This document shows positions 1 to 57,957 of a stretch of DNA of 57,957 nt, piece after piece (position 1 is the stretch's first letter; each line of letters starts with the position of its first letter). The notes beneath the pieces were generated by a model. It ran no database searches. It was not told where the DNA came from and saw only the letters and a list, made by a program, of their open reading frames with translations. A program made the translations under genes and the position numbers. This stretch comes from a virus. The stretch covers positions 1 through 57,957 of the IMG/VR virus record IMGVR_UViG_3300035698_006647; one strand, given 5' to 3'.

Positions 1-162
1 CGGTTTGAGGAGGAAATAAGTGCCTACGAGAAAAATGAAATAGACTACGAGAACAATAAAAATAGTAAGTTGGTTGGAAAACCTAACTTTGGGTATGTCT
101 ACGCCCTTCATCTACAACTTACCTACTTGAAGGAACAGAGGGAGTTAATCGTTAAGGAATAA
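1..162 (+). CDS. hypothetical protein, C-terminal fragment
   Basis: Open from the first base of the window and ending in TAA, so the start is missing. The visible 53 residues are charged and rich in Glu, Asn and Lys. A short stretch GYVYALHLQLTYLKEQRE could form a helix. No family is recognised. It is followed three bases later by the next small gene, so it is probably the upstream member of the same operon. Confidence 0.6.
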   Translation, partial: RFEEEISAYEKNEIDYENNKNSKLVGKPNFGYVYALHLQLTYLKEQRELIVKE

Positions 163-165
163 TCT

Positions 166-315
166 ATGAAAACAAACAATCAAAAAGCAGAAAAGATCAG
201 AGAACTAACGCTCGTCTATCTCAATGAACATGGTCTTATGGAGATAACAGATGATGATGAAACCACTTGCTACAAGACAGACATCGAGAAGATATTAGAT
301 GATCCTGAGGAATAG
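166..315 (+). CDS. small acidic hypothetical protein (49 aa)
   Basis: ATG start three bases after the previous stop and TAG end. The protein is helical and acidic at its C-terminus (ITDDDET, DDPEE). There is no recognisable domain. Tight spacing to both neighbours (3 and 2 nt) supports translation as part of an operon of small accessory genes. It is shorter than typical ORF cut-offs. Confidence 0.5.
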   Translation: MKTNNQKAEKIRELTLVYLNEHGLMEITDDDETTCYKTDIEKILDDPEE

Positions 316-317
316 AT

Positions 318-452
318 ATGAAAAAAACCTGGAAAGACGATGGATACGTACCAACACAGACCCAGCACCTACTAGGTCTTATGGCAGGAATGTTCTTGGT
401 GTTTGGTCTGGTGCAATTGCTGGATTACTTATCAGACGTGTTAATGAAATAG
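318..452 (+). CDS. small single-span membrane protein (44 aa)
   Basis: ATG start two bases after the previous stop. After a polar N-terminus (MKKTWKDDGYV) there is one hydrophobic segment, about residues 22-38 (GLMAGMFLVFGLVQLL), then LDYLSDVLMK. It is probably a one-pass inner membrane protein of unknown role. The longer ORF in another frame of this interval is a shadow: this frame starts and stops in register with the neighbouring genes. Confidence 0.5.
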   Translation: MKKTWKDDGYVPTQTQHLLGLMAGMFLVFGLVQLLDYLSDVLMK

Positions 453-455
453 AAT

Positions 456-722
456 ATGAAACACTTAATAGAAGAACTAACATCCATAATAAAAAAGTAC
501 AACAAATGCAAAGACAACGACTTTGAAGGCATTGCCAAAATTGAAGGAGAAGATGGTATTTTTGAAACATGCCATAAGGTGTTTGCGCAAATCCCGAATG
601 GTGCAGTTTTCCAGACAAAAGGGTTTGACAGCTGTGGGTACGACTTAAATTCCTGGGTGTTTACGTGGGTAGATGAAAAAAGAAACGTCGACGGTGTTAT
701 TCTTGATGTAGAAAACTGGTAA
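456..722 (+). CDS. hypothetical protein (88 aa)
   Basis: ATG three bases after the preceding stop. The N-terminal half is helical and lysine-rich. The C-terminal half looks like a small beta domain with aromatic residues (SWVFTWVDEKRNVDGVILDVENW). No family is recognised. It lies in the run of tightly packed small genes that opens the window. Confidence 0.55.
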   Translation: MKHLIEELTSIIKKYNKCKDNDFEGIAKIEGEDGIFETCHKVFAQIPNGAVFQTKGFDSCGYDLNSWVFTWVDEKRNVDGVILDVENW

Positions 723-723
723 T

Positions 724-891
724 ATGAAACTAAAATACAGATTCTTTAACTGGCTTACAGACAAGAAAATAGAAATTACAGAGGCAAATAAATTAAAATT
801 GCCAGAGATGACAAAGCGAGATAAAGAAATTCAAAGACTAGGAGGCATTCTTATACTTATCGGAGGGTTGATTATTCTACTAAGCACATAA
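724..891 (+). CDS. small membrane protein (55 aa)
   Basis: ATG one base after the previous stop. The first 37 residues are basic and polar; the C-terminus is one hydrophobic helix (GGILILIGGLIILLST), suggesting a tail-anchored membrane protein with an N-terminal cytoplasmic domain. No function can be assigned. Spacing to the following gene is 2 nt. Confidence 0.5.
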   Translation: MKLKYRFFNWLTDKKIEITEANKLKLPEMTKRDKEIQRLGGILILIGGLIILLST

Positions 892-893
892 AC

Positions 894-1169
894 ATGAAAA
901 CAAACAAAATAAACACTACATTTATAACCACAGATGAGAATACACCTAAGAGCAGTTTTACACTTGAGAAAGACCCTTCTCAAGAAATAAACCCAAGCGA
1001 CACCCTACAAAAAAACCAGATTATATTCCACTCATCTTTTCCAGGAGGACAGGAAGAAACTATAAGAATCTCTCAAGAAGGATTCTTTTATAAGGGAGAA
1101 AAGGTTGAGGATGTACACAACGTATATGAGAGGTTCAATGACTGGCTGAAAGGGGCAGAAAGAAGTTAA
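894..1169 (+). CDS. hypothetical protein (91 aa)
   Basis: Last gene of the first small-gene operon. Polar, Thr/Ser-rich N-terminus followed by a probable beta segment (QIIFHSSFPGGQEETIRIS) and an acidic helical C-terminus. No family is recognised. A promoter of the repeated phage type follows 20 nt downstream, marking the end of this transcription unit. Confidence 0.55.
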   Translation: MKTNKINTTFITTDENTPKSSFTLEKDPSQEINPSDTLQKNQIIFHSSFPGGQEETIRISQEGFFYKGEKVEDVHNVYERFNDWLKGAERS

Positions 1170-1189
1170 CCATTAAAGATGAAAATAGA

Positions 1190-1237
1190 GTTGTTAACAC
1201 CTAGCCTATGTACACATGTGCAGAAGTGGGTTATAGT
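1190..1237 (+). promoter_or_regulatory. phage promoter module (GTTAACA box, TGTACA, TATAGT)
   Basis: GTTGTTAACA box at 1190-1199, TGTACA at 1209-1214 and TATAGT at 1232-1237, with a 17-nt spacer. Box-to-TGTACA distance is 19 nt, the same as in several other copies. It should drive the genes from 1286 on. Confidence 0.65.
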
Positions 1238-1285
1238 TAGCATAGGCAAAGACCAACACACATTATCAAGTTATACATATCAACA

Positions 1286-1606
1286 ATGTTATATTTTTAC
1301 ATGATCGCAGGGACATTACTATCAGCCATTATTACTCACGTAGGGGTAACTGTGTACGTGTACGGACCGCTAAGGTCAGATAAAAAGTGGCTGTCAGAAG
1401 TGACGTCGCTGTTTAACAAGAGCAGTGTCAACCCATACAACACGTCAATATTACAAACAGACAATTCATACGCAGTCAAGACTGGCTTTCTGTTCTGGCA
1501 TGTAAACGGTGTTGGCACCTTTACAGTATGGAGTAAGACTGCCAAGATGCTCAAGGCCAGGTATACAGAGGAGTTCACTAATGCAAGTCATGCATGCAAG
1601 AAATAG
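1286..1606 (+). CDS. membrane-anchored hypothetical protein (106 aa)
   Basis: Begins about 50 nt after the promoter at 1190-1237. Residues 1-28 are hydrophobic (YFYMIAGTLLSAIITHVGV), an N-terminal anchor. The rest is a soluble domain with aromatic beta-like segments (TGFLFWHVNGVGTFTVW). An alternative ATG at 1301 would shorten the N-terminus by five residues. The 3' end overlaps the next gene by 13 nt. Family unknown. Confidence 0.55.
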   Translation: MLYFYMIAGTLLSAIITHVGVTVYVYGPLRSDKKWLSEVTSLFNKSSVNPYNTSILQTDNSYAVKTGFLFWHVNGVGTFTVWSKTAKMLKARYTEEFTNASHACKK

Positions 1607-1989
1607 ATGATACGACAAAAGGTGAATTAAGAAGCACATTGTCTGTGAACAAACAGAGTCATGCTAAACGGCGCGCAGCAAAAAGGCAAGATGCAAAGAT
1701 AAGGTTATCACTATTGCTGGCTAACCATCTGAGTCTTGGTCAGGATGAGAAGGACTTGCTTAACAGGAGAAAACAGGAGCGAGCAAGGTCAAGAAGATTG
1801 CCTACATCATACCTAATGAAATGCAGGGCAGAAAAGAAAGCTATCAGACAGGCCAAGAAGGCTGCACACCAGCAAATGTTCGAGCAACTCATGATTCTAA
1901 AAGGATCTACTAAGAAGTATCGGGAAGGCAAGTCGTTGACGCCAAGCGAGATATTGCTTGCGTTCAGTAAGCACTGCCAAGGCAAATAG
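1594..1989 (+). CDS. basic hypothetical protein (131 aa)
   Basis: Overlaps the 3' end of the preceding gene. Very rich in Lys and Arg, with clusters such as KRRAAKRQ, RRKQERARSRRLP and KKAIRQAKKAAHQQ, so it may bind nucleic acid; this is inference from charge only. The C-terminus (SLTPSEILLAFSKHCQGK) looks like a small helix pair. No known family. Confidence 0.5.
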   Translation: MQEIDDTTKGELRSTLSVNKQSHAKRRAAKRQDAKIRLSLLLANHLSLGQDEKDLLNRRKQERARSRRLPTSYLMKCRAEKKAIRQAKKAAHQQMFEQLMILKGSTKKYREGKSLTPSEILLAFSKHCQGK

Positions 1990-2036
1990 CGTAATACAGA
2001 GTATATCGTTATCAGTCAACACGCATAATTACGTGA

Positions 2037-2258
2037 ATGAAAAAATCAAGAAAACATAGACTTGTGGAACAAGCCATTGCTATCATGAAGGATGATGGGT
2101 TGGTTATAGACAGGGATTCAGTTCAGCAGTGGGTGATGGGACATGTTGTAAGAGGCACACACCATGCAGGAAAGTTTGGTGGATTATTTCCAGGGGATTT
2201 CTCCTCTTATTTTAGAGAATTTTATGAAGACATTGACAAAGACACTACTGACCAATAA
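2037..2258 (+). CDS. hypothetical protein (73 aa)
   Basis: Starts 47 nt after the previous stop. The N-terminus is basic (MKKSRKHRLVEQAI). The middle contains a His-rich turn (GHVVRGTHHAGKFGG) and the C-terminus is acidic. No domain is recognised. The last 35 nt are shared with the next gene in another frame. Confidence 0.45.
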   Translation: MKKSRKHRLVEQAIAIMKDDGLVIDRDSVQQWVMGHVVRGTHHAGKFGGLFPGDFSSYFREFYEDIDKDTTDQ

Positions 2259-2535
2259 CGAGTTTGCTGACGCAGTAGGGCAGACCGTCTTCGGCAGAGG
2301 CTCTGCTGTCAGTGCAAGACATAAGATAAGAAAGCGTATGAGTTACAGGGCAAGAACTCGGTCTAATGCAGCAAGGCTGCAGAACATAGTCATAGCTGAA
2401 GACGCTATAGATGATGTTATCTGGAAGATGTACATTAGGGATAGGCTTGATAACGGTGTCACAACAGGGAGTGTGGCTCAGGAATCAAATCAGGAGTTGG
2501 CAGTGGTTAATGCCCGTCTCTTTAAGATAGTGTAA
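2224..2535 (+). CDS. basic hypothetical protein (103 aa)
   Basis: An upstream ATG at 2164 exists, but 2224 gives a shorter overlap with the previous gene and a more protein-like N-terminus (MKTLTKTLLTNNEFADAVG), so it is preferred. A basic region (SARHKIRKRMSYRARTRS) suggests nucleic-acid contact. It is followed directly by a terminator hairpin, so it closes the operon that began at 1286. Confidence 0.5.
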   Translation: MKTLTKTLLTNNEFADAVGQTVFGRGSAVSARHKIRKRMSYRARTRSNAARLQNIVIAEDAIDDVIWKMYIRDRLDNGVTTGSVAQESNQELAVVNARLFKIV

Positions 2536-2539
2536 GCAC

Positions 2540-2566
2540 AAGGCCCTGTTGTTCAGGCCTTTTTTG
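2540..2566 (+). terminator. rho-independent terminator
   Basis: AAGGCC (2540-2545) pairs with GGCCTT (2556-2561) around a 10-nt loop, followed by a run of T. It lies 5 nt after the stop of the preceding gene. Confidence 0.75.
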
Positions 2567-2612
2567 CTAGGTATTTACTTTCTGTAGAGTTGTACTGTGA
2601 TGTTAATATACC

Positions 2613-2640
2613 TTTACATAGTTGACCACTGTGATATTAT
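2613..2640 (+). promoter_or_regulatory. sigma-70-like promoter
   Basis: TTTACA at 2613-2618 and TATTAT at 2635-2640 with a 16-nt spacer. It lacks the GTTAACAGG upstream box seen in the phage promoter family. It lies between the terminator at 2540 and the gene at 2694. Confidence 0.5.
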
Positions 2641-2693
2641 ATCTATATCAAGGAAGGAAATTAAATCTTGATGTTAACCATAAAATACACACT

Positions 2694-2918
2694 ATGAAAT
2701 CAACTTACAACGACTACTACTCAGACAATGCAGCAGCAGCAGCAGAAAACGTGACAACTACAGTGACCACTGATAATGATGGATCATACCAACGAGGTGC
2801 ATCATACATTGTAATTCTAAATGGTGTAAAGCACACACACCTCTTCAACGGACCCATTCTGCAGAGTCAAATCCGAGACTGTGAAGCACTTGTTGATTCA
2901 TTCAGTAACAACAGCTAA
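2694..2918 (+). CDS. hypothetical protein (74 aa)
   Basis: The open frame extends upstream to 2622, but that would place the start inside the -35/-10 region, so ATG 2694 is chosen. The protein has an alanine run (NAAAAAENV) and a small beta-like segment (GASYIVILNGVKHTHLF). No known family. The next small gene starts one base after its stop. Confidence 0.5.
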   Translation: MKSTYNDYYSDNAAAAAENVTTTVTTDNDGSYQRGASYIVILNGVKHTHLFNGPILQSQIRDCEALVDSFSNNS

Positions 2919-2919
2919 G

Positions 2920-3024
2920 ATGGCTACATTTGAAGAGATGGCACTAGAGGCAATGTCAGATATAGGACTACCAGAGGACGAAGCAGAAATGTTACTTGAA
3001 GATTATATAGAGGCATATGACTAG
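2920..3024 (+). CDS. tiny acidic protein (34 aa)
   Basis: ATG one base after the previous stop, TAG end. Sequence runs MATFEEMALEAMSDIGLP then EDEAEMLLEDYIEAYD; strongly acidic and helical. The size and charge would suit a small inhibitor or regulator, but nothing in the sequence proves a role. Confidence 0.4.
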   Translation: MATFEEMALEAMSDIGLPEDEAEMLLEDYIEAYD

Positions 3025-3054
3025 TTATGGTATTATATAGTATGACTACATGTA

Positions 3055-3101
3055 GTTGTTAACAGGCCAAAGGTGTACATAGTTGGTAATCTGTGTACAA
3101 T
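3055..3101 (+). promoter_or_regulatory. phage promoter module
   Basis: GTTGTTAACAGG at 3055-3066, TGTACA at 3074-3079 and TACAAT at 3096-3101 (16-nt spacer). It stands before the structured RNA region 3203-3440 and the lysozyme-like gene pair. Confidence 0.6.
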
Positions 3102-3109
3102 TACATTAG

Positions 3110-3202
3110 ATGAAGAGATTGGCTCAGAGTGTAGATTCTAAGAACTTCAAAAAATGCGACGATTGCGGTTATTGCGGCCGTAACAATCAGAGGCATGACT
3201 GA
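3110..3202 (+). CDS. possible tiny cysteine-motif protein (30 aa)
   Basis: ATG 9 nt after the TACAAT box, ending in TGA, a rare stop in this genome. The peptide contains KKCDDCGYCGR, three cysteines that could bind metal. Because it sits right behind a promoter and before a structured RNA, it may instead be part of an untranslated transcript. Confidence 0.3.
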   Translation: MKRLAQSVDSKNFKKCDDCGYCGRNNQRHD

Positions 3203-3440
3203 ATGGAGAACCTACCCTCTAAACCAGACTTTTCACACAGCAGTATGCTCAGATCTGCACTTAACATGCACACTTCGGTATGTCACGTTACTTCCTTTCT
3301 TAACTCCTTTGTTGGGTGCAGAATTGAGAATAGTGCTTGTCTCTTTCGGAGGCTGACCCACTCGTTAAATTGATATCAATGCCTTGCCTTGGCTGAGTGG
3401 TTCAGGTTTCGAAAGAGGTAAGTAATTATCTCATAACAAT
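3203..3440 (+). ncRNA. structured non-coding RNA or long structured 5' leader
   Basis: No convincing ORF. A long stem pairs 3341-3363 with 3395-3417: 8 bp, a symmetric 4x4 internal loop, 4 bp, a 1x1 mismatch and 6 bp. Its 31-nt apical loop contains the palindrome ATTGATATCAAT. Upstream, TCTGCAC (3254-3260) pairs with GTGCAGA (3316-3322) and encloses a cUUCGg-capped hairpin. The region lies between a promoter and the gene at 3465, so it is either a separate RNA or that gene's leader. Class not recognised. Confidence 0.5.
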
Positions 3441-3464
3441 ATTATCTAATAAACAAGGCAAATT

Positions 3465-3920
3465 ATGGCAAAGAAAAAGAAAACCAGAACAGCACCGTTC
3501 GGTCTAATCATTGTAGTAGGGCTGGTGATAACAGGTGTAAGTATTTACCGCACTGCAACAACGACTCCTATAGTAAGAGAATCAAAGGAGGAGGTCCGGT
3601 CCACAGTGGCTATCATTGTAGATGACACAGTTTCCGCATTTCAGGCACCAGACAAACGCAAAATGGATTCTATCCGTGACCGTGAGACGGTCAAGAGACA
3701 ACAGGAGATAATTGTAATGGAGACATACCTCCTAGAAGAAAAGGAAGCCACAACGGAAGCCAAGGCTGCAGAACTTGCGGAAATAGAAGATGCAAGGGCT
3801 AAGGCAATAGCAGAGTTTGATGCTGAAGAAGCATCAGTTGTTAAAGCACATGACAACACACTTAGTAACATCGAATCACAATTGGAAAACGTCAGGGCTG
3901 ACAAGTTGTCTTTTCTATAG
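3465..3920 (+). CDS. membrane-anchored coiled-coil protein; probable 5' part of a frameshifted lysozyme
   Basis: Basic N-terminus (MAKKKKTRT) followed by one membrane segment at about residues 12-28 (FGLIIVVGLVITGVSIY), then a long alanine/glutamate-rich coiled coil. The frame ends at TAG 3918-3920 after LSFL. Immediately before the stop is TTTT (3911-3914). A -1 shift there continues into the reading frame of the next ORF without a stop. It is therefore probably the anchor and stalk of a membrane-bound wall hydrolase; the coiled-coil protein alone would have no enzymatic domain. Confidence 0.6.
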   Translation: MAKKKKTRTAPFGLIIVVGLVITGVSIYRTATTTPIVRESKEEVRSTVAIIVDDTVSAFQAPDKRKMDSIRDRETVKRQQEIIVMETYLLEEKEATTEAKAAELAEIEDARAKAIAEFDAEEASVVKAHDNTLSNIESQLENVRADKLSFL

Positions 3921-3940
3921 CCCCATCAACTCGTAAAGTT

Positions 3941-4294
3941 GTGAACGCAATCAAGCAGAAGGAATCCACTGGTGGAATCAATTGCGGGAACGGGGCTTCT
4001 GGAGAGTATGGGTGTTTCCAATACACCTACTCCACGTGGGAGGGATACTCTAAAGAAGTGTTAGGCTATGTGCCAGTCCAGACGAAGGTTAATGAAGAGT
4101 ATGTCATTGCTGTCAAGGTGCAGCAATGGCTAGAAGAAGGGCAGAGTGTACGATCTATAGCACTGAACTGGAACCAAGGTGAGTCGCATGGAGGAAAATG
4201 CATTAGTGGTGTAAACGAGCATGGCGTTGCATACGATTCCTGTGAATACATGGCAGCAGTTGTTGCGTATCACCAACAGAACAATCAATATTAA
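3941..4294 (+). CDS. lysozyme-like (lytic transglycosylase-type) domain, -1 frame continuation of 3465-3920
   Basis: The annotated start would be GTG 3941, but the frame is open back to a TGA at 3899-3901, and the intervening codons read sensibly (VVFSIAPSTRKVVNAIKQKE). Core motif AIKQKESTGG with a candidate catalytic Glu (residue 8 from the GTG), then CGNGASGEYGCFQYTYSTW and IALNWNQGE, resembles the goose-type/SLT lysozyme fold. It probably cleaves peptidoglycan as part of a fusion made by frameshifting or broken by a one-base error. Not a complete enzyme start by itself. Confidence 0.55.
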   Translation: MNAIKQKESTGGINCGNGASGEYGCFQYTYSTWEGYSKEVLGYVPVQTKVNEEYVIAVKVQQWLEEGQSVRSIALNWNQGESHGGKCISGVNEHGVAYDSCEYMAAVVAYHQQNNQY

Positions 4295-4316
4295 CTTAAC
4301 TTTAACGAAACAAATT

Positions 4317-4514
4317 ATGGAAATCTTAATCATCGTGTACATATTATCAATCGTAGCAACTTGGCAAATCGCTAGGCACAACGGACGAAACTCAGGACTT
4401 GCAGTTGCGTTGTCTGTTGTCTTTGGGTGGATGGCAACCATCGGGTACATTATTGCAGGAAAGTCTTTTGCAAAAAAACTATCTGAGCAACAGCAACTTA
4501 ACTCAATCAAATAA
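4317..4514 (+). CDS. small membrane protein (65 aa)
   Basis: ATG 4317 is preferred over the upstream in-frame ATG at 4221, which lies within the preceding gene. There are two hydrophobic segments (ILIIVYILSIVATW and LAVALSVVFGWMATIGYIIAG) separated by a basic turn, then a polar C-terminus. It is a two-span membrane protein; next to a wall hydrolase it could be holin-like, but this is not shown. Confidence 0.5.
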   Translation: MEILIIVYILSIVATWQIARHNGRNSGLAVALSVVFGWMATIGYIIAGKSFAKKLSEQQQLNSIK

Positions 4515-4520
4515 AACATC

Positions 4521-4835
4521 ATGATAGCGCAACAAGTGTTCGAAGTAGGACAGTCTGTAGAGTTCAAAACAATAACTAACCCCGAGACAGGTAGCCCCGA
4601 AATAATCCAGGGTAAGATTGGTGCACATTTTGACAATGGTACAGTGTCACTTGTGTTAGAGTCAGGTGACATTATCATGGTGCATGAAGATAACTGTGTT
4701 GCCACAGATGACTGTGGTGTATGCGGAGGGTCTGGTCACCTGATCATTCCTGCTAGGCAGGTTTACTCGAAAGAAAAAGGTGTGCATATACAAGAGGAGG
4801 CAGATTACAAGTGTAAGAATTGCGACAATGGATAA
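4521..4835 (+). CDS. zinc-ribbon-like hypothetical protein (104 aa)
   Basis: The N-terminal 60 residues look like a small beta-barrel (QSVEFKTITNPETG, GKIGAHFDNGTVSLVLESG). The C-terminus has two CxxC-type pairs (DDCGVCGGSGH and YKCKNC) that could form a zinc ribbon similar to DnaJ-type CxxCxGxG elements. It overlaps the next gene by 8 nt. No precise function. Confidence 0.5.
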   Translation: MIAQQVFEVGQSVEFKTITNPETGSPEIIQGKIGAHFDNGTVSLVLESGDIIMVHEDNCVATDDCGVCGGSGHLIIPARQVYSKEKGVHIQEEADYKCKNCDNG

Positions 4836-5526
4836 AGAAACAAACATTTTCTTTTTTAAGACGTTGGTAGGTTCACAGGCACATGGGTTGGCTACCCCGG
4901 AAAGCGATAGAGACTACAGAGGTGTGTTTATTCAGCCTACAGGAGAGATACTATCACTAGGATCAAAGCCAAGAACAACATCTTGGTTTGAAGGCGATGA
5001 GGACAACACATCTTGGGAGCTAGGCCACTTCCTCAACCTTGCAACAAAATGCAACCCTACAGTGCTTGAAGTGTTTTTCGCCCCAGTGGAAAGTGTCAAC
5101 GCTGAACTCAACCAAGACTACAAAGAACTTATGGAGTTGTTCCCGCACCTATGGAACTCAAAAGGTGTCAAGGACGCTTTCATGGGTTACGGGTACAGCC
5201 AAAGAAAAAAACTTCTGGAAAACAAAGACAACAGGTCACACAAGTATGCATCAGCATATCTTAGAGTGCTGATTCAGGCTAAAGAACTACTGAGCACAGG
5301 ACAGTTTAGGGTGGATTTCAGAGGGCACCCACAATATGAGTATATTAAATCAGTCAAGACACAGAACAGTGACAACGGATTTGACATTTCACTAGGTGCA
5401 ATCATAAACAAGTGTTCAGAGTTGGAGAAGGCAGTTGAAGATGCGTTTACTGCGAACCCTGCTAAAGAAACAGATGTAGCCAAGGCTAACGCATTTCTTT
5501 TAAAGGTACGTAAGAATCACATGTAG
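4828..5526 (+). CDS. nucleotidyltransferase of the RlaP/PF10127 type
   Basis: 232 aa from ATG 4828; the frame is open to 4780, but that start lies within the upstream gene. The N-terminus carries the DNA-polymerase-beta superfamily signature GSQAHGLATPESDRDYRG, matching the GSxxxGL...SDxDxRG motif of predicted nucleotidyltransferases found in many phages, sometimes near RNA ligases. Asp residues of SDRD are the expected metal ligands. It is likely to transfer a nucleotide to an unknown substrate. An RNA ligase and a polynucleotide kinase lie 3-4 kb downstream, so a role in RNA end processing is possible. Confidence 0.65.
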   Translation: MDKETNIFFFKTLVGSQAHGLATPESDRDYRGVFIQPTGEILSLGSKPRTTSWFEGDEDNTSWELGHFLNLATKCNPTVLEVFFAPVESVNAELNQDYKELMELFPHLWNSKGVKDAFMGYGYSQRKKLLENKDNRSHKYASAYLRVLIQAKELLSTGQFRVDFRGHPQYEYIKSVKTQNSDNGFDISLGAIINKCSELEKAVEDAFTANPAKETDVAKANAFLLKVRKNHM

Positions 5527-5548
5527 ATTACAAACTAATGTTTCTGTG

Positions 5549-5785
5549 ATGCGTAAAAAAGAAATAACTATAGCAATACAAGATTATGTTGATGCAATGA
5601 CAGCCAGATATGAGGCAAAAACATGCCTAGCCAACGCTGAAGTAGCAGATAAAAGAACACGACACATTCTTAGTCAGGCCAGACATTCCTTAAGAGGGTT
5701 GGAACATGAACTCAACGAGTCATCTCTTACACCTGATTTAGTTTCATCGTTTGAAGTGCTTAAGAAGGTTGACTTGGAGGGGTAA
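5549..5785 (+). CDS. coiled-coil hypothetical protein (78 aa)
   Basis: ATG 5549 is chosen over GTG 5546. Predominantly helical, with charged heptad-like repeats (RTRHILSQARHSLRGLEHELNE). No family is recognised. It is the last gene before the next promoter module at 5892. Confidence 0.5.
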   Translation: MRKKEITIAIQDYVDAMTARYEAKTCLANAEVADKRTRHILSQARHSLRGLEHELNESSLTPDLVSSFEVLKKVDLEG

Positions 5786-5891
5786 AGCACATACACGTGT
5801 TCTCAAATGGGCCCCACAGGTACGCTATCAGTGTTGATAAGGAACTAATCATTAGTTGGCAAACTCCTTATACAGAGGTGGGTGCACAGCA

Positions 5892-5939
5892 CTTGTTAAC
5901 AGGTTGGTAGTGTACAATTGTTGACAACTATAATACTAT
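5892..5939 (+). promoter_or_regulatory. phage promoter module
   Basis: CTTGTTAACAGG at 5892-5903, TGTACA at 5911-5916, TACTAT at 5934-5939 (17-nt spacer). A nested TTGACA at 5921-5926 with TATACT at 5945-5950 could be a second start. It drives the replication block from 5972. Confidence 0.65.
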
Positions 5940-5971
5940 ATCACTATACTAATCATAACGAAAAACGAATC

Positions 5972-6400
5972 ATGCCAAAACAATCAATGTTCATGTTTGT
6001 TCCTGAAAAGCAACTAACGAGACAGTCAAAGGAGGCTATCAAGAAAAAACAATCGGTTACAGTAGATACCAAATCTGGTGTTCTAAGATTCTCTATGGCA
6101 TATGTCAGAGAGGCAAACTTAGACAGGGCGTTTATTAAACTGTATGCAGATGTTAGCACAAAAACAATTGGATGGCGTAAGGTACAAGGAGACATAAGCA
6201 GGTTGTCAGACATGAAAGACCTTAGGCAACTCAAGGTATATAAGAACAAGAAGACTGGATGTGACGTACATTGCCAGATCGGTATATCAAGTTTACTCTC
6301 AGCAATAAACGTCAAGCCTAAGCTGTTTAGCAGAATGGAAATAAAGCAATATAAGCCCGGTGCCCTCGAAGCAGCAATTACCTACGTAACACTTAAATAG
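5972..6400 (+). CDS. hypothetical protein (142 aa), first gene of the replication block
   Basis: ATG 5972 lies about 33 nt after the TACTAT box; the in-frame ATG at 5918 falls within the promoter. Basic, mixed alpha/beta protein without a recognisable motif. Its place as the promoter-proximal gene, just ahead of the gene at 6404, suggests an early function. Confidence 0.5.
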   Translation: MPKQSMFMFVPEKQLTRQSKEAIKKKQSVTVDTKSGVLRFSMAYVREANLDRAFIKLYADVSTKTIGWRKVQGDISRLSDMKDLRQLKVYKNKKTGCDVHCQIGISSLLSAINVKPKLFSRMEIKQYKPGALEAAITYVTLK

Positions 6401-6403
6401 AAT

Positions 6404-6985
6404 ATGACAACAAAACTAACAAAGAAGGAAGCACACGAATTGTCTATAGTAGAATCAATTGACGAAGCAACTTCCACGTTGCCTGATGTTATTGAGACGG
6501 AGGACGACCTGTTTGCAGCATCAGACCTTATTGTAAAGGTTAGAAGAACATTCGATGAAGTAGAAGCACGTAGAACTGCAAGAACTTCCCCAGCCAAAGA
6601 GACAATTGATCTCATCAATGAAGACTTTAAGAAGTTCCTAGTCCCTTTGAAAGATGCGGAAGCAAAACTTAAGGCACTGATCCTGAAGTATGCTGATACT
6701 CGGATAGAGTCAGACCTTATTACGTTAGCGGACGTGCGCAAGACAACAGGCGATGGAGAGTTAACTATCCCAATCGGTCTTAAATCAGTACCGAGTAATG
6801 GAGGTGAAATCAGGTTTAAGAAAGCGTTTTACGGTGAGGTCATAGACACTGTGTTACTCCCAGCAAAATATATGCAAGTGGACCAAAAAGCCATAGACAA
6901 ACTCATCAACGCCACAGACGGAGAGCATGAGATTCCTGGCGTGGTAATTCGTACAAAAGCTGGGTTGGCTATCTACAAAAAATAA
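6404..6985 (+). CDS. coiled-coil hypothetical protein (193 aa)
   Basis: The N-terminal two thirds is a long charged coiled coil (residues about 35-110, e.g. FKKFLVPLKDAEAKLKALIL). The C-terminal third looks like a compact beta domain (GGEIRFKKAFYGEVIDTVLL, GVVIRTKAGLAIYKK). Proteins of this shape occur in phage early regions near recombination genes, but no family is certain. Its stop TAATG overlaps the start of the IF-1-like gene. Confidence 0.5.
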   Translation: MTTKLTKKEAHELSIVESIDEATSTLPDVIETEDDLFAASDLIVKVRRTFDEVEARRTARTSPAKETIDLINEDFKKFLVPLKDAEAKLKALILKYADTRIESDLITLADVRKTTGDGELTIPIGLKSVPSNGGEIRFKKAFYGEVIDTVLLPAKYMQVDQKAIDKLINATDGEHEIPGVVIRTKAGLAIYKK

Positions 6986-7212
6986 TGGCTGCTTCTGAAA
7001 CAGTGATTGGTCTTGTAATAGAGGCGCTGCCTAACACTCAGTTTATAGTGCAACTCAAGGATGCTACAGAGAAAAGATGCTATATAGGAGGTCGTATGAA
7101 AAGAAACAGAATTAGGGTAATGGTAGGAGATCATGTGGAGTATGTGCCAGACCATCAAGGCGAAAGCAACAGGATTATCAAGAGATTGTCAGGTAAGTCA
7201 GTACTCAGATAA
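6985..7212 (+). CDS. infA-like: translation initiation factor IF-1 homologue
   Basis: 75 aa, close to the 70-75 aa of bacterial IF-1. The sequence follows the S1/OB fold of IF-1 nearly end to end: VIGLVIEALPNTQFIVQL aligns with the typical EGTVVEALPNAMFRVEL, IGGRMKRNRIRVMVGDHVEY with [21 protein letters not shown], then RIIKR. IF-1 binds the ribosomal A site and supports initiation with IF-2 and IF-3. It starts within the stop codon of the previous gene (TAATG), so it is translationally coupled. A phage copy is unusual and may tune initiation toward its leaderless or SD-less mRNAs (inference). Confidence 0.8.
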   Translation: MAASETVIGLVIEALPNTQFIVQLKDATEKRCYIGGRMKRNRIRVMVGDHVEYVPDHQGESNRIIKRLSGKSVLR

Positions 7213-7213
7213 T

Positions 7214-7729
7214 ATGAAAAAATACACAATAGAAAGATCCTTAACATACTCTGAAGAAGAGAAAACAGTCGAAGTAGAAATTACCAAAGAAGAAGCAGAG
7301 TTAGCACTTGCTCACTATGCACAACCCGAAGGAAGATTTGTGCCAGAGGAGGGAGATGATTACTGTTATGTAGACAGTTATGGAGGTGTATCGTGCAATA
7401 CTTGGGGAAATCATGGGTCAGACAAATGGCGACTCTCCCAAAGAAATGTCTTCCGAACAGATGAAGAAGCCGAAGACCACCGAGAGTACCTTCAAGCAGT
7501 AGCAGTGATTAAAGAAAGTGCGGAGTTCTGGACTCCCGACTGGAGTGATGAGAAGCAATACAAATGGCATGGAGTATACAATCACTTTAGTAAAATCCTT
7601 AGTTCTAGCAACGATAGTATTTTCCAACGTCCAAACACAATCTACTTCGAGACAACAGAAGCACTCGTAAAGTCCCAAGAAGAACACCTAGCAGAGTGGA
7701 AGATTTATCTTAACGTAAAAATAATATGA
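7214..7729 (+). CDS. hypothetical phage protein (171 aa)
   Basis: ATG 7214 is one base after the IF-1 stop and in frame with the longer ORF. Acidic protein with a Gly-rich turn (YVDSYGGVSCNTWGNHG) and a tryptophan-rich segment (FWTPDWSDEKQYKWHG). The fold and function are unknown. It ends in TGA as part of an ATGA overlap with the next gene. Confidence 0.5.
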   Translation: MKKYTIERSLTYSEEEKTVEVEITKEEAELALAHYAQPEGRFVPEEGDDYCYVDSYGGVSCNTWGNHGSDKWRLSQRNVFRTDEEAEDHREYLQAVAVIKESAEFWTPDWSDEKQYKWHGVYNHFSKILSSSNDSIFQRPNTIYFETTEALVKSQEEHLAEWKIYLNVKII

Positions 7730-7914
7730 ATATCCTTATGACTACATTTATGAGTTTTATAGGAGGGGTTGTAACAATGCTGATTGTAATGTGGTGGGTA
7801 AGTCTCTGGATGTATTTAACAGCGACTGATAAGTTGCCAACTCCTATAGGGGTAGGAATCGCGTTTGGTGTTCCAATTGTGTGGGCGATCTCACTAATTG
7901 TTATCTTGACATAA
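7726..7914 (+). CDS. small membrane protein (62 aa)
   Basis: Starts in an ATGA overlap. Two hydrophobic stretches (FMSFIGGVVTMLIVMWWVSLWMYL and GVGIAFGVPIVWAISLIVIL) make it a two-span membrane protein. No family is recognised. Confidence 0.5.
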   Translation: MNILMTTFMSFIGGVVTMLIVMWWVSLWMYLTATDKLPTPIGVGIAFGVPIVWAISLIVILT

Positions 7915-7915
7915 T

Positions 7916-8983
7916 ATGCAGTCTCCTACTTACAAACAAATACTCCCTTACATAGAGAAAGGGCTTGTTAAGGAACGGTCACATCCCTGCAATCCTGCAA
8001 TTAAGATATTTTGCTACACTGAAGAGTGTGTGTATTCCAAAGCCTGGGACGACATAACACTAGAATGCAGAGGGTTAATACTGAACACACTCACAGATGA
8101 GGTGATGGCAAGACCGTTTCGTAAGTTCTTTAACTGGGGAGAACTTAGTGAAGATGAGCAGTCTCTGCTGTCCAAAGATAAACACTACTCAGTAGAAGAA
8201 AAACTTGACGGGTCACTTGGCATCTTATACTGGTACAACGATAAACCTTGTATAGCAACCAAAGGGTCCTTTGACTCTGATCAATCTGTGTGGGCTACAG
8301 AATGGTTTAGACAGAACATCAACTATTCCTACATGCCTGGGAGAACAGAGCTGTTTGAGATAATATACCCGGAAAACAGGATTGTTGTGAACTACCCAGA
8401 GTCAGGACTGTCGCACCTTGCAACCATACAAAAAGACACAGGCAACACTGTCATATCAGAACCAATTGTAGGCTGCAAAACCAGAGCTCTATGTGATGTC
8501 TTACCAATCGATGCGTTATGCAAACAGGACAAGGACAACGCTGAAGGGTATGTCCTTTACTTTCATGAAACCGGAACAAGAGTTAAGGTCAAATTCCCTA
8601 ACTATGTGGAGAAGCATATGCATGTAACAGGGCTGTCTACTAAGATGATATGGCGTGCCATGTGCAAGTACGATGGTGAGTTGATGAACGTACGTGTGGT
8701 TGACATACTCCATGACATACCTGACGAGTTGCATGACTGGGCTGACTCTGTGGTCAAAGACATATGCATGGATTATTATGTAGTGCTAAAAACGGTTATA
8801 TCTGAGTTGGCACCTCATGAAAAAGTCATGGCTACCAAGTCTAGAAAAGACATTGCAGAAGTAGTAATGTCAACCACTTACCCAGGACTTGGATTCATGT
8901 GGGTTGACCTCAAAGCAAAGCAGCTTGACAAACAAATCATGAGAACGATAGAGCCGCACGGTAGCAAAACGTTTAAGTATTAA
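7916..8983 (+). CDS. rnlA-like: T4 Rnl1-type RNA ligase
   Basis: 355 aa. The nucleotidyltransferase motif I is EEKLDGSLG, with the adenylated lysine at K96 (KxDGS). Later motifs are visible: TELFEIIYP (motif III/IIIa), AEGYVLYF (motif IV) and VKVKFPNY (motif V). The length and order match the phage RNA_lig_T4_1 family, which seals 5'-phosphate/3'-OH RNA ends. Together with the polynucleotide kinase/phosphatase at 9327 it forms the classical tRNA repair pair that counters host anticodon nucleases in T4. One base separates it from the previous gene. Confidence 0.85.
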   Translation: MQSPTYKQILPYIEKGLVKERSHPCNPAIKIFCYTEECVYSKAWDDITLECRGLILNTLTDEVMARPFRKFFNWGELSEDEQSLLSKDKHYSVEEKLDGSLGILYWYNDKPCIATKGSFDSDQSVWATEWFRQNINYSYMPGRTELFEIIYPENRIVVNYPESGLSHLATIQKDTGNTVISEPIVGCKTRALCDVLPIDALCKQDKDNAEGYVLYFHETGTRVKVKFPNYVEKHMHVTGLSTKMIWRAMCKYDGELMNVRVVDILHDIPDELHDWADSVVKDICMDYYVVLKTVISELAPHEKVMATKSRKDIAEVVMSTTYPGLGFMWVDLKAKQLDKQIMRTIEPHGSKTFKY

Positions 8984-8993
8984 CATCATCATT

Positions 8994-9197
8994 ATGCAAC
9001 AAACATCATCAACAAGCACAGGATTCCTTTCTATTTTATCAATTTTATTCATCGGTCTAAAACTCGGCGGTGTTATCACTTGGTCTTGGTGGTGGGTACT
9101 TGCTCCGTTATGGGGAGGGATGGCACTGCTGCTTGCCATAATTGCAGTTGTCATTGTTGTACTAGGAATTATTAGTGTTGTAAAGAAATCACGATAG
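8994..9197 (+). CDS. small membrane protein (67 aa)
   Basis: Ser/Thr-rich N-terminus and two hydrophobic helices (ILSILFIGLKLGGVITWSWW and LLLAIIAVVIVVLGIISVV), with a basic C-terminus (KKSR). It lies between the RNA ligase and the kinase/phosphatase. No known function. Confidence 0.5.
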   Translation: MQQTSSTSTGFLSILSILFIGLKLGGVITWSWWWVLAPLWGGMALLLAIIAVVIVVLGIISVVKKSR

Positions 9198-9198
9198 T

Positions 9199-9339
9199 AT
9201 GACAGACACAGACAAAGCAAGAAAGGTTGCTGCTATTATAGATCTCATCCACCCGTCCAACGAAGGTGATTGGGTAGAACATATAGACTGCTCCTACAGC
9301 GAATTTATAGACTTAATAAACGAATTATGGCAAAACTAG
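9199..9339 (+). CDS. small hypothetical protein (46 aa)
   Basis: ATG just after the previous TAG stop and a TAG end inside the start of the kinase gene (13-nt overlap). Sequence MTDTDKARKVAAIIDLI followed by an acidic segment. Too short to classify. The overlap suggests coupling with the kinase gene. Confidence 0.4.
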   Translation: MTDTDKARKVAAIIDLIHPSNEGDWVEHIDCSYSEFIDLINELWQN

Positions 9340-10244
9340 TAATGACAAAAGGGCTGCCTAGATCAGGTAAATCAACATGGGCAAAGGACTATGTGCTTCG
9401 GTCAGGCAACGCAGTAAGGGTGAACAAGGACGACCTACGTGCAATGCTCCATGCTGGTAAATGGAGTCAGCAAAATGAAAGACTGACCAGGCATGCAGAA
9501 AAAGCCATGGTGATAGCCATGCTTAACAAAGGCAAATCTGTGGTGGTAGATAACACCCATATGCCAGAAAAGTATGAGGTTGAATGGAAAGCTGTTGCAG
9601 AGGAGTGCGGTGCAACCTTTGCAATTGAGAGGTTTGACGAAGCCGACCTACGTGTTCTTGCCAAACGAGATTATAACAGTGATTCTAGAAGAGGTATCAA
9701 CATTATCACAGACACTGCTCTTGTGTTTGACAAGATACACTTCGAAGATGACAGCCTTATCATCTGTGACATAGACGGCACCATAGCAAACTGCGAGCAT
9801 AGACGAAAGTATGCCAGCGGTGATACAAAAAACTGGGACACATTCTTTAAGTTGGCACCACAAGACACACTGATAGCCAACACAGACCTCATGCTTAAGG
9901 AGTATATGGCACAAGGAAAACATATTATGTTTGTGTCTGCCCGACCAGAGCACTGCAGGCAAGACACAGAAAGTTGGCTGTCAGACAACGGCTGGCTAAA
10001 CAAGTTTTCTAAGTCTGCAGAACTTGCCAATGAATCAAAGGTGCAGCATCACTGCTACTTTGGACTGCTCATGAGAAGTGACGGCGACAGCAGGGACGAC
10101 ACTGTTGTTAAACAGCAAATTCTTGACAGGATGCTTAAAAAAGAGTGGATCCACACTGTGATAGATGATAGACCAAAGATAGTAAGGATGTGGCAGGACA
10201 ATGGGGTGCCTGTCATAGATGTAGGAAATGGTATAGAATTCTAA
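9327..10244 (+). CDS. pseT-like: polynucleotide 5'-kinase / 3'-phosphatase
   Basis: 305 aa from ATG 9327. The N-terminal kinase has the P-loop GLPRSGKST (residues 9-17), then VNKDDLRAML and VVVDNTHMP, as in T4 PseT. The C-terminal HAD phosphatase has DIDGTIA with D148 and D150 as nucleophile and acid/base, and DDRPKIVRMWQDNG as the late HAD motif. The domain order kinase-phosphatase is that of T4 Pnkp. It repairs 5'-OH/2',3'-cyclic phosphate ends so the RNA ligase can seal them; both genes share one operon. Confidence 0.88.
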   Translation: MAKLVMTKGLPRSGKSTWAKDYVLRSGNAVRVNKDDLRAMLHAGKWSQQNERLTRHAEKAMVIAMLNKGKSVVVDNTHMPEKYEVEWKAVAEECGATFAIERFDEADLRVLAKRDYNSDSRRGINIITDTALVFDKIHFEDDSLIICDIDGTIANCEHRRKYASGDTKNWDTFFKLAPQDTLIANTDLMLKEYMAQGKHIMFVSARPEHCRQDTESWLSDNGWLNKFSKSAELANESKVQHHCYFGLLMRSDGDSRDDTVVKQQILDRMLKKEWIHTVIDDRPKIVRMWQDNGVPVIDVGNGIEF

Positions 10245-10246
10245 TT

Positions 10247-11938
10247 ATGAAAGTTGAATTAGCAAGAACAAGACTAAAGGTGTCACTGCCATATAATGAG
10301 CACCTCGTTGCCATGATTGCCCAGGTGCCTGGTAGAACTTTTAACAAGAAGTCCAAGACATGGTCTGTACCAGTGGTACATGTTAAAGATGTTGTAGAAG
10401 CGCTTGGCCCATTCGGTTGCGAGTTTAGCGACAAGGTTGTGGAACTTTATAGAGATCAAGTCAAGTTCTTTCAAAAAATAACAAGACTAAAGGAAGGTAG
10501 ATTCACAGAAGTGGAGACCCAGCTTCTTGACAAAACAGACATTCCTATGTATGCATACCAACGAAGAGGTGCTGGGTTCATGTGTGCAGTAAATGGCCTG
10601 CTAGGTGACCAGCCTGGGTTAGGTAAAACAATACAAGTGATTGCAGGAACTCAACTTAAGCAATCAAAGAAGGTCCTTATTTTCTGCCCTAGCGTCATAA
10701 GATCAACATGGGAGGAGGAACTTCAAAAGTGGTCCCCTGACTCAACGTTTGTTGTGGTGAAAGGAAACCCTAAGCAAAGGCTTGCCCTTTACAAAACAGA
10801 TGTCACATACTATATATTGAACTATGAACTTGTTCTTAGGGATCTACCAATTCTCAAAAGCATGGAGTGGGACGACATCGTATGTGACGAATCAACAGTG
10901 CTAGCCAACCATACAGCAAAAACAACCAAAGCCATTAAGAAGCTAAAGCCTCTCCGTAAAACAGCAATGACAGGTACACCATTGAGTAATAAGCCAGACG
11001 ATCTGTGGTCACCTATGGATTGGCTGCAGCCTGGCTTACTTGGGTCGTACCTTGAGTTTGTGGAGAAGTACTGTACCACAAACAGGTATGGATCAGTTGC
11101 TGGGTACAAGAATCTTGACAAGTTAAGCAAGATCATAGAACCATACATGCTCCGCAGACTTAAGTCCGAAGTGCTCAAGGATCTACCTCCTAAGATATAC
11201 AAGAATATTAGGGTAGACTTCACCTCTGAGGAAAGAAGAATGTACGACAACTTTGAGAACGCTCTAACTGATGAACTTAAGTTGCAAGGGGTGGACAATA
11301 CAAGAAATCTTAACTCAGCGTTGGTTAAAATGACAAGACTTTCGCAGTTGGCAGATTCAGGTGAGCTTGTGACAGGTGAAAAGCATGGGTCTAAGCTAGA
11401 CGGTCTGAAGTCGTTGCTTGCTATATTGTTGGAAGACCCTGATACAAAAACAATAATATTCACAGGGTATGCAGCGATGGCCAAAATACTGGAAAGGGAG
11501 CTAACCAAGTACAACCCACTCTGTATTGCAGGTTATGTAAATGACGATGACAGAACAAAAAACAGGCACACATTTCAAGAAGACAACAAGCATCAGATCA
11601 TGATAATGACCTCAGCAGGTAACATGGGACTTAACCTCCAGCGTGCTTCAAGTGTAATTCACTATGATCTGCCATGGTCGATCTCAGGTGCCGAACAGAG
11701 GGAAGACAGGGCACATAGGAATGGGCAAACTGGATCTGTGGTTGTGTACAGGATGCTTGTAAAGGACACAATAGATGAGTACAAGCTGTTCAAACTGCAA
11801 GGCAAGAAAAACTACTCTGACACAGTCCTAGGTGACAAGGCAGTTGACACCTCAGGAAGTGAGGTTGACGTTGACTCACTGAACGCGGAGTCCTACATGG
11901 AGTGGTGTACAAAGGTAACCAAGCGTGATAATATATAA
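10247..11938 (+). CDS. SNF2-family helicase with HARP-like N-terminus
   Basis: 563 aa. The first 60 residues (VPGRTFNKKSKTWSVP) resemble the HARP domain of SMARCAL1-type annealing helicases. Motif I GDQPGLGKT is near residue 119. Motif II reads DEST (near 212) instead of the usual DEAH/DESH. Motif III is TGTPLSN. The C-terminal RecA lobe has IFTGYAAM, TSAGNMGLNLQRAS and EQREDRAHRNGQ (motif VI). It is likely to remodel DNA forks or protein-DNA complexes during replication or recombination. Two bases separate it from the kinase gene. Confidence 0.85.
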   Translation: MKVELARTRLKVSLPYNEHLVAMIAQVPGRTFNKKSKTWSVPVVHVKDVVEALGPFGCEFSDKVVELYRDQVKFFQKITRLKEGRFTEVETQLLDKTDIPMYAYQRRGAGFMCAVNGLLGDQPGLGKTIQVIAGTQLKQSKKVLIFCPSVIRSTWEEELQKWSPDSTFVVVKGNPKQRLALYKTDVTYYILNYELVLRDLPILKSMEWDDIVCDESTVLANHTAKTTKAIKKLKPLRKTAMTGTPLSNKPDDLWSPMDWLQPGLLGSYLEFVEKYCTTNRYGSVAGYKNLDKLSKIIEPYMLRRLKSEVLKDLPPKIYKNIRVDFTSEERRMYDNFENALTDELKLQGVDNTRNLNSALVKMTRLSQLADSGELVTGEKHGSKLDGLKSLLAILLEDPDTKTIIFTGYAAMAKILERELTKYNPLCIAGYVNDDDRTKNRHTFQEDNKHQIMIMTSAGNMGLNLQRASSVIHYDLPWSISGAEQREDRAHRNGQTGSVVVYRMLVKDTIDEYKLFKLQGKKNYSDTVLGDKAVDTSGSEVDVDSLNAESYMEWCTKVTKRDNI

Positions 11939-11949
11939 CTACTTAAATC

Positions 11950-12369
11950 ATGATTAACTACACAACAATGACTGACTCATTAAGCGACAAGATGTTAGTT
12001 GAGGAGCTACAACTTGCCACAGTGCAAGGACGCAGAACACAGCGGTGGAAAGACATTCTACTAGAGATTAACGAATGTTTTGCTGCAGCGAAGGACAACA
12101 GAAGAAGCACACCTTTGGTTAGATCCAAGAATACAAAAAAAGATGCAGACCTAACTGTATCAGCCAGAGTGTTTTGGCTCCATGGTGTAGGGGAGGACGG
12201 CATCATAACGCTGTTCAGATCTTACAAGACATGGCGAACATACATATCTAAAGAGTATGCACACATCTTCAAACCTACTGCGGTGGGGACAGGCCCAGGC
12301 AGACGGTATTATCTAAAAACGTACAGCATTGCAGACTTCGTGTATCTATTCGAAACTAATCAACTTTAA
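11950..12369 (+). CDS. hypothetical protein (139 aa)
   Basis: Starts at ATG 11950 (a second ATG at 11968 is possible). Contains a basic stretch (RRTQRWKDI) and a C-terminal segment (FRSYKTWRTYISKEYAH, RYYLKTYSIADFVYLF) that resembles a winged-helix or DNA-binding region. No secure family. It lies between the SNF2 helicase and a probable replication protein. Confidence 0.45.
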   Translation: MINYTTMTDSLSDKMLVEELQLATVQGRRTQRWKDILLEINECFAAAKDNRRSTPLVRSKNTKKDADLTVSARVFWLHGVGEDGIITLFRSYKTWRTYISKEYAHIFKPTAVGTGPGRRYYLKTYSIADFVYLFETNQL

Positions 12370-12372
12370 ACA

Positions 12373-13083
12373 ATGACTAAAGTCAAGGCATCACAACATC
12401 AAATACTGGCACTATCGGTTGACAAGGCAGAGTCAATAGAAATTGGTCTGGATCATGCAGTTGTTCTGCATTGGCTTAGGCAGGAGACAACTCTGTCTAA
12501 GTTAGTGAGTGAAGGCTCTAGTGTGCAGAACAGTCAGTGTATAGCAATAACACCTGAGATGGTTACACTCTTCTTTCCTATGTTTACTCCAGGCAGAACT
12601 CATGGGATATTACACAACCTTGCTCTCAAATTCAAAAAAATACATTTGGTTAAGTCTCACTCAAGGTTGTACGTATCCATGGCCAAGGACAAGCCTGCAG
12701 ACTTTAAACCTGCAAAAAAGAAAACAGAGATAGTAGTAAAGGAGGATGTGACCTACACTACAGAAACCGGAGACAAGGTGACAGTGCCTGAAACCAAGTT
12801 TATAGCTACTATAATAGATGCGTTTAGCACCGTCAACCCTCGGTATGCAGACTTCTTCTCTAGGAAAGGTGAGCGTGAGTCAATATCAGTAATGTTAACT
12901 CAGTACACAGCGGATAAGATACTACAAATGGTGTCTGTGCTGCCTACTACTAACAATATGCAGTGGGCACCTATTATTACAACCCCTAGGGAGTTGTATA
13001 ACAAAGGCAACAAGCTTATAATATTCATGAATAGACTTAAGGCCGAGGAAGATGGAAAGGACACCATAGAGGTACTCCTATAA
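12373..13083 (+). CDS. probable replication accessory protein (helicase-loader/initiator-like)
   Basis: 236 aa. The N-terminal 100 residues look like a winged helix (DHAVVLHWLRQET, ITPEMVTLFFPMF, RTHGILHNLALKF). A Lys-rich linker follows, and a C-terminal helical domain has WAPIITTPRELYNKGNKLI. Phage proteins of this layout, lying directly before a primase-helicase, often recruit the helicase or bind the origin. The assignment rests mostly on context; no catalytic motif is visible. Confidence 0.4.
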   Translation: MTKVKASQHQILALSVDKAESIEIGLDHAVVLHWLRQETTLSKLVSEGSSVQNSQCIAITPEMVTLFFPMFTPGRTHGILHNLALKFKKIHLVKSHSRLYVSMAKDKPADFKPAKKKTEIVVKEDVTYTTETGDKVTVPETKFIATIIDAFSTVNPRYADFFSRKGERESISVMLTQYTADKILQMVSVLPTTNNMQWAPIITTPRELYNKGNKLIIFMNRLKAEEDGKDTIEVLL

Positions 13084-13084
13084 T

Positions 13085-13366
13085 ATGACATACTTACTTA
13101 AATCAACAATAGGCGTATCATTTCTGATTGACGAAGATGAGATAGCTTTGATCAGGTCAGCAAAAGATGATCACTTCATCTTCTTTAGAAACGGCGCTGT
13201 CAAGAAGAAGTTAGTAGGTACAATCACAGAGTATACATCACCTCAGGACCCAGTCCTTAGATTATCAACTGAAACAAAAGAACAATACGAAGTTCGGAAA
13301 CGAGAAGCCAAACTGCCAGACATTTTCGAAAACAGTAGGAGTTCCAAAGTTCGTAACATCAACTAG
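13085..13366 (+). CDS. hypothetical protein (93 aa)
   Basis: One base after the previous stop and one base before the primase-helicase gene. Mixed alpha/beta, basic C-terminus (VRKREAKLPDIFENSRSSKVRN). No family recognised. Its position suggests a role at the replication fork. Confidence 0.45.
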   Translation: MTYLLKSTIGVSFLIDEDEIALIRSAKDDHFIFFRNGAVKKKLVGTITEYTSPQDPVLRLSTETKEQYEVRKREAKLPDIFENSRSSKVRNIN

Positions 13367-13367
13367 T

Positions 13368-15083
13368 ATGTCAAAGGTCAAAGAGTTCTTAGACAGTCAG
13401 GACGTAGATTACAAAACAGTACCAGGTGGGGAGTTGATTTTAGAAGTGTGTCCAGTGTGTGGCAAGGAAAACAAATTTTATGTAAACGCTGAAACAGGGC
13501 TACATGATTGCAAGATATGCGGTCATAAAGGAAACCTGTTTAAGCTCAAATCTCTATATGGTGTGATAGAAGGTGTTAGTTCTGCTAGAGACCTGATAGG
13601 GTCGTCCTTTAAACCCATGGACATTGCAGTACTTGAATCCCTGGAAACAGCACTATGGGAAGACACACAGGCACTCAACTATCTAAGAGGCCGTGGGTTA
13701 ACTGATGCAACCATCAAGCATTTCAGGATTGGGTACGAACAAACTCTAGGCGGGCATTGGATTGCCATACCTCATATACAGGACGGTAAGCTGTGGAACG
13801 TTAAGTACAGGGAGTTTGTTGGCAAGAAGGCGTTTAGGCGTGTGCAAGGGCAGCCTACTGTCTTGTACAACATTGATGGTGTAGATTATAGTAAAGGCGG
13901 TCTTGTCGCTGCTGAAGGTGAATTTGATGTGATGGCTGCTTGGCAGATGGGCGTGACAAACACCGTAGGACTAACAGGAGGAGCTAAAACATTTAAACCA
14001 GAGTGGCTTAGTGTGTTTGCACAGTTTAACAAGGTGTACACATGTCTTGACTCTGATCAAACCGGGCAGGAAGGAGCAAAGAAGGTTGCTGAAATAATAG
14101 GGTTAAAGAAAACAAGGAATGTTGAGCTACCAACTAACGATATAAATGACTATCTCAATGATGCAACTACATCTCCTGCTGACTTTAAAAACCTGCTTGG
14201 GCAGGCTAAGCAATTTGAAATAGATTACATCGGTACATCTGCTGATATTGTAGGCCAACTAGATGATTGGTTCTCAGGGGAGGACACTGCACTTCGTGGT
14301 CTTGAGACAGGGCTTCCTCAATTTGATGCGTTAACAAAAGGACTCAAGGATCAAGACCTTATCATTCTGTCAGGGGATTCAGGTGTAGGTAAGACAACGC
14401 TGTGTCTTAACATCATTCATGAGATAATGGACAGAGGTAACGCTGCGTTTGGCTTCTTTCTTGAAGGGCAAATACCATATTACTTCACCCGTATGATTGG
14501 TGCACCTCTTGGTCTAGAATACAATGAGTTAAACAACGACCCTGAAGTGTATGAAGACATAAAGAGTGCTGCAGCGGAACTACCACTGTACTACTACAGC
14601 GGGTCCCAAGGCGGGCTGACCCTGGACATAATAAAAGACATCATTCCGATGGTTGTAAGGCTTTACGATATCAAGGTCATCTTCATTGATAACCTCCAGA
14701 AACTTGTTCGTGGGTCAGACACAATGTATTACCAGCGGTTAGGAGATACTGTGTCAGCACTTAAAGATTTAAGTGTAGACAACAACATACCTATCGTTCT
14801 TATCTCTCACATCACTAAAATAGATGAGACCAAGAAGGTCATTACTATGCATGATGTGAAAGGGTCATCTACGATATATCAGGATGCTGACATATTCGCT
14901 ATCTTCCAGGCAATCAAAGATGAGTTCTACTTGTCTATTGATAAAAACAGAATGGGGGAAGGAGGCATACACATACCAATGAACGCAGATAAGCGACTTG
15001 GCTTGTTTAAAGAGCTTGACGGGGAGGCAGTCAAAACAGAAGACATGGGCTCACAGGTGCCTAGGTCTAGGGCAGCCGATTAA
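13368..15083 (+). CDS. primase-helicase (T7 gp4-like)
   Basis: 571 aa. A zinc-binding motif is formed by C28/C31 (CPVCG) and C48/C51 (CKICG). The TOPRIM core reads LVAAEGEFDVMAAW and TCLDSDQTGQEGAKK. The C-terminal RecA-like helicase has Walker A GDSGVGKTT (about residue 336) and Walker B VIFIDNLQKL. This is the bifunctional primase and DnaB-family helicase that opens the fork and primes the lagging strand. The domain order is complete. A promoter module follows directly after its stop. Confidence 0.9.
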   Translation: MSKVKEFLDSQDVDYKTVPGGELILEVCPVCGKENKFYVNAETGLHDCKICGHKGNLFKLKSLYGVIEGVSSARDLIGSSFKPMDIAVLESLETALWEDTQALNYLRGRGLTDATIKHFRIGYEQTLGGHWIAIPHIQDGKLWNVKYREFVGKKAFRRVQGQPTVLYNIDGVDYSKGGLVAAEGEFDVMAAWQMGVTNTVGLTGGAKTFKPEWLSVFAQFNKVYTCLDSDQTGQEGAKKVAEIIGLKKTRNVELPTNDINDYLNDATTSPADFKNLLGQAKQFEIDYIGTSADIVGQLDDWFSGEDTALRGLETGLPQFDALTKGLKDQDLIILSGDSGVGKTTLCLNIIHEIMDRGNAAFGFFLEGQIPYYFTRMIGAPLGLEYNELNNDPEVYEDIKSAAAELPLYYYSGSQGGLTLDIIKDIIPMVVRLYDIKVIFIDNLQKLVRGSDTMYYQRLGDTVSALKDLSVDNNIPIVLISHITKIDETKKVITMHDVKGSSTIYQDADIFAIFQAIKDEFYLSIDKNRMGEGGIHIPMNADKRLGLFKELDGEAVKTEDMGSQVPRSRAAD

Positions 15084-15089
15084 AAAAAA

Positions 15090-15139
15090 GTTGTTAACAG
15101 GCAGGCGTTGTACATTTGCACACAGGGTGATACTATTAT
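15090..15139 (+). promoter_or_regulatory. phage promoter module
   Basis: GTTGTTAACAGG at 15090-15101, TGTACA at 15109-15114. The -10 is TACTAT (15131-15136, 16-nt spacer) or TATTAT (15134-15139, 19 nt). It starts the recombination operon at 15164. Confidence 0.7.
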
Positions 15140-15163
15140 AGGATAATACTAACGAAAACGCGC

Positions 15164-15904
15164 ATGGCAAAAGACCCAACAACAACAACAACGCACACAG
15201 ACTCAGTGTTCCTGACTCACAGTGGTAGCACAATGGCTGTTAAGGACGCGGTTAGTCAGAATGATTGCTGGTTTATACAAAAGGAGCGAAGGTGGGTGCT
15301 TACTCACAAAGCCATTCAGAAGATTGCGACGTTGGCAGGAATCAGTAAGAATTACGATGTGGAAGAGTCAGCTACAGTGCAACCGTCTTACAGAAATGAA
15401 CTTGAGCACATTGTCAGGGTGACAATTAAGTGTAATTCTAAAAGAAAAGGCAAAGGTGCTGCAAAGGGGTGTGTTCATGATCAGTTTGAAAACACTCTTA
15501 CAAAAACAGGAGAAGCAAACAAGGTTAACACTGCTGTCAAAGGTAGAGGGTACCTTAGGACTATGGCTGAGAAACGTGCTTACGACGTTGCTGTACTAGA
15601 GCATGTTGGACTGTACGACACTACATTCTCAGAGGAAGAGTCAGAGTCAATGATGGGAGGCTCACCTGAAGAGCATAGATCTATTGTGCTAACCAACGTT
15701 CAGTTGGAGGCAGTCAAAACAGAGGTCAACGCGATTGTATCCTGTACCACAGATGATCAGTTAGCCAAGGCCGCAGCAGAGGTCAAGATTAAAAAGGAGT
15801 CCAAGATGTATTCTGACAGCCAGGTTAAGTTCCTGGACAAGCTGATAAACGACACCCAGCTTGGATTTATAAATGAGGCACCTCCTCAAGTAAAACCTTT
15901 TTAG
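15164..15904 (+). CDS. probable phage recombination protein (single-strand annealing type)
   Basis: 246 aa. The central region has RRWVLTHKAIQKIATLAGI, then GRGYLRTMAEKRAYDVAVLE followed by LYDTTFSEEE, a pattern I associate with phage annealing or Rad52/ERF-like proteins. The C-terminal half is a charged helix. It is paired with a RecB-like nuclease gene one base downstream, the usual exonuclease/annealase arrangement, and followed by SSB. Family assignment is tentative. Confidence 0.5.
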   Translation: MAKDPTTTTTHTDSVFLTHSGSTMAVKDAVSQNDCWFIQKERRWVLTHKAIQKIATLAGISKNYDVEESATVQPSYRNELEHIVRVTIKCNSKRKGKGAAKGCVHDQFENTLTKTGEANKVNTAVKGRGYLRTMAEKRAYDVAVLEHVGLYDTTFSEEESESMMGGSPEEHRSIVLTNVQLEAVKTEVNAIVSCTTDDQLAKAAAEVKIKKESKMYSDSQVKFLDKLINDTQLGFINEAPPQVKPF

Positions 15905-15905
15905 C

Positions 15906-16739
15906 ATGGAACGACCATTTAACTTAAAATTTGATGACACACTCACAGGACATGCGGAGTCATCATTTAAACTAGAAAGAATATCACCATCTATGATGGG
16001 TACCTACACATCATGTCCTCTTGCATTCTACTACGGGTACATAGCAAAGATAGAGATACCACAGTCCAGACTGCATTTGCTGTTTGGTAGTGCAATTCAC
16101 TTAGCGTTAGAATACATGTACAACGATGGCAAGGACCCGCATGAAACATTTGCAGAGCACTTTAAAAGGGAGGATCTGGACCCTGAAGGGCAGTTATCCT
16201 TTTCGGAGTACTACATGCTAGGTGTAGAGATGGTAAAGAACTATGTAGATGCAAAGCCAGCCATAGATGCTGCTTACGGTTTAGACAAGGCAGACACTGA
16301 ACTTAAGGTGAAGGAATTCATCACCCACCCAATCACAGGCAAGCAGTCTAGTGTCAAGTTCTCAGGAATCCTCGATGTGCTTACACACGGTCATAAGATT
16401 GTGGATTACAAGACATCGAAGACTAAGTGGAAGACAAGTGAAGCCCGGTTTAAGCTCCAAAGCCGCATGTACAATCTTTGGTATTTGTCAAGGTTCGGCA
16501 AAATTGCTGATGAGACAGTGTGGATCATTTTACTAAAGAAGTTTAAGAAAACATCAAGAGATGAGGTAATTCAGTTTCTGTCTTACAAGCCATCTATAGA
16601 TGACCTTGCCGCAACATTTGAGGAGATGGAAGCAATTGTTGAAAAGATTGAAACTGGCAACTTCGAAAGACCAACCAAAGGTCACCCACCGTATTGTGAT
16701 TGTTACAAATACGAAAGGTATCTAGGGATTACTAGTTAG
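15906..16739 (+). CDS. RecB/Cas4-like PD-(D/E)XK exonuclease
   Basis: 277 aa. N-terminal signature ISPSMMGTYTSCPLAFYYGY and GSAIHLALEYMY is typical of PDDEXK_1 (RecB-like) nucleases. The active site is SGILDVLTHGHKIVDYKTS (D...DYK), with the QxxxY-like helix KLQSRMYNLWY. The C-terminus carries CDCYKYERYL. It should degrade dsDNA ends to expose single strands for the neighbouring annealing protein. Confidence 0.78.
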   Translation: MERPFNLKFDDTLTGHAESSFKLERISPSMMGTYTSCPLAFYYGYIAKIEIPQSRLHLLFGSAIHLALEYMYNDGKDPHETFAEHFKREDLDPEGQLSFSEYYMLGVEMVKNYVDAKPAIDAAYGLDKADTELKVKEFITHPITGKQSSVKFSGILDVLTHGHKIVDYKTSKTKWKTSEARFKLQSRMYNLWYLSRFGKIADETVWIILLKKFKKTSRDEVIQFLSYKPSIDDLAATFEEMEAIVEKIETGNFERPTKGHPPYCDCYKYERYLGITS

Positions 16740-16748
16740 CACACACAC

Positions 16749-16964
16749 ATGGATAACATTCAAGCATTAACTGCACTGCTTTTAAAGCATGCACAAGAAG
16801 CACAAGATCTAGCAAATGAAGCAGAACGTAAAGGCAAAATGCCATACAGGATTGCTAAAGAGATTAGACGTAACGCAGGTGACTGTGGTAAAGTAGGTAA
16901 GGAACTTAGACTAGTGACCCAGGCATATTTCAAAGCACAGAAGGAGGTACAGACAGAAGTGTAA
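16749..16964 (+). CDS. small helical protein (71 aa)
   Basis: All-helical and basic (RKGKMPYRIAKEIRRN). Lies between the nuclease and SSB genes. The composition is compatible with a DNA-associated accessory protein, but no family is recognised. Confidence 0.45.
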   Translation: MDNIQALTALLLKHAQEAQDLANEAERKGKMPYRIAKEIRRNAGDCGKVGKELRLVTQAYFKAQKEVQTEV

Positions 16965-16989
16965 TACTACCCACTAACTTATAATTATT

Positions 16990-17598
16990 ATGGCAGACGA
17001 AAACAACCCATCACCGAACACAACTACTATTGAAGTTGCTTCAGTTGAGCACAAGGAAGGAGTTAGTCAAAAAAATGGACGGCCTTATGTTATTCACAGG
17101 ATAACAGATGCAAAGTCAGGACGGGACATGTCAACATTTGACGAGTTTGCGGCAAACCTTAAAATAGGAGACAAGCTTGATGTTATAGTAAGCCAGAACG
17201 GGCAGTACTGGAACTTCAACGATCCAAACAAGCCGGCATCGAAGTCTTACGGAGGTGGAGCAGCAGGAAGAACAGCAGGTGTTCTTAGCACAGCTCAGTC
17301 AGCCACTGTTCATGCATTCCAGATAGCAGCAACACTGCTTGCACCAAAGTTTGCAGAGAAAGGAGCAAAGATATCAACAGACTTTCTAAAAGAACTAGCA
17401 GACCAGATCAAACCTATGATTGAAACAGTCACACCTCCTGCTGCACCTGTTGCACCTGCAGTACGACCTGTTGCAATTGTAGCACCTGCTGCAGCACCTG
17501 TTGCAACACAGCCTGCAGTTGCAGTTCCTACATCAACTGAAGACACAACCCCTGCAGTTGATTCATCATTTGCACAAGACGAAGACAAACCATTTTAG
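16990..17598 (+). CDS. ssb-like: probable single-stranded DNA-binding protein
   Basis: 202 aa. The N-terminal ~75 residues look like an OB fold (IEVASVEHKEG, YVIHRITD, GDKLDVIVSQNGQYWNF). A helical segment and a long Ala/Pro/Val-rich linker follow. The last residues, SFAQDEDKPF, form an acidic tip ending in Pro-Phe, as in bacterial SSB, where it docks repair proteins. It is next to recombination genes. The OB part is divergent. Confidence 0.65.
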   Translation: MADENNPSPNTTTIEVASVEHKEGVSQKNGRPYVIHRITDAKSGRDMSTFDEFAANLKIGDKLDVIVSQNGQYWNFNDPNKPASKSYGGGAAGRTAGVLSTAQSATVHAFQIAATLLAPKFAEKGAKISTDFLKELADQIKPMIETVTPPAAPVAPAVRPVAIVAPAAAPVATQPAVAVPTSTEDTTPAVDSSFAQDEDKPF

Positions 17599-17621
17599 CA
17601 AATAAGTAAAACGACTCCTCT

Positions 17622-18065
17622 ATGATGCACGTATTCCCAGCTACATTCATTACGCCTACAAACAGGGCGGGTGGTGTAAGAGTAATATTTGAAATTGATG
17701 ATTCCAATAGGGAAAGCGCAGGTGAACTGATCAAGCTCCCTATGGGAAAAGAGATGTTGTTGGTTGCTTATGAAATCGGAGAAGACAGTGAGGACATCAG
17801 AAAGGCACATGTTAAGCCTGACTACGGCAAAAACCAATTCATGAAACAAGTTCATGCTATCATTGGTGATTACGCAGCCCAAACAGGTGTGGGAAAGGAT
17901 AAAATCAAGAACATTCTAAGATTAAAGTTGATAGCAAAAAACTATATCAAAGAATCAATGTCAGAAGCCAACGAACAAACAATGGCTACTGCTGTATATA
18001 TCCTTAGAACACAGATGAACCCTTCCAGATTAGATTACACTGACTATCAGGATAACGAAACATAA
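17622..18065 (+). CDS. hypothetical protein (147 aa), recombination context
   Basis: Start ATG 17622 or 17625. The C-terminal half (KNQFMKQVHAIIGDYAAQTG, KNILRLKLIAKNYI, MATAVYILRTQMNP) is helical and recalls NinB/Orf-type recombination mediators, but the resemblance is weak. It follows the SSB gene, and its neighbours suggest DNA metabolism. Confidence 0.4.
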   Translation: MMHVFPATFITPTNRAGGVRVIFEIDDSNRESAGELIKLPMGKEMLLVAYEIGEDSEDIRKAHVKPDYGKNQFMKQVHAIIGDYAAQTGVGKDKIKNILRLKLIAKNYIKESMSEANEQTMATAVYILRTQMNPSRLDYTDYQDNET

Positions 18066-18071
18066 CACTCA

Positions 18072-18377
18072 ATGGTCACATTAAAAGACAGAACAACAGG
18101 AGAAGAGTATCCTCTTGAAGATGATAATATCCACAAGTACTGGAATGAGCAAACTGCCTACAAAGGTTCTGTGTTTGTCATTGAGCCTCACTTCGAGGTT
18201 GAAAAATACGACAAGTTTGCTATGCTAGTAAAAGATAACACAGAAGAGCCAGTATGGATTTGCTTCAATAGGGCAACAATCGAGAAGGAAAGTACAAGAG
18301 AGCACATTACAGGATTGTTCAAGGACAACCCATTTTATCGGATTCATATATCAGATCATGACTCAAGACAAACTTAG
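18072..18377 (+). CDS. hypothetical protein (101 aa)
   Basis: Small mixed protein with FVIEPHFEVEKYDKFAMLV and EPVWICFNRATIEKE segments. It overlaps the next gene by 20 nt, indicating coupling. No family recognised. Confidence 0.45.
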   Translation: MVTLKDRTTGEEYPLEDDNIHKYWNEQTAYKGSVFVIEPHFEVEKYDKFAMLVKDNTEEPVWICFNRATIEKESTREHITGLFKDNPFYRIHISDHDSRQT

Positions 18378-18768
18378 CCACATGCTCCAGTTACAGTCGG
18401 AGTTTCAAAAGAACTTCTACGACATTGCAACACTTGCTGATGCAGATAGAGTAAGACAAACAAAAGAGAACATGCTAGCACTACATAGGGAATTAGGTGA
18501 GGCACTAAACGAGATGCCGTGGAAACACCACAGGGCAAACTCACAGTCCTATGATATTACAAAGGTGCAGGAAGAACTCATAGATTGTATTAAGTTCATG
18601 ATGAACATTTGTTTGCTGTGGGGACTTGATGCAGATACAATGTACTCCAAATTCGTTGAGAAAACACGTGTTGTGCAAACTCGGTATGACAAGGAGAAGG
18701 ACAGGATACCGACTGCATTAGACAGTAACAGCACCAAGATGGGGTACAACACAGACCTCAAGAACTAA
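18358..18768 (+). CDS. dimeric dUTPase-fold pyrophosphatase (dUTPase/dCTPase, T4 gp56-like)
   Basis: 136 aa, all-helical. The metal-binding pattern of the all-alpha NTP pyrophosphatases is visible: LHRELGEALNEMPWKHH (ExxE) and EELIDCIKFMMNICLLWGL (ExxD), then FVEKTRVVQTRYDKE. Family members hydrolyse dUTP, and T4 gp56 also dCTP. It lies directly before a thymidylate-synthase-fold enzyme, so it could supply dUMP or dCMP to it. The specificity cannot be read from the sequence. Confidence 0.65.
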   Translation: MTQDKLSHMLQLQSEFQKNFYDIATLADADRVRQTKENMLALHRELGEALNEMPWKHHRANSQSYDITKVQEELIDCIKFMMNICLLWGLDADTMYSKFVEKTRVVQTRYDKEKDRIPTALDSNSTKMGYNTDLKN

Positions 18769-18769
18769 A

Positions 18770-18817
18770 GTTATTAACAGGCATACGGTGTACACTGTTG
18801 CACTTAGTGATTATAAT
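18770..18817 (+). promoter_or_regulatory. phage promoter module giving a leaderless mRNA
   Basis: GTTATTAACAGG at 18770-18781, TGTACA at 18789-18794, TATAAT at 18812-18817 (17-nt spacer). The ATG of the next gene begins at 18824, exactly six bases after the TATAAT, so the transcript should start at or next to the start codon. Confidence 0.75.
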
Positions 18818-18823
18818 AGACAT

Positions 18824-19738
18824 ATGACAAATCGACAAACTGATCAGCAGGAACTTCACAATAAAGAATCAGCCGTGGCGGAATCTGCGTTTAGAGAAAT
18901 CTACACCAGGCTAAGCCACCTTGGTGTTGAAGTTGCCCCTCGCGGTTATAAGGTTCTGGAATGTGAGGACTTCTCATTCCTGCTACCTAAGTATGTCAGG
19001 TTTGCCAATTTCCAAGTACGAAAACTCAACCTAGATTACATCAAGGCTGAGTTTCTTTGGTATTTGAACGGCGACCCTGGTAACACCCGGATAGGCAAGT
19101 ATGCATCAACATGGAACCCACTCATCAATCCTGACGGAACAATCAACTCTAACTACGGGCAGTACATCTTCGGACAACAGGACCAGTTCGCAATAACAAG
19201 ACAAACCCTAAGGGATGACAAAGACTCAAGACGTGCTTCAATTGTTATTCTGTCTCAGGCCCACCTGGCTTCTGACACAAAGGATGTGCCTTGCACTTAC
19301 TCTATCAACTTTAGGATCAGGGATAACAAGCTAAACATGAGTATACGCATGAGATCCCAAGATGCAATATTCGGGTTTGGTAACGACACACCTTGTTTTA
19401 GTCTAGTACATGAGATGATGTACATGAGCCTTAAGGCGGATTATCCTGATCTTGAGCATGGATCATACCATCATACTGCTGATTCCTTCCATGTGTATGA
19501 ACGTCATTTTGCCATGTTCCACGCCATCACTGCAGGTGGCCTAAGCAAGGCAAAGTATGAGCACATCGCAATTCCTAAGATATCCTCCCATGCGGAAGTT
19601 GAATTCCTAAGAACAGGGGATTTCTCTCATATACCAGATGAGTATGAGTTTTCAAAGTGGCTAACATTTTTCGAGAACGAGAAGTACAAAGATGCGTTAG
19701 CTGATCTAGGCAAGCCTACTAATATGACATTGTTCTAA
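18824..19738 (+). CDS. thymidylate-synthase-fold enzyme, probably dCMP hydroxymethylase-like
   Basis: 304 aa; ATG 18824 because the in-frame start at 18788 lies within the promoter. Catalytic motif DVPCTYS (C157), RMRSQD (R177-D180), GFGND and DSFHVYERH are all present. In E. coli ThyA the Cys146-to-Asn177 distance is 31 residues; here C157+31 is D188. Asn to Asp at this site marks cytosine-specific enzymes such as T4 gp42. The protein may make 5-hydroxymethyl-dCMP (or 5-methyl-dCMP) rather than dTMP. A dUTPase-fold gene precedes it and a dNMP kinase follows 3.7 kb later. Confidence 0.7.
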   Translation: MTNRQTDQQELHNKESAVAESAFREIYTRLSHLGVEVAPRGYKVLECEDFSFLLPKYVRFANFQVRKLNLDYIKAEFLWYLNGDPGNTRIGKYASTWNPLINPDGTINSNYGQYIFGQQDQFAITRQTLRDDKDSRRASIVILSQAHLASDTKDVPCTYSINFRIRDNKLNMSIRMRSQDAIFGFGNDTPCFSLVHEMMYMSLKADYPDLEHGSYHHTADSFHVYERHFAMFHAITAGGLSKAKYEHIAIPKISSHAEVEFLRTGDFSHIPDEYEFSKWLTFFENEKYKDALADLGKPTNMTLF

Positions 19739-19739
19739 T

Positions 19740-19964
19740 ATGAAGTACGTGATAACAGAGCACAAAGACTTCGCAATATTCAGTGAGGTAACAACACATA
19801 GTGAGATAGGACACACTCTTTTTGGAGCACCCACAAGTGCAGGATTCTGCCATTTTGATGACCTGTCAAAGACAATGCAATGCTACGGACAAAGTGTAAG
19901 CATAGGCATTGGCAGTAGACCTGACGACAGTGACTTCCTTACCAGCAAACTAACGGACAACTAA
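19740..19964 (+). CDS. hypothetical protein (74 aa)
   Basis: Starts one base after the previous stop. Contains SEIGHTLFGAPTSAGFCHFDD and a Gly-rich SIGIGSRPDDSD segment. No family is recognised. Coupled between the hydroxymethylase-like and exonuclease genes. Confidence 0.45.
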   Translation: MKYVITEHKDFAIFSEVTTHSEIGHTLFGAPTSAGFCHFDDLSKTMQCYGQSVSIGIGSRPDDSDFLTSKLTDN

Positions 19965-19965
19965 C

Positions 19966-20727
19966 ATGATATACAAACTAGTGTTCATAGATACAGAGAC
20001 GACTGGCCTTACTGACGATGTCAATGCCAGGCTACTGCAGGTAGCTTACACAGTAGGAACAAAACAGGTTGACGAAATGTACCTGCCTCCTGTGGAGATA
20101 GGTGCTGGAGCTATGGCAGTTCACAAGATCACTCCTCAGATGGTGGAGTCAAAGCCAGAGTTCAGAGGTTCACCAGAACACAAGGAGTTGGTTCGACTGT
20201 TTAAACAAAAGAAGAACGTGTTTGTTGCACACAACGCTGCATTTGATGTTGAAATGATAGAGCGTGAAGGTGTGGATATTGTTTCAGTGTTGTGCACCAA
20301 GCGGTTGGCCCAGACGCTAATGCCGCTTGCTGAGCATGCCGCACTAGCAAATCACAAACTACAAACGTTAAGAGAGTATTTTGGTATTGAGCTTAAAGAT
20401 GCACGTGCCCATGATGCGTTAGGCGATGTGCTGGTCATGGTCGAGGTTTTCAAAGAACTATACAAGATAGCAAAGGGGAAAGCAAATGCCAAAGCAGTCA
20501 CACTTGGCAGAGTAAAATACACAAAAGATGAAATCTTAGAAAGAATGATCGAATTGTCAAGTGGACCTGTCCCACCAGACAGCCCAATGCCTTTCGGTAA
20601 ACATGCAGGAACCTCCCTTAGAGATCTTGTAACAAACGAGCGCAGCTACTGTGAGTGGCTACTTAGAAACACAGATGACAGTGGAGGAGTTAACCCAACA
20701 CTAAGGGCATTACTAAATCGAAACTAA
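19966..20727 (+). CDS. DEDDh 3'-5' exonuclease (ExoX / DnaQ-like)
   Basis: 253 aa. Exo I FIDTETTGL, Exo II VAHNAAFDVEM and Exo III HDALGDV give the DEDDh set. The C-terminal extension MPFGKHAGTSLRDL and YCEWLLRN is the short motif found in exodeoxyribonuclease X-type proteins. Likely roles are proofreading or repair. The DNA polymerase gene follows 4 nt downstream. Confidence 0.82.
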   Translation: MIYKLVFIDTETTGLTDDVNARLLQVAYTVGTKQVDEMYLPPVEIGAGAMAVHKITPQMVESKPEFRGSPEHKELVRLFKQKKNVFVAHNAAFDVEMIEREGVDIVSVLCTKRLAQTLMPLAEHAALANHKLQTLREYFGIELKDARAHDALGDVLVMVEVFKELYKIAKGKANAKAVTLGRVKYTKDEILERMIELSSGPVPPDSPMPFGKHAGTSLRDLVTNERSYCEWLLRNTDDSGGVNPTLRALLNRN

Positions 20728-20731
20728 TATT

Positions 20732-23365
20732 ATGTCAAAACCAGATTACTCAAACATTAACGCACTGACCGCATGGGATGAAGGCAAGGACATTAAGATT
20801 GCTTGCAAAATCAAGGATGATAAAACAGGGAACTGGTCGCGTGGTGTCAAGACTATATCTGGGTTTGAATGGTACTTCGCCCTTAGCGCCAAGGATGTGG
20901 AAAAGAAGGTAGTCAAACTACTCATAAACAACTACTACGATAAAGGTGTGGTTGTGCGTATTGAGGATTACAAGGACGACTGGGTCAAGGTGTACTGCAA
21001 CAAAGAATCAACTGATGTAAGGTACGGCACAGGTACAAGTTCCAACGTTAAGTATCTGATCCAGGACTTGAAAAGGGAAGGAGTTGTATTGTATGAGTCT
21101 GACCTTTCTATGTGGAAGCGATTCTGCATTGATAACAAAATTGATGTTGCAGGTAATCTTGATATACTTTACTTCGATATTGAGACAGATGACACCCATG
21201 ACGGTATAGAGATTGGTGCACACACTATTCTTTCTTGGGCAGCTATGAACTCCAACGGTGATGAGTTCTTCTGGCTTAACGAGGAATCTACCGGAGGAGA
21301 ACCTGGGCTGCTGAAAGGGTTCCTGAACCTAATGACAGATCATGACCTTATATCAGGTTGGAATTCAGGAGGGTTTGACCTACCTTATATACAAGGAAGG
21401 CTAGAGTTTCACAACATAGACCCAGGCGATATGTTCAAAAAGAAACTGCACATAGATCTTATGCAAAGATGTGCAAAGGTGTACAGCTATGAAATGTTTA
21501 ACATTGGCTTGAAAGGTTTCTCCTTGAATGAAGTGTCCAGGGTGTTCCTTGGCGCACAAAAGGTTGAGCATGAGGAAGGCATTATGGAGATGTATCTCAA
21601 CAACCCAGAACTCCTTGAAGAGTATAACAGACAAGATGTTAAGCTACTGTTTGACTTGGACAACAAACTCCTAATCACTGATTTGATGATCAAGGAGTGT
21701 CAGTGGACAGGTGCGTTCCTGGATAGGTTCTACATTGGCGAGTTGCTTGATAACTATATATTGAGACGTACTCATGAAATGGGGTTCTTCCAACACGCTA
21801 GGCCTGATTGGAATGAGAAACAGTCCTTAGACAACATCTCTATTCGTGGAGGGTTTGTTATGGCACCTGTACCAGGTGTTTATGATGGTGTTAGAGTATT
21901 CGATTTCAAATCACTGTACCCGTCAATCATGGTGGGGTTCAATATAGGACGTGATTCACTCAACAAGGAACTGTCAGATCATGGGTTTGTAGCTATGTCA
22001 CAGTTTCTTAGAACAGGCACTAAGGACGAGATCAAGGTTGAACTAGTTGATTTTGGCCAGTGGAAAGCATTCCTAGAATCAGAGAAAGCAAGGTTGGATC
22101 CTAAAGATGAGCACATACAAACAGCCAACAACGCATTCTTTTCCAAAAGTAAGATATCATTCGTCGGTGACCTTGTTCAGCACCTATTGAATCTTAGGGC
22201 AGACTGGAAAGCACAGGCAAAAGGGATGGACAAAGATGATCCTGAGTATGTTAACATCCAGCAGTCACAAGGTATTGTGAAGGAGATGGCTAACTCTATG
22301 TATGGTATCACAGGTGACAAGGGTAGTCGCTACTTTGATCAGAGTGTTGCAGAGGCTATCACCTTGACAGGTCAGTTCCTCAACCGTTTGTCATCTCACT
22401 TTGCACAGAGGCACGGGTACTCAACAATCTACGGAGATACTGACTCCATCTTTGTGCCTATCGCTAGTGATGAAGGTACAACCTCCTTAGTTGCGAAGGT
22501 AGAGGCTGATCTTAAGGAGTACTTGGAAAGTCATGTCGGTGTTACCAACAACATCATAGAACTTGAGTATGAAAAGAAGTTTAGCAGAATGATCATGCTA
22601 GATAAGAAGCGGTATGCTGGTAAGATGGTGCTGTACGATGGGTATGCTACTGATAAAATATTTTCACGCGGTACAGAGAACATCAAAAAGAACACAATTA
22701 GAATCACCCGTGAAGCGTTGGTTGAGCTAATCCACTGGGTGGTTGATGATGATACTGACATTTCAGTAGCTAAGGCAAAGACGTGGGTTGAATCACTTAT
22801 GAGTAAGATGCTTAACGATGATATAGATCCAGATGATCTTAACATGATTATCAAGGTGTCGAAACCACCATCTAAGTACAAATCAAAGCCACTCCACGTC
22901 AGGCTAGCAGAACGGCTGATCAATGCTGGTATGTTACCACCTATCATAGAAGGAAAGAGGTCGTGGGGTACAAGACTAGATTACATAGTGGTCAAAGATC
23001 CTGAGACAGGTAAACAAGAAGGTATACTTCGTGAAGAGTGGGCAGGTGTTTGGGACAGGCAATACTACTGGGAGGTGCAAGTGTACGCACCTATCAGGCG
23101 GTTCCTAGAGGTTGTGTTTCCTAGTGAGGACTGGGGGATCTACTCCATTGAGGAGCAGGACAAAATCAAGAGAAAGAAGGACAGGGAGGAATCGAAGATA
23201 CTCAAGTTTATAGATCTAGAAGAAAAGAGAAAGACAAGGCATATCAAAAAAGCAGAGATGACTGCAAAGAAACAGAAGGCCCTTGAGGATAAGGAAAAGG
23301 CAAAGAATGAAAAGCGCCGTAACGCGATATTGGCCAAGATCAATAAGACCAAAGAGGCAAGCTAA
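20732..23365 (+). CDS. family B DNA polymerase
   Basis: 877 aa. The exonuclease domain has DIETDDTHDG (from about residue 149), SGWNSGGFDLPYI and the late exonuclease Asp in YNRQDVKLL. Polymerase motif A is DFKSLYPSIM (about 390), motif B KEMANSMYGITG, and motif C YGDTDSIF (about 566). The C-terminus is a Lys/Glu-rich helical tail (RKKDREESK, KKQKALEDKEKAKNEKR) beyond the thumb. It is the replicative polymerase with proofreading. The stop codon overlaps the start of the next promoter module. Confidence 0.93.
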   Translation: MSKPDYSNINALTAWDEGKDIKIACKIKDDKTGNWSRGVKTISGFEWYFALSAKDVEKKVVKLLINNYYDKGVVVRIEDYKDDWVKVYCNKESTDVRYGTGTSSNVKYLIQDLKREGVVLYESDLSMWKRFCIDNKIDVAGNLDILYFDIETDDTHDGIEIGAHTILSWAAMNSNGDEFFWLNEESTGGEPGLLKGFLNLMTDHDLISGWNSGGFDLPYIQGRLEFHNIDPGDMFKKKLHIDLMQRCAKVYSYEMFNIGLKGFSLNEVSRVFLGAQKVEHEEGIMEMYLNNPELLEEYNRQDVKLLFDLDNKLLITDLMIKECQWTGAFLDRFYIGELLDNYILRRTHEMGFFQHARPDWNEKQSLDNISIRGGFVMAPVPGVYDGVRVFDFKSLYPSIMVGFNIGRDSLNKELSDHGFVAMSQFLRTGTKDEIKVELVDFGQWKAFLESEKARLDPKDEHIQTANNAFFSKSKISFVGDLVQHLLNLRADWKAQAKGMDKDDPEYVNIQQSQGIVKEMANSMYGITGDKGSRYFDQSVAEAITLTGQFLNRLSSHFAQRHGYSTIYGDTDSIFVPIASDEGTTSLVAKVEADLKEYLESHVGVTNNIIELEYEKKFSRMIMLDKKRYAGKMVLYDGYATDKIFSRGTENIKKNTIRITREALVELIHWVVDDDTDISVAKAKTWVESLMSKMLNDDIDPDDLNMIIKVSKPPSKYKSKPLHVRLAERLINAGMLPPIIEGKRSWGTRLDYIVVKDPETGKQEGILREEWAGVWDRQYYWEVQVYAPIRRFLEVVFPSEDWGIYSIEEQDKIKRKKDREESKILKFIDLEEKRKTRHIKKAEMTAKKQKALEDKEKAKNEKRRNAILAKINKTKEAS

Positions 23366-23410
23366 CTGTTAACAACTTCAGTGTACACATCGTAACTTAA
23401 GTAATATAAT
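23365..23410 (+). promoter_or_regulatory. phage promoter module giving a leaderless mRNA
   Basis: Degenerate box ACTGTTAACAAC at 23365-23376, TGTACA at 23382-23387, TATAAT at 23405-23410 (17-nt spacer). The next ATG is at 23417, again exactly six bases after TATAAT. Confidence 0.7.
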
Positions 23411-23416
23411 CAACAT

Positions 23417-23953
23417 ATGAAAGCAAACAAAACACAAACAATCATAATTATGGAAGGTGCAGACATGATGGGAAAGACAAGTATAGGTGCAGCACTGTCA
23501 AACAAGCTTGATGTTCCTATTGTCAAGATGACTCGTAGTGAGAAGTGGTTTGACCCTATGATAGACCTGATGTATGCAGGTGAAACCCACTGCCAGCTGG
23601 CTCAGCAAACAGGGTATGACTTTATCTACGATAGACTGTTTCCTAGTGAGTATGCATACAGTAGAGCGTACCAACGATCCACATCACATGAAAAGATAAT
23701 TTCCATTGATGCTCGTTATGCAAAGATGGGGGCACTTGTAGTTGTGTGTTTCAAGGATCCTAAAGCGTATCAAGAAGATGACAAAGGCATCATCGACGTT
23801 GCAAAATACAGTCAGCTTACAGAGTGGTACAAGGAATTCAAGAAACTGTCTAAGTGTGAAGTACTCATGCTTGACACAACAGAGGAAAACCTAGAGGACC
23901 AGTTAAAACAAATACAGGAGGCATTAGAAACAGCACAAGCTAAAGTAAAATAA
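23417..23953 (+). CDS. deoxynucleoside monophosphate kinase (thymidylate-kinase-like)
   Basis: 178 aa. P-loop MEGADMMGKTS near the N-terminus, then FIYDRLFPSEYAYSR, equivalent to the DR(Y/W) motif of thymidylate kinases, and a C-terminal helical region. It phosphorylates a dNMP. By analogy with T4 gp1 it may activate a modified dCMP made by the enzyme at 18824. The mRNA should be leaderless. Confidence 0.75.
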   Translation: MKANKTQTIIIMEGADMMGKTSIGAALSNKLDVPIVKMTRSEKWFDPMIDLMYAGETHCQLAQQTGYDFIYDRLFPSEYAYSRAYQRSTSHEKIISIDARYAKMGALVVVCFKDPKAYQEDDKGIIDVAKYSQLTEWYKEFKKLSKCEVLMLDTTEENLEDQLKQIQEALETAQAKVK

Positions 23954-23955
23954 AT

Positions 23956-24678
23956 ATGAAGTCACTTCTCAACGATGATACAGCGCAGTATCTTAAAAAA
24001 ATAGATTATACAAGCACATGGAGTGTTGGCCATCATTACAGGTTCCTACTATTTGCTAATTACGTAGTTAAATCTGGTGCCAAGAAGGTGCTTGATGTAG
24101 GATTCGGAAAAAACATGCTGATTCATTATCTAATAGATGCTGGGTTTGATGGCGAGTATATTGCAGTGGACATCAATCAGGACTACATTGATGCAGGACA
24201 GCAGGAATGGGATTCTGAGATCAGTAAGAGGGATGGTTGTGAGTGCAGTGCACAATACGTGTTCGGGGAAACAGTAAACATGGAGGTCGACGTTGTTGTG
24301 CTTGGTGAGTTTGTGGAACACATCCCAAAGGACACAGTCAAAGACGTTCTTGCAGGGTACAGGAAGCAACTAACTGATGGTGGATCAGTTATTATTTCCA
24401 CACCTAACAAGCATAACGGTGAACTAAACTGGCCGGACGATCATGAGGATGAGTTTGAGTTAGACGAACTCCTTGAGGTAGTAGCTGGGAGTGGCCTTGT
24501 ATCTCACCAAGTTGTAGGGTATTGGAACAACACAGCAGGTGTCAAATCACACCTAACTAAGGAGCAGTTGGCTACGTACGAAAATGATGCTGCGTATCTA
24601 CCAGCATCTTTACTAAACGTACAGCACTGTTTGTCATACCCACGGGATTCAAGGGCAGTAATTGTAATTGCAAAATAA
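23956..24678 (+). CDS. SAM-dependent methyltransferase
   Basis: 240 aa class I Rossmann enzyme: motif I VLDVGFGKNML, acidic loop IAVDINQDYID, motif IV VVVLGEFVEHIP, then YRKQLTDGGSVIISTPNKHN. This is the UbiE/Methyltransf_11-like pattern. The substrate is unknown. Placed between a dNMP kinase and a glycosyltransferase-like gene, it could act on DNA bases or on a sugar; this is inference. Confidence 0.75.
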   Translation: MKSLLNDDTAQYLKKIDYTSTWSVGHHYRFLLFANYVVKSGAKKVLDVGFGKNMLIHYLIDAGFDGEYIAVDINQDYIDAGQQEWDSEISKRDGCECSAQYVFGETVNMEVDVVVLGEFVEHIPKDTVKDVLAGYRKQLTDGGSVIISTPNKHNGELNWPDDHEDEFELDELLEVVAGSGLVSHQVVGYWNNTAGVKSHLTKEQLATYENDAAYLPASLLNVQHCLSYPRDSRAVIVIAK

Positions 24679-24679
24679 C

Positions 24680-25057
24680 ATGGGAATGCATTTTGATGTA
24701 GCAGTATACAGCAAGACAAAGTTTCGTGAATCACTCAAGGAAACACACAGTGATGACAATGCCAAGGTCGTCATGGCAGCTGTAGAAGCTGCGTCAGCAG
24801 GGGATGACAGTGTGTTTGCACTTCTTGCATGTGAATACTGGGATGACTATAACCCAAGGTGGGAACTACCAAGACTCATACAGGCGTTGGCGATTGATGT
24901 GACAACCTACGATGGTGTGGAGGAACTTGACAAATACAGCATAGGCACCAACCACCAAGCGTTCAACGCTGAGGAGTGGTACAGCGATAACACTGGTAAG
25001 TCGTTACCTGCTCATCCATACGACGATGACTATGATGATGATAAAGATATTAACTAA
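24680..25057 (+). CDS. acidic hypothetical protein (125 aa)
   Basis: ATG 24680, one base after the methyltransferase stop (24668 lies within it). Acidic, ending in an Asp-rich tail (YDDDYDDDKDIN). No domain recognised. Coupled to the methyltransferase and glycosyltransferase-like genes. Confidence 0.5.
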   Translation: MGMHFDVAVYSKTKFRESLKETHSDDNAKVVMAAVEAASAGDDSVFALLACEYWDDYNPRWELPRLIQALAIDVTTYDGVEELDKYSIGTNHQAFNAEEWYSDNTGKSLPAHPYDDDYDDDKDIN

Positions 25058-25066
25058 CTTATACTT

Positions 25067-26011
25067 ATGAAAATTGGAATCTACAAACCGTTCAAGAAAG
25101 TGTACTTTCATGATGACAAAGAAGACAACGCAGCATGGAGTTTTGAGGTAACAACAGTTGCCAAGATATTAGCAAGGCAAGGGCACAAGGTCAGTATGTT
25201 GAGTGACACTGATCTTAGGGATGGCGCGTTTATTAACATAGACACATCTGGGCTGAATGAGATATATGACAGGATCATACTGTTCAGCGGTACATTTTCA
25301 CTTGATAAAGAAGGTGAAGGAATCATAGACATTCTAAAAGGACTTACTCCTCGCCTAGACTTCATGCTCACCGATCTTCGTCTTGTACCAGAGGATAAGT
25401 CAAAATATGAGATGTTTGACACTATCTACACCCAGGCTACCAAGCCTATAGAGTCAATAGGCCACTTAGCAAAACAAAAGTATGGTGCTATCTCAGAGTT
25501 TATACTTTACAAGCATGAATGGGACCTGTCGACTGAAGAAATGAATGCAAACAAGAGCACTACATTTTATTTCGGAGGCACTGAACGCGGTAGACTGGAC
25601 GACTTCATTGAGTATGTGTGGAGACCGAACCATGTTATCACAACTAAAAGTGCGTTCTTTCAAACTGAAAACAGGGTTAACCGTCACGAATACATGAAAC
25701 TGTTAGATGACACAAAGTACAGTATTGTTATTGCTGATGTTGATTACAACGAAAACAGCTTCATCACACCCAGACCTTACGAGTACTACATTCATGATAT
25801 AGTAGCGTTTGTGGATTCCAAGTTTGATCCTGATGGTCACATCGTACCAGTCAACGACTGGTGTAGAGTGTCCAGCTTTAAAGAGATGCAGGTAAAAATA
25901 AATTACCTTGAAGAGAATGAGGAAGAACGAATGCAGTTGCTAATGAAGCAGCGACTTGTAATAACCGATGAACACATCACTGGGTCTTATGTCTATGAAA
26001 CCATCAAATAA
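25067..26011 (+). CDS. GT-B glycosyltransferase-like protein
   Basis: 314 aa. The N-terminus MKIGIYKPFKKVYFHD and VTTVAKILARQGHKVSML has the Rossmann start of GT-B transferases. Later segments include TFYFGGTERGRLDDFIEYV and FITPRPYEYYIHDIVAFVDS, the latter like the Pro-Glu-rich nucleotide-sugar-binding half. T4 DNA glucosyltransferases share this overall layout. With a dCMP-hydroxymethylase-like enzyme nearby it is a candidate DNA base glycosylase-transferase. Assignment is by pattern only. Confidence 0.5.
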   Translation: MKIGIYKPFKKVYFHDDKEDNAAWSFEVTTVAKILARQGHKVSMLSDTDLRDGAFINIDTSGLNEIYDRIILFSGTFSLDKEGEGIIDILKGLTPRLDFMLTDLRLVPEDKSKYEMFDTIYTQATKPIESIGHLAKQKYGAISEFILYKHEWDLSTEEMNANKSTTFYFGGTERGRLDDFIEYVWRPNHVITTKSAFFQTENRVNRHEYMKLLDDTKYSIVIADVDYNENSFITPRPYEYYIHDIVAFVDSKFDPDGHIVPVNDWCRVSSFKEMQVKINYLEENEEERMQLLMKQRLVITDEHITGSYVYETIK

Positions 26012-26588
26012 GCAAGTATCACTTGACAGAGTACACTTGGCATATCACAAAAGATATGCTGTCACCTACCCTGACTTTGATCTTGGTTTTTTTAACGGGA
26101 ACAGTATTCTGTTTGTGTCAGATGCACCTCTTAAGCAGAGTGTTACTAGGATAGTTAGTGTTCCTAACGAAGACACACTCAAGGCTGCTGACATTGATTC
26201 GAGCACTCGTGTGCTTAACTCTAGTGTAGGTCACGTTATAAAAGGTGTGGCACCTGGGCAATGGGATACGATATCTTGCACAAGTGTTCACAAGACACAG
26301 GGCCATGAAGACAGACCTGCCTTGAACTCAGAAAGAGGTGAGGAGTTTGAGATCCTTCTCAATCAGATCAAGTACCTACAGCCTAACCTGATTATTCTGC
26401 TAGGAGAGATAACAGGTCTTCGTTTCCACGTAGAAGAGTATTATGAACTTAGACTGTACGACGGAAAAAGTATAGTAATGATGATACCGGACGATCTGGA
26501 ATCAGAAAAATCTATCCTTAGGGCTAAGCTAGCGGTCATGGACGCAAGCGAATACTATGCATTATCAGGTCTTAACAAAATTGTATGA
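25995..26588 (+). CDS. hypothetical alpha/beta protein, possibly UDG-like fold
   Basis: Possible starts are ATG 25968, 25989 and 25995; the last gives the least overlap. Segments NSILFVSDAPL, APGQWDTISCTSVHKTQ and LQPNLIILLGEITGLRF recall the core of uracil-DNA-glycosylase-type proteins (order strand, Asn/Asp loop, LLG strand), but key residues are not clear. It ends TGA in an ATGA overlap with the HNH gene. Confidence 0.35.
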   Translation: MKPSNKQVSLDRVHLAYHKRYAVTYPDFDLGFFNGNSILFVSDAPLKQSVTRIVSVPNEDTLKAADIDSSTRVLNSSVGHVIKGVAPGQWDTISCTSVHKTQGHEDRPALNSERGEEFEILLNQIKYLQPNLIILLGEITGLRFHVEEYYELRLYDGKSIVMMIPDDLESEKSILRAKLAVMDASEYYALSGLNKIV

Positions 26589-26890
26589 AATTAAGAAACC
26601 CATTCACTGCTGAAAATAGAGAGCTGTTCAGATATAAGTACGATTGTGATGTATGCGGAATGAGTGGAGTGGATGCACTCCATCATATTCTTGGAAGAGT
26701 GTCAAGCTCTCCACTTAACGCGTCAACTGTGCATAACCATAAATGCCATATCGGTAACTATGCACTGGACTCGTTTGACACACAGGCAAGGCTACTTAAA
26801 AACACACTGCAGTATCTGTTACAGGAAGGGTATGTGCTGACACCAGCAGACGTTCAATTTCAGGCTGATTATGCACTGTACTATGCCTAA
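26585..26890 (+). CDS. HNH-type nuclease (101 aa)
   Basis: CDVCGMSGVDALHHILGR supplies a CxxC pair and the His-His of an HNH core; SPLNASTVHNHKCHIGN supplies the Asn and the final His residues. The small size is typical of phage HNH nucleases. It may cut recombination or packaging intermediates, or be a structure-specific nuclease as in other recombination operons. Coupled by ATGA to the gene before it. Confidence 0.65.
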   Translation: MKLRNPFTAENRELFRYKYDCDVCGMSGVDALHHILGRVSSSPLNASTVHNHKCHIGNYALDSFDTQARLLKNTLQYLLQEGYVLTPADVQFQADYALYYA

Positions 26891-27425
26891 CAATAAACAC
26901 AGCAGTAAACTAAAGTTTGGGCTTCTTGCTGAGGACTACTTCCTTCAAGCTGCTGCAGCTCAACTCAAGGATCACTTTCCATGGGTTAGTGTTTTAGAGA
27001 GACGGTCTACAGCTGAGCGTTGTAGAGTTACAAAAGACACTTTCTCAGAAGTAGATGCCAAGATCACAGTGGACAGGTGCGGCAAGGCTCCGTACTCCAC
27101 ACTCATGGATTTCAAGACAACGTCTGATCCAAAACATAAATACTCAAAACATAAAGCAGGCTGGTATGGAGGAACACTCCTTATGAGCCACGCTTGCCAC
27201 AATGCAATGATACGTCGTGACAACTCAATGCTGTTTGTTCTATTCATGGGAGATGGCCACCCTGTGATAGAGGTGTTTGACTATTGCAAGTTGGAACAGT
27301 TTGGGCCAGAGATGATACAAGGTAATTCAAAACACAGGGTAGGGTTTTCAGATAATGCAAGAGTGGACCGCATGTATGTAAACACCACAGCAGAGTTTTT
27401 ATCAATATCTAAGATACTATTATGA
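26883..27425 (+). CDS. PD-(D/E)XK nuclease-like protein (180 aa)
   Basis: ATG 26883 overlaps the previous stop (ATGCCTAA). EVDAKITVD and LMDFKTTSD give the E...D...D-x-K arrangement of the PD-(D/E)XK fold (DFK as the D-x-K element). The fold is common in phage exonucleases and junction resolvases. It ends TGA in an ATGA overlap with the next gene. Specificity unknown. Confidence 0.5.
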   Translation: MPNNKHSSKLKFGLLAEDYFLQAAAAQLKDHFPWVSVLERRSTAERCRVTKDTFSEVDAKITVDRCGKAPYSTLMDFKTTSDPKHKYSKHKAGWYGGTLLMSHACHNAMIRRDNSMLFVLFMGDGHPVIEVFDYCKLEQFGPEMIQGNSKHRVGFSDNARVDRMYVNTTAEFLSISKILL

Positions 27426-27655
27426 TTACAGTAAACGACCTGATAACAGTTCTAAAGACACTGCCTAAGACAGCAGTAGTTCTAGTAGACTCAGATCAAG
27501 AAGGTAACAACACCATGACCATGTACGGAGTTAGCACAGGGTTTGCAGATACAAGTGAGCATGGGAGTATAGATGTTTATTCAAAGGAAGACCTTGCTGA
27601 CAACGACATGAAGTCAGACGACCTCAGTGAGTGTGTTGTAATACTGCCAGGTTAG
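27422..27655 (+). CDS. hypothetical protein (77 aa)
   Basis: Starts in an ATGA overlap. A small acidic alpha/beta protein (VNDLITVLKTLPKTAVVLVDSD, ECVVILPG). No family recognised. Confidence 0.5.
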   Translation: MITVNDLITVLKTLPKTAVVLVDSDQEGNNTMTMYGVSTGFADTSEHGSIDVYSKEDLADNDMKSDDLSECVVILPG

Positions 27656-27656
27656 T

Positions 27657-28094
27657 ATGACATATTCAGATAACAACACGGAGCAAAAGGTGGTGATGGT
27701 GTCAGGTGGGTTTGACCCTGTACATGTGGGGCATTTACGAATGTTTGAAGAAGCCAGCAGGCTAGGTACCTCATTGATTGTTGTGCTAAATTGTGATGAC
27801 TGGTTGACAAGAAAGAAAGGGAAAGCATTCATGTCACAGACAGAAAGGAAGGAGCTAATAGAAGGGTTTCGGTGTGTTGACAGAGTAGAGATCCTGCAGT
27901 CAGATCATGACCATGTGTGTGAGGCCCTTCGTAAATACAGACCAGATGTGTTTGCAAACGGAGGTGACAGAAAAAGTGATAACACTCCGGAGTACAGAGT
28001 GTGTGCCAGTCTCAAGATAGAGATGGCATTTGATGTAGGGCATGGAGGCAAGGTGCAGTCAAGTTCAGAGATGTTAAAGAATTACAATGGCTAA
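27657..28094 (+). CDS. cytidylyltransferase-family nucleotidyltransferase
   Basis: 145 aa. The HxGH motif is in SGGFDPVHVGHLRMFE, followed by LIVVLNCDDWLTRKKGKAFM and the C-terminal FANGGDRK, as in glycerol-3-phosphate cytidylyltransferase and the ADP-heptose synthase cytidylyltransferase domain. It forms a CDP- or ADP-linked small molecule. In this context it could make an activated sugar or alcohol for DNA modification; the substrate is unknown. It overlaps the RuvC-like gene by 8 nt. Confidence 0.75.
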   Translation: MTYSDNNTEQKVVMVSGGFDPVHVGHLRMFEEASRLGTSLIVVLNCDDWLTRKKGKAFMSQTERKELIEGFRCVDRVEILQSDHDHVCEALRKYRPDVFANGGDRKSDNTPEYRVCASLKIEMAFDVGHGGKVQSSSEMLKNYNG

Positions 28095-28575
28095 GCAATA
28101 TCTAGGCATTGACGGAGGTCATGCTGGAGCACTAACTGTAATAGAAGGTGACTCTGTAGTTGAAAAGATTGTCATGCCTATTCAAAAAACATCTGCTAGC
28201 AGGAATGAGTACAACTGCTTTGATATAATAACTTTTCTGAACAAGTACCCTGATGCCACAGTAGTGTTTGAAAAGGCACACGCTATGCCACAGCTTGGGT
28301 CTGTTCAGGCATTTAACTTCGGCAAGGGGTTTGGCATGATGATAGGTATCCTCACTGCCTTAAAAATGAAGTTTCATATTGTGCATGCAAAGACATGGCA
28401 ATCTGAAATGTTCAAAGATCTACCTAAGCAAGACACAAAAGCTATGAGTTGCATGGTGGCACAGCGACTGTTTCCTAGCGAAGACTTTACTCCTACAGAG
28501 CGTAGCAACAAACTACATGACGGGTTTACTGACTCTGTGTTACTAGCTGAGTTTGGTAGACGCAGAAACTTATAA
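28087..28575 (+). CDS. RuvC-like Holliday junction resolvase
   Basis: 162 aa. Acidic residues of the RNase H-like fold are visible: GIDGGHAGAL (first Asp), VVFEKAHAMP (Glu) and KLHDGFTDSVLLAEF (C-terminal Asp pair), plus AKTWQSEMF. This is the short phage RuvC form. It would resolve branched DNA before packaging. Confidence 0.75.
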   Translation: MAKQYLGIDGGHAGALTVIEGDSVVEKIVMPIQKTSASRNEYNCFDIITFLNKYPDATVVFEKAHAMPQLGSVQAFNFGKGFGMMIGILTALKMKFHIVHAKTWQSEMFKDLPKQDTKAMSCMVAQRLFPSEDFTPTERSNKLHDGFTDSVLLAEFGRRRNL

Positions 28576-28590
28576 GTAATACCACACTAT

Positions 28591-28839
28591 ATGAGAACAG
28601 AACATGACATAATCGTCTGCAAGACCTGCATGCACGGTAGGTTCAAAGGAACATATTGTAAGAATTGCAAGAGCACCAAGTCGTATTACGTAGCAGTAGC
28701 ACTGATGCGGTCGCATAGAATAGCAAACCCCAAAGATGCAGTAGGATCAGTAGCAGTAGGCATGGGAAAGGACTATGTGAAACGTGTGTACGGTGTGAAG
28801 CTATCACTGTTTCGGCGGGTTCGGTATTTGCTAGGATAG
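28591..28839 (+). CDS. zinc-ribbon hypothetical protein (82 aa)
   Basis: CKTCMHGRFKGTYCKNCKS contains two CxxC pairs, a likely zinc ribbon. The C-terminal half is basic. It starts 15 nt after the RuvC-like gene and ends the operon. Function unknown. Confidence 0.5.
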   Translation: MRTEHDIIVCKTCMHGRFKGTYCKNCKSTKSYYVAVALMRSHRIANPKDAVGSVAVGMGKDYVKRVYGVKLSLFRRVRYLLG

Positions 28840-28879
28840 TGTATAATTAACATAGGGCAAATGACTGCTCATTTCCACG

Positions 28880-29035
28880 ATGAAACAAAAAAAGAAAACA
28901 TCAAATGAAACTAGAATACACAGACCAAGTGTCGCCTCTTCCTCAGGAAGAAAATATGTCAACAGAGGACCGATGTGGTTCTTCCACAAACGAGGAACTC
29001 ACCCGAGATCCTTTGCAAACCATACTCCAGTTTGA
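28880..29035 (+). CDS. small basic protein (51 aa)
   Basis: Very basic (MKQKKKTSNETRIHRP, SGRKYVNRGPMWFFHKRG), ends TGA. It lies downstream of a TATAAT at about 28844-28849 and upstream of a terminator at 29065, so it could be its own short transcript. May bind RNA or DNA; no family. Confidence 0.4.
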   Translation: MKQKKKTSNETRIHRPSVASSSGRKYVNRGPMWFFHKRGTHPRSFANHTPV

Positions 29036-29064
29036 GTACTGACTAACCTGCATACTGGTTCCAC

Positions 29065-29103
29065 ATGCTGCTAGCCTAACCCATAGGCTAGTGGCATTTT
29101 TTC
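29065..29103 (+). terminator. rho-independent terminator
   Basis: CTAGCCTA (29071-29078) pairs with TAGGCTAG (29084-29091), extended by ATGC/GCAT outer pairs, followed by six T. It separates the replication block from the Ro60 operon. Confidence 0.85.
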
Positions 29104-29121
29104 TTACACTGCCAAAAAAAA

Positions 29122-29169
29122 GTTGTTAACAGGTCCGGTATGTACAACTATTGGCAAGCGTGGTATTAT
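29122..29169 (+). promoter_or_regulatory. phage promoter module for the Ro60 operon
   Basis: The clearest copy: GTTGTTAACAGG at 29122-29133, TGTACA at 29141-29146, TATTAT at 29164-29169, 17-nt spacer. First gene at 29200. Confidence 0.8.
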
Positions 29170-29199
29170 ATACTTAATTACAAAATAACGTTCTTACAT

Positions 29200-29484
29200 A
29201 TGCTTACACAAAAGAAAATCAAAGAAGTTGTACCTCAAGGCGAGTTAACTTCTGATCAAATCAGATGGATTTCAAAAAATGAAGAAGCGTTGCGTGAAGC
29301 CTTCTCATTGAAGTACCCTTCAGCAAGAAACCAGTTCAACCTGGAAGTGCCATCAAACATAAAGCCTGTTGAGAGGAGCTTGGTCGTTAACTCAGAAGGC
29401 AGAGTTATATTTTCTACATCCATGGCATATGTTTGCAACATCACTTCACAATCCCTTACAGCAATGGGATACCCACTTAACTAA
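29200..29484 (+). CDS. hypothetical protein cotranscribed with Ro60 (94 aa)
   Basis: ATG 29200 is 30 nt after the TATTAT box; the in-frame ATG at 29140 overlaps the promoter. N-terminal helix (MLTQKKIKEVVP) and a small domain with LVVNSEGRVIFSTSMAYV. Two bases separate it from the Ro60 gene, so the two probably work together. No family recognised. Confidence 0.5.
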   Translation: MLTQKKIKEVVPQGELTSDQIRWISKNEEALREAFSLKYPSARNQFNLEVPSNIKPVERSLVVNSEGRVIFSTSMAYVCNITSQSLTAMGYPLN

Positions 29485-29486
29485 AC

Positions 29487-30956
29487 ATGACAAGATTTAA
29501 CAAACCACAGCAGAATACTACGGAAAACCATGAAGGGTCCACAGCATTCATGCATTCACCTGAATTGCAGCTGTATTCGTTGGTTGTGACTTGCATGGTC
29601 AGTGATAAGTTTTACGAATCATCTGATGATCAACTGGTTCGACTAAGAGGTCTTCTACCTACAGTAGACCCTAAGTTTGCTGTACAACTTGCAATTTATG
29701 CTAGAGAAGAGATGCATCTAAGAACAATACCTCTTGTTCTAATGATAGAGCTAGCCAGGATCCACTCAGGTGACAACCTTGTTTCCCAAGGTGTTGGTAG
29801 AGTGATTCAGAGGGTTGATGAAATAACAGAAATGCTTGCGTATTACTGTGCTGCTAACAACCGTAATGATGTTGCTCCGTTGTCTAAGCAAATTCAGAAG
29901 GGGTTACAGGTGGCGTTTAACAAGTTCAATCACTACCAGTTTGCCAAGTACAACAGGCCTGGTAAGGTGACACTTAAAGATGCACTGTTCATTGTTAGAC
30001 CGAGCAGTGATACGTTCAAGCAGTCAGAAGTGTTTGCAATGATTGCATCAGGCACGCTTGGATCAGCAGACACATGGGAAACCTCTCTGTCCTCAGGGCT
30101 AGATAAGAAAGAAGCATGGGAGGAGTTAATCATGAATGACAAGCTTGGTTACATGGCCATGATGAGAAACCTAAGAAACTTCGTACAGGCAGGCATCTCT
30201 AAGGATGCACTAGTTAAGGTGTGCCAATTCATATCTGCTAAGGAACGGGTACTTGCGTCTAAGCAACTCCCATTTAGATTCTACTCAGCGTATAGAATGT
30301 TGAAAGAGGTGGAAGGTGACGGGGTGACGATGATCCTAGACTCTCTGAATAAGGCAGTCAAGCATTCAATAGCCAACATACCTTTTTTCAGTGAAACCGA
30401 AAGTGTCATGATTGCATGTGACGTATCTGCATCAATGATGGTGCCTCTGTCTGACAAGAGCGTAGTTGAGTATTACGATGTAGGTCTCCTTCTTGGGTCT
30501 TTACTTCAGGCCAACTCCAACTTCGTCCAGACAGGACTGTTCGGAGATACATTCAAGGTGTACCCAATGGCATCCACCAACATACTGGAGAATGCTTGCC
30601 AGCTAAGAAGGTGTGAAGGCGATGTAGGTTACGCTACAAACGGTCACACTGTTATTGAGTATCTGACCCAGACAGGTAAGAGTGTTGACAAAGTCGTTAT
30701 GTTTACTGACTGTCAGATGACTGATTCATCATACGACGGACGTGCCCTTAGTGCAGCTTGGAACCAGTACAAAACACAACACCCTAACTCCAAATTATAC
30801 ATTTTCAACTTGTCAGGCTATGGCAAGGAAGTGTTCTCACAACATGCCAATGACATTTTTCAAGTGGCTGGTTGGAGTGAAAAAATATTTGATATGCTTC
30901 ATTCGTTGGAATCAGGGGACTCAGTTATTTCAACAATTCAAAAAATTAGTATATAA
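29487..30956 (+). CDS. rsr-like: Ro60 / TROVE-domain RNA-binding protein
   Basis: 489 aa, close to bacterial Rsr (~530 aa). The N-terminal TROVE HEAT-repeat region is visible (VDPKFAVQLAIYAREEMHLR, LSKQIQKGLQVAFNKFNHYQ, FRFYSAYRML). The C-terminal von Willebrand A domain has a complete MIDAS motif, DVSASMM starting at D312, then NGHTVIEYL and VVMFTDCQMTD. Ro60 proteins form rings that bind Y RNAs and misfolded RNAs and can deliver RNA to PNPase. A tRNA-like RNA begins 12 nt after the stop, matching the bacterial rsr-yrl arrangement. Confidence 0.88.
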   Translation: MTRFNKPQQNTTENHEGSTAFMHSPELQLYSLVVTCMVSDKFYESSDDQLVRLRGLLPTVDPKFAVQLAIYAREEMHLRTIPLVLMIELARIHSGDNLVSQGVGRVIQRVDEITEMLAYYCAANNRNDVAPLSKQIQKGLQVAFNKFNHYQFAKYNRPGKVTLKDALFIVRPSSDTFKQSEVFAMIASGTLGSADTWETSLSSGLDKKEAWEELIMNDKLGYMAMMRNLRNFVQAGISKDALVKVCQFISAKERVLASKQLPFRFYSAYRMLKEVEGDGVTMILDSLNKAVKHSIANIPFFSETESVMIACDVSASMMVPLSDKSVVEYYDVGLLLGSLLQANSNFVQTGLFGDTFKVYPMASTNILENACQLRRCEGDVGYATNGHTVIEYLTQTGKSVDKVVMFTDCQMTDSSYDGRALSAAWNQYKTQHPNSKLYIFNLSGYGKEVFSQHANDIFQVAGWSEKIFDMLHSLESGDSVISTIQKISI

Positions 30957-30957
30957 T
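30952..30957 (+). promoter_or_regulatory. TATAAT box before the Y-RNA-like gene
   Basis: TATAAT at 30952-30957, overlapping the stop codon of the Ro60 gene and 12 nt before the conserved 5' end (30969) of the tRNA-like RNA. The -35 is weak (TTCAAC at 30929-30934, 17-nt spacer). Confidence 0.45.
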
Positions 30958-30968
30958 ACTAGTACTAG

Positions 30969-31093
30969 GTGCTGTAGAAAACAGTTACTTCCACTTTAAG
31001 GACAAGGTCGGTGGTTCGATTCCACCTCAACACTTCGGTGTTGATAGCTCAATGGTAGAGCATGTATAACACACCTGTTTTCGCTTGTTGCCC
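30969..31093 (+). ncRNA. Y-RNA-like RNA with permuted tRNA-mimic domain (copy 1)
   Basis: The order of elements is 5' strand, T arm, closed acceptor stem, D arm, 3' strand. T arm: GGTGG-TTCGATT-CCACC (31010-31026). Acceptor-like stem TCAACAC/GTGTTGA (31027-31033 with 31038-31044) is closed by a UUCG loop. D arm: GCTC-AATGGTA-GAGC (31047-31061). The ends pair as GAAAACAG (30977-30984) with CTGTTTTC (31075-31082), and ACAAG (31002-31006) with CTTGT (31084-31088), crossing into a pseudoknot. Both pairings covary with copy 2 at 34753. Bacterial YrlA RNAs carry a tRNA-mimicking module beside rsr, which fits; a permuted tRNA is the alternative. Confidence 0.65.
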
Positions 31094-31101
31094 TAGTACA
31101 T

Positions 31102-31175
31102 ACCTTTATAGCTTAGTGGTAAAGCAGGCGGCTTTTAACCGTCCGACCTAAGTTCGATTCTTAGTGGGGGTACCA
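31102..31175 (+). tRNA. tRNA-Lys(TTT)
   Basis: Acceptor ACCTTTA pairs with TGGGGGT (with wobbles); discriminator A and encoded CCA (31173-31175). D arm GCTT/AAGC, anticodon loop CTTTTAA, T arm CTAAG-TTCGATT-CTTAG. First canonical tRNA of the array, 8 nt after the Y-like RNA. Confidence 0.85.
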
Positions 31176-31190
31176 GTTCTAAACAAACTG

Positions 31191-31404
31191 AGAGGAAGAT
31201 GGTAGAGTGTTCCAAGTTGGAGTGGCGGAATTCATTAAAGACGCTTATAATCCTTGTCCTGATCCTCTAAGGTAAGTGGAGGACGCCCCCAAGCTGCATT
31301 GTAAGACTTGGAATTGGGAGACCGTGGAAGCAGTAGAATGCTCCGACGTGCAAAGGTGGAAGTCCTTTGCCTCCAACATAGAGCACAGTACTGCTGTTTC
31401 CTCT
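31191..31404 (+). ncRNA. structured RNA with tRNA-Leu-like ends and expanded centre
   Basis: Outer helix AGAGGAA (31191-31197) with TTCCTCT (31398-31404). Inside, GTTGGAG (31216-31222) pairs with CTCCAAC (31371-31377) like an acceptor stem. TGGCGGAATT and AGACGC resemble a tRNA-Leu D arm, and GCAAAGG-TGGAAGT-CCTTTGC (31350-31370) sits where a T arm would be, but with a 7-bp stem and a non-standard loop. About 100 nt with further hairpins replace the anticodon arm (e.g. CCAAG/CTTGG near 31289-31311). It is not a normal tRNA and shows no group I intron core. Function unknown. Confidence 0.5.
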
Positions 31405-31480
31405 GGACGGTTAGCCTAGTGGTTAAGGCACACAGCTTATACCTGTGCATACGAAGGTTCGATTCCTTCACCGTCTACCA
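31405..31480 (+). tRNA. tRNA-Ile(TAT)
   Basis: Acceptor GGACGGT/ACCGTCT, discriminator A, encoded CCA (31478-31480). Anticodon stem CACAG/CTGTG with loop CTTATAC, anticodon TAT. T arm GAAGG-TTCGATT-CCTTC. It would read AUA directly without lysidine. Confidence 0.85.
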
Positions 31481-31503
31481 GTGTTACAACACTGAAAAGA
31501 AGT

Positions 31504-31624
31504 GTTCTTCATAGTGAGGTGGCGGACAGTGAGCCGTAATGGACTCGGACATAGGAATATCAAACCTTAGATGTCCTAGTTGTGATGATCCTGCAAGTCA
31601 AACCTTGCCCTCACTGTGAAGAAC
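31504..31624 (+). ncRNA. structured RNA closed by a 16-bp helix
   Basis: 31504-31519 (GTTCTTCATAGTGAGG) pairs with 31609-31624 (CCTCACTGTGAAGAAC) with only one G-U. Inside, GGACAT pairs with ATGTCC around 31546-31576, enclosing an AGG/CCT continuation. No ORF. The motif CAAACCTTAG inside it recurs at 31680-31688 in the next structured RNA. No known family recognised. Confidence 0.55.
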
Positions 31625-31632
31625 ATTTCAAG

Positions 31633-31842
31633 CATGACTATCTTTCGCGCCACATTAGCAGGTGAATGACTGAAGATACCAAACCTTAGTGGAGGCCACG
31701 TACGGGCACCGCGCTTTAACAGGAAGAGGGAGGATAGGCCACCGATTCCTGCTGTGATCCATCCACTGTCCTAGGTGGTGCATGGAAATAGACTTATGTC
31801 ATGAGGGTGTAAACCCCTCGTGGTGCGCGAAAGGTAGTCATG
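31633..31842 (+). ncRNA. structured RNA closed by a ~20-bp helix
   Basis: 31633-31653 (starting CATGACTATCTTTCGCGC) pairs with 31820-31842 (ending GCGCGAAAGGTAGTCATG) with one wobble and one or two bulged bases. Internal hairpins include CAGGAA/TTCCTG, GAGGG/CCCCTC (31803-31819) and GTGG-AGG-CCAC. About 210 nt without ORF, immediately before tRNA-Val. Such a long closing helix should be an RNase III substrate. Family unknown. Confidence 0.55.
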
Positions 31843-31850
31843 GCGAACAT

Positions 31851-31924
31851 AGGTCATTAACTCAGTGGTAGAGTGCCTGTCTTACATACAGGAAGCCCTC
31901 AGTTCAAATCTGAGATGACCTACC
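31851..31924 (+). tRNA. tRNA-Val(TAC)
   Basis: Acceptor AGGTCAT/ATGACCT, discriminator A, then CC. D arm ACTC/GAGT, anticodon arm CCTGT-CTTACAT-ACAGG, T arm CTCAG-TTCAAAT-CTGAG. Confidence 0.88.
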
Positions 31925-31945
31925 GGTTCACTAGCAACTGAAAAC

Positions 31946-32018
31946 AGGCCTTTAGCATAATTGGAAGTGCAACACGGTTCTAACGTGTTAGATGTCAGTT
32001 CGAGTCTGGCAAGGCTTA
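31946..32018 (+). tRNA. tRNA-Arg(TCT)
   Basis: Acceptor AGGCCTT/AAGGCTT, discriminator A followed by CC. Anticodon arm ACACG-GTTCTAA-CGTGT gives anticodon TCT. T arm GTCAG-TTCGAGT-CTGGC. It is preceded by a 17-nt repeat also found before tRNA-Arg(TCG) at 39768. Confidence 0.85.
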
Positions 32019-32019
32019 C

Positions 32020-32090
32020 CGCGGGGTGGAGAAACGGCATCTCGGTGGTCTCATAAACCACAGAACCCAGTTCAACTCTGGGCCCCGCGA
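32020..32090 (+). tRNA. tRNA-Met(CAT)
   Basis: Acceptor CGCGGGG/CCCCGCG, discriminator A. Anticodon arm GTGGT-CTCATAA-ACCAC, T arm CCCAG-TTCAACT-CTGGG. C1-G72 is paired and the three G-C pairs of initiators are absent, so it looks like an elongator (or a CAT-bearing Ile precursor). It directly abuts the preceding tRNA. Confidence 0.82.
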
Positions 32091-32110
32091 CAACGATAAC
32101 AAAACAAACA

Positions 32111-32683
32111 ATGATAATCTACACCAGGAAAAAAGAAATACAGTTTGCACAGACCTCAAGTGAAATAGAAGGAGAACTCTCTGAAAGTGCATGGCAGGAC
32201 CATCTTGATGCGTGGGACTTCCTTAAGGAAACTGATACCGTGTCTTTGCATGATCTGTTAGAATGCCACTACGGGCTGCAAATACGGCTGAGACCTGACA
32301 TTGCCGGTAAGTTTAGAACATGCAATGTTAGGGTCGGCTCCCACATAATGCCTCATTATGCCAGTGTTGTAGCAATGACACGCGCATGGCTGCGTAAGTG
32401 GACAGGCAGCAAGTTGCCTAAGACTGAGGAAGAGTGTAGGACTGCTCATATAGAGTTTGAGAATATACACCCCTTTGAAGATGGCAACGGTAGAGTAGGC
32501 CGGTGTATACTGAATTGGCACAGGCGTAAGCTAAACCTGCCGATTCTGATTATCCATGTAGGTGAAGAGCAGCAGGCATATTACGGCTGGTTCAAAGAGG
32601 CACAAAACAGTGATGCACTTTATAAAACACTAGGCAGTGACTGTGTCAGATCCTACACAAAGAAGTTTACCAAAAAGAGATAA
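32111..32683 (+). CDS. fic-like: Fic-domain protein (class II, N-terminal inhibitory motif)
   Basis: 190 aa. The active-site motif HPFEDGNGRVGR (H120) matches HxFx(D/E)GNGRxxR fully, so AMP (or another NMP) transfer is expected. Near the N-terminus, SSEIEG matches the inhibitory motif (S/T)xxxE(G/N), which places a Glu in the ATP site. Fic enzymes modify host proteins on Tyr/Ser/Thr. Embedded among tRNAs and before RecA; the target is unknown. Confidence 0.8.
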   Translation: MIIYTRKKEIQFAQTSSEIEGELSESAWQDHLDAWDFLKETDTVSLHDLLECHYGLQIRLRPDIAGKFRTCNVRVGSHIMPHYASVVAMTRAWLRKWTGSKLPKTEEECRTAHIEFENIHPFEDGNGRVGRCILNWHRRKLNLPILIIHVGEEQQAYYGWFKEAQNSDALYKTLGSDCVRSYTKKFTKKR

Positions 32684-32693
32684 CTCACACCAC

Positions 32694-32876
32694 ATGACCA
32701 CAAAAGATAAATCTGTTGAACCAGAAGACAAGACAAACAGGGCAGGCCGAAGAGCAAGTGCAAAACAGCGTCGTGGAGTGGCTGAGCATAACCGCAAGTA
32801 CAAATTAGCTGTACACTTGAATGACGGTAGCACAGCAAAGCGAAAGAGATTACAAGCACTATGTAAAAACACGTAA
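32694..32876 (+). CDS. small basic protein (60 aa)
   Basis: ATG 32694, 10 nt after the fic gene; stop 4 nt before RecA. Lys/Arg-rich (NRAGRRASAKQRRGVAEHNRKYK). Possibly a nucleic-acid-binding accessory of RecA or Fic; nothing more can be said. Confidence 0.45.
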   Translation: MTTKDKSVEPEDKTNRAGRRASAKQRRGVAEHNRKYKLAVHLNDGSTAKRKRLQALCKNT

Positions 32877-32880
32877 GAAT

Positions 32881-33897
32881 ATGGCAAAGAAAGCAACAAG
32901 CAAAGGCACAATCTCAGATGCACTTGCAATACTGGAAAAGAAGCATGGTAAAGGTGCTGTTATGAAGTTGGCAAAAGGGGAACAGATCACCAAGGTTGAG
33001 CTGCTTCCTACAGGTATTTATTCTATCGACAAGGCACTAGGTGGAGGGTTTGCAAGAGGAAGAGTGGTAGAGCTGTACGGAAATGAAGGGTCCGGTAAGA
33101 CTACCCTTGCACTGCAGACCATCGCTAAAGCCCAGGCCGATGGACTTAAGGCTGCTTTCATAGATGTGGAACACGCGTTCAGTCTGCAATATGCCAGATC
33201 TTTAGGAGTTGACCTAGAAGAGTTGTATTTTTCACAGCCTAAGTCAGCAGAGATGGCGATGGACATTGCCAAGACACTTGCCCAAACAGGCGAGTTTGCT
33301 GTGGTGGTAGTTGACTCAGTGGCAGCATTAACACCTGACACAGAGTTTGATGGAGAGATAGGTAAGGCACAGATAGGGCACCTTGCTAGATTCATGTCGG
33401 CTGCACTAAGGCAGATTGTTGGTGAGTTCCACAAGACAGGCACATCACTTATTTTTATCAACCAGCTCAGAATGAAAATTGGTGTAATGTTCGGAAACCC
33501 TGAGACAACACCTGGTGGAAATGCACTAAAGTATTATGCATCACAGCGACTTGCTATACGTAAGTCTACAAAGATAGATAATAAGGAAGGTGTCACCATA
33601 GGGTACAACGCACTCATTAGAGTAGAGAAAAACAAGATAGCGCTACCTAACATTAAAGCAACTGTGCCTGTGACAAATGGTAAAGGGTTTGACAAGGTTG
33701 CTGACATGTTCCAGGTTGCGGAATTACTTAATGTCATAACTAAGGAGAAGGCGTCCTACTTTTTCAATGGTGAGAAACTTGGAGTGTACGAGGTAAACGC
33801 AAAACAGGCACTGTACGACAGTCTAGACATATACACAGCAATAGAAGAAGCAGTCATAGCGTTAAACAACCCTGATGAAAGCGCTAACATAGTATAG
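32881..33897 (+). CDS. recA-like: RecA recombinase
   Basis: 338 aa, near the length of bacterial RecA (~350). Walker A GNEGSGKTT (about residues 66-74), the Glu of IDVEHAFS, Walker B VVVVDSVAAL, loop 2 region FINQLRMKIGVMFGNPETTPGGNALKYYAS (shown in part by GVMFGNPETTPGG). It follows cellular RecA rather than UvsX. It performs strand exchange, complementing the annealase/exonuclease and RuvC genes. ATG 32881 is preferred; the upstream frame runs into another gene. Confidence 0.93.
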   Translation: MAKKATSKGTISDALAILEKKHGKGAVMKLAKGEQITKVELLPTGIYSIDKALGGGFARGRVVELYGNEGSGKTTLALQTIAKAQADGLKAAFIDVEHAFSLQYARSLGVDLEELYFSQPKSAEMAMDIAKTLAQTGEFAVVVVDSVAALTPDTEFDGEIGKAQIGHLARFMSAALRQIVGEFHKTGTSLIFINQLRMKIGVMFGNPETTPGGNALKYYASQRLAIRKSTKIDNKEGVTIGYNALIRVEKNKIALPNIKATVPVTNGKGFDKVADMFQVAELLNVITKEKASYFFNGEKLGVYEVNAKQALYDSLDIYTAIEEAVIALNNPDESANIV

Positions 33898-33899
33898 CA

Positions 33900-34418
33900 A
33901 TGAAAACAACAGAAGAATTTAAAGATGAGTTTCCGAAGACTTACAAGGAGATTAGATCTGCAGAGTTAAGAAAACAGCAAAGCAACAAGGCAGACACTGA
34001 GTGTTCCCATCGATGCTGGATTAAGAAGTGTAGTTTTTGCTCAGTGATCATGGAGTCAGACAGCCAGGTAAACTACAAATGCGGGGAGGATGTTAAAACG
34101 GAGTTTAGTGTACTGACAGGCATAGTGACAAACTTCAATGTATCTGAGAAACTACAAAACCGCAGGATCGGCCAGAGAACTAAGTTATATTGGGTCTACT
34201 CCCCTGTGAATGATGAGATTGGACTTAGATGTTATGAGAATGTGTCAATACAACACACTCAAATAATTGCTGCATACTCATCATCTGAGTTAGTGGCAAA
34301 ACTACGTAGGTTACCTGTAGAAATCATGACAGATGAGGTCTACCTTTATATAGGACAGAACGCGTTTGACCCTAACCGACTTGCTAGGCTATATCTTAAA
34401 CTAACAGCAGTACAGTAA
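33900..34418 (+). CDS. cysteine-rich hypothetical protein (172 aa)
   Basis: Starts two bases after RecA. A cluster of Cys (TECSHRCWIKKCSFCSVI, then YKCGEDV) may bind zinc. The rest is alpha/beta without a recognised motif. Probably cotranscribed with RecA. Confidence 0.5.
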   Translation: MKTTEEFKDEFPKTYKEIRSAELRKQQSNKADTECSHRCWIKKCSFCSVIMESDSQVNYKCGEDVKTEFSVLTGIVTNFNVSEKLQNRRIGQRTKLYWVYSPVNDEIGLRCYENVSIQHTQIIAAYSSSELVAKLRRLPVEIMTDEVYLYIGQNAFDPNRLARLYLKLTAVQ

Positions 34419-34513
34419 AGGTCACCTCAACAACATTCACGAGGCCCAGCCTGCACCTTAGGCGGGTGTGGCACAGGAAAGGGTTAGAATATACCTCTAC
34501 TGCACATAACAAC
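34419..34513 (+). other. short intergenic stretch before the second tRNA group
   Basis: About 95 nt with a GCCTGCACCTTAGGC-type inverted repeat near 34449-34463 but no T run. No gene seen. Confidence 0.3.
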
Positions 34514-34560
34514 GTTGTTAACATGTCACAATGTGCATCTCCAAGAGAACGTGGTATAAT
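34514..34560 (+). promoter_or_regulatory. phage promoter module for the second tRNA group
   Basis: GTTGTTAACATG at 34514-34525, TGTGCA at 34532-34537, TATAAT at 34555-34560 (17-nt spacer). tRNA-Asn begins 20 nt later. Confidence 0.7.
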
Positions 34561-34580
34561 AGTTATATCTTGGAGGAAAT

Positions 34581-34652
34581 TGACCTGTAGCCAAGTGGTA
34601 AGGCAAGGGATTGTTACTCCCTGTACCGCAGGTTCGAATCCTGCCGGGTCAG
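34581..34652 (+). tRNA. tRNA-Asn(GTT)
   Basis: Acceptor TGACCTG/CGGGTCA, discriminator G. D arm GCC/GGC, anticodon arm AGGGA-TTGTTAC-TCCCT, T arm GCAGG-TTCGAAT-CCTGC. Confidence 0.87.
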
Positions 34653-34663
34653 CAAGGTTAAAT

Positions 34664-34721
34664 CTCATAGATTCGCTTATTGAAAGTAAGTGTATTGTAA
34701 ATACACCGACCTATGAGTACC
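34664..34721 (+). ncRNA. T-armless tRNA-Tyr(GTA)-like RNA
   Basis: CTCATAG (34664-34670) pairs with CTATGAG (34711-34717) as a 7-bp acceptor stem followed by TACC. Inside are a D-like hairpin CTTA-TTGAAAG-TAAG and an anticodon-like hairpin GTGTA-TTGTAAA-TACAC with GTA at the anticodon. Only CGAC lies between it and the acceptor strand, so the T arm is missing. A normal tRNA-Tyr(GTA) exists at 40038. It could be a degenerate tRNA, a mini-tRNA or a decoy. Confidence 0.5.
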
Positions 34722-34752
34722 TATGCAACACACTAGTGTGTCTGCTAAGACG

Positions 34753-34919
34753 GTGCTGTAGACAACAGTTACTTCTACATCTTCAGAAAAAACAATAATG
34801 CATAGCATGCTAAACTTCGGTTTACATGCATAATGAGTGTAGGTTAAGCCTGCGCCTTCTCTGGTAAAGCAGAGTCGTACTAGAGTATTCACTCTTATCA
34901 CTGTTGTCGATTGTTGCCC
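34753..34919 (+). ncRNA. pseudoknotted structured RNA (copy 2 of the Y-like scaffold)
   Basis: Shares with copy 1 the 5' block GTGCTGTAGAC/AAACAG then TTACTTC, and the 3' block CTGTTGTCGATTGTTGCCC. Pairings: GACAACAG (34761-34768) with CTGTTGTC (34901-34908), and ACAAT (34792-34796) with ATTGT (34910-34914). Each helix differs from copy 1 by one compensatory pair. The inserted domain differs: it has a CATG..TAAAC-TTCG-GTTTA..CATG stem, a CTCTG/CAGAG hairpin and GAGTG/CACTC, but no T or D arm. It lies directly before tRNA-Asp. Confidence 0.6.
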
Positions 34920-34927
34920 GTTTGATT

Positions 34928-35001
34928 GCTCTGTTAGTTCAATAGGAGAACGCTACCTTGTCACGGTAGTAACGTCGGAGCGTAACCGTCACAGAGCGCC
35001 A
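34928..35001 (+). tRNA. tRNA-Asp(GTC) with inverted T-loop identities
   Basis: Acceptor GCTCTGT/ACAGAGC, discriminator G, encoded CCA. D arm GTTC/GAAC with GG in the loop, anticodon arm CTACC-TTGTCAC-GGTAG. The T loop is AGCGTAA, with A at 54 and T at 58, the reverse of T54/A58. The T stem GTCGG/CCGTC has one T-T mismatch. Confidence 0.8.
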
Positions 35002-35044
35002 AGGGAGTCAACACTCCTACAGCGCAGTTAACAAACAAACAAGC

Positions 35045-35275
35045 ATGATTAAACAATTAAAAAATGATGATGCTGCACTTATCAAAGAGATTGGGATTAA
35101 ATCATTGTCCAGAGTTGTAGGGTACAATGAGAATGGGGAGCCCGTTGAGTTAGTGTACGTAAAACATTCAGATACAGGATACGAGTGGCATGTAGGAGGG
35201 GAATATCAGAGTGATGCATCACTAAGGTCAGTAGAGAAATATGCACACAGGCTGAATCATTGCCTATTGGTCTAG
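35045..35275 (+). CDS. hypothetical protein (76 aa) overlapping a tRNA
   Basis: Small alpha/beta protein (SLSRVVGYNENGEPVELVYV, YEWHVGGEYQSD). Its last 15 nt form the 5' end of tRNA-Gln, so translation and tRNA processing share sequence. No family recognised. Confidence 0.45.
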   Translation: MIKQLKNDDAALIKEIGIKSLSRVVGYNENGEPVELVYVKHSDTGYEWHVGGEYQSDASLRSVEKYAHRLNHCLLV

Positions 35276-35331
35276 TGGTATGACACCTGCCTTTGAAGCA
35301 GGAGAGCGAGGATCGTTACCTTGATAGGCAG
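35261..35331 (+). tRNA. tRNA-Gln(TTG) with inverted T-loop identities
   Basis: Acceptor TGCCTAT/ATAGGCA, discriminator G. Anticodon arm CCTGC-CTTTGAA-GCAGG. T arm CGAGG-ATCGTTA-CCTTG: A54 and T58 instead of T54 and A58, with T55 C56 kept. Confidence 0.8.
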
Positions 35332-35347
35332 CAGGCTATACATTTAT

Positions 35348-35422
35348 GGGCGATTGGTGATAATAGTAGCACATCCGCCTTGCACGCGGAAGGCGACGGA
35401 GCGTAACCGTCATTGTCCACCA
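35348..35422 (+). tRNA. tRNA-Ala(TGC) with inverted T-loop identities
   Basis: Acceptor GGGCGAT/ATTGTCC, discriminator A, encoded CCA. Anticodon arm TCCGC-CTTGCAC-GCGGA. T arm GACGG-AGCGTAA-CCGTC, the same unusual loop as tRNA-Asp. The G-U pair typical for alanine identity (position 3-70) is present as G3-T70. Confidence 0.82.
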
Positions 35423-35423
35423 A

Positions 35424-35512
35424 GGAGAGATGGCAGAGTGGTTTATCGCACTGGTCTTGAAAACCAGCAAGTCTTCTTAGGCTTCAGAGGTTCGAATCCT
35501 CTTCTCTCCGCA
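35424..35512 (+). tRNA. tRNA-Ser(TGA)
   Basis: Acceptor GGAGAGA/TCTCTCC, discriminator G, CA. Anticodon arm CTGGT-CTTGAAA-ACCAG. Long variable arm (AAGTCTTCTTAGGCTTC) as expected for Ser. T arm AGAGG-TTCGAAT-CCTCT. One base after the preceding CCA. Confidence 0.88.
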
Positions 35513-35514
35513 TT

Positions 35515-35589
35515 GCAGGTATCGTATAGGGGTTATTACGACTGATTTCCAATCAGTTCACGCAGGTTCGAATCCTGCTACCTGCACCA
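35515..35589 (+). tRNA. tRNA-Gly(TCC)
   Basis: Acceptor GCAGGTA/TACCTGC, discriminator A, encoded CCA. Anticodon arm ACTGA-TTTCCAA-TCAGT. T arm GCAGG-TTCGAAT-CCTGC. Confidence 0.87.
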
Positions 35590-35640
35590 GACAACGCAAA
35601 GTGTGCCTACTCACTACAAGGCTCTTGCTTGTTTGACCAT

Positions 35641-35714
35641 ACTCATGTAGCCCAAATGGTAGAGGCAACGGTTTTAGGGACCGTTCAGTGAAAGTTCGAA
35701 TCTTTTCATGAGTA
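35641..35714 (+). tRNA. tRNA-Leu(TAG) with short variable loop
   Basis: Acceptor ACTCATG/CATGAGT, discriminator A. Anticodon arm ACGGT-TTTAGGG-ACCGT, anticodon TAG. The variable region is only about five bases (TCAGT), unlike the long arm of ordinary bacterial tRNA-Leu. T loop TTCGAAT is normal. Confidence 0.78.
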
Positions 35715-35742
35715 CTAGATAGCGATAAGCAATGCACGTATT

Positions 35743-36213
35743 ATGAAAATACAAGGTCCTGTCACACTGTCAGAAATGCAACATGCTATAGCACTAACAA
35801 ATTCCATGCTTGCTGCGTCTCGGTTATTGGACATGAAATACTCTACCTTTGTACGTACGGCAACAGCGTTCGGCGTGTACAAGCCCAATCAAGGCAACAA
35901 AGGGCACCAGACCTACAACAAGGCTGAGAGGTATGAACTAGGCGCTGTTAAGAACTCCAACATGAGAACACAAGAGCTTAAATCGCTGTTACTCCTTCTG
36001 GGAATAAAGGAGTATTGCTGTGAAGGTTGCAGAAGTGCAGACTGGCTAGGCAGTAGACTGGTGATGGAACTGCACCATGTCAACGGAGACAACACTGATA
36101 ACAGAATAGAAAACCTGCAAATGCTATGCCCTAACTGTCACAGCCAGACAGACACTTGGCGGGTGCCTAAGCAGGTGCTAAAGAAAAGAAGAGAACGCAC
36201 AATGAATAAGTGA
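35743..36213 (+). CDS. HNH endonuclease in the tRNA array
   Basis: 156 aa. The N-terminal part is a DNA-binding-like helical region (SRLLDMKYSTFVRTATAFGVY). The core is CCEGC, LVMELHHVNGDNTDNRIENL (HNH His-His and Asn) and MLCPNCHSQT. This is the layout of free-standing phage HNH homing endonucleases. It ends TGA, and its last 10 bases form the 5' acceptor strand of tRNA-Leu(TAA), so it probably inserted exactly at a tRNA boundary. Confidence 0.82.
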   Translation: MKIQGPVTLSEMQHAIALTNSMLAASRLLDMKYSTFVRTATAFGVYKPNQGNKGHQTYNKAERYELGAVKNSNMRTQELKSLLLLLGIKEYCCEGCRSADWLGSRLVMELHHVNGDNTDNRIENLQMLCPNCHSQTDTWRVPKQVLKKRRERTMNK

Positions 36214-36284
36214 TGGAACGGTATACATAGAGAGCTTAAACCTCTCGGACTTCGGTCATGTGGGTTCGACTCCCGCCTTATTCA
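36204..36284 (+). tRNA. tRNA-Leu(TAA)
   Basis: Acceptor GAATAAG/CTTATTC, discriminator A. Anticodon arm GAGAG-CTTAAAC-CTCTC. Long variable arm with a GGAC-TTCG-GTC hairpin. T arm GCGGG-type stem with loop TTCGACT. A standard class II tRNA-Leu, in contrast to the other two Leu tRNAs here. Confidence 0.85.
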
Positions 36285-36312
36285 CACGGTTCCTCACCAG
36301 AACTAACCTTAT

Positions 36313-36383
36313 CAGGGCAAAATATAATGGTAGTATACTCGGTTTGGATCCGAGAAGATCAAGTTCGATTCTTGGTGCCCTGA
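36313..36383 (+). tRNA. tRNA-Pro(TGG)
   Basis: Acceptor CAGGGCA/TGCCCTG, discriminator A. Anticodon arm CTCGG-TTTGGAT-CCGAG. T arm CAAG-TTCGATT-CTTG. C1-G72 is as expected for prokaryotic Pro tRNA. Confidence 0.85.
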
Positions 36384-36469
36384 CATGTATTTTGCATATG
36401 CAATGTTTAACTTAATTAAGCTGGCAGTAAAGTGGGCAATCCCTTCCTTGTAGAAGGTGCCTACACTCT

Positions 36470-36543
36470 CCGCTTGTGGTGCAAATGGTAGACACAAACC
36501 GTTCAAAATGGTTACAGTGCGAGTTCGAATCTCGTCAAGCGGA
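36470..36543 (+). tRNA. tRNA-Leu(CAA) with short variable loop
   Basis: Acceptor CCGCTTG/CAAGCGG, discriminator A. Anticodon arm AACCG-TTCAAAA-TGGTT, anticodon CAA. Variable loop ACAGT only. T arm GCGAG-TTCGAAT-CTCGT. A hairpin (GGCA..CCTTC/GAAGG..TGCC, 36435-36461) lies just upstream and may guide processing. Confidence 0.78.
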
Positions 36544-36591
36544 CATGCGTATGATATAATTAAGATATTATTAACCAATCAAAATTCATAT

Positions 36592-37023
36592 ATGAAATAT
36601 CTTTTTGAAGAAGCACAAGTTGTAGCATCAGTGCTACCAGTCGCACAAACATCAGCTGCTGTAAATGGCGCTGCTGTTAACGTATCTGAGTTCGGAGACG
36701 GACTATGCATCGTCACTGTAGGCGCTGCACTTGGAGGACCTACTGGTCAGTCTGTAGTTGGAAAACTACAGGAATCAGTAAACGGTTCAGATGGGTGGGC
36801 TGACATTTCTGGAGCTGTAACGGTTGCTATCACAGCAGACAACAAAACTGCAGAAATCAAGCTAACACGACAAACTCGTGTTGCAAGTAAGAGGTTTGTT
36901 CGGGCTGTCATTACACCTGCTCTTACAGCAGGGACAGCTCCTACTATTCCAGTTTCTGCTGTGTTTGTTCTTGGGTCAGCACCTACAAGTGCAGGATTCA
37001 CGAACAGTACAACTGCTAACTAG
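36592..37023 (+). CDS. structural-like beta-rich protein (143 aa)
   Basis: ATG 36592, after a TATAAT at 36554-36559; the in-frame start at 36457 lies in a tRNA. Ala/Val/Thr-rich, beta-type sequence (LCIVTVGAALGGPTGQSVVG, KRFVRAVITPALTAGTAP) like phage capsid-decoration or head-fibre proteins. It is the only virion-like gene on the plus strand here and has its own terminator. Confidence 0.45.
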   Translation: MKYLFEEAQVVASVLPVAQTSAAVNGAAVNVSEFGDGLCIVTVGAALGGPTGQSVVGKLQESVNGSDGWADISGAVTVAITADNKTAEIKLTRQTRVASKRFVRAVITPALTAGTAPTIPVSAVFVLGSAPTSAGFTNSTTAN

Positions 37024-37039
37024 TTAGTACCAGATTAAG

Positions 37040-37062
37040 CACGGCACCATGTCGTGTTTTTT
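37040..37062 (+). terminator. rho-independent terminator
   Basis: CACGGCA-CCA-TGTCGTG hairpin (one internal G-T pair) followed by six T. It ends the transcript of the gene at 36592. Confidence 0.8.
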
Positions 37063-37082
37063 CCTGCCTGTTTATAAGTAGG

Positions 37083-37111
37083 TGTACACAGTGACACAGT
37101 AGTGGTATTAT
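37083..37111 (+). promoter_or_regulatory. TGTACA/TATTAT promoter
   Basis: TGTACA at 37083-37088 and TATTAT at 37106-37111 with a 17-nt spacer. The upstream GTTAACAGG box is degenerate (GTTTATAAGTAGG near 37068-37082). Confidence 0.6.
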
Positions 37112-37138
37112 ATACATATACAAATATAACGTAACAAT

Positions 37139-37708
37139 ATGCAAACATTCGTACACTCCCCAGATGTCCACACAATTGTAAAGCAACTAGATAAAAAGAG
37201 GTTGTTCAAACAGACAGTAGAAACATTTCAGCTTATGAAAGCCATAGCAGGTCTCTACGCCAAAAGAGATGATGCAGGCACTGTAATTAAAGATGGGTGG
37301 AGCTCACACCCTGCAGCCAATATGTGGCGAGGTCATACCTATGCACTTCTATGTTACCAGGAGTTGTGTGTTAATGAGTGTATTGCACGAGGCATCAACT
37401 ATTCAAGCCCTAATGTGTACGAAAAAACCAAAGCTGTATATGACGAGTATTTAACAGGCGGTGACCTTAACCCTCCAGCTTGGTGGGGTGATGAAAGAGT
37501 GCATGGCACACACCGTGCTAACCTACTACGCAAAGACTTAGAAGACAGAGAAAAGCAGTTAGCAAAAGGCAAAGATCATGTGTTGCAATACCACAGCTTT
37601 GGCTGGTCTGAAAAACCGTATAACATTGATGGCACTCAAACTGAGTATATATGGCCAGTAGACAAGACTGGGCAAATGTCATTCTACTCTGTTGAACGAA
37701 AAAAATAG
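37139..37708 (+). CDS. pyrimidine-dimer DNA glycosylase-like protein (T4 endonuclease V family)
   Basis: 189 aa. QTFVHSPDVHTIVKQLDKKR, QTVETFQLMKAIAG, GWSSHPAANMWRGHTYALL and the later THRANLLRKD match the Pyr_excise/MSMEG_6728-type proteins, relatives of DenV. They act on UV-damaged DNA. The match is to the wider family rather than to DenV itself. Own promoter upstream and another promoter just downstream. Confidence 0.65.
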   Translation: MQTFVHSPDVHTIVKQLDKKRLFKQTVETFQLMKAIAGLYAKRDDAGTVIKDGWSSHPAANMWRGHTYALLCYQELCVNECIARGINYSSPNVYEKTKAVYDEYLTGGDLNPPAWWGDERVHGTHRANLLRKDLEDREKQLAKGKDHVLQYHSFGWSEKPYNIDGTQTEYIWPVDKTGQMSFYSVERKK

Positions 37709-37718
37709 CACTTACAGA

Positions 37719-37764
37719 GTTGTTAACAGGCCATGTTGTACAATGCTCTAAAATAGGTTATAGT
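37719..37764 (+). promoter_or_regulatory. phage promoter module
   Basis: GTTGTTAACAGG at 37719-37730, TGTACA at 37737-37742, TATAGT at 37759-37764 (16-nt spacer, box-to-TGTACA 18 nt). It drives a structured stretch and tRNA-Thr. Confidence 0.7.
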
Positions 37765-37938
37765 TATATAGGTAGAGGGGTAGTTTATTCAAAGGGTCTG
37801 CTCCTTTACGTTCGAGTATTTTTTTCAAGCTGACTTTGTGAGCAGTCAGCAACTCTCTAGTCTTTTGATTTAGAGTTTCATCTTATGCAGTAGTGGGTCA
37901 TCAATACCAACACGTAGTCCCACTCTCTAGTGGGAACC
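37765..37938 (+). ncRNA. structured leader or small RNA before tRNA-Thr
   Basis: No ORF. Hairpins: AAAGG-GTCTGCT-CCTTT (37790-37806), CTGAC/GTCAG, AACTCT/AGAGTT and TCCCACT-CTCT-AGTGGGA just before the tRNA. It lies between a promoter and tRNA-Thr, so it is transcribed with it. Family unknown; the first hairpin and GTTCGAG resemble tRNA pieces but no cloverleaf forms. Confidence 0.4.
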
Positions 37939-38009
37939 GCCGCTGTAGTTCAATGGTAGAACAGCCTTCTTGTAAGGGGCATATGAAGGTTCGATTCCTT
38001 CCGGCGGCT
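37939..38009 (+). tRNA. tRNA-Thr(TGT)
   Basis: Acceptor GCCGCTG/CGGCGGC, discriminator T followed by CA. Anticodon arm GCCTT-CTTGTAA-GGGGC, T arm GAAGG-TTCGATT-CCTTC. The CA of the 3' end overlaps the ATG of the next gene. Confidence 0.85.
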
Positions 38010-38010
38010 C

Positions 38011-38481
38011 ATGGAAACAACAAACAACTTAAACGAAGTTATAAAAAAATTACAAGAGCCAACCCACTGGTACACAGAGGTGTGGTACTTCGTTATATAC
38101 ACCATTCCTCGTATTAGCAGTGACACTTATCACAGTGTCCGGTATGCATGCCAAAGAGTAACACAAGGGTATGACGACAGAATGATGTTTAGTCATTCCT
38201 ACTTCCATGCTGAGATGATGGTGCGAGTACTAGACGATTTTATTAACAACTCAATAGGCTACCCTGGGATGTCGGACGACATTAAATGCAACACTCCAGA
38301 GGAGTGGATAAAGACACTAAAGATAATGAGGGCAGGCTTTCAGTCTGTGCTGGACCTAGAAGATGATCCGTTTTCAACTATGTCATCTGAAGAGTGTTCG
38401 GCAAGCCAAGCAGAACTTAGGAAAAGATTCAAACAAGGAATGAAGTTGTATACAACATACTATGAGCACCTTTGGGACTAG
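38011..38481 (+). CDS. hypothetical phage protein (156 aa)
   Basis: Starts directly at the 3' end of tRNA-Thr. Pattern THWYTEVWYFVIYTIPRI, GYDDRMMFSHSYFHAEMMVR, IGYPGMSDDI and EEWIKTLKIMRAGFQSV recurs in uncharacterised phage proteins. All-helical. No function known to me. Confidence 0.55.
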   Translation: METTNNLNEVIKKLQEPTHWYTEVWYFVIYTIPRISSDTYHSVRYACQRVTQGYDDRMMFSHSYFHAEMMVRVLDDFINNSIGYPGMSDDIKCNTPEEWIKTLKIMRAGFQSVLDLEDDPFSTMSSEECSASQAELRKRFKQGMKLYTTYYEHLWD

Positions 38482-38532
38482 TCAGTAGTGGGTTATGATA
38501 TTATATCTATAAGCAGAGTAGGTTACCTACAT

Positions 38533-38608
38533 ATGCGCACATGTTCCAAGGATGGCGAGTTCGGCTCCAAACTGAACTGGGAGGGTTCGATTCCTTCTGC
38601 GTATGCCA
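38533..38608 (+). tRNA. tRNA-Trp(CCA)
   Basis: Acceptor ATGCGCA/TGCGTAT, discriminator G, encoded CCA. Anticodon arm TTCGG-CTCCAAA-CTGAA. T arm GAGGG-TTCGATT-CCTTC. A TATTAT box lies at about 38499-38504. Confidence 0.82.
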
Positions 38609-38760
38609 TGACAGTCTGCCTGTCTTAGACGGATCTCCTCGCCGTTGAACAGAGTGACAACAGCCGTGCCTTCTGTAGGTGCGTCTTCAAAACACTGAGT
38701 ATAAATCGACAATGGTGTGTAACAGCATCGTTTTTATACACTAACGAATATGACCCACCT
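38609..38760 (+). other. intergenic region before nrdB
   Basis: Begins with a GACAG-TCTGC-CTGTC hairpin right after tRNA-Trp. No convincing plus-strand gene. A minus-strand frame reads sensibly for about 30 residues but starts with TTG and runs into the tRNA, so it is not called. Confidence 0.3.
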
Positions 38761-39735
38761 ATGCTAATTGGACACACAGATGAAACTTCATACAGCCTTT
38801 ACCCAAGTCAACACCCATGGGCAAGAGAGCTATACGACCAAGCAGTAGCGAACACGTGGTTCCCCCACGAAATTCCTTTGAAAGAGGATCTTATTGATTT
38901 TGAAAATATGACAGTTGACGAGCGTCATGCAATAGAGTTCATAATGTCTTTCTTCAACCCAGCAGAACTCATTGTAAACAGAACACTTGCTCTAGGAGTA
39001 TACCCATACCTTACAGCACCTGAGTGTCATCTGTACCTTGCAAAACAAATGTGGGAAGAAGCGAACCACTGCGTTTCATTCGAATATGTTCTTGAAACAT
39101 TTCCGTTTGATCGTGAAAAGATCTATGGCCACCACAACAACGTACCAGAAATGATAGCTAAAGAAGCTTACCTGAAACGTTATCTAGACCCTGTGATTGG
39201 TGACGGAGTTGACATCACCACAGTTGAAGGAAAGCAGGCGTTCATACGTAACCTTGTTGCAATCAACATAGTTACAGAAGGTATCTGGTTTTACTCAGGA
39301 TTCATGGTAATGCTCTCATTCCGTCAGCGAAACAAGCTTCGAAACTTTGGATCAATGATTAACTGGGTACTTCGAGATGAAAGTCTTCACCTCAAGTTTG
39401 GAATGACACTCATTCTTACAGTGCTTGATGAAAACAAGGACATTGTGACAGACGAGTTTGCAGAAGAAATTCAAGCAATGATTGTGGAAGGAGTGGAACT
39501 TGAAACTGCGTACAACAAGGTACTGTTTCCAAACGGTATTCTAGGACTCAATGCAGACTATGTAAACCAGTACGTAAAGTATGTAGCGGATCGTAGATTC
39601 GAAGAACTCGGGTTTGAACCACACTACAACGTGACTAACCCTGCAAAGTGGATGACTACCTCTACAGATGTGTATGAACTAGTTAACTTCTTTGAACAGC
39701 AAAATACCTCGTATGAGGTAAACGCTAAGGCGTAA
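38761..39735 (+). CDS. nrdB: class I ribonucleotide reductase small subunit, probable subclass Ic
   Basis: 324 aa. Metal ligands in order: E69 (FFNPAELIV), E100 and H103 (WEEANHC), then Glu in VTEGIWFYSGF and the ExxH in LRDESLHLKFG. The residue four after H103, where the radical Tyr sits in class Ia/Ib (E. coli Y122), is F107. The first ligand is Glu rather than Asp. Both changes are seen in the Chlamydia trachomatis Mn/Fe subclass Ic. It makes dNTPs with a large subunit not in this window (host or phage NrdA). Confidence 0.85.
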   Translation: MLIGHTDETSYSLYPSQHPWARELYDQAVANTWFPHEIPLKEDLIDFENMTVDERHAIEFIMSFFNPAELIVNRTLALGVYPYLTAPECHLYLAKQMWEEANHCVSFEYVLETFPFDREKIYGHHNNVPEMIAKEAYLKRYLDPVIGDGVDITTVEGKQAFIRNLVAINIVTEGIWFYSGFMVMLSFRQRNKLRNFGSMINWVLRDESLHLKFGMTLILTVLDENKDIVTDEFAEEIQAMIVEGVELETAYNKVLFPNGILGLNADYVNQYVKYVADRRFEELGFEPHYNVTNPAKWMTTSTDVYELVNFFEQQNTSYEVNAKA

Positions 39736-39767
39736 CGGTTCACTGGCAACTGACAGGTTGCCGACAT

Positions 39768-39839
39768 GGAGGCATAGTGTAACGGACAACATGTAGGTCT
39801 TCGAAACCTGAGATCCTGGTTCGAATCCAGGTGCCTCCA
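39768..39839 (+). tRNA. tRNA-Arg(TCG)
   Basis: Acceptor GGAGGCA/TGCCTCC, discriminator A. Anticodon arm TAGGT-CTTCGAA-ACCTG, T arm CCTGG-TTCGAAT-CCAGG. Preceded by GGTTCACTGGCAACTGA (39737-39753), a near copy of the sequence before tRNA-Arg(TCT), followed here by a GGCAAC/GTTGCC hairpin. Confidence 0.85.
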
Positions 39840-39849
39840 CCTGACGTAA

Positions 39850-39858
39850 TGTTATAAT
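39850..39858 (+). promoter_or_regulatory. extended -10 promoter
   Basis: TAATGTTATAAT context: TGTTATAAT is an extended -10 (TG-N-TATAAT) with TATAAT at 39853-39858. The same TAATGTTATAAT string occurs before the glutaredoxin gene. No good -35. Confidence 0.45.
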
Positions 39859-39886
39859 AACTATCTTAGCAAGTAACTTATTCTAT

Positions 39887-40027
39887 ATGCCAGAAGAACT
39901 TACACAGGAACAAATTGAGCAGAACAAGGAGGAATCTCTTAGAAATAGAGCAGCCGCTGACAAGCAGGCTGAGGAGTTCGGTCATAACGATCCCAGCACA
40001 GACTTTGTTTGTGACAGCTGCCAATAG
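39887..40027 (+). CDS. small acidic protein (46 aa)
   Basis: ATG 29 nt after the TATAAT box, TAG end. Glu-rich helix (MPEELTQEQIEQNKEESL), then a C-terminal FVCDSC pair. Unknown function. It lies between two tRNAs. Confidence 0.45.
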   Translation: MPEELTQEQIEQNKEESLRNRAAADKQAEEFGHNDPSTDFVCDSCQ

Positions 40028-40037
40028 GCAGTTACCT

Positions 40038-40121
40038 GCTAGCATGGCATGAGTGGTCAATGGCACTGGGCTGTAAACTCAGCGACTTCGGTCTACGCAG
40101 GTTCGAATCCTGCTGCTAGCA
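40038..40121 (+). tRNA. tRNA-Tyr(GTA)
   Basis: Acceptor GCTAGCA/TGCTAGC, discriminator A. Anticodon loop CTGTAAA. Long variable arm containing a GACTTCGGTC hairpin, as for bacterial Tyr. T arm GCAGG-TTCGAAT-CCTGC. Confidence 0.87.
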
Positions 40122-40127
40122 CAACAT

Positions 40128-40202
40128 GGTGGGTATAGTGTAATGGTCGCACTTCAGATTGTGATTCTGACAGTTCGGGATCATTCCCCGATTCCCACCC
40201 CA
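40128..40202 (+). tRNA. tRNA-His(GTG) with inverted T-loop identities
   Basis: Extra G-1 (40128) opposite C73, acceptor GTGGGTA/TTCCCAC with one T-T mismatch, encoded CCA. Anticodon arm TCAGA-TTGTGAT-TCTGA. T arm TCGGG-ATCATTC-CCCGA: A54 and T58 instead of T54 and A58. Confidence 0.82.
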
Positions 40203-40203
40203 T

Positions 40204-40275
40204 GGCGCCGTGGTAAAATGGTTAATACGCAGGATTTTCATTCCTGAGTTCGCAGTTCAATTCTGCGTGGCGTCA
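40204..40275 (+). tRNA. tRNA-Glu(TTC)
   Basis: Acceptor GGCGCCG/TGGCGTC (with wobbles), discriminator A, CA. Anticodon arm CAGGA-TTTTCAT-TCCTG, T arm CGCAG-TTCAATT-CTGCG. Confidence 0.85.
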
Positions 40276-40303
40276 CAACATAAGAGCTGAACACATAGGT
40301 AAT

Positions 40304-40335
40304 AAAAAAGGCCCAACTCGCTAAGAAGGGCTCTT
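40304..40335 (-). terminator. terminator for the small minus-strand operon
   Basis: GCCC/GGGC stem (40311-40314 with 40328-40331) with a run of six T on the minus strand. It closes the two small minus-strand genes and shields the tRNAs. Confidence 0.6.
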
Positions 40336-40342
40336 TGTGTTA

Positions 40343-40465
40343 TCAGAATGTTACCACTACAACGCCTACACCAATTAGGAGCATGCATATAGCACCGTAA
40401 TACATTTCTGAAAAGGTTAACAAGATGATAGAGCAAACACATAATATAACTAATCCAAGTTCCAT
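40343..40465 (-). CDS. small membrane protein (40 aa)
   Basis: Minus-strand ATG 40465, TGA end. Almost entirely hydrophobic: LVILCVCSIILLTF and AICMLLIGVGVVVVTF, so one hairpin or two short spans. It overlaps the 3' end of the upstream gene by 16 nt. Could be a small toxin-like or holin-like peptide; no proof. Confidence 0.45.
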   Translation of the reverse strand: MELGLVILCVCSIILLTFSEMYYGAICMLLIGVGVVVVTF

Positions 40466-40623
40466 GGGTCTCTTCCCTTGGGGATGTTAGTTGTGGCGTC
40501 TGCACGGTCTACGTTGACAGTGTCATCTTCGGTGTTGACAAGCTCTGGATAGAGAGTGTCCTCTTTACTAGTGATGTCTTGTTCAAAACTAGACTTGCGG
40601 GGTGTCATATCTTTTATGTCCAT
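40450..40623 (-). CDS. small acidic protein (57 aa)
   Basis: Minus-strand ATG 40623 lies about 10 nt after an ATTATA/TATAAT box (40634-40639), so its mRNA is nearly leaderless. Acidic (DITSKEDTLYPELVNTEDDT), ends RDPWNLD. Followed by a small membrane protein. An island of two minus-strand genes inside a plus-strand region. Confidence 0.5.
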   Translation of the reverse strand: MDIKDMTPRKSSFEQDITSKEDTLYPELVNTEDDTVNVDRADATTNIPKGRDPWNLD

Positions 40624-40630
40624 ATCATTA

Positions 40631-40666
40631 GTTATTATATACTAGACACAATGGTATATAATAAAC
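40631..40666. promoter_or_regulatory. divergent promoters in an inverted repeat
   Basis: TTATTATATAC (40632-40642) and GTATATAATAA (40654-40664) are perfect inverted copies separated by 11 nt. Each arm holds a TATAAT-type box: minus strand at 40639-40634, plus strand at 40657-40662. The dyad may also bind a regulator. Confidence 0.55.
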
Positions 40667-40669
40667 ATA

Positions 40670-40832
40670 GGAGAGTACGCTCTTCAGTGCCGACTCAGGT
40701 CCGCTACCGAATTGGCAAACAACGTGAGTCTTGAATTGACCCACATAACCTGTAGAAAGGAGACAATATCTGATTCTTAACTGAATCCCATAAAGAACCA
40801 TTTGCCGCTGGGTATAGCATTGATGGTTCTTT
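40670..40832 (+). ncRNA. candidate small RNA between promoter and terminator
   Basis: Begins after the plus TATAAT box (40657-40662) and ends in a strong terminator: AAAGAACCAT (40792-40801) pairs with ATGGTTCTTT (40823-40832), then T. No ORF starts downstream of the predicted transcription start. Internal inverted repeats: GAGAG/CTCTT and GACTC/GAGTC. Target unknown. Confidence 0.5.
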
Positions 40833-40843
40833 TTTTTGAGAGA

Positions 40844-40889
40844 GTTGTTAACAGGTATCAGTTTACACAATGCCTATCTTTGTTATAAT
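40844..40889 (+). promoter_or_regulatory. phage promoter module
   Basis: GTTGTTAACAGG at 40844-40855, TTTACA at 40862-40867 in the place of TGTACA, TATAAT at 40884-40889 (16-nt spacer). First gene at 40903. Confidence 0.65.
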
Positions 40890-40902
40890 AGGAAAGGAAG
40901 CC

Positions 40903-41004
40903 ATGGACATATATGCACTACCAGAGATACAAGACGAAGACGTCAAAGAGCTAATTGAGTCAGACGTTCACAAAGGTGACTACCACAGTCTAGCGTTACT
41001 ATGA
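40903..41004 (+). CDS. tiny acidic protein (33 aa)
   Basis: ATG 14 nt after the TATAAT box; ends TGA in an ATGA overlap with the next gene. Sequence MDIYALPEIQDEDVKELIES then DVHKGDYHSLALL. Unknown. Confidence 0.45.
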   Translation: MDIYALPEIQDEDVKELIESDVHKGDYHSLALL

Positions 41005-41180
41005 TACCGCGACTAACCTATGCTGAAAGAAAGGCACTCCAACTTGCAAATTGTGCAAGAAACAACCACAAAATACTCGGTGGAAAGTGCTTGGAGTGTG
41101 ACCTTAGATTCATAAAGCCCAAGAAGCAAACAACGACCCTACCTAAGGGTAACTCCTCAGGAGTCCAGGAGTCTCGTTGA
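41001..41180 (+). CDS. small basic CxxC protein (59 aa)
   Basis: Starts in an ATGA overlap. Basic, with one CLECD motif (half a zinc ribbon). Its 3' end lies within the terminator hairpin at 41170-41199. Unknown. Confidence 0.4.
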   Translation: MIPRLTYAERKALQLANCARNNHKILGGKCLECDLRFIKPKKQTTTLPKGNSSGVQESR

Positions 41181-41199
41181 AATACACGAGGCTTCTTTT
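41170..41199 (+). terminator. rho-independent terminator
   Basis: AGTCTCGT pairs with ACGAGGCT around TGAAATAC, followed by seven T. Confidence 0.75.
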
Positions 41200-41208
41200 T
41201 TTCTGGTT

Positions 41209-41469
41209 ATGAAAACCAACAACTTATCAATCTATCGTACTATCATGACAAGACAGCAAACAATGTGGGCATGGGTGGACAAATCAGACACCAACAGCAA
41301 AGGTATCATTTTCGTAGATGAAACAAAACTGGCGGTTAGCAAGATGCGTGCATCAGTAGTTGCAAAACTGAAAGCAGCTGACACACCAGGTGGAAAAGAT
41401 ACACAGGAGATGAGGACACTTTGTAAATCTTCAGTTATTCAAAAAGTCACAGTAACCTACACAACATAA
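41209..41469 (+). CDS. hypothetical protein (86 aa)
   Basis: ATG 41209 or 41245. From the second start it reads MTRQQTMWAWVDKSDTNSKG and then VDETKLAVSKMRASVVAKLK. No family. It lies right after a terminator, so it must have its own weak promoter or depend on readthrough. Confidence 0.45.
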   Translation: MKTNNLSIYRTIMTRQQTMWAWVDKSDTNSKGIIFVDETKLAVSKMRASVVAKLKAADTPGGKDTQEMRTLCKSSVIQKVTVTYTT

Positions 41470-41470
41470 T

Positions 41471-41665
41471 ATGTTCGGATCTATATTGCATGAGTTGTAC
41501 AAAAGAAAGATATTGCTTGCTTCAGACACACAAACCACGGAAGACAAGGCTTTGCAGATAATAGAAGAGCTAACATCGGACAAGCGAGTTGACACACTAG
41601 CTGCCATAACCATGGTAGAATCACTTGTTTCGTCCATGCGAGTGCCTCATGGCAGCAACAAATAA
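41471..41665 (+). CDS. hypothetical protein (64 aa)
   Basis: One base after the previous stop. Helical protein (FGSILHELYKRKILL, KALQIIEELTSDKRVD). No family recognised. Confidence 0.45.
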   Translation: MFGSILHELYKRKILLASDTQTTEDKALQIIEELTSDKRVDTLAAITMVESLVSSMRVPHGSNK

Positions 41666-41691
41666 CAGTTTATACAGTAACTAACCTTTAC

Positions 41692-42078
41692 ATGATTTTC
41701 AAAAGAAACAACGACCTAGTGCAGTCCTTAGAAGATACCAAATTGCATGTTATACAACTACAGCGCGATATTGCTTCTCTTAGTCATGACCGTGCAATAG
41801 AGTTGAAGGACCTTCATGCATCTCATAAACGAGAAGTGGACAGACTAATGTTTGAAGCTGAGTTTGCAGATAACACTGAAATCAAAGAACTTAGGAAAAC
41901 CTTTACTGAACTTGACAAGGCTTACGGAATCCTAACCAAGGAAAACGACATGCATAAACAAATACTTGAATTAGACGCAGACATCATAGATGTTAAGACT
42001 TTGATTTCTGAGCTAATGGCTAAACTCCCTACAGTTAACATTTCAGGTCTGCTTGCTCAACCAGCAGATAAGAAATAA
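41692..42078 (+). CDS. coiled-coil protein (128 aa)
   Basis: Nearly continuous coiled coil with heptads (VQSLEDTKLHVIQLQRDIAS, IKELRKTFTELDKAYGILTK). No enzyme motif. Possibly an oligomeric scaffold or anti-host protein; unknown. Confidence 0.5.
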   Translation: MIFKRNNDLVQSLEDTKLHVIQLQRDIASLSHDRAIELKDLHASHKREVDRLMFEAEFADNTEIKELRKTFTELDKAYGILTKENDMHKQILELDADIIDVKTLISELMAKLPTVNISGLLAQPADKK

Positions 42079-42081
42079 CGC

Positions 42082-42501
42082 ATGTCTATGTATTCAGAGG
42101 ATTGCACACAGTCTGCATGGAGAGCTGCAAGGTCACTTGCAGATCAATACCAAGACTGGGAAATACGCTCACTCGAAAATACTGGTCTCATGAACCGAGG
42201 TGTGGCTGTTGTTAGAGTAATGCTCATAAACAAGATGGCCGACACGCATACCTACTTGACCATGTCTACAGGTGTTGCAAGGTGTCTTGAAGAAATGTTG
42301 GACCATGAACCTACTGCTTCTTATCAAACTCCTCCATACATGTGCATTGACACCACTGGCTTGCGTGGAAATGTAGGTATTACTTCCGATGACCACACCC
42401 GATTCCACATGACAAGGCAGCCAGTTGACGATACTGTGGATAGATACAAAGCAAGTCTTAGGAAAGTTACATCATATCGTAACAGCCAGAATAAGTTATA
42501 A
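42082..42501 (+). CDS. hypothetical protein (139 aa)
   Basis: Mixed protein with VAVVRVMLINKMADTHTYLT and a His/Arg-rich segment (DDHTRFHMTRQP). No family recognised. Three bases after the coiled-coil gene. Confidence 0.45.
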   Translation: MSMYSEDCTQSAWRAARSLADQYQDWEIRSLENTGLMNRGVAVVRVMLINKMADTHTYLTMSTGVARCLEEMLDHEPTASYQTPPYMCIDTTGLRGNVGITSDDHTRFHMTRQPVDDTVDRYKASLRKVTSYRNSQNKL

Positions 42502-42503
42502 TT

Positions 42504-42653
42504 ATGAAAGACGTGCTAAACTTTTACCTCGATAAAGACGCCCATCTCATTCTGGAAACAGAGGATGACTTCTTTAGACAAGGTGGTTGCCAGTCTTCCA
42601 GAACCTGGGAGCCAGTCGACGAAGATCAAGTTGACAAGAAGGAACCTGAATAA
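42504..42653 (+). CDS. small acidic protein (49 aa)
   Basis: ATG two bases after the previous stop, TAA end 11 nt before tRNA-Phe. Acidic (DVLNFYLDKDAHLILETEDD). Unknown. Confidence 0.45.
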   Translation: MKDVLNFYLDKDAHLILETEDDFFRQGGCQSSRTWEPVDEDQVDKKEPE

Positions 42654-42664
42654 GGTTCCAACTT

Positions 42665-42735
42665 GCTCCTGTAGCTCAATGGTAGAGCGTCCGTTTGAAG
42701 CACGGAAGACAACAGTTCGATTCTGTTCAAGAGCG
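42665..42735 (+). tRNA. tRNA-Phe(GAA)
   Basis: Acceptor GCTCCTG/CAAGAGC with one C-A mismatch. D arm GCTC/GAGC, anticodon arm TCCGT-TTGAAGC-ACGGA, T arm AACAG-TTCGATT-CTGTT. The discriminator reads G and no CCA is encoded, so it is slightly unusual. Confidence 0.78.
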
Positions 42736-42738
42736 CTA

Positions 42739-42748
42739 ATGTTATAAT
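42739..42748 (+). promoter_or_regulatory. extended -10 promoter giving a leaderless mRNA
   Basis: TGTTATAAT (TATAAT 42743-42748) right after tRNA-Phe. The ATG of the glutaredoxin-like gene is at 42755, exactly six bases after TATAAT. Confidence 0.55.
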
Positions 42749-42754
42749 CACACT

Positions 42755-42982
42755 ATGATAACAATATACACAACGCCAACATGCAAGTACTCAGACAAAG
42801 TCAGAAGGCTGTTGGAGGATGCAGGCAAGGACTACAAGATATGTAACGTGCTCATGGATCCTGCAGCGAGGGACCACTTAATAGACAAAACAGGTGAGGT
42901 GTTTGCACCAACCATAGAAGTAGACGGACAGTTCTTAGTAGGCTTCATTAAGTCAGATGTACAACGCATGCTAAATGTGTAA
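42755..42982 (+). CDS. glutaredoxin-like protein (75 aa)
   Basis: Thioredoxin fold: MITIYTTPTCKYSDKVRRLL with an active-site CKYS (C10, Ser in place of the second Cys), cis-Pro in APTIEVDG, and FLVGF. The single Cys suggests a monothiol mechanism or a divergent reductant. It may reduce the ribonucleotide reductase. Confidence 0.75.
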   Translation: MITIYTTPTCKYSDKVRRLLEDAGKDYKICNVLMDPAARDHLIDKTGEVFAPTIEVDGQFLVGFIKSDVQRMLNV

Positions 42983-43037
42983 CCTCATTGTGAGGCAGAA
43001 CTACATACACGAGTTACACAAGCAATAGTGGCGTAAT

Positions 43038-43080
43038 AAAAAAGGTCTAGACGGTAATAATACTATCTAGATCCTTTTTT
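43038..43080. terminator. bidirectional terminator between early and late blocks
   Basis: AAAAAAGG (43038-43045) and TCTAGA (43046-43051) pair with TCTAGA (43066-43071) and CCTTTTTT (43073-43080), with one bulged T. A-run on one side and T-run on the other make it work on both strands, where convergent genes meet. Confidence 0.85.
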
Positions 43081-43092
43081 TATCTCTGAGGG

Positions 43093-43581
43093 TTATCCAC
43101 AGAGTCCTTGTTCATACGGCTTGTGTGACCATCCTCCTCCAAGACCATGCAGTTTTGAAGCGTTCCAGTCAGCAGTTCCGTATTTGCTCAGAACCCACAT
43201 TGTGAGTTCTATGTTATCGTTGGCATTGAGTTTCTGGCGTGAATGACCATGGCCCCAATACATACTCGAATAACTTGCCCATGTTGAATCGATATATTGA
43301 TACACTCCTCCTGCGGAGGATGTGCTGTTTCTTGCATCTGCCTTGAAATTACTTTCTGCACATGCAATATTCAACGCTAGACTTTGATCGACATTATGCT
43401 CAATGGCATATAGTCTGACACGGTCGTGATTTGTAAGATCAACATCTAGTGCGTCAGCAAGTTCTACTATATCCAGCGGCTGCTCTAATAGAGCAAGCAT
43501 AGATTCGACTTCAAACTTAACCTCAGGTTCATTAGATGCATGGGCTATCAGAGCGATACCCATTAAAGTCCATACAATCAC
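43093..43581 (-). CDS. lytic transglycosylase-type lysozyme with N-terminal signal/anchor
   Basis: 162 aa from GTG 43581 (or ATG 43563). Hydrophobic N-terminus (VWTLMGIALIAHAS) for export or anchoring. SLT-like core: ALNIACAESNFKADARN with catalytic Glu E76, then SAGGVYQYIDSTW and NIELTMWVLSKYG. It cleaves peptidoglycan. Last gene of the late operon, ending at the bidirectional terminator. Confidence 0.78.
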   Translation of the reverse strand: MIVWTLMGIALIAHASNEPEVKFEVESMLALLEQPLDIVELADALDVDLTNHDRVRLYAIEHNVDQSLALNIACAESNFKADARNSTSSAGGVYQYIDSTWASYSSMYWGHGHSRQKLNANDNIELTMWVLSKYGTADWNASKLHGLGGGWSHKPYEQGLCG

Positions 43582-43629
43582 TATTGTGAATATTAGTTTG
43601 TTGGAAATACACTTTGGTAAATGATAATC

Positions 43630-43944
43630 TTATCCGTGTGTCTTGGCTGATATGCCGACGGAGTTAAACGCTTTAGCGACAGTAGGAATAACAAGTGGCT
43701 GTAGGATCATTTTGTATGATGCTACCGCTACTGTTGCAGCAGTCAAAAATGACTGTCCGAAATCCTGCCATGAGACGAATTGAAACCCGTCTTGTATCAG
43801 AACTGCCACGACTACTGTAATAACTGCTGTACCTGCTCTTCGTGCAGAAGATGCACCAAGCGCTGGAATTAAAGCAAGAATACCTGACACCACTGCAGCT
43901 GCCATTCCGGCTACTTCAGGGGTCAATAGAGATGGTTCAATCAT
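43630..43944 (-). CDS. holin-like membrane protein (104 aa)
   Basis: Two or three hydrophobic segments (GMAAAVVSGILALIPALG, GTAVITVVVAVLIQDG, FLTAATVAVASYKMIL) and a short polar tail. Next to two lysozyme/amidase genes, so it is probably a holin or holin partner. It has its own promoter at 43984-44012. Confidence 0.55.
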   Translation of the reverse strand: MIEPSLLTPEVAGMAAAVVSGILALIPALGASSARRAGTAVITVVVAVLIQDGFQFVSWQDFGQSFLTAATVAVASYKMILQPLVIPTVAKAFNSVGISAKTHG

Positions 43945-43983
43945 AACGTACTTTGTTTAAGTGAATAATAACACCCATGATTG

Positions 43984-44012
43984 ATTATAACAAACATGAG
44001 TGAGATTGACAA
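43984..44012 (-). promoter_or_regulatory. sigma-70-like promoter on the minus strand
   Basis: Minus strand TTGTCA (44012-44007), 17-nt spacer, TATAAT (43989-43984). It lacks the GTTAACAGG box. It drives the last two lysis genes. Confidence 0.65.
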
Positions 44013-44092
44013 CAGATGCACAATAGAGGAGCGGTAAGAAAACAAACAAACAACCACTCCTCTGCTCTGCACCCGTTGCAGGTGCTCCTGTT

Positions 44093-45949
44093 TTACTTCT
44101 TGTGCTGTCTAACCTTTGCCCATATGAAGCCGTCGTTGCTTACAACATGGTCTGTTATTGTAACAGTGTCCCCTTGATACAGCACTGAAATAGGTGAGTT
44201 AGCTAACGAAGGGTCCTGCCTAAAGTTAACGTTGGTGTCAAGTACTGCTGTGTTACCTGGCTGGAAAGATGGGTTATCTATGGTCGCAAACTGTAGACCG
44301 TCGACTCTACCAAGTGCCATGTACCCTTCTGTTGGTTCAGACTGTGCAGGTGTGTCTTCAAATGAAAATCCAAAGTGTTCCATAATAGGAGCGATAGGTG
44401 AGAATATAGCTATCCTATCAGATCCAGCAAATATCTGACCAACTGGTTGCCTTTTGGTGTTTACTACAAGTGAGGAAGAGTCTCCTCCTGCAGTGAAGTA
44501 ACTTCCGTCATTTGCAACAAGCACCTGATTTACAAATTTTCCAGTTAGACGTTCTCCTGTAGTTTTGTCGATTCCGTAGCCGACTGAAATTGTCACACCT
44601 GTTGCAACCACCTTGGACGTTTGTGTTCCTGTGGTTCTACCTGATTTGATAACAGTGTCTCCTGTCTTTGCTACAGCAGGAGTAGGGATTATATCGCCAA
44701 GTTTGTTTTGTGTAAGTGCTTGGTACGGCACTGTAAGTTTTACAAGTGCAGTGTCAAACCTGTTTGCTGTTGCTCCATCTAAATGCAGCATCTCACCTTC
44801 GGTGCATTGGCCTATCACATCTTTTCTTTTGTCACCTCCATCTAATACGGAAGGCTGAATGATGTTGTCACCTAGCTTTGCTCCTTTCCAGTGAGGAAAC
44901 GCACAGTGTGTGTTTTGTAAAGCATAAGCATCTCCGTCTTTGAACACTATTGCTCCAAGTGTACATGCTGTTCCTTTGTGCCACACTGCAGAGGTGCCTC
45001 CTTTGACTGGTCTGTGTCTATCACCGTGCACAGCCATGCCCATTGAAGTAACGTCCCCTACAACAATTACATCTGTTCTCACTCCACGTATCTTCCTTGG
45101 TATTACATCTTCTGCACTAAGGGCAGAGATGGTATCTTTTACGCTAACCAACACAACAATTCCGTCCTTGCCTTCACCATTTTTTGGGCCAACTCCTACA
45201 CCAACCACATTCTGTTTTGTAAGTAGTTCATCTTCCACTTGCTCCTTAACTGCTGTAGGATCTGCACCTCTGAATAAGTTGAACATAGATTTTAGTAAGT
45301 TTATAAACATAACGAATAAGTGAGTTGTCTCAGGCTCTTCAGGTGCCGGAGTCTCTATGTCCCATTCAGGTTGGGGTATACCAAGGAGATTACATATACC
45401 ATTGGCAATTCCTATGGCAGCCTTCCTGTGCCCTCCTTCAGTCTGTAGAGTAAGCCAGTCTGACTTGTTTGTCATATAACAAGTCTCAACAAGAACAGAT
45501 CGTACATTGACCTGGTTGATCCAAGCTAGACTTCCTACATATGAGAGTGATTGATCTTTCGGTCCTCTGTCTCTAATACCTAATGAACTTGCAATTTCAG
45601 ATGACATCACCTTGGCAATGTTCTTTGATATTTGACTTGAGCCATGATAAGCTTCAACTCCACTGACATCACTGTTTGAATTTGCGTTTAGATGTATGTC
45701 CACTGCAATACCGTCGTTTAAGTTCGGTGCTACTAAGTCAGCCCAAGCTATGGACTGTGAAAGTGTCAGATTGTCTGGTACAAAGTGAGGTGTCACACCT
45801 GCTAGTTCAAGCAAAGGAATGAGTTCATCTCTAATTAGCATTGCTTCGTCAGCTTCTTGGAATGTAGCGTATGTCACTACTTTACCAGGGTCGTGGTCAT
45901 GATGACCAGCATTTATAATTACAACTTTTTTTGTTTTCTTTAAATACAT
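44093..45949 (-). CDS. three-domain endolysin: amidase, chymotrypsin-like protease, SH3
   Basis: 618 aa. N-terminal Amidase_3 domain: INAGHHDHDPG (zinc His), DIHLNAN (H86), VLVETCYMTN (E155). A short hydrophobic stretch (LFVMFINLLKSMF, ~211-224) follows. The middle looks like a trypsin-fold serine protease with H348 (LQNTHC), D399 (RFDTALVKL) and S491 (GGDSSSLVV). The C-terminal ~65 residues (TNVNFRQDP, VLYQGDTVTI, FIWAKVR) are an SH3b wall-binding domain. It cleaves the amide bond in peptidoglycan and possibly proteins of the envelope or itself. This combination is unusual. Confidence 0.75.
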   Translation of the reverse strand: MYLKKTKKVVIINAGHHDHDPGKVVTYATFQEADEAMLIRDELIPLLELAGVTPHFVPDNLTLSQSIAWADLVAPNLNDGIAVDIHLNANSNSDVSGVEAYHGSSQISKNIAKVMSSEIASSLGIRDRGPKDQSLSYVGSLAWINQVNVRSVLVETCYMTNKSDWLTLQTEGGHRKAAIGIANGICNLLGIPQPEWDIETPAPEEPETTHLFVMFINLLKSMFNLFRGADPTAVKEQVEDELLTKQNVVGVGVGPKNGEGKDGIVVLVSVKDTISALSAEDVIPRKIRGVRTDVIVVGDVTSMGMAVHGDRHRPVKGGTSAVWHKGTACTLGAIVFKDGDAYALQNTHCAFPHWKGAKLGDNIIQPSVLDGGDKRKDVIGQCTEGEMLHLDGATANRFDTALVKLTVPYQALTQNKLGDIIPTPAVAKTGDTVIKSGRTTGTQTSKVVATGVTISVGYGIDKTTGERLTGKFVNQVLVANDGSYFTAGGDSSSLVVNTKRQPVGQIFAGSDRIAIFSPIAPIMEHFGFSFEDTPAQSEPTEGYMALGRVDGLQFATIDNPSFQPGNTAVLDTNVNFRQDPSLANSPISVLYQGDTVTITDHVVSNDGFIWAKVRQHKK

Positions 45950-45958
45950 ATTGAAAAA

Positions 45959-46345
45959 TTAGTTATTAGACACTGTTCTAGGTGTTGGTGCATCGCACAC
46001 TGATGTAAACCCTGTAAGACTGCCAGTAAACACTGCATGGGTCTCTATCTGTGGGTCGCTGTGGCTACGGAAATAAAAAAGAGGTATGCCTTGTACGTTA
46101 GGTGTACCTCTTGTTGCAGCGGTGTTGGAATACACAGAAGACCCGTGGTCAGTCGTATTTCCAGCAACTACTGCTTCAGCTGATCTGTACACACTGTAAA
46201 TCTGGTTGAACCCGAATGACACAACTGTCAGTATTACAAACATTGCAACAGCTGCACCAATTAGCTCAGGCAAATGAGTTGCCTTCTTAATAGATATGAC
46301 AGCGTCACAGTGAAATGTTTTTATGGTGTGTTTAAGTTTCTTCAT
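45959..46345 (-). CDS. single-span membrane protein (128 aa)
   Basis: Cytoplasmic basic N-terminus, one hydrophobic segment (LIGAAVAMFVILTVVSFGF, about residues 29-47), then an outside domain with two Cys and Thr/Ser-rich sequence. In the lysis region it could be a spanin- or antiholin-like protein; not proven. Confidence 0.5.
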   Translation of the reverse strand: MKKLKHTIKTFHCDAVISIKKATHLPELIGAAVAMFVILTVVSFGFNQIYSVYRSAEAVVAGNTTDHGSSVYSNTAATRGTPNVQGIPLFYFRSHSDPQIETHAVFTGSLTGFTSVCDAPTPRTVSNN

Positions 46346-46347
46346 TG

Positions 46348-46668
46348 CTATTTTCGTTTATTAAGTCTGTTAGTAAGAAACTCCAACCCTGCAAGTGATA
46401 AGGTGTTGAGTCCAGTCATTCCTAGGAACGCTCCAATCGCTGAAAATAAAATGACAGCGTCAGGGTTTTGAAAAAACAACTTCGATGCCATTCCGAACAC
46501 TCCGCCTGAAAAGGTAGCAATCACAAATCTTGCAAAGTAGTCTAGTTTTGTAAACTTTGCCCCTGTGTCTTTTGCCACCTGCCATTGACTTGTGGCATGG
46601 GCAATTGCGCCGAAGATGACTACAACTGTTACCATTATTGTGCTGTATATTTCTGGTGAGATTTTCAT
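46348..46668 (-). CDS. phage holin (LydA-like)
   Basis: 106 aa, three hydrophobic segments (STIMVTVVVIFGAIAHA, FVIATFSGGVFGMASKLFF, ILFSAIGAFLGMTGLNTLSL) and a basic C-terminus (NRLNKRK), the layout of Phage_holin_3/LydA-type holins. It makes pores for endolysin release. Two bases separate it from the gene downstream. Confidence 0.65.
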   Translation of the reverse strand: MKISPEIYSTIMVTVVVIFGAIAHATSQWQVAKDTGAKFTKLDYFARFVIATFSGGVFGMASKLFFQNPDAVILFSAIGAFLGMTGLNTLSLAGLEFLTNRLNKRK

Positions 46669-46794
46669 AATGTTGGGTTACCTGTACATACTTACTCCGT
46701 TCAATCTTCTGCTGTTAATACGTTTTAGTAAATTGCTTGTTATACAAGGGTCGCTCCATTTTCTTTTTTTGGAAACACGAGAAGTGTTTTTGGT

Positions 46795-47925
46795 TTATTC
46801 ATCAGCAGGTGTTAGCGCAATAGTAAATGAAGTGCTAGATTCATTACTTCCTCCTGAGTTCTGGGTAAATTCTCCAGGGTTTCTTAGTTGACCCGCAGAT
46901 TCTGGATCCCATCTTGCCGATGCAAAGGTAGCAACAACAACATTCCCACCAAGCGAGTTTCTAAATATGTTGTTAGTATACCCAGAAGGGGTTGTAGAAA
47001 TCACAGCAGAATTTGTGTCATTTGAACCTGCACCAAGTGCAAAAATATACGAACCACTCAGTCCTGGTTCATCAATTTCGTTTGGGTTGATGTGATTACT
47101 ATTTGTAAGTGCATTTCCAACAGTAGGCGAAGCGATAGGATTGCTCGGGTTTACCCCCCTCATAACGTAAGCAATGATTGCATAACTTCCTGTTGAAGTG
47201 ACCTCAACTGAAGTATCAGGAGTTCCCCCCATTACCTTATAAAACACAGCAGAACAAGAATCACGAGTGTCGTTAGCTTCTCTCTGTTCATCTAGTTGTG
47301 TAAAGCCTGAAGTTACAAGTGAGATAGTCTGGGTTATGTCAGTCGATGATACTAATATCATAACAACATCATTTTCAATAGCTGATGTCCCAATTCCACC
47401 TGTTAGTGAAGTTAGACTAATTGTGGCGCTAGTTCCTCCTGCCTGAGAAGCTGAGCCAACAAACTTAATTGATTTGTTTATATACATATATCTTTCCCAA
47501 GAAAGAGAATAACCTCCTGCTGTTAAACGAGTTATAGTAAACGTATATACATAGTCCTTATCTAAAGTTGTAGGTTTTGCATTAACATACAGAAAGTTAT
47601 CATTATCGGTGTATGTTTCATCATTTACCATCTTTAAAGAAATTGTGATTTCTGAACCTGCTGGCATATTTAAAGGCGTAGCAATAGACACTCCATCATC
47701 CTGTGCTGTAGCTTCGTATTTTCCAAAAAGAGCAAAGTTAGGTGCAATTTCCGAAGAATAAGAAACACTTGTGCTTATGTTATATATTTGCAAAAACGCG
47801 TTTGCTATCTGTCCATTATCTTCAAGTTTAGGCACTCTCCCTTCATCATTTGCAGGTGTTGCATCACGCTCTGACTCATCTATGAAGTCTGTGGCTACAA
47901 TTTGTTCTCCGTTAGTGATAGGCAT
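46795..47925 (-). CDS. tail fibre/spike-like protein (376 aa)
   Basis: Ser/Thr/Asn/Gly-rich beta-type sequence throughout, with a small N-terminal domain (ATDFIDESERDATPANDEG, LEDNGQIANAFL) resembling attachment regions of fibre proteins. Repeated motifs such as GTSATISLTSLTGG and SVEVTSTGSYAIIAYVMRG suggest beta-sandwich domains. Located downstream of the tail hub; probably receptor-binding. Confidence 0.55.
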   Translation of the reverse strand: MPITNGEQIVATDFIDESERDATPANDEGRVPKLEDNGQIANAFLQIYNISTSVSYSSEIAPNFALFGKYEATAQDDGVSIATPLNMPAGSEITISLKMVNDETYTDNDNFLYVNAKPTTLDKDYVYTFTITRLTAGGYSLSWERYMYINKSIKFVGSASQAGGTSATISLTSLTGGIGTSAIENDVVMILVSSTDITQTISLVTSGFTQLDEQREANDTRDSCSAVFYKVMGGTPDTSVEVTSTGSYAIIAYVMRGVNPSNPIASPTVGNALTNSNHINPNEIDEPGLSGSYIFALGAGSNDTNSAVISTTPSGYTNNIFRNSLGGNVVVATFASARWDPESAGQLRNPGEFTQNSGGSNESSTSFTIALTPADE

Positions 47926-47929
47926 AATA

Positions 47930-48424
47930 TTATTGTTTACTGATTACATACTCGATAGTGGTGTTCTCATTTGTTCCTTTGGTATAGACACTACCAAATA
48001 GTGCCCTGCTAAATATTTGGCCGGTTCCAAGGCCAGATCCTCCATTCATGAATGTTCCTACCTCGTAGTAGTCATCATCTGCTAAGTCTCCTGTAGCAAA
48101 GAAAAATCTCAAGGTAAGTGCTGAGCCTGACACAACTCCTGTGACCTTTGCTGAACGTGCAACTCCTGCGCCAAGATCTGTATCAGAAACAGCAGGTGCT
48201 GTGTCGTCAGTTCCGATATCCAAGTGTGAGATATTCAAAGGATACGTACTGACATTATTGAGATGATCTATAATTACGTTAAACCCGGTGTCTGTTCCAT
48301 TCATTACCAGATTCTTCTGGTAAGGAGTAGTTGAAATGACCTCACCTGTTACAGAGCTGGTTTTGATAAGACGGAACTTACCTTTTAGTCCCAGTGTATC
48401 CTTTTGTTGAGTATTGCTTTTCAT
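47930..48424 (-). CDS. minor tail/virion protein (164 aa)
   Basis: Start ATG 48424 is preferred (MKSNTQQKDTLGLKGKF); the longer frame overlaps the upstream gene heavily. Beta-rich (SALTLRFFFATGDL, YYEVGTFMNGGSG), of the type seen in phage proteins next to fibres. Function probably structural. Confidence 0.5.
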   Translation of the reverse strand: MKSNTQQKDTLGLKGKFRLIKTSSVTGEVISTTPYQKNLVMNGTDTGFNVIIDHLNNVSTYPLNISHLDIGTDDTAPAVSDTDLGAGVARSAKVTGVVSGSALTLRFFFATGDLADDDYYEVGTFMNGGSGLGTGQIFSRALFGSVYTKGTNENTTIEYVISKQ

Positions 48425-48443
48425 ATTGTTTATTATATAACAC

Positions 48444-49856
48444 TTAAGCCCATGCAGTGAAGCCCCAGACTGCATCTGCGTCCCCATAGTCGTAAGGACC
48501 AGTGGTAAATGAGCCAGTCGGTGCCACGTCAACAAGAGCAAACTCATCTTTGAGTTGTCTGATCCGTTCTATGAACTCATCTTGCTCAATTCTAATCTGA
48601 TCACTTGGGTTTGTAACAAGAAGTCTTGCAAGAATATCACCTATGCCTATGTCCTGGGCAGTAACACAACTTACTGTGTTAGTAAGCTCATCTGTGTCAG
48701 GAGTTCTAAGAACACTTGCTATACGTTGGATCTTGTATGACTGGTTCATATTTCTGATGTCAGATTGTATGTTGATGGTGTCACCTGTCACAAGGCCACT
48801 CCTGTAAGTGACAAAGTCAGCAGTCTTCTCTGGGTCAGAGTACTGTGCCAACTCCACATCTGCACGAAGTCCTGCAGTTGACAAGTCCTTGATGTTTACG
48901 TCAACAACTACACTTTGAAATAATCCGTGGGTTCCTACACTCTCCTCATTTCGCTTTTGCACAATCAACGGATACTGAGGGTACTCTGTCACTGTAATAT
49001 TTGCAGTTCCACTCGCAGGAACGGAAGCAAAGTTTAGTGACTTCTCATTATAGTTCCAGTAACAATCAGACCCTTCAGGATCAATATTTTCAATCCCTAC
49101 AGTCTGTGTTACTCCTCCAAGAACAACCACAGGCTTATTTGCAAACTTAGTAGCAAGAGGAAAAACATCTTTTGTTGCATCCCCTGAAAGATACTCAATT
49201 CTTAGCACTGTACTGGTAAGCAGTCCTCCTCGAACAATTACCTCGTTTCTTAACTGATGGGTGTCTTCTCTTAACAGCAAGGAGTCAATCACATAGTTGT
49301 TTGACGTGTCACTGAGGTCAAACACACTACTGACAGTACCGACCCTAAGGAAGTGCACGTCTTTGTCGTAATCCACATACCAGTCATACCCTGACACAAG
49401 CTCTGTAAGCTTCTGTATACACCTTGACACAGTAAGATAGTTGAAAGACACTGAGTCAATAACCTCTGGTGCACTAACGTTTGCAACTGTGAATCCTGAT
49501 GTGAACGTTGATATCAAGTCAGCAATGATGTCCTCCACAGAAGTAACTGTGTATGTTTTTGACACCAGCTGTCTATCAAGAGAATACGAGTAGTCCTTAC
49601 ATGTACATCTTACGTATTCAAGTTGCCCTTGCATCTCTTCTTCTATTTCAACTATGAATCCACCGAACTCTTTAGTACTCCCTACAGTAAGAACAACTTC
49701 AGAACCTGCCACAGGTTTGTATGACTGACCTTCAAATACTTGTACAAGAAAGGAAAGTGTATCCGTTGCCTTGGTAAGAACCTGTTCACGCCGCAAAGAC
49801 CGCCAATCCACAAGACTGCTTTTGTTTGATCCTGCAATTGTAAGGGTAGTTGCCAT
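48444..49856 (-). CDS. tail hub / distal tail-associated protein (470 aa)
   Basis: Directly downstream of the tape measure, where siphophage Dit/Tal-type proteins lie. N-terminal beta domain (TLSFLVQVFEGQSYKP, VVLTVGSTKEFGGFIVEIEE), then CTCKDYSYSLDRQL and ISTFTSG-type sequence as in gp27-like hub proteins, and a C-terminal helix plus SFTTGPYDYGDADAVWGF. Likely forms the tail tip. Confidence 0.65.
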   Translation of the reverse strand: MATTLTIAGSNKSSLVDWRSLRREQVLTKATDTLSFLVQVFEGQSYKPVAGSEVVLTVGSTKEFGGFIVEIEEEMQGQLEYVRCTCKDYSYSLDRQLVSKTYTVTSVEDIIADLISTFTSGFTVANVSAPEVIDSVSFNYLTVSRCIQKLTELVSGYDWYVDYDKDVHFLRVGTVSSVFDLSDTSNNYVIDSLLLREDTHQLRNEVIVRGGLLTSTVLRIEYLSGDATKDVFPLATKFANKPVVVLGGVTQTVGIENIDPEGSDCYWNYNEKSLNFASVPASGTANITVTEYPQYPLIVQKRNEESVGTHGLFQSVVVDVNIKDLSTAGLRADVELAQYSDPEKTADFVTYRSGLVTGDTINIQSDIRNMNQSYKIQRIASVLRTPDTDELTNTVSCVTAQDIGIGDILARLLVTNPSDQIRIEQDEFIERIRQLKDEFALVDVAPTGSFTTGPYDYGDADAVWGFTAWA

Positions 49857-49857
49857 G

Positions 49858-52278
49858 CTAGATTCTTGCGTTACGTTTAAAGTTTTGTATTATCTGATCT
49901 CCAATCTTTTCTGCCACATTGTTATCTAGGTATGTGCCTCCGTTCATGTTGATTATCACCTGCCTGGTTCCTCCGATCTGGTCGTTAGCAGTGATCTGCC
50001 CTGAAGAAGATGGACTGAACAGTTCAGGTCCTTGTTCTCCTACAAGGTATGTGCTACCTCTTGAAACAGGCCCTCCTGCTGCTCTTGCACCATCTATGCC
50101 AAATCGAGAGGATCTAGAAGACCCACCACTGCGTATATTAGAAAGAGTGGAGTTTATATCCCTAACGTAGTCTACATACATCTGACGTGACTCTTGTTGC
50201 CAGTTGTGAAGGCCAGACTTTTCAGCTGCTAGCCTATCCCTGAATGCTTCCCCTTTCTTGGCTTCAGCCTGCAACTTGGCAAGTGTTTCAGAGTCTGTTA
50301 GTGCTAGCACCTGGTTATGCTCTTCATGAAGGTTTTTCATCTTAGTAAGACGTTCCACTTGTTCAGTAAGATATTCAGTCTTGATCAAGTTTAACTTTGT
50401 CTTGTGATCTTGTGCCATCTGCTCAATCTCATTCAGTCTAAGGTACCTACGTCGCTCTGCCACCTCGTCTTCAATGTTAAGTTCAAGATCCTTGTATGAT
50501 TCGATTAGCTCTTTCTGTTCATCGAGTTGATTTTCCAGTTTCCGCACCTCAGCTCCGCTGTCATCATCCTTTCTGGCTTTTCTTATCTCACTCTCAAGTT
50601 CTTTCTGCTTGTTTAAAGCAGCAGCAACCTTGTTAACCACACCTCCTTCGAAGCTGGCTTGCTCTTCACCTACACTTTTCTGGAAATCAGCTGTTGCTTC
50701 AGAAATCTCGTTGTAAGCATCTTTGATTTCCCCTCTGATCTCTTTAACTGAGTCTACTAGAGTGTTAAAGTATTCATCCACTTCATCTGCGTTATCCTTA
50801 GCAGCTACAGCAGTGCCTGCCAGTGATGTGTTAATCTCGTCTGTTGCACTAGCCATTGCACTTGCACTGTCCTCAGCAGATGTTCCTATTTTACTTGCCT
50901 CGTAAGCAATTTCACCGATCTCATCCTTTGCCTCGTTCTTCATTGTATCAAACGCCTCTATCGTAGAGTCCGCTATTACATTAGCCATGCCTGGTATTTT
51001 TTCAAACAGTGCGTCAAGTCCTATCAGCACTCCTTGTATTGCAGAGAAAAACGCTATCTTAATTTGTTTCCATACTACAACAAACGCTTTACCGAACCCT
51101 CCTACAACATCCTTGAGTTCTACAAACTTAACGATTAGGAATGTTGCAGCTACAATGAGTGCCCCTATTCCTGTTGCCATGATTGCTCCTCGCACAGTCC
51201 TAAGTGATACCACAAACGCCTTTGTTGCGGCTGACTGTCTGAGTGTTGCTGCAGTCATTGCATTCTTAACTGTCGTGAAGCTTTTAGTAACAGACACGTT
51301 TAGGAGCATTATCTTCTTAAGGCCGGTTAAGGCTTTACTAAAGTACCCAACGGACAGTATGATATTAGGAAGGATAAAACTCAATGGAAGCAGTACTGCC
51401 AGCATTGCTGTTAACGCAAGACTAGCAAGACCAATTACTGCAGTGAGTCTTGGGTTTTCCTTGATCCATTGACTAATGTTAAGGATGATTGGCACCATTA
51501 TGTTAAGGACACTTTCAAGGATCGGTACAAACACAGTTCCTAGGTTTTCACCTAGCTCCTTCATTCGTGCAAGCAGCTCTCTTTGCTTGTTAGCTGCTCC
51601 TTCTGATGTCCTAGCATAATCGCCTATAGCATTCTTAGATTGTGAGAATGCAATTTCCAACGTGGCAATGGCTTTCTTTTCTCGTTCTGTTTCATTTATG
51701 AATCTACCAGCAACTTCCAATGCCTTTACCTTTGCCTTAACATCTTCTTCAAGTATGGCAATTCCCAGCATTTTAATCGAGTCTCGTTCACCAAGCAACG
51801 CCTTTGTCAACGCTATACTGGCTCGTTCAGCACCTCCTTCGATGTTGGTGAATGATGCAAGGTCAACCGCAAGCTTGTTGGTTTTTTCAGCAAGATCTAG
51901 TGCAGAGGCTCCACTAAGACCGAACCCAGTAAGCATATCACCAGTTGATGATAGCAAATCCTTAGCACTAGATTCTGCCATACCAAAGTTATTTCTAAGA
52001 TCCTGTGCCACACTCTCAGCCTGGTCACTAACATCTCCGAATACAACATCAAACTTGTTAAAGGTTTCTTGGGCATCAACCGCAGATTGAGTGGCTTTAT
52101 ACAGACCAACACCTATGGCACCGAATGCCACAGCGCCAACAACACCGGCTGTTCGCATAGCCCGTGTGGTTGCTTCCATCTTCTTTTGTGTTGTTTCAAT
52201 GTCACCGTAGATTGCCTTGAAACCTTTTTCTGTCTTGTTGACGAGATCAACAATTAGATTTAGTCTTTTGTCTGCCAT
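49858..52278 (-). CDS. tape measure protein (806 aa)
   Basis: Long helical protein with N-terminal TKKMEATTRAMR-type coiled coil, repeated SVDAQETFNKFD/GDVSDQAESVAQDLR sequence typical of phage tail tape measures, a hydrophobic region (residues about 260-390, e.g. LASLALTAMLAVLLPLSFIL and GIGALIVAATFLIVKFV) and a coiled-coil C-terminus. It sets tail length; 806 residues predict a tail of roughly 120 nm by the usual 0.15 nm per residue. The hydrophobic part may enter the membrane on infection. Confidence 0.9.
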   Translation of the reverse strand: MADKRLNLIVDLVNKTEKGFKAIYGDIETTQKKMEATTRAMRTAGVVGAVAFGAIGVGLYKATQSAVDAQETFNKFDVVFGDVSDQAESVAQDLRNNFGMAESSAKDLLSSTGDMLTGFGLSGASALDLAEKTNKLAVDLASFTNIEGGAERASIALTKALLGERDSIKMLGIAILEEDVKAKVKALEVAGRFINETEREKKAIATLEIAFSQSKNAIGDYARTSEGAANKQRELLARMKELGENLGTVFVPILESVLNIMVPIILNISQWIKENPRLTAVIGLASLALTAMLAVLLPLSFILPNIILSVGYFSKALTGLKKIMLLNVSVTKSFTTVKNAMTAATLRQSAATKAFVVSLRTVRGAIMATGIGALIVAATFLIVKFVELKDVVGGFGKAFVVVWKQIKIAFFSAIQGVLIGLDALFEKIPGMANVIADSTIEAFDTMKNEAKDEIGEIAYEASKIGTSAEDSASAMASATDEINTSLAGTAVAAKDNADEVDEYFNTLVDSVKEIRGEIKDAYNEISEATADFQKSVGEEQASFEGGVVNKVAAALNKQKELESEIRKARKDDDSGAEVRKLENQLDEQKELIESYKDLELNIEDEVAERRRYLRLNEIEQMAQDHKTKLNLIKTEYLTEQVERLTKMKNLHEEHNQVLALTDSETLAKLQAEAKKGEAFRDRLAAEKSGLHNWQQESRQMYVDYVRDINSTLSNIRSGGSSRSSRFGIDGARAAGGPVSRGSTYLVGEQGPELFSPSSSGQITANDQIGGTRQVIINMNGGTYLDNNVAEKIGDQIIQNFKRNARI

Positions 52279-52286
52279 ATGTTATG

Positions 52287-52768
52287 TTAGCTACGCTGTT
52301 GTTGCGATCTCTTCCAAGCCTTGACTTTTTCCTTTTGCTCCTGAACCAGATATGCATGCACAGCTTCTGTAAAGAAAGTAGGCTGGCCTATATAATCATA
52401 ATAAGTCCAACCCATTTCTCTACATATCACAATTACATCTGTGTTATCTAATTTTTTTTTGCTAGGTCCTGAAGTTGTTCAACTATCCATTGGTAGTCGT
52501 CGTTTCTCATGTCCAGCACAAGATCAACGATCCCTTCTGTGACATCACCTACAGACAGCACCTGTTTTTCTATAAGTCTGTGTGTTGACGCCTGAATTGC
52601 TGTTACACTTAGTCCTCCTACCTTCGCATCCTTGCCTGTTCCTTCTAGTGACATTGCCTCAAGAAGAGGAGCTTGGCAGTATTCTGATTCCCGTCCTGTT
52701 AGGTATGTGTACACCTTTACTTTCTGCTTAGATGCAGGAGTGGTAAGTACTGTTGTTTCTCTTTCCAT
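52287..52768 (-). CDS. tail assembly chaperone GT made by -1 frameshift
   Basis: Gene G ends GCA AAA AAA AAT TAG. The nine A (plus-strand T 52452-52460) contain a perfect A AAA AAA slippery heptamer. Shifting -1 gives AAA TTA GAT and continues to TAA at 52289-52287, adding about 55 residues (KLDNTDVIVICREMGWTYYD then IGQPTFFTEAVHAYL). A G/GT pair just upstream of the tape measure, joined by a -1 shift, is a hallmark of siphophages. The extension is not found by simple ORF calling. Confidence 0.8.
52448..52768 (-). CDS. tail assembly chaperone G (106 aa)
   Basis: Unshifted product: VYTYLTGRESEYCQAPLLEA, then IVDLVLDMRNDDYQWIVEQL. Small and acidic, between the tail tube and tape-measure genes. 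It coats the tape measure during assembly with its GT extension. Family divergent, role from position and frameshift. Confidence 0.75.
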   Translation of the reverse strand: MERETTVLTTPASKQKVKVYTYLTGRESEYCQAPLLEAMSLEGTGKDAKVGGLSVTAIQASTHRLIEKQVLSVGDVTEGIVDLVLDMRNDDYQWIVEQLQDLAKKN

Positions 52769-52788
52769 ATGTTTGTTTTGTTAGTTGG

Positions 52789-53790
52789 TTAAGCAGCGTT
52801 GTAATTGCCAGTATCATTGATGATAGTAACACTGATTGCTGATGCTTCTGTATCATCGTAGTGTGCGTTGAAGTCTATTGACTCAGTTACTATGTCATCT
52901 ATAGGTCGATCTGGAGAGTATCCGTCAAACGACACTTTAGGTAGGTCAATCACGATTCTTGGCTTTAGTGCTGATGTACCAATTACTGATAGATCAGATC
53001 GAACCATGTCAATCCGCATTGCCTTGTATGTACCTGCCTTAAATAGGTCGTAGTAGTCAGCAGGATCATTGAAGTCTGCAGTAAACGAACCAGAGATTTC
53101 ACTGATCAAAGTAAAGATGTCTGCAGGTGTTTTACTACCAATACATTGTTTATCTCTAGCTGAGTTTGACACTGTTAATGCCAGTTCGTTAATACATACT
53201 CCTGTTGCAGCGTCTAGATCTCCGACTTCTGCAGCAAACTTAACAGTTACGTCATGATTCCTGAACAGAAAATCTTCATCAGCGTCAAATGCTGGTGTGT
53301 AGTCTGACTCCTCTGTTTCCACAGTAGCCATGAATGATGCTGTAGCGTTAACCACATCATCAAGAGGTGTTCTGATTTCAAGTGAGTTAACTACGCCAAG
53401 TGCGTAAGAATAGTCTTGGTTACCTTTTTGTGATAGTCCAAGTGTAAGTGATGGATTTTGTGGTCCAGTAGTCTGCCTTGTAAATACGTGAGTAGTTGCA
53501 GCATCTGCAGTTGTTGATGAAACTGTACCTAGAAGACTCTTTAGGATGTAACCTATTGATGTGCTTCTAAGGTTGAACTCTAGATCACCTTCTGCAAATG
53601 TTTTTACAATTTCAGAGCCTTGGCTTGAAATACCTGATCCTCGAGTTTCACGGATTAGTGTTTTTTCTACCACCGTTGTAATACCTGTTGGTGTTCTTGC
53701 AGGAATCCACGATTGTGGAGCCACCTTCGTTCCTCGGGTTCCCTCAACACCGAGTCCTAATTGTACTTGTTCTCCCATTACGTATGCCAT
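52789..53790 (-). CDS. major tail tube protein (333 aa)
   Basis: N-terminus MAYVMGEQVQLGLGVEGTRG and PQSWIPARTPTGI, then many beta segments (TSIGYILKSLLGTVSS, VNSLEIRTPLDDVVNATASF, ISGSFTADFNDPADYYDLF). This resembles phage tail tube proteins of the Phage_tube family. It lies directly upstream of G/GT and the tape measure. Expected to be highly expressed. Confidence 0.75.
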   Translation of the reverse strand: MAYVMGEQVQLGLGVEGTRGTKVAPQSWIPARTPTGITTVVEKTLIRETRGSGISSQGSEIVKTFAEGDLEFNLRSTSIGYILKSLLGTVSSTTADAATTHVFTRQTTGPQNPSLTLGLSQKGNQDYSYALGVVNSLEIRTPLDDVVNATASFMATVETEESDYTPAFDADEDFLFRNHDVTVKFAAEVGDLDAATGVCINELALTVSNSARDKQCIGSKTPADIFTLISEISGSFTADFNDPADYYDLFKAGTYKAMRIDMVRSDLSVIGTSALKPRIVIDLPKVSFDGYSPDRPIDDIVTESIDFNAHYDDTEASAISVTIINDTGNYNAA

Positions 53791-53792
53791 AA

Positions 53793-54005
53793 TTAAGATT
53801 TGTTAGATTTTGATTGATAATCCTTGAGTTTCTGTGTAGCTTCTTCAAGTGTGTCCGCAACAAAATTAAGACCATCAGCAGGAAAGAAGAATCTTCGTCC
53901 GGTTGCCTTTGTTGGTGTAGTTGTTGGGACGTCTTTAGTTTTCAGTGAATCTGAACTTTTGAAGTCTGTGTTTCCGATTTGCTTATTGTTATATTTGTCT
54001 TGCAT
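53793..54005 (-). CDS. small virion-region protein (70 aa)
   Basis: Polar, with an internal basic patch (TKATGRRFFFPADG) and a helical C-terminus (TLEEATQKLKDYQ). First gene after the promoter and leader hairpin at 54021-54098. Role unknown. Confidence 0.5.
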   Translation of the reverse strand: MQDKYNNKQIGNTDFKSSDSLKTKDVPTTTPTKATGRRFFFPADGLNFVADTLEEATQKLKDYQSKSNKS

Positions 54006-54020
54006 AATTGAGTTGTTATC

Positions 54021-54077
54021 AAAAAAAGGCGACCCCGCATTAGTGTTTGCGGAGAAGCCCTCATTTAAGCGGTCACC
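54021..54077 (-). terminator. leader hairpin/attenuator before the tail-tube operon
   Basis: On the minus strand GGTGACC (54077-54071) pairs with GGTCGCC (54034-54028), with an inner CCGC/GCGG stem, followed by seven T (54027-54021). It lies between the TATAAT at 54098-54093 and the gene at 54005, so it could end upstream transcription partly or attenuate the downstream genes. Confidence 0.65.
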
Positions 54078-54092
54078 ACTTTTAATATGTTA

Positions 54093-54098
54093 ATTATA
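54093..54098 (-). promoter_or_regulatory. extended -10 promoter for the tail genes
   Basis: Minus strand reads ATGTTATAATT: TG-T-TATAAT with TATAAT at 54098-54093. Same extended -10 form as at 39850 and 42739. No clear -35. Confidence 0.5.
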
Positions 54099-54116
54099 AC
54101 ATACTGGTGCACTCTG

Positions 54117-54566
54117 CTACGTATTTTGGTTAGAGACGAACACCACACACCGTAAGTTGATTTCTGCTACCCTAAAGACACCAGCATCCCTTTCCTCGTA
54201 TGCCCATATGGATGGTAGAGGTTCAACTATTATGTCAGTCATTCCAGACACACCATCCAGTGACCCCCTATTGCTGAACATATGCATGACTTCCCAATAT
54301 GCCTTACCCATGTTCTTTTCTACGTCTTCTGCAGCGTCAGGATCATTCATCGGTATGTAAAGCATGACCTGAAATACAAAGGTCATCCTATCTACCTTAC
54401 TTGAGTTATACAGAGCTTCGTTGGAGGATATGCTTACTACAGCGGATGGGCTACCTTGAAATACAGACGGCTGGTGGAAGAATGCTTCCTGTATTGAGGT
54501 CTCGTCAGCCTCAATCTTGTCAAGTATTGCCTGTCGCAGGTTGTTGAATTGGTTGATGTCGTACAT
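54117..54566 (-). CDS. tail terminator/completion-like protein (149 aa)
   Basis: N-terminal helix (INQFNNLRQAILDKIEADET) and beta segments (FVFQVMLYIPMNDPD, GVFRVAEINLRCVVFV), the shape of gpU-like tail terminators. Its position between head-tail connectors and the tail tube fits. Identity by context. Confidence 0.55.
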   Translation of the reverse strand: MYDINQFNNLRQAILDKIEADETSIQEAFFHQPSVFQGSPSAVVSISSNEALYNSSKVDRMTFVFQVMLYIPMNDPDAAEDVEKNMGKAYWEVMHMFSNRGSLDGVSGMTDIIVEPLPSIWAYEERDAGVFRVAEINLRCVVFVSNQNT

Positions 54567-54569
54567 GAT

Positions 54570-55028
54570 CTATAATTTATCAATAATGTTGTCCATTGCC
54601 TTTTTTAACTGGGTGTTAGCGTAGCTTTCACTACCTTCAACTGCATTAGTGAAGAACGGCTGTGCTTTGGTACCAGGGTGGTTGACCCGCTTAGCAAAGA
54701 TCCAACGCCCGTCTTTTTGGAATGCGAGCATCTTCTTTCTACGAGGTACAATCACGTGAGGTCTCGTGCCTTGGTCCACAAACACACCGTAGGAGGAGTT
54801 TACCATAACCTTAAAACCGTTCCCACCGTGCGGCCTGTATTGAATGCTCTGTCTTAGACTTCCACCTCCTGCATATTTTCCTACCGGTGCAGCCTTGATG
54901 GCATCTGAAGTTACTTTAATTGCAACCTTCTCTAGTGCGTGCCCATACTCCTTTGCAGCAATCGTAGGAGCCTTACGAAAGATCTTTTCGAGTAGGTCAC
55001 CGTTCTCTATATGCAGGCTTACTTCCAT
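54570..55028 (-). CDS. HK97 gp10-like head-tail connector (152 aa)
   Basis: KVAIKVTSDAIKAAPVGKYAGGGSLRQS and YGVFVDQGTRPHVIVPRRKK match the HK97-gp10 family (AP..TG.LR.S and G..pH.I.p motifs), with PFFTNAVEG at the C-terminus. It joins head and tail. It overlaps the upstream gene by 10 nt. Confidence 0.75.
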   Translation of the reverse strand: MEVSLHIENGDLLEKIFRKAPTIAAKEYGHALEKVAIKVTSDAIKAAPVGKYAGGGSLRQSIQYRPHGGNGFKVMVNSSYGVFVDQGTRPHVIVPRRKKMLAFQKDGRWIFAKRVNHPGTKAQPFFTNAVEGSESYANTQLKKAMDNIIDKL

Positions 55029-55339
55029 GCCCGTATACTTAGTTCCATGTGTGGGTTGCGGCTAAACGTGTATGACTCCACTCCACCGACTCTGTATTCG
55101 TCTGTGCCATCTACTGTGACTCTATCACCTTCCTTAATGTCTGCAACTGGGCAAACCATTAGCCAGCTTTTACCGAATCCGTCTTGTATGTCTTGAATAA
55201 CTGATGCATCAACAGGCTGGACATGACAAGGAAACGATTCAAGTAATGCACCGAACGTTTTCTTGATAGTTGACCCTTCCACAAACCCTTCTCGGGCAGT
55301 AGTGGCTGTCTGGTTGTACATCTTGTTGATTCCACCCAT
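55019..55339 (-). CDS. head closure/adaptor-like protein (106 aa)
   Basis: Compact beta-rich protein (SFPCHVQPVDASVIQDIQDG, IKEGDRVTVDGTDEYRVGGV) as in head-tail stoppers. Overlap with the gp10-like gene is usual for this gene pair. Assigned from context and fold pattern. Confidence 0.6.
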   Translation of the reverse strand: MGGINKMYNQTATTAREGFVEGSTIKKTFGALLESFPCHVQPVDASVIQDIQDGFGKSWLMVCPVADIKEGDRVTVDGTDEYRVGGVESYTFSRNPHMELSIRAWK

Positions 55340-55340
55340 G

Positions 55341-55904
55341 TTAACGTAGTCTTCGATAGCTTTTAATAGTTGCCATTGCTCCTACAAAGTCCCTTCGCTT
55401 GTCTTCCGATATAAATGTTACACTGTAACGACCTATGCTTTCACTCCTAACCTCACCGTCTGTAAAGTTAGTTGACGAGTTAACCACTCCAGCTACCAGT
55501 ATGGATACAGCAACCGTTATGTTCGTAGGTAGTGTAACATAGGCCCCTTTGAGGCCGGTGACTGAAATGTTTTGCATGTCCTTTGGAAATGGTACTACTC
55601 TTGTAAGTTTCCAGGTGTATGGCTTGTTAGTTGGGTAGAAAAAGATGTCAGTTAGATATGACGTCTCACCTATCAGCACCTCAGTGATGGTGGCAAAATC
55701 ATCAATCATTAGCGAATCCTGTCCTGACCCATCGTACTTAAGTGTGGTCTCAGCGTCATCTGCAAGTAGCTGACGGTCGGCTAGTCGGTCTACCTCATCT
55801 TCTACTGATGCAATCCAGATATCAAGCTGGTCATTGAAAGATGCATCGATATCTGTCTGCATGTATGCTTCGACATCTGCTTTTGTTGTGTATCCTCGTG
55901 CCAT
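55341..55904 (-). CDS. head-tail connector, gp6-like (187 aa)
   Basis: TKADVEAYMQTDIDASFNDQ, IASVEDEVDRLADRQLL and DDFATITEVLIGE follow the helical-plus-beta pattern of phage connector proteins (HK97 gp6/SPP1 gp15-like). Ends one base before the adaptor gene. First of the connector cluster in transcription order. Confidence 0.65.
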   Translation of the reverse strand: MARGYTTKADVEAYMQTDIDASFNDQLDIWIASVEDEVDRLADRQLLADDAETTLKYDGSGQDSLMIDDFATITEVLIGETSYLTDIFFYPTNKPYTWKLTRVVPFPKDMQNISVTGLKGAYVTLPTNITVAVSILVAGVVNSSTNFTDGEVRSESIGRYSVTFISEDKRRDFVGAMATIKSYRRLR

Positions 55905-55916
55905 AGTAAGTTATTG

Positions 55917-56204
55917 TTATTTTACCTTTGCAAGTGCAACTAGGATCTGCCCAGTTACTAGGTTGCTCGCGTCAGGTGCTGCTTCACATGCTTCTTTAGC
56001 TAGTGCTAGGTCAGCCTCGTCAATGTCAACTTCATCCTGTGTAGCAAACTTCTGCCCAAGTGTAAAGCACTTGACTTTGTCATCGTGCCTGAAGTTAGAT
56101 AGGAACGCTGCTACTAGTGAACCCAGTGTGATTACTGTTCCATCTTCTGAACGAACAGGTTGTCCTGAGTAAGTAAGGATTGGTGATGCTGTATTGATTT
56201 TCAT
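55917..56204 (-). CDS. small virion-region protein (95 aa)
   Basis: Contains SPILTYSGQPVRSEDGTVITLGSLVAAFLSN and an acidic helix (VDIDEADLALAKEACEAAP); only parts quoted. Between connectors and decoration-like genes. Function unknown; common in phage structural clusters. Confidence 0.5.
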   Translation of the reverse strand: MKINTASPILTYSGQPVRSEDGTVITLGSLVAAFLSNFRHDDKVKCFTLGQKFATQDEVDIDEADLALAKEACEAAPDASNLVTGQILVALAKVK

Positions 56205-56254
56205 AATAGTGTGTTTGTTATTATTGTCCTTGTTAATGATTCTATTATAACATA

Positions 56255-56581
56255 CTAAGCCCAGACACTTGCCGATGAGAAGTCCACTATGATTTTATAC
56301 TTCACAGTACCTGCAATGTTTGTTGCAATAAGTAAGTCACCGTCGTTGCCTAGTCCTGACCCGTCAGACACCCATAGCACAGAAGCACCTACTGCAGGTT
56401 TTGCAGGGTCACCACTGGTAGATAGGATAGGCAACACTTCTGCTACCCTAAGTAGATCTTCTCTTTTTTGTTTCCGCGTTACCAGCGATGAGTTTACACT
56501 GACACACACAAACTCGTCTTGACTAGACACGTCTGCGTCAGCGATGTACCCCAACTCTGATATTTTCTTTGATTCCGCCAT
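56255..56581 (-). CDS. virion-region protein (108 aa)
   Basis: N-terminal KKISELGYIADADVSSQDEF and a beta C-terminal half (ILSTSGDPAKPAVGASVLWV, GTVKYKIIVDFSSASVW), as in phage decoration or fibre-associated proteins. Family unknown. Confidence 0.5.
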   Translation of the reverse strand: MAESKKISELGYIADADVSSQDEFVCVSVNSSLVTRKQKREDLLRVAEVLPILSTSGDPAKPAVGASVLWVSDGSGLGNDGDLLIATNIAGTVKYKIIVDFSSASVWA

Positions 56582-56582
56582 A

Positions 56583-56903
56583 TTATAGTGTTATATCACC
56601 TCCTGTTTCTAGTAATAGTGTTTCTCCTGTCTCTACAAGCAGTTCTGGACAATATACAGGCCTCTTAAGCAACGTCACCCTTCTAACAAGTGAAGAAGGT
56701 TGTGCTGTCAGAGGTGTGGTCTGTTTTTCAAGAAAGGATGATTGTGCTGTAACTACTGAGTCTTTTCTGTATAAGTAAGTGTTATCACAGTCAGACGTAC
56801 CTATGTAGTATGACATACCTAGTATGCTAAAACCACTGTTACTAATACGTCTCAGGTTAGTTGTTGCGTATGCAGTTGTTCCGAATGATGCTGCTCCGAA
56901 CAT
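56583..56903 (-). CDS. virion-region protein (106 aa)
   Basis: Ser/Thr-rich, ends LLVETGETLLLETGGDITL, a repeat-like tail found at the ends of small phage structural proteins. One base before the next gene. Function unknown. Confidence 0.45.
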   Translation of the reverse strand: MFGAASFGTTAYATTNLRRISNSGFSILGMSYYIGTSDCDNTYLYRKDSVVTAQSSFLEKQTTPLTAQPSSLVRRVTLLKRPVYCPELLVETGETLLLETGGDITL

Positions 56904-56959
56904 GTGATAGTTGATTAGTTAATAGCCGCCCTCCTTGTTTGCTGCCTCTTAAGACAGAG

Positions 56960-57160
56960 TTACTTCTTAAACCTCCAGAAGTGGACCATCAGTGTGGAAA
57001 AGAATCCAATCATGATGGTAAACCCTACAACAGGATCGTCAGTTAGGAACGTGTGGAACCACTCTGATATTGTTGCGCCTTCCCCTAGCGACAGCACAGT
57101 GTCCACTCCAAAGATCAATGCAATTACACCAAGTATTGTTGTGCCTGTGTATTTTTTCAT
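56960..57160 (-). CDS. small membrane protein (66 aa)
   Basis: Two hydrophobic stretches (GTTILGVIALIFGVDTVLSL and VVGFTIMIGFFSTLMVHF) with a short polar linker. In the virion block; may be a membrane-associated assembly or lysis-related protein. Confidence 0.45.
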   Translation of the reverse strand: MKKYTGTTILGVIALIFGVDTVLSLGEGATISEWFHTFLTDDPVVGFTIMIGFFSTLMVHFWRFKK

Positions 57161-57162
57161 AC

Positions 57163-57453
57163 CTATTCCATAAGTGCGTCAAACGCTTCAGCCGTCTCCT
57201 TCACTGCTGAATTCTTTGCTTGCTTTAGGAAGGCCTCTTTTGCTCGTTGCTTGAACGCTCTTTTTTCTTCTGTTCGGATATGATCTTCTGGAAGAACTGG
57301 GTTGTCAATAAGTTCAATTGTCCCATCTTCTGCACTTACATCTTGCACCTTTGCACTATACCCGTAAGCGTGTGTTGCAAGTATTGTCAATCCTCCTGCG
57401 TCAATAAATGCCTGCGGTACATCGAAGTCTATGCTCATTTTTACTGTTTCCAT
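57163..57453 (-). CDS. hypothetical protein (96 aa)
   Basis: N-terminal beta segment (VKMSIDFDVPQAFIDAGGLT) and a basic helical C-terminus (TEEKRAFKQRAKEAFLKQ). Two bases before the membrane protein gene. Function unknown. Confidence 0.5.
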   Translation of the reverse strand: METVKMSIDFDVPQAFIDAGGLTILATHAYGYSAKVQDVSAEDGTIELIDNPVLPEDHIRTEEKRAFKQRAKEAFLKQAKNSAVKETAEAFDALME

Positions 57454-57477
57454 AATTTTATTAGTTAGTTAGTAGGA

Positions 57478-57957
57478 TTATACGAAAGCTATTTCGTGTT
57501 CTGATCCAGCACCATCTTGAAAGTAGAGTTTATTGTCAGTCTTGGTGTAGATTTTTCCATAGTTAGTGTCAGCGGTTGGTGTGGCTCTTTCTTTTAGGGT
57601 AAGAAGCCCTGATTCAATAGATAGACCATCCATATTCGCTGTGGGAGTAAGTCCGATTCCTACATTTCCATCAGCGTTAATTCTCATTCTTTCTAACCTG
57701 TCTGTTACAAATCCTAGAGTATTAGAACCAATTCCTCCTGGTACGTATAAACCAACCTCAGAGCTACTTGTTTTGTCTAAAGTTAGTGAAGGAGAAACAG
57801 CCGTTCCTGCATTTGTCGTAATTAACCTATCCATTGATACTCCCGAGTTACTCGCACTTAGAACTTCGGTATCATTTGGAGATGCTAAGTGGAATCCTCC
57901 TGAGTTATCCACATACATCTTGTATGTGGAAGCTTCATTGTATCCATCGAGGAATAA
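57478..57957 (-). CDS. tail fibre-like protein, C-terminal part (open at window end)
   Basis: The frame is open from the last base of the window; FLDGYNEASTYKMYVDNSGG shows that the ATG at 57918 is internal. The sequence is typical of phage fibres and structural repeats: MRINADGNVGIGLTPTAN, LTLKERATPTADTNYGKIYT and KLYFQDGAGSEHEIAF. Start lies outside the window. Confidence 0.65.
   Translation of the reverse strand, partial: LFLDGYNEASTYKMYVDNSGGFHLASPNDTEVLSASNSGVSMDRLITTNAGTAVSPSLTLDKTSSSEVGLYVPGGIGSNTLGFVTDRLERMRINADGNVGIGLTPTANMDGLSIESGLLTLKERATPTADTNYGKIYTKTDNKLYFQDGAGSEHEIAFV

Follow-up and report, generated by a model that had tools for sequence, protein, structure and literature searches.

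A phage locus with a Ro60 gene and two Y RNAs, one of which carries a permuted tRNA mimic

Ro60 is a human autoantigen, and Ro60 RNPs are a common thread in the RNA quality control of animals, bacteria and phages. The Ro60/Rsr protein is expected to bind Y RNA and misfolded RNA ends. Y RNAs of the YrlA type are characterized by D and pseudouridine placed by tRNA-modifying enzymes. YrlA/Y RNAs in phages were reportedly described by Chen et al. 2014 (RNA). In the available text of PMC12282133, Chen et al. 2014 is cited for YrlA/Y RNAs in phages, and that of PMC7765460 mentions them as well, citing a review on YrlA in phages. In Salmonella, the rsr-yrlBA-rtcBA operon combines a Ro60 gene and adjacent Y RNAs with a link to RNA repair (PMC7790460, available part), and Rsr, Y RNA and PNPase of Deinococcus radiodurans form the complex RYPER (PMC8394870 and PMC7790460, available parts). 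The part of the literature covered yielded no established use of Ro60 RNPs by phages.

Here, a window of 57,957 nucleotides was analyzed, comprising positions 1 to 57,957 of the viral record IMGVR_UViG_3300035698_006647; all features described lie on its plus strand. The window resembles the known phage cases, as far as the available texts describe them, in that a Ro60-type protein and a Y RNA are encoded on a phage, and it is a further example of a combination already known from bacteria and phages. As in the Salmonella operon, the Ro60 gene adjoins Y RNAs, one of them tRNA-like, and a link to RNA repair exists. Unlike that operon, in the part of its description available, the locus is phage-borne, the Y RNA lies behind rsr at the head of a tRNA array, an anticodon-like arm is present, and the repair genes are T4-like (PNK/Rnl1) instead of RtcB/RtcA. 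The repair genes encode a T4 Rnl1-like RNA ligase (7916–8983; phrog_562, 1.2e-59) and a polynucleotide kinase (9270–10244; phrog_505, 6.1e-55), both known from tRNA repair. No family match to RtcB or RtcA was obtained among the 46 window proteins searched, the record possibly being a fragment. The locus adds one genome in which a Bacteroidota-type Ro60 and two Y RNAs occur together with a tRNA repair pair of the T4 type.

The ORF at 29487–30956 was confirmed to encode a genuine Ro60 protein of 489 aa, with a TROVE ring and a vWA domain. TROVE (PF05731) was matched with 102.1 bits (5.5e-29; Pfam cut-off 23), vWA_Ro60 (PF25045) with 29.1 bits (1.1e-6; cut-off 27.7) and phrog_850 with 3.5e-48. 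The MIDAS residues D312-x-S314-x-S316 and D408 were invariant in two alignments of 16 and 10 Ro60 proteins, and the MIDAS Thr was residue 384 or 388, depending on the alignment. Thus, the TROVE/vWA protein with an intact MIDAS that the preliminary description had recognized was borne out. The AF2 model (pLDDT 89.1; pTM 0.89) predicts a HEAT-repeat ring with a vWA fold. In the Foldseek comparison, this model matched the solved Ro60 structures 2i91 and 1yvp with TMq of 0.80 and 0.79, and the 13 top PDB matches were all Ro60/TROVE structures (TMq 0.57–0.80).

Y RNA 1 (30962–31099) follows the gene directly. Its stem begins 5 nt past the rsr stop codon, at 30962, and not 12 nt past it as previously placed. 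In this Ro60-type stem, the 5' strand (30962–30989) has UGUA as its internal loop and also bears the conserved GUUACUU, and the internal loop of the 3' strand (31075–31099) is GCUUGUU. The two strands enclose a reduced anticodon-like arm (UCC-ACUUUAA-GGA; 30990–31002), a T arm (GGUGG-UUCGAUU-CCACC; 31010–31026), an acceptor-like stem of 7 bp capped by a UUCG tetraloop (31027–31044) and a D arm (GCUC-AAUGGUA-GAGC; 31047–31061). The order of T arm, UUCG-capped acceptor and D arm between pairing flanks, proposed before from the letters, was reproduced in the fold of 30957–31100 (MFE -46.5 kcal/mol; z -3.28; equally stable shuffles 0/200). The anticodon-like hairpin was absent from the preliminary description; it has 3 bp and a 7-nt loop with UUU at its center and C at position 33.

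As all four tRNA arms are recognizable in permuted order, the segment could be a permuted tRNA gene whose transcript is circularized and cut in the acceptor to give a functional tRNA. This reading is very improbable: the acceptor strands are joined by just four bases, UUCG, and do not separate to yield a free 5' end and a 3' end with CCA, so that the tetraloop leaves no space for CCA or the usual processing. Short caps recur among 63 viral modules, in which the trimmed loop was UUCG 11 times, GAAA 7 times, GTAA 3 times and GCAA twice. In addition, the Ro60-type stem occupies the site of position 26.

Family membership was assessed with the covariance model R1, built from 37 of 46 viral Y RNAs; the window was excluded deliberately and 8 more rows were dropped. 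R1 matched Y RNA 1 over its full length (1–155 of 155) with 108.9 bits (E 8.4e-27). Across the 46 viral RNAs, the helices of the Ro stem, the anticodon-like arm, the T arm and the D arm covaried, the observed score being reached by 0 of 500 shuffles, and the inner Ro60-type stem showed changes on both sides in 7/7 pairs. Binding of Ro60 to this closing stem is predicted. A spacer between tandem tRNA genes, in which the T arm of one gene and the D arm of the next pair by chance, was weighed as an artefact, since tandem tRNA junctions match YrlA models weakly. However, junctions within the window reached at most 23.6 bits with R1, and neither the Ro60-type stem nor its duplicate at 34752 nor the capped acceptor would be explained. 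With the held-out search speaking against it, the artefact is next to negligible. Thus, 30962–31099 was confirmed as a YrlA-type Y RNA with a permuted tRNA mimic.

In the Rfam YrlA model RF02553, as in Y RNA 1, the T arm is followed by an acceptor hairpin and then the D arm; the consensus structure of the model contains no hairpin at the site of the anticodon-like arm. The Infernal search with this model, suggested earlier as a check, gave 36.6 bits and fell short of the gathering cut-off of 69. Matches at E≤1 occurred in 13/14 control genomes, and above the cut-off in 0/14. Because of the sub-threshold score and these weak control matches, the Rfam result is weak evidence alone and was rejected as proof by itself. 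The model likewise gave no above-cut-off match in 15 viral Ro60 loci where the module scanner detected a module.

A repeat search and R1 revealed a second Y RNA at 34748–34923, with the stem strands GGUGCUGUAGACAACAGUUACUUC and ACUGUUGUCGAUUGUUGCC. Y RNA 2 carries the Ro60-type stem of Y RNA 1 on a different effector that is not tRNA-like. The segment 30968–30994 recurs at 34752–34778 with 93% identity, and two copies of the Ro60-stem strand motif were found where 0.00 were expected by chance. R1 scored Y RNA 2 with 29.4 bits (E 6.3e-6). A stem pair that is A-U in Y RNA 1 is C-G in Y RNA 2, so that pairing is kept. Y RNA 2 was not part of the preliminary description. Two structured segments of the tRNA array, 31176–31404 and 31481–31850, were considered as further Y RNAs and rejected, since the Ro60-strand motif was not found there; Rfam gave no match in them except the intervening tRNA-Ile and its antisense shadow.

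A tRNA gene starts 2–4 nt past the 3' end of each Y RNA. Y RNA 1 is followed after 2 nt by tRNA-Lys (UUU; 31102–31175), and Y RNA 2 directly by a tRNA gene at 34928–34998 (50.7 bits; uncalled by ARAGORN). Neither neighbor had been noted before. The RNase P site of tRNA-Lys may set the 3' end of Y RNA 1. Bacteroidota use a promoter consensus that differs from the TATAAT type. The TATAAT box noticed earlier before the RNA is present at 30952–30957, where it overlaps the rsr stop codon as a possible -10 box. Its reading as a promoter was rejected: together with TCAACA it matches 10/12 consensus letters and ranks top of 15 such sites in 28500–36000, where 12.9 are expected by chance.

Ro60 relatives were present in 92 of 50,697 phage records and in at least 536 stretches of viral contigs. 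Two sets of loci were compiled, namely 98 viral loci (the best 80 of the at least 536 relatives plus 18 phage records, some duplicates kept) and 80 bacterial loci (the best 80 of 366 relatives); owing to this choice, fractions of loci are not population estimates. The permuted-tRNA module with a UACUUC motif was found beside rsr in 53 of these 98 viral loci (best 80 of at least 536, plus 18), and the permuted module in 72 of the 80 bacterial loci (best 80 of 366). In every viral and bacterial case, the module lay on the rsr strand, and the viral loci, shuffled five times over, gave 0 matches. The scanner missed a module with UACUUC in 45/98 viral loci of the same selection, 41 of them without any module, so the tRNA mimic is common and not universal; a covariance model recovered some of the scanner-negative viral loci. 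Of the Ro60 loci on plasmids, four in number, the one from Pseudomonas was without YrlA by all three methods. The identification of a phage Ro60 beside a Y-RNA-like tRNA mimic therefore stands, and the novelty implied for finding both partners in a phage does not, given these counts and the mentions in the available text of PMC7765460 and PMC12282133.

In a Ro60 tree of 118 rows, drawn by a quick method from 178 extracted proteins and the window (most Hymenobacter rows and rows below 400 aa omitted, identical rows kept), the window protein fell inside a chromosomal Bacteroidota clade (SH-aLRT 99 and 100). Unlike the known phage cases, it thus shows a Bacteroidota-like affinity and stands apart from the 98 other viral rows (best 80 of at least 536, plus 18). 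Megablast of 24000–36000 against the phage collection gave no close relatives. Two phage proteins compared with viral contigs, in single-protein scans sensitive to close relatives only, matched only contigs with 100% identical proteins and one partial sequence at 24% identity. Blastn of 29000–32100 returned only tRNA-Lys matches, in 6 Microbacterium phage records. The grouping with cellular Bacteroidota, together with the lack in these scans of close relatives that would show conservation, would suit a host cassette carried as a passenger with no function in infection. However, the ORF and its MIDAS are intact, and the A-U to C-G change between the two stems retains the pair; a passenger is quite unlikely.

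In 32 of 63 viral YrlA modules of the 98-locus set (best 80 of at least 536, plus 18), the T arm is preceded by an anticodon-like arm. Spacers of 20–24 nt were testable, 16 of the 63 lying outside this range (12 shorter, 4 longer). The arm occurred in 32 of the 47 testable spacers of this set (best 80 of at least 536, plus 18) against 11.1 expected, and was absent by the same rule in 15. Its loops follow tRNA grammar, with U33, A38 and the 36–37 rule. In the bacterial set, mainly of one genus, Hymenobacter, arms with stems of ≥4 pairs and a 7-nt loop were not enriched (0.23 observed, 0.222 shuffled), and enrichment was seen for stems of ≥3 pairs (0.82 vs. 0.52) and also for 9-nt loops with ≥4 pairs (0.44 vs. 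0.162). U33 was present in 34/46 bacterial loops and A38 in only 20/46. The arm is weaker in bacteria than in viral YrlAs. For alignment A3, 26 rows were picked by eye for a visible arm from the 46 viral Y RNAs (spacers of 20–23 nt), and its arm statistics are therefore biased; the arm count was repeated on all 46 (alignment A5). Of five measures computed on the full alignment, two did not set the arm apart from shuffles: 500/500 for pairs changed on both sides and 311/500 for additional pair types. The YrlA descriptions found, a partial coverage of the literature, do not mention this arm.

Tentatively, and at somewhat below even confidence, many YrlAs (roughly half of those examined from viruses, and many from bacteria) may be four-arm mimics: a full permuted tRNA opened at position 26, with the Ro60-binding stem inserted there and the anticodon arm and variable region under tRNA rules (U33, purine 37, A38, U36 with A37, G36 with G37). 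The window RNA would be a member with a shrunken arm. If so, four-arm YrlAs could serve as substrates or decoys for t6A37 and m1G37 enzymes, anticodon nucleases or tRNA ligases, and phage Ro60 RNPs would be tRNA-shaped devices in a conflict of tRNA cleavage and repair. Which tRNA-reading enzyme the YrlA mimic engages becomes a testable question. A narrower proposal is that the module shields real tRNAs from host defences that attack tRNA, anticodon nucleases among them, with Ro60 merely stabilizing the decoy. The loop grammar in 32/47 testable viral spacers (best 80 of at least 536, plus 18) and the Rnl1/PNK genes on the same phage favor it, and YrlA is suggested as a possible competitive inhibitor of anticodon nuclease in the available text of PMC7790460. 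However, the 32 loops carry 18 different triplets and no focus on a single nuclease target was found in them, and the window arm has just 3 bp and C at 33. Moreover, Salmonella YrlA appears to be no nuclease substrate, as no fragments were seen in the accessible part of PMC7790460. A pure decoy is therefore unlikely.

The locus is probably a Ro60 RNP cassette with two Y RNAs, in which the tRNA-like body of Y RNA 1 would engage host or tRNA-handling enzymes for RNA decay or repair in infection. Ro60 would bind both Y RNAs through the common stem, Y RNA 1 presenting a circularly permuted tRNA body and Y RNA 2 another effector module. The tRNA-like body may dock a host enzyme, as with PNPase in Deinococcus, or compete with tRNA for tRNA-handling enzymes, and damaged or structured RNA could thereby be fed to decay or repair. 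Shaped like a tRNA and carried by Ro60, such a tether or decoy would work beside the phage PNK/RNA-ligase pair; this pair and the 22 tRNA genes fit a phage defending its tRNA pool. Handling of damaged tRNA or steering of RNA decay, as proposed in the preliminary description, is a reasonable, putative role.

PNPase tethering is a Deinococcus feature in the available texts and is putative for the phage RNP, to which it may fail to transfer. Deinococcus radiodurans Rsr (2nvo) has a fold in common with the phage Ro60 model (TMq 0.60) and, in the available descriptions, the same Y RNA principle. The Ro60 of Thermus phage phiLo also has a solved structure (PDB 9l5y) and is distant in sequence, with 23% identity in the structural alignment; in its locus, the scanner detected no permuted module, and R1 matched nothing at E≤0.01. 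PDB entry 9kop has a sequence length and match near-identical to those of 9l5y.

In the protein encoded at 29487–30956 (+ strand), both the TROVE and the vWA domain exceeded the cut-offs. The AlphaFold model of this Ro60 reached a pLDDT of 89.1, and its top 13 PDB matches were all Ro60/TROVE structures, including 2i91 (TMq 0.80) and 1yvp (TMq 0.79). Values were lower for the Ro60 of phage phiLo (9l5y; TMq 0.66) and for Deinococcus Rsr (TMq 0.60). Y RNA 1 (30962–31099, + strand), delimited by fold and covariance model, lies behind the gene. In its fold, an outer stem (GUACUAGG/CCUAGUAC) and an inner stem (GAAAACAG/CUGUUUUC) are separated by an internal loop (UGUA opposite GCUUGUU). The inner stem encloses a hairpin of 3 bp, a T arm, an acceptor-like stem of 7 bp closed by UUCG, and a D arm. 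The covariance model R1, derived from 37 viral Y RNAs with the window excluded, scored Y RNA 1 at 108.9 bits (E 8.4e-27), while tRNA junctions in the window scored far lower, at 23.6 bits or less. Thus, domains, fold and R1 score confirmed that the phage Ro60 with a Y-RNA-like, permuted tRNA mimic, as claimed in the preliminary description, is real and was correctly identified. The Rfam YrlA model (RF02553; cut-off 69), the covariance search proposed there, gave Y RNA 1 only 36.6 bits.

The permuted tRNA module (T arm, capped acceptor and D arm) was searched for with a script and counted when accompanied by a 5' UACUUC motif. Of 98 viral Ro60 loci (the best 80 of at least 536 plus 18 phage records, with some duplicates), 53 contained it, as did 72 of 80 bacterial loci (the best 80 of 366), without exception on the rsr strand; five sets of shuffled viral loci yielded no module. 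RF02553 gave no match over its cut-off in 15 viral loci with a module visible to the script. Given these 15 missed loci and the 36.6 bits for Y RNA 1, the Rfam model is too narrow.

The 27-base stem strand of Y RNA 1 is repeated with 93% identity at 34752–34778, within a second RNA (Y RNA 2, 34748–34923); the stem-strand pattern occurred twice in the window, with 0.00 occurrences expected. In the fold, the Y RNA 2 strand pairs with its own 3' strand, and an A-U pair of Y RNA 1 is replaced by C-G, which supports the stem. The 191-nt stretch holding Y RNA 2 had a z of −2.12, with 4 of 200 shuffles equally stable. R1 matched both stem strands and left the module unmatched (29.4 bits, E 6.3e-6). 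The best tRNA junction already reaches 23.6 bits, only moderately less, so the main argument for Y RNA 2 is its duplicated stem. Judged from its sequence, Y RNA 2 appears to be a Ro60 handle joined to an effector unlike that of Y RNA 1.

In a tree of 118 rows obtained by a quick method, the window Ro60 was nested in a chromosomal Bacteroidota clade (SH-aLRT 99 and 100), separate from the 98 other viral rows. Its closest identities, 47–48%, were to Flammeovirgaceae and Hymenobacter proteins (among the best 80 of 366 bacterial relatives). Among the viral matches listed, identity was at most 36% over nearly the full length and at most 40% over shorter stretches. The gene was probably taken from a putative Bacteroidota host by the phage or an ancestor.

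The 57,957-base IMG/VR virus record encodes a family-B DNA polymerase, RecA, primase/helicase and tail proteins, together with 22 tRNA genes (ARAGORN, 20, and Rfam, 21, combined). A contig of 75,657 bases in the same collection contains a stretch of 13,467 bases identical to the window; the collections searched contained no close named relative of this phage lineage. A tRNA-Lys gene begins 2 nt after Y RNA 1, and another tRNA gene 4 nt past the end of Y RNA 2. No terminator-like site was found on the + strand from Ro60 to tRNA-Lys in a scan, so a single transcript of Ro60, Y RNA and tRNA is possible. If co-transcribed with tRNA-Lys, Y RNA 1 could have its 3' end made by RNase P.

Further features were observed in the window. 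Between tRNA-Ile and tRNA-Val, a 370-nt structured RNA of the tRNA array (31481–31850; −145 kcal/mol, z −6.95, 0 of 100 shuffles) folds very strongly into two domains whose stems measure about 20 bp. Between tRNA-Lys and tRNA-Ile, 229 nt (31176–31404; z −2.5, 2 of 200 shuffles equally stable) form a long stem with branches within. No Rfam match of its own was found for either. Two tRNA-like genes (34928–34998 and 35348–35419), which Rfam reported and ARAGORN did not, have in common an unusual T loop read as AGCGUAA. A Fic/DOC family protein lies within the array (32111–32683; Pfam 5.1e-13), followed by RecA (32821–33897). A T4-like RNA ligase adjoins a polynucleotide kinase, a tRNA repair pair (7916–10244), and a nucleotidyltransferase is located at 4780–5526.

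An anticodon-like arm precedes the T arm in part of the YrlA family. The spacing from UAC to the T arm was 20–22 nt in 44 of 63 viral modules. The 22-nt class (n = 19) has a 5-bp stem, a 7-nt loop and a 5-nt variable region, with U33 in 18 and A38 in all 19; on average 4.58 of 5 pairs formed, versus 3.94 with halves swapped between sequences (highest of 2000, 4.32). Among 47 distinct viral spacers of 20–24 nt, the window's included, an arm (stem of at least 3, 7-nt loop, at the tRNA position) was present in 32, where shuffles predict 11.1. Thus, about half of the viral YrlAs examined (32/63 modules) carry it. Although positions 33, 37 and 38 played no part in the selection, U33 (30/32), a purine at 37 (31/32) and A38 (30/32) prevailed, positions 34–36 being more variable. 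U36 occurred with A37 in 18 of 18 loops (4 of 14 lacking U36; Fisher 1.6e-5) and G36 with G37 in 8 of 9 (1 of 23 lacking G36; 7.4e-6); both associations recurred in 58 bacterial loops (1.5e-5 and 2.3e-5), all P values ignoring relatedness. The t6A and m1G37 enzymes recognise U36-A37-A38 and G36-G37 as marks. Across all 46 aligned viral RNAs, 69.1% of arm cells paired versus 56.8% when shuffled, and the covariation score was 0.312 versus 0.131 (0 of 500 shuffles as high). By two further measures on this alignment, the arm did not stand out from shuffles. Arms of the full 5 bp are found elsewhere too, in bacteria such as Acetivibrio (L175, L176) and on a Rhodococcus plasmid (L190), with evidence weaker in bacteria than in viruses. 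The window arm, UCC-ACUUUAA-GGA, has C in place of U at position 33 and is a reduced member among these arms.

Chen et al. 2014 reportedly described probable Y RNAs from over 250 species of bacteria and phages. The window locus belongs to an already known kind: Y RNAs in mycobacteriophages are cited, and Y RNAs are also proposed for a Listeria phage, in PMC12282133, and PMC7824862 notes a TROVE protein in a small fraction of jumbo phages. The YrlA domain is likened to tRNA D, T and acceptor arms and linked to PNPase (PMC8394870). Allowing for a circular permutation, the Y RNA structure 6CU1 can be superposed on tRNAs (PMC11472068). What the present analysis adds is a second Y RNA, a Ro60 of Bacteroidota affinity, tRNA genes placed behind both RNAs and, in part of the YrlA family, the anticodon-like arm. 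Searches of the YrlA literature with and without "anticodon" found no description of an anticodon arm in the portions covered, which fall short of Chen et al. 2014 and Wang et al. 2018; the arm is therefore not claimed as unpublished.

Most likely, Ro60 would bind both Y RNAs through the stem, and their modules would most likely recruit partners; in cellular relatives, the tRNA-like module is a binding site for PNPase as well as a target of tRNA-modifying enzymes (PMC8394870). Since the phage has genes for polynucleotide kinase and T4-type RNA ligase, the known T4 answer to cut tRNA (cited in PMC11208441), a role in tRNA damage conflict is plausible by analogy.

Other extracted Ro60 loci also held RNA matches. 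Up to three YrlA-like matches precede the Ro60 genes of Xanthomonas phage Olaya (L002 2361–2945) and Caulobacter phage CcrPW (L004 2015–2622); they are sub-threshold in Rfam, partly confirmed by the script, and lie where no features are annotated. In Brevundimonas phage Bambus (L003 6771–7028), a permuted tmRNA match (RF04321, 57.9 bits, cut-off 47) lies about 2.4 kb behind the Ro60 gene. Beside another viral Ro60 locus (L059 3130–3202), a tmRNA match (RF00023, 65.4 bits) spans the full model in only 73 bases and is probably a tRNA-like piece. Chromosomal Hymenobacter Ro60 loci carry several tandem YrlA-like RNAs behind the gene, with five matches in one of them (L114 6000–7119).
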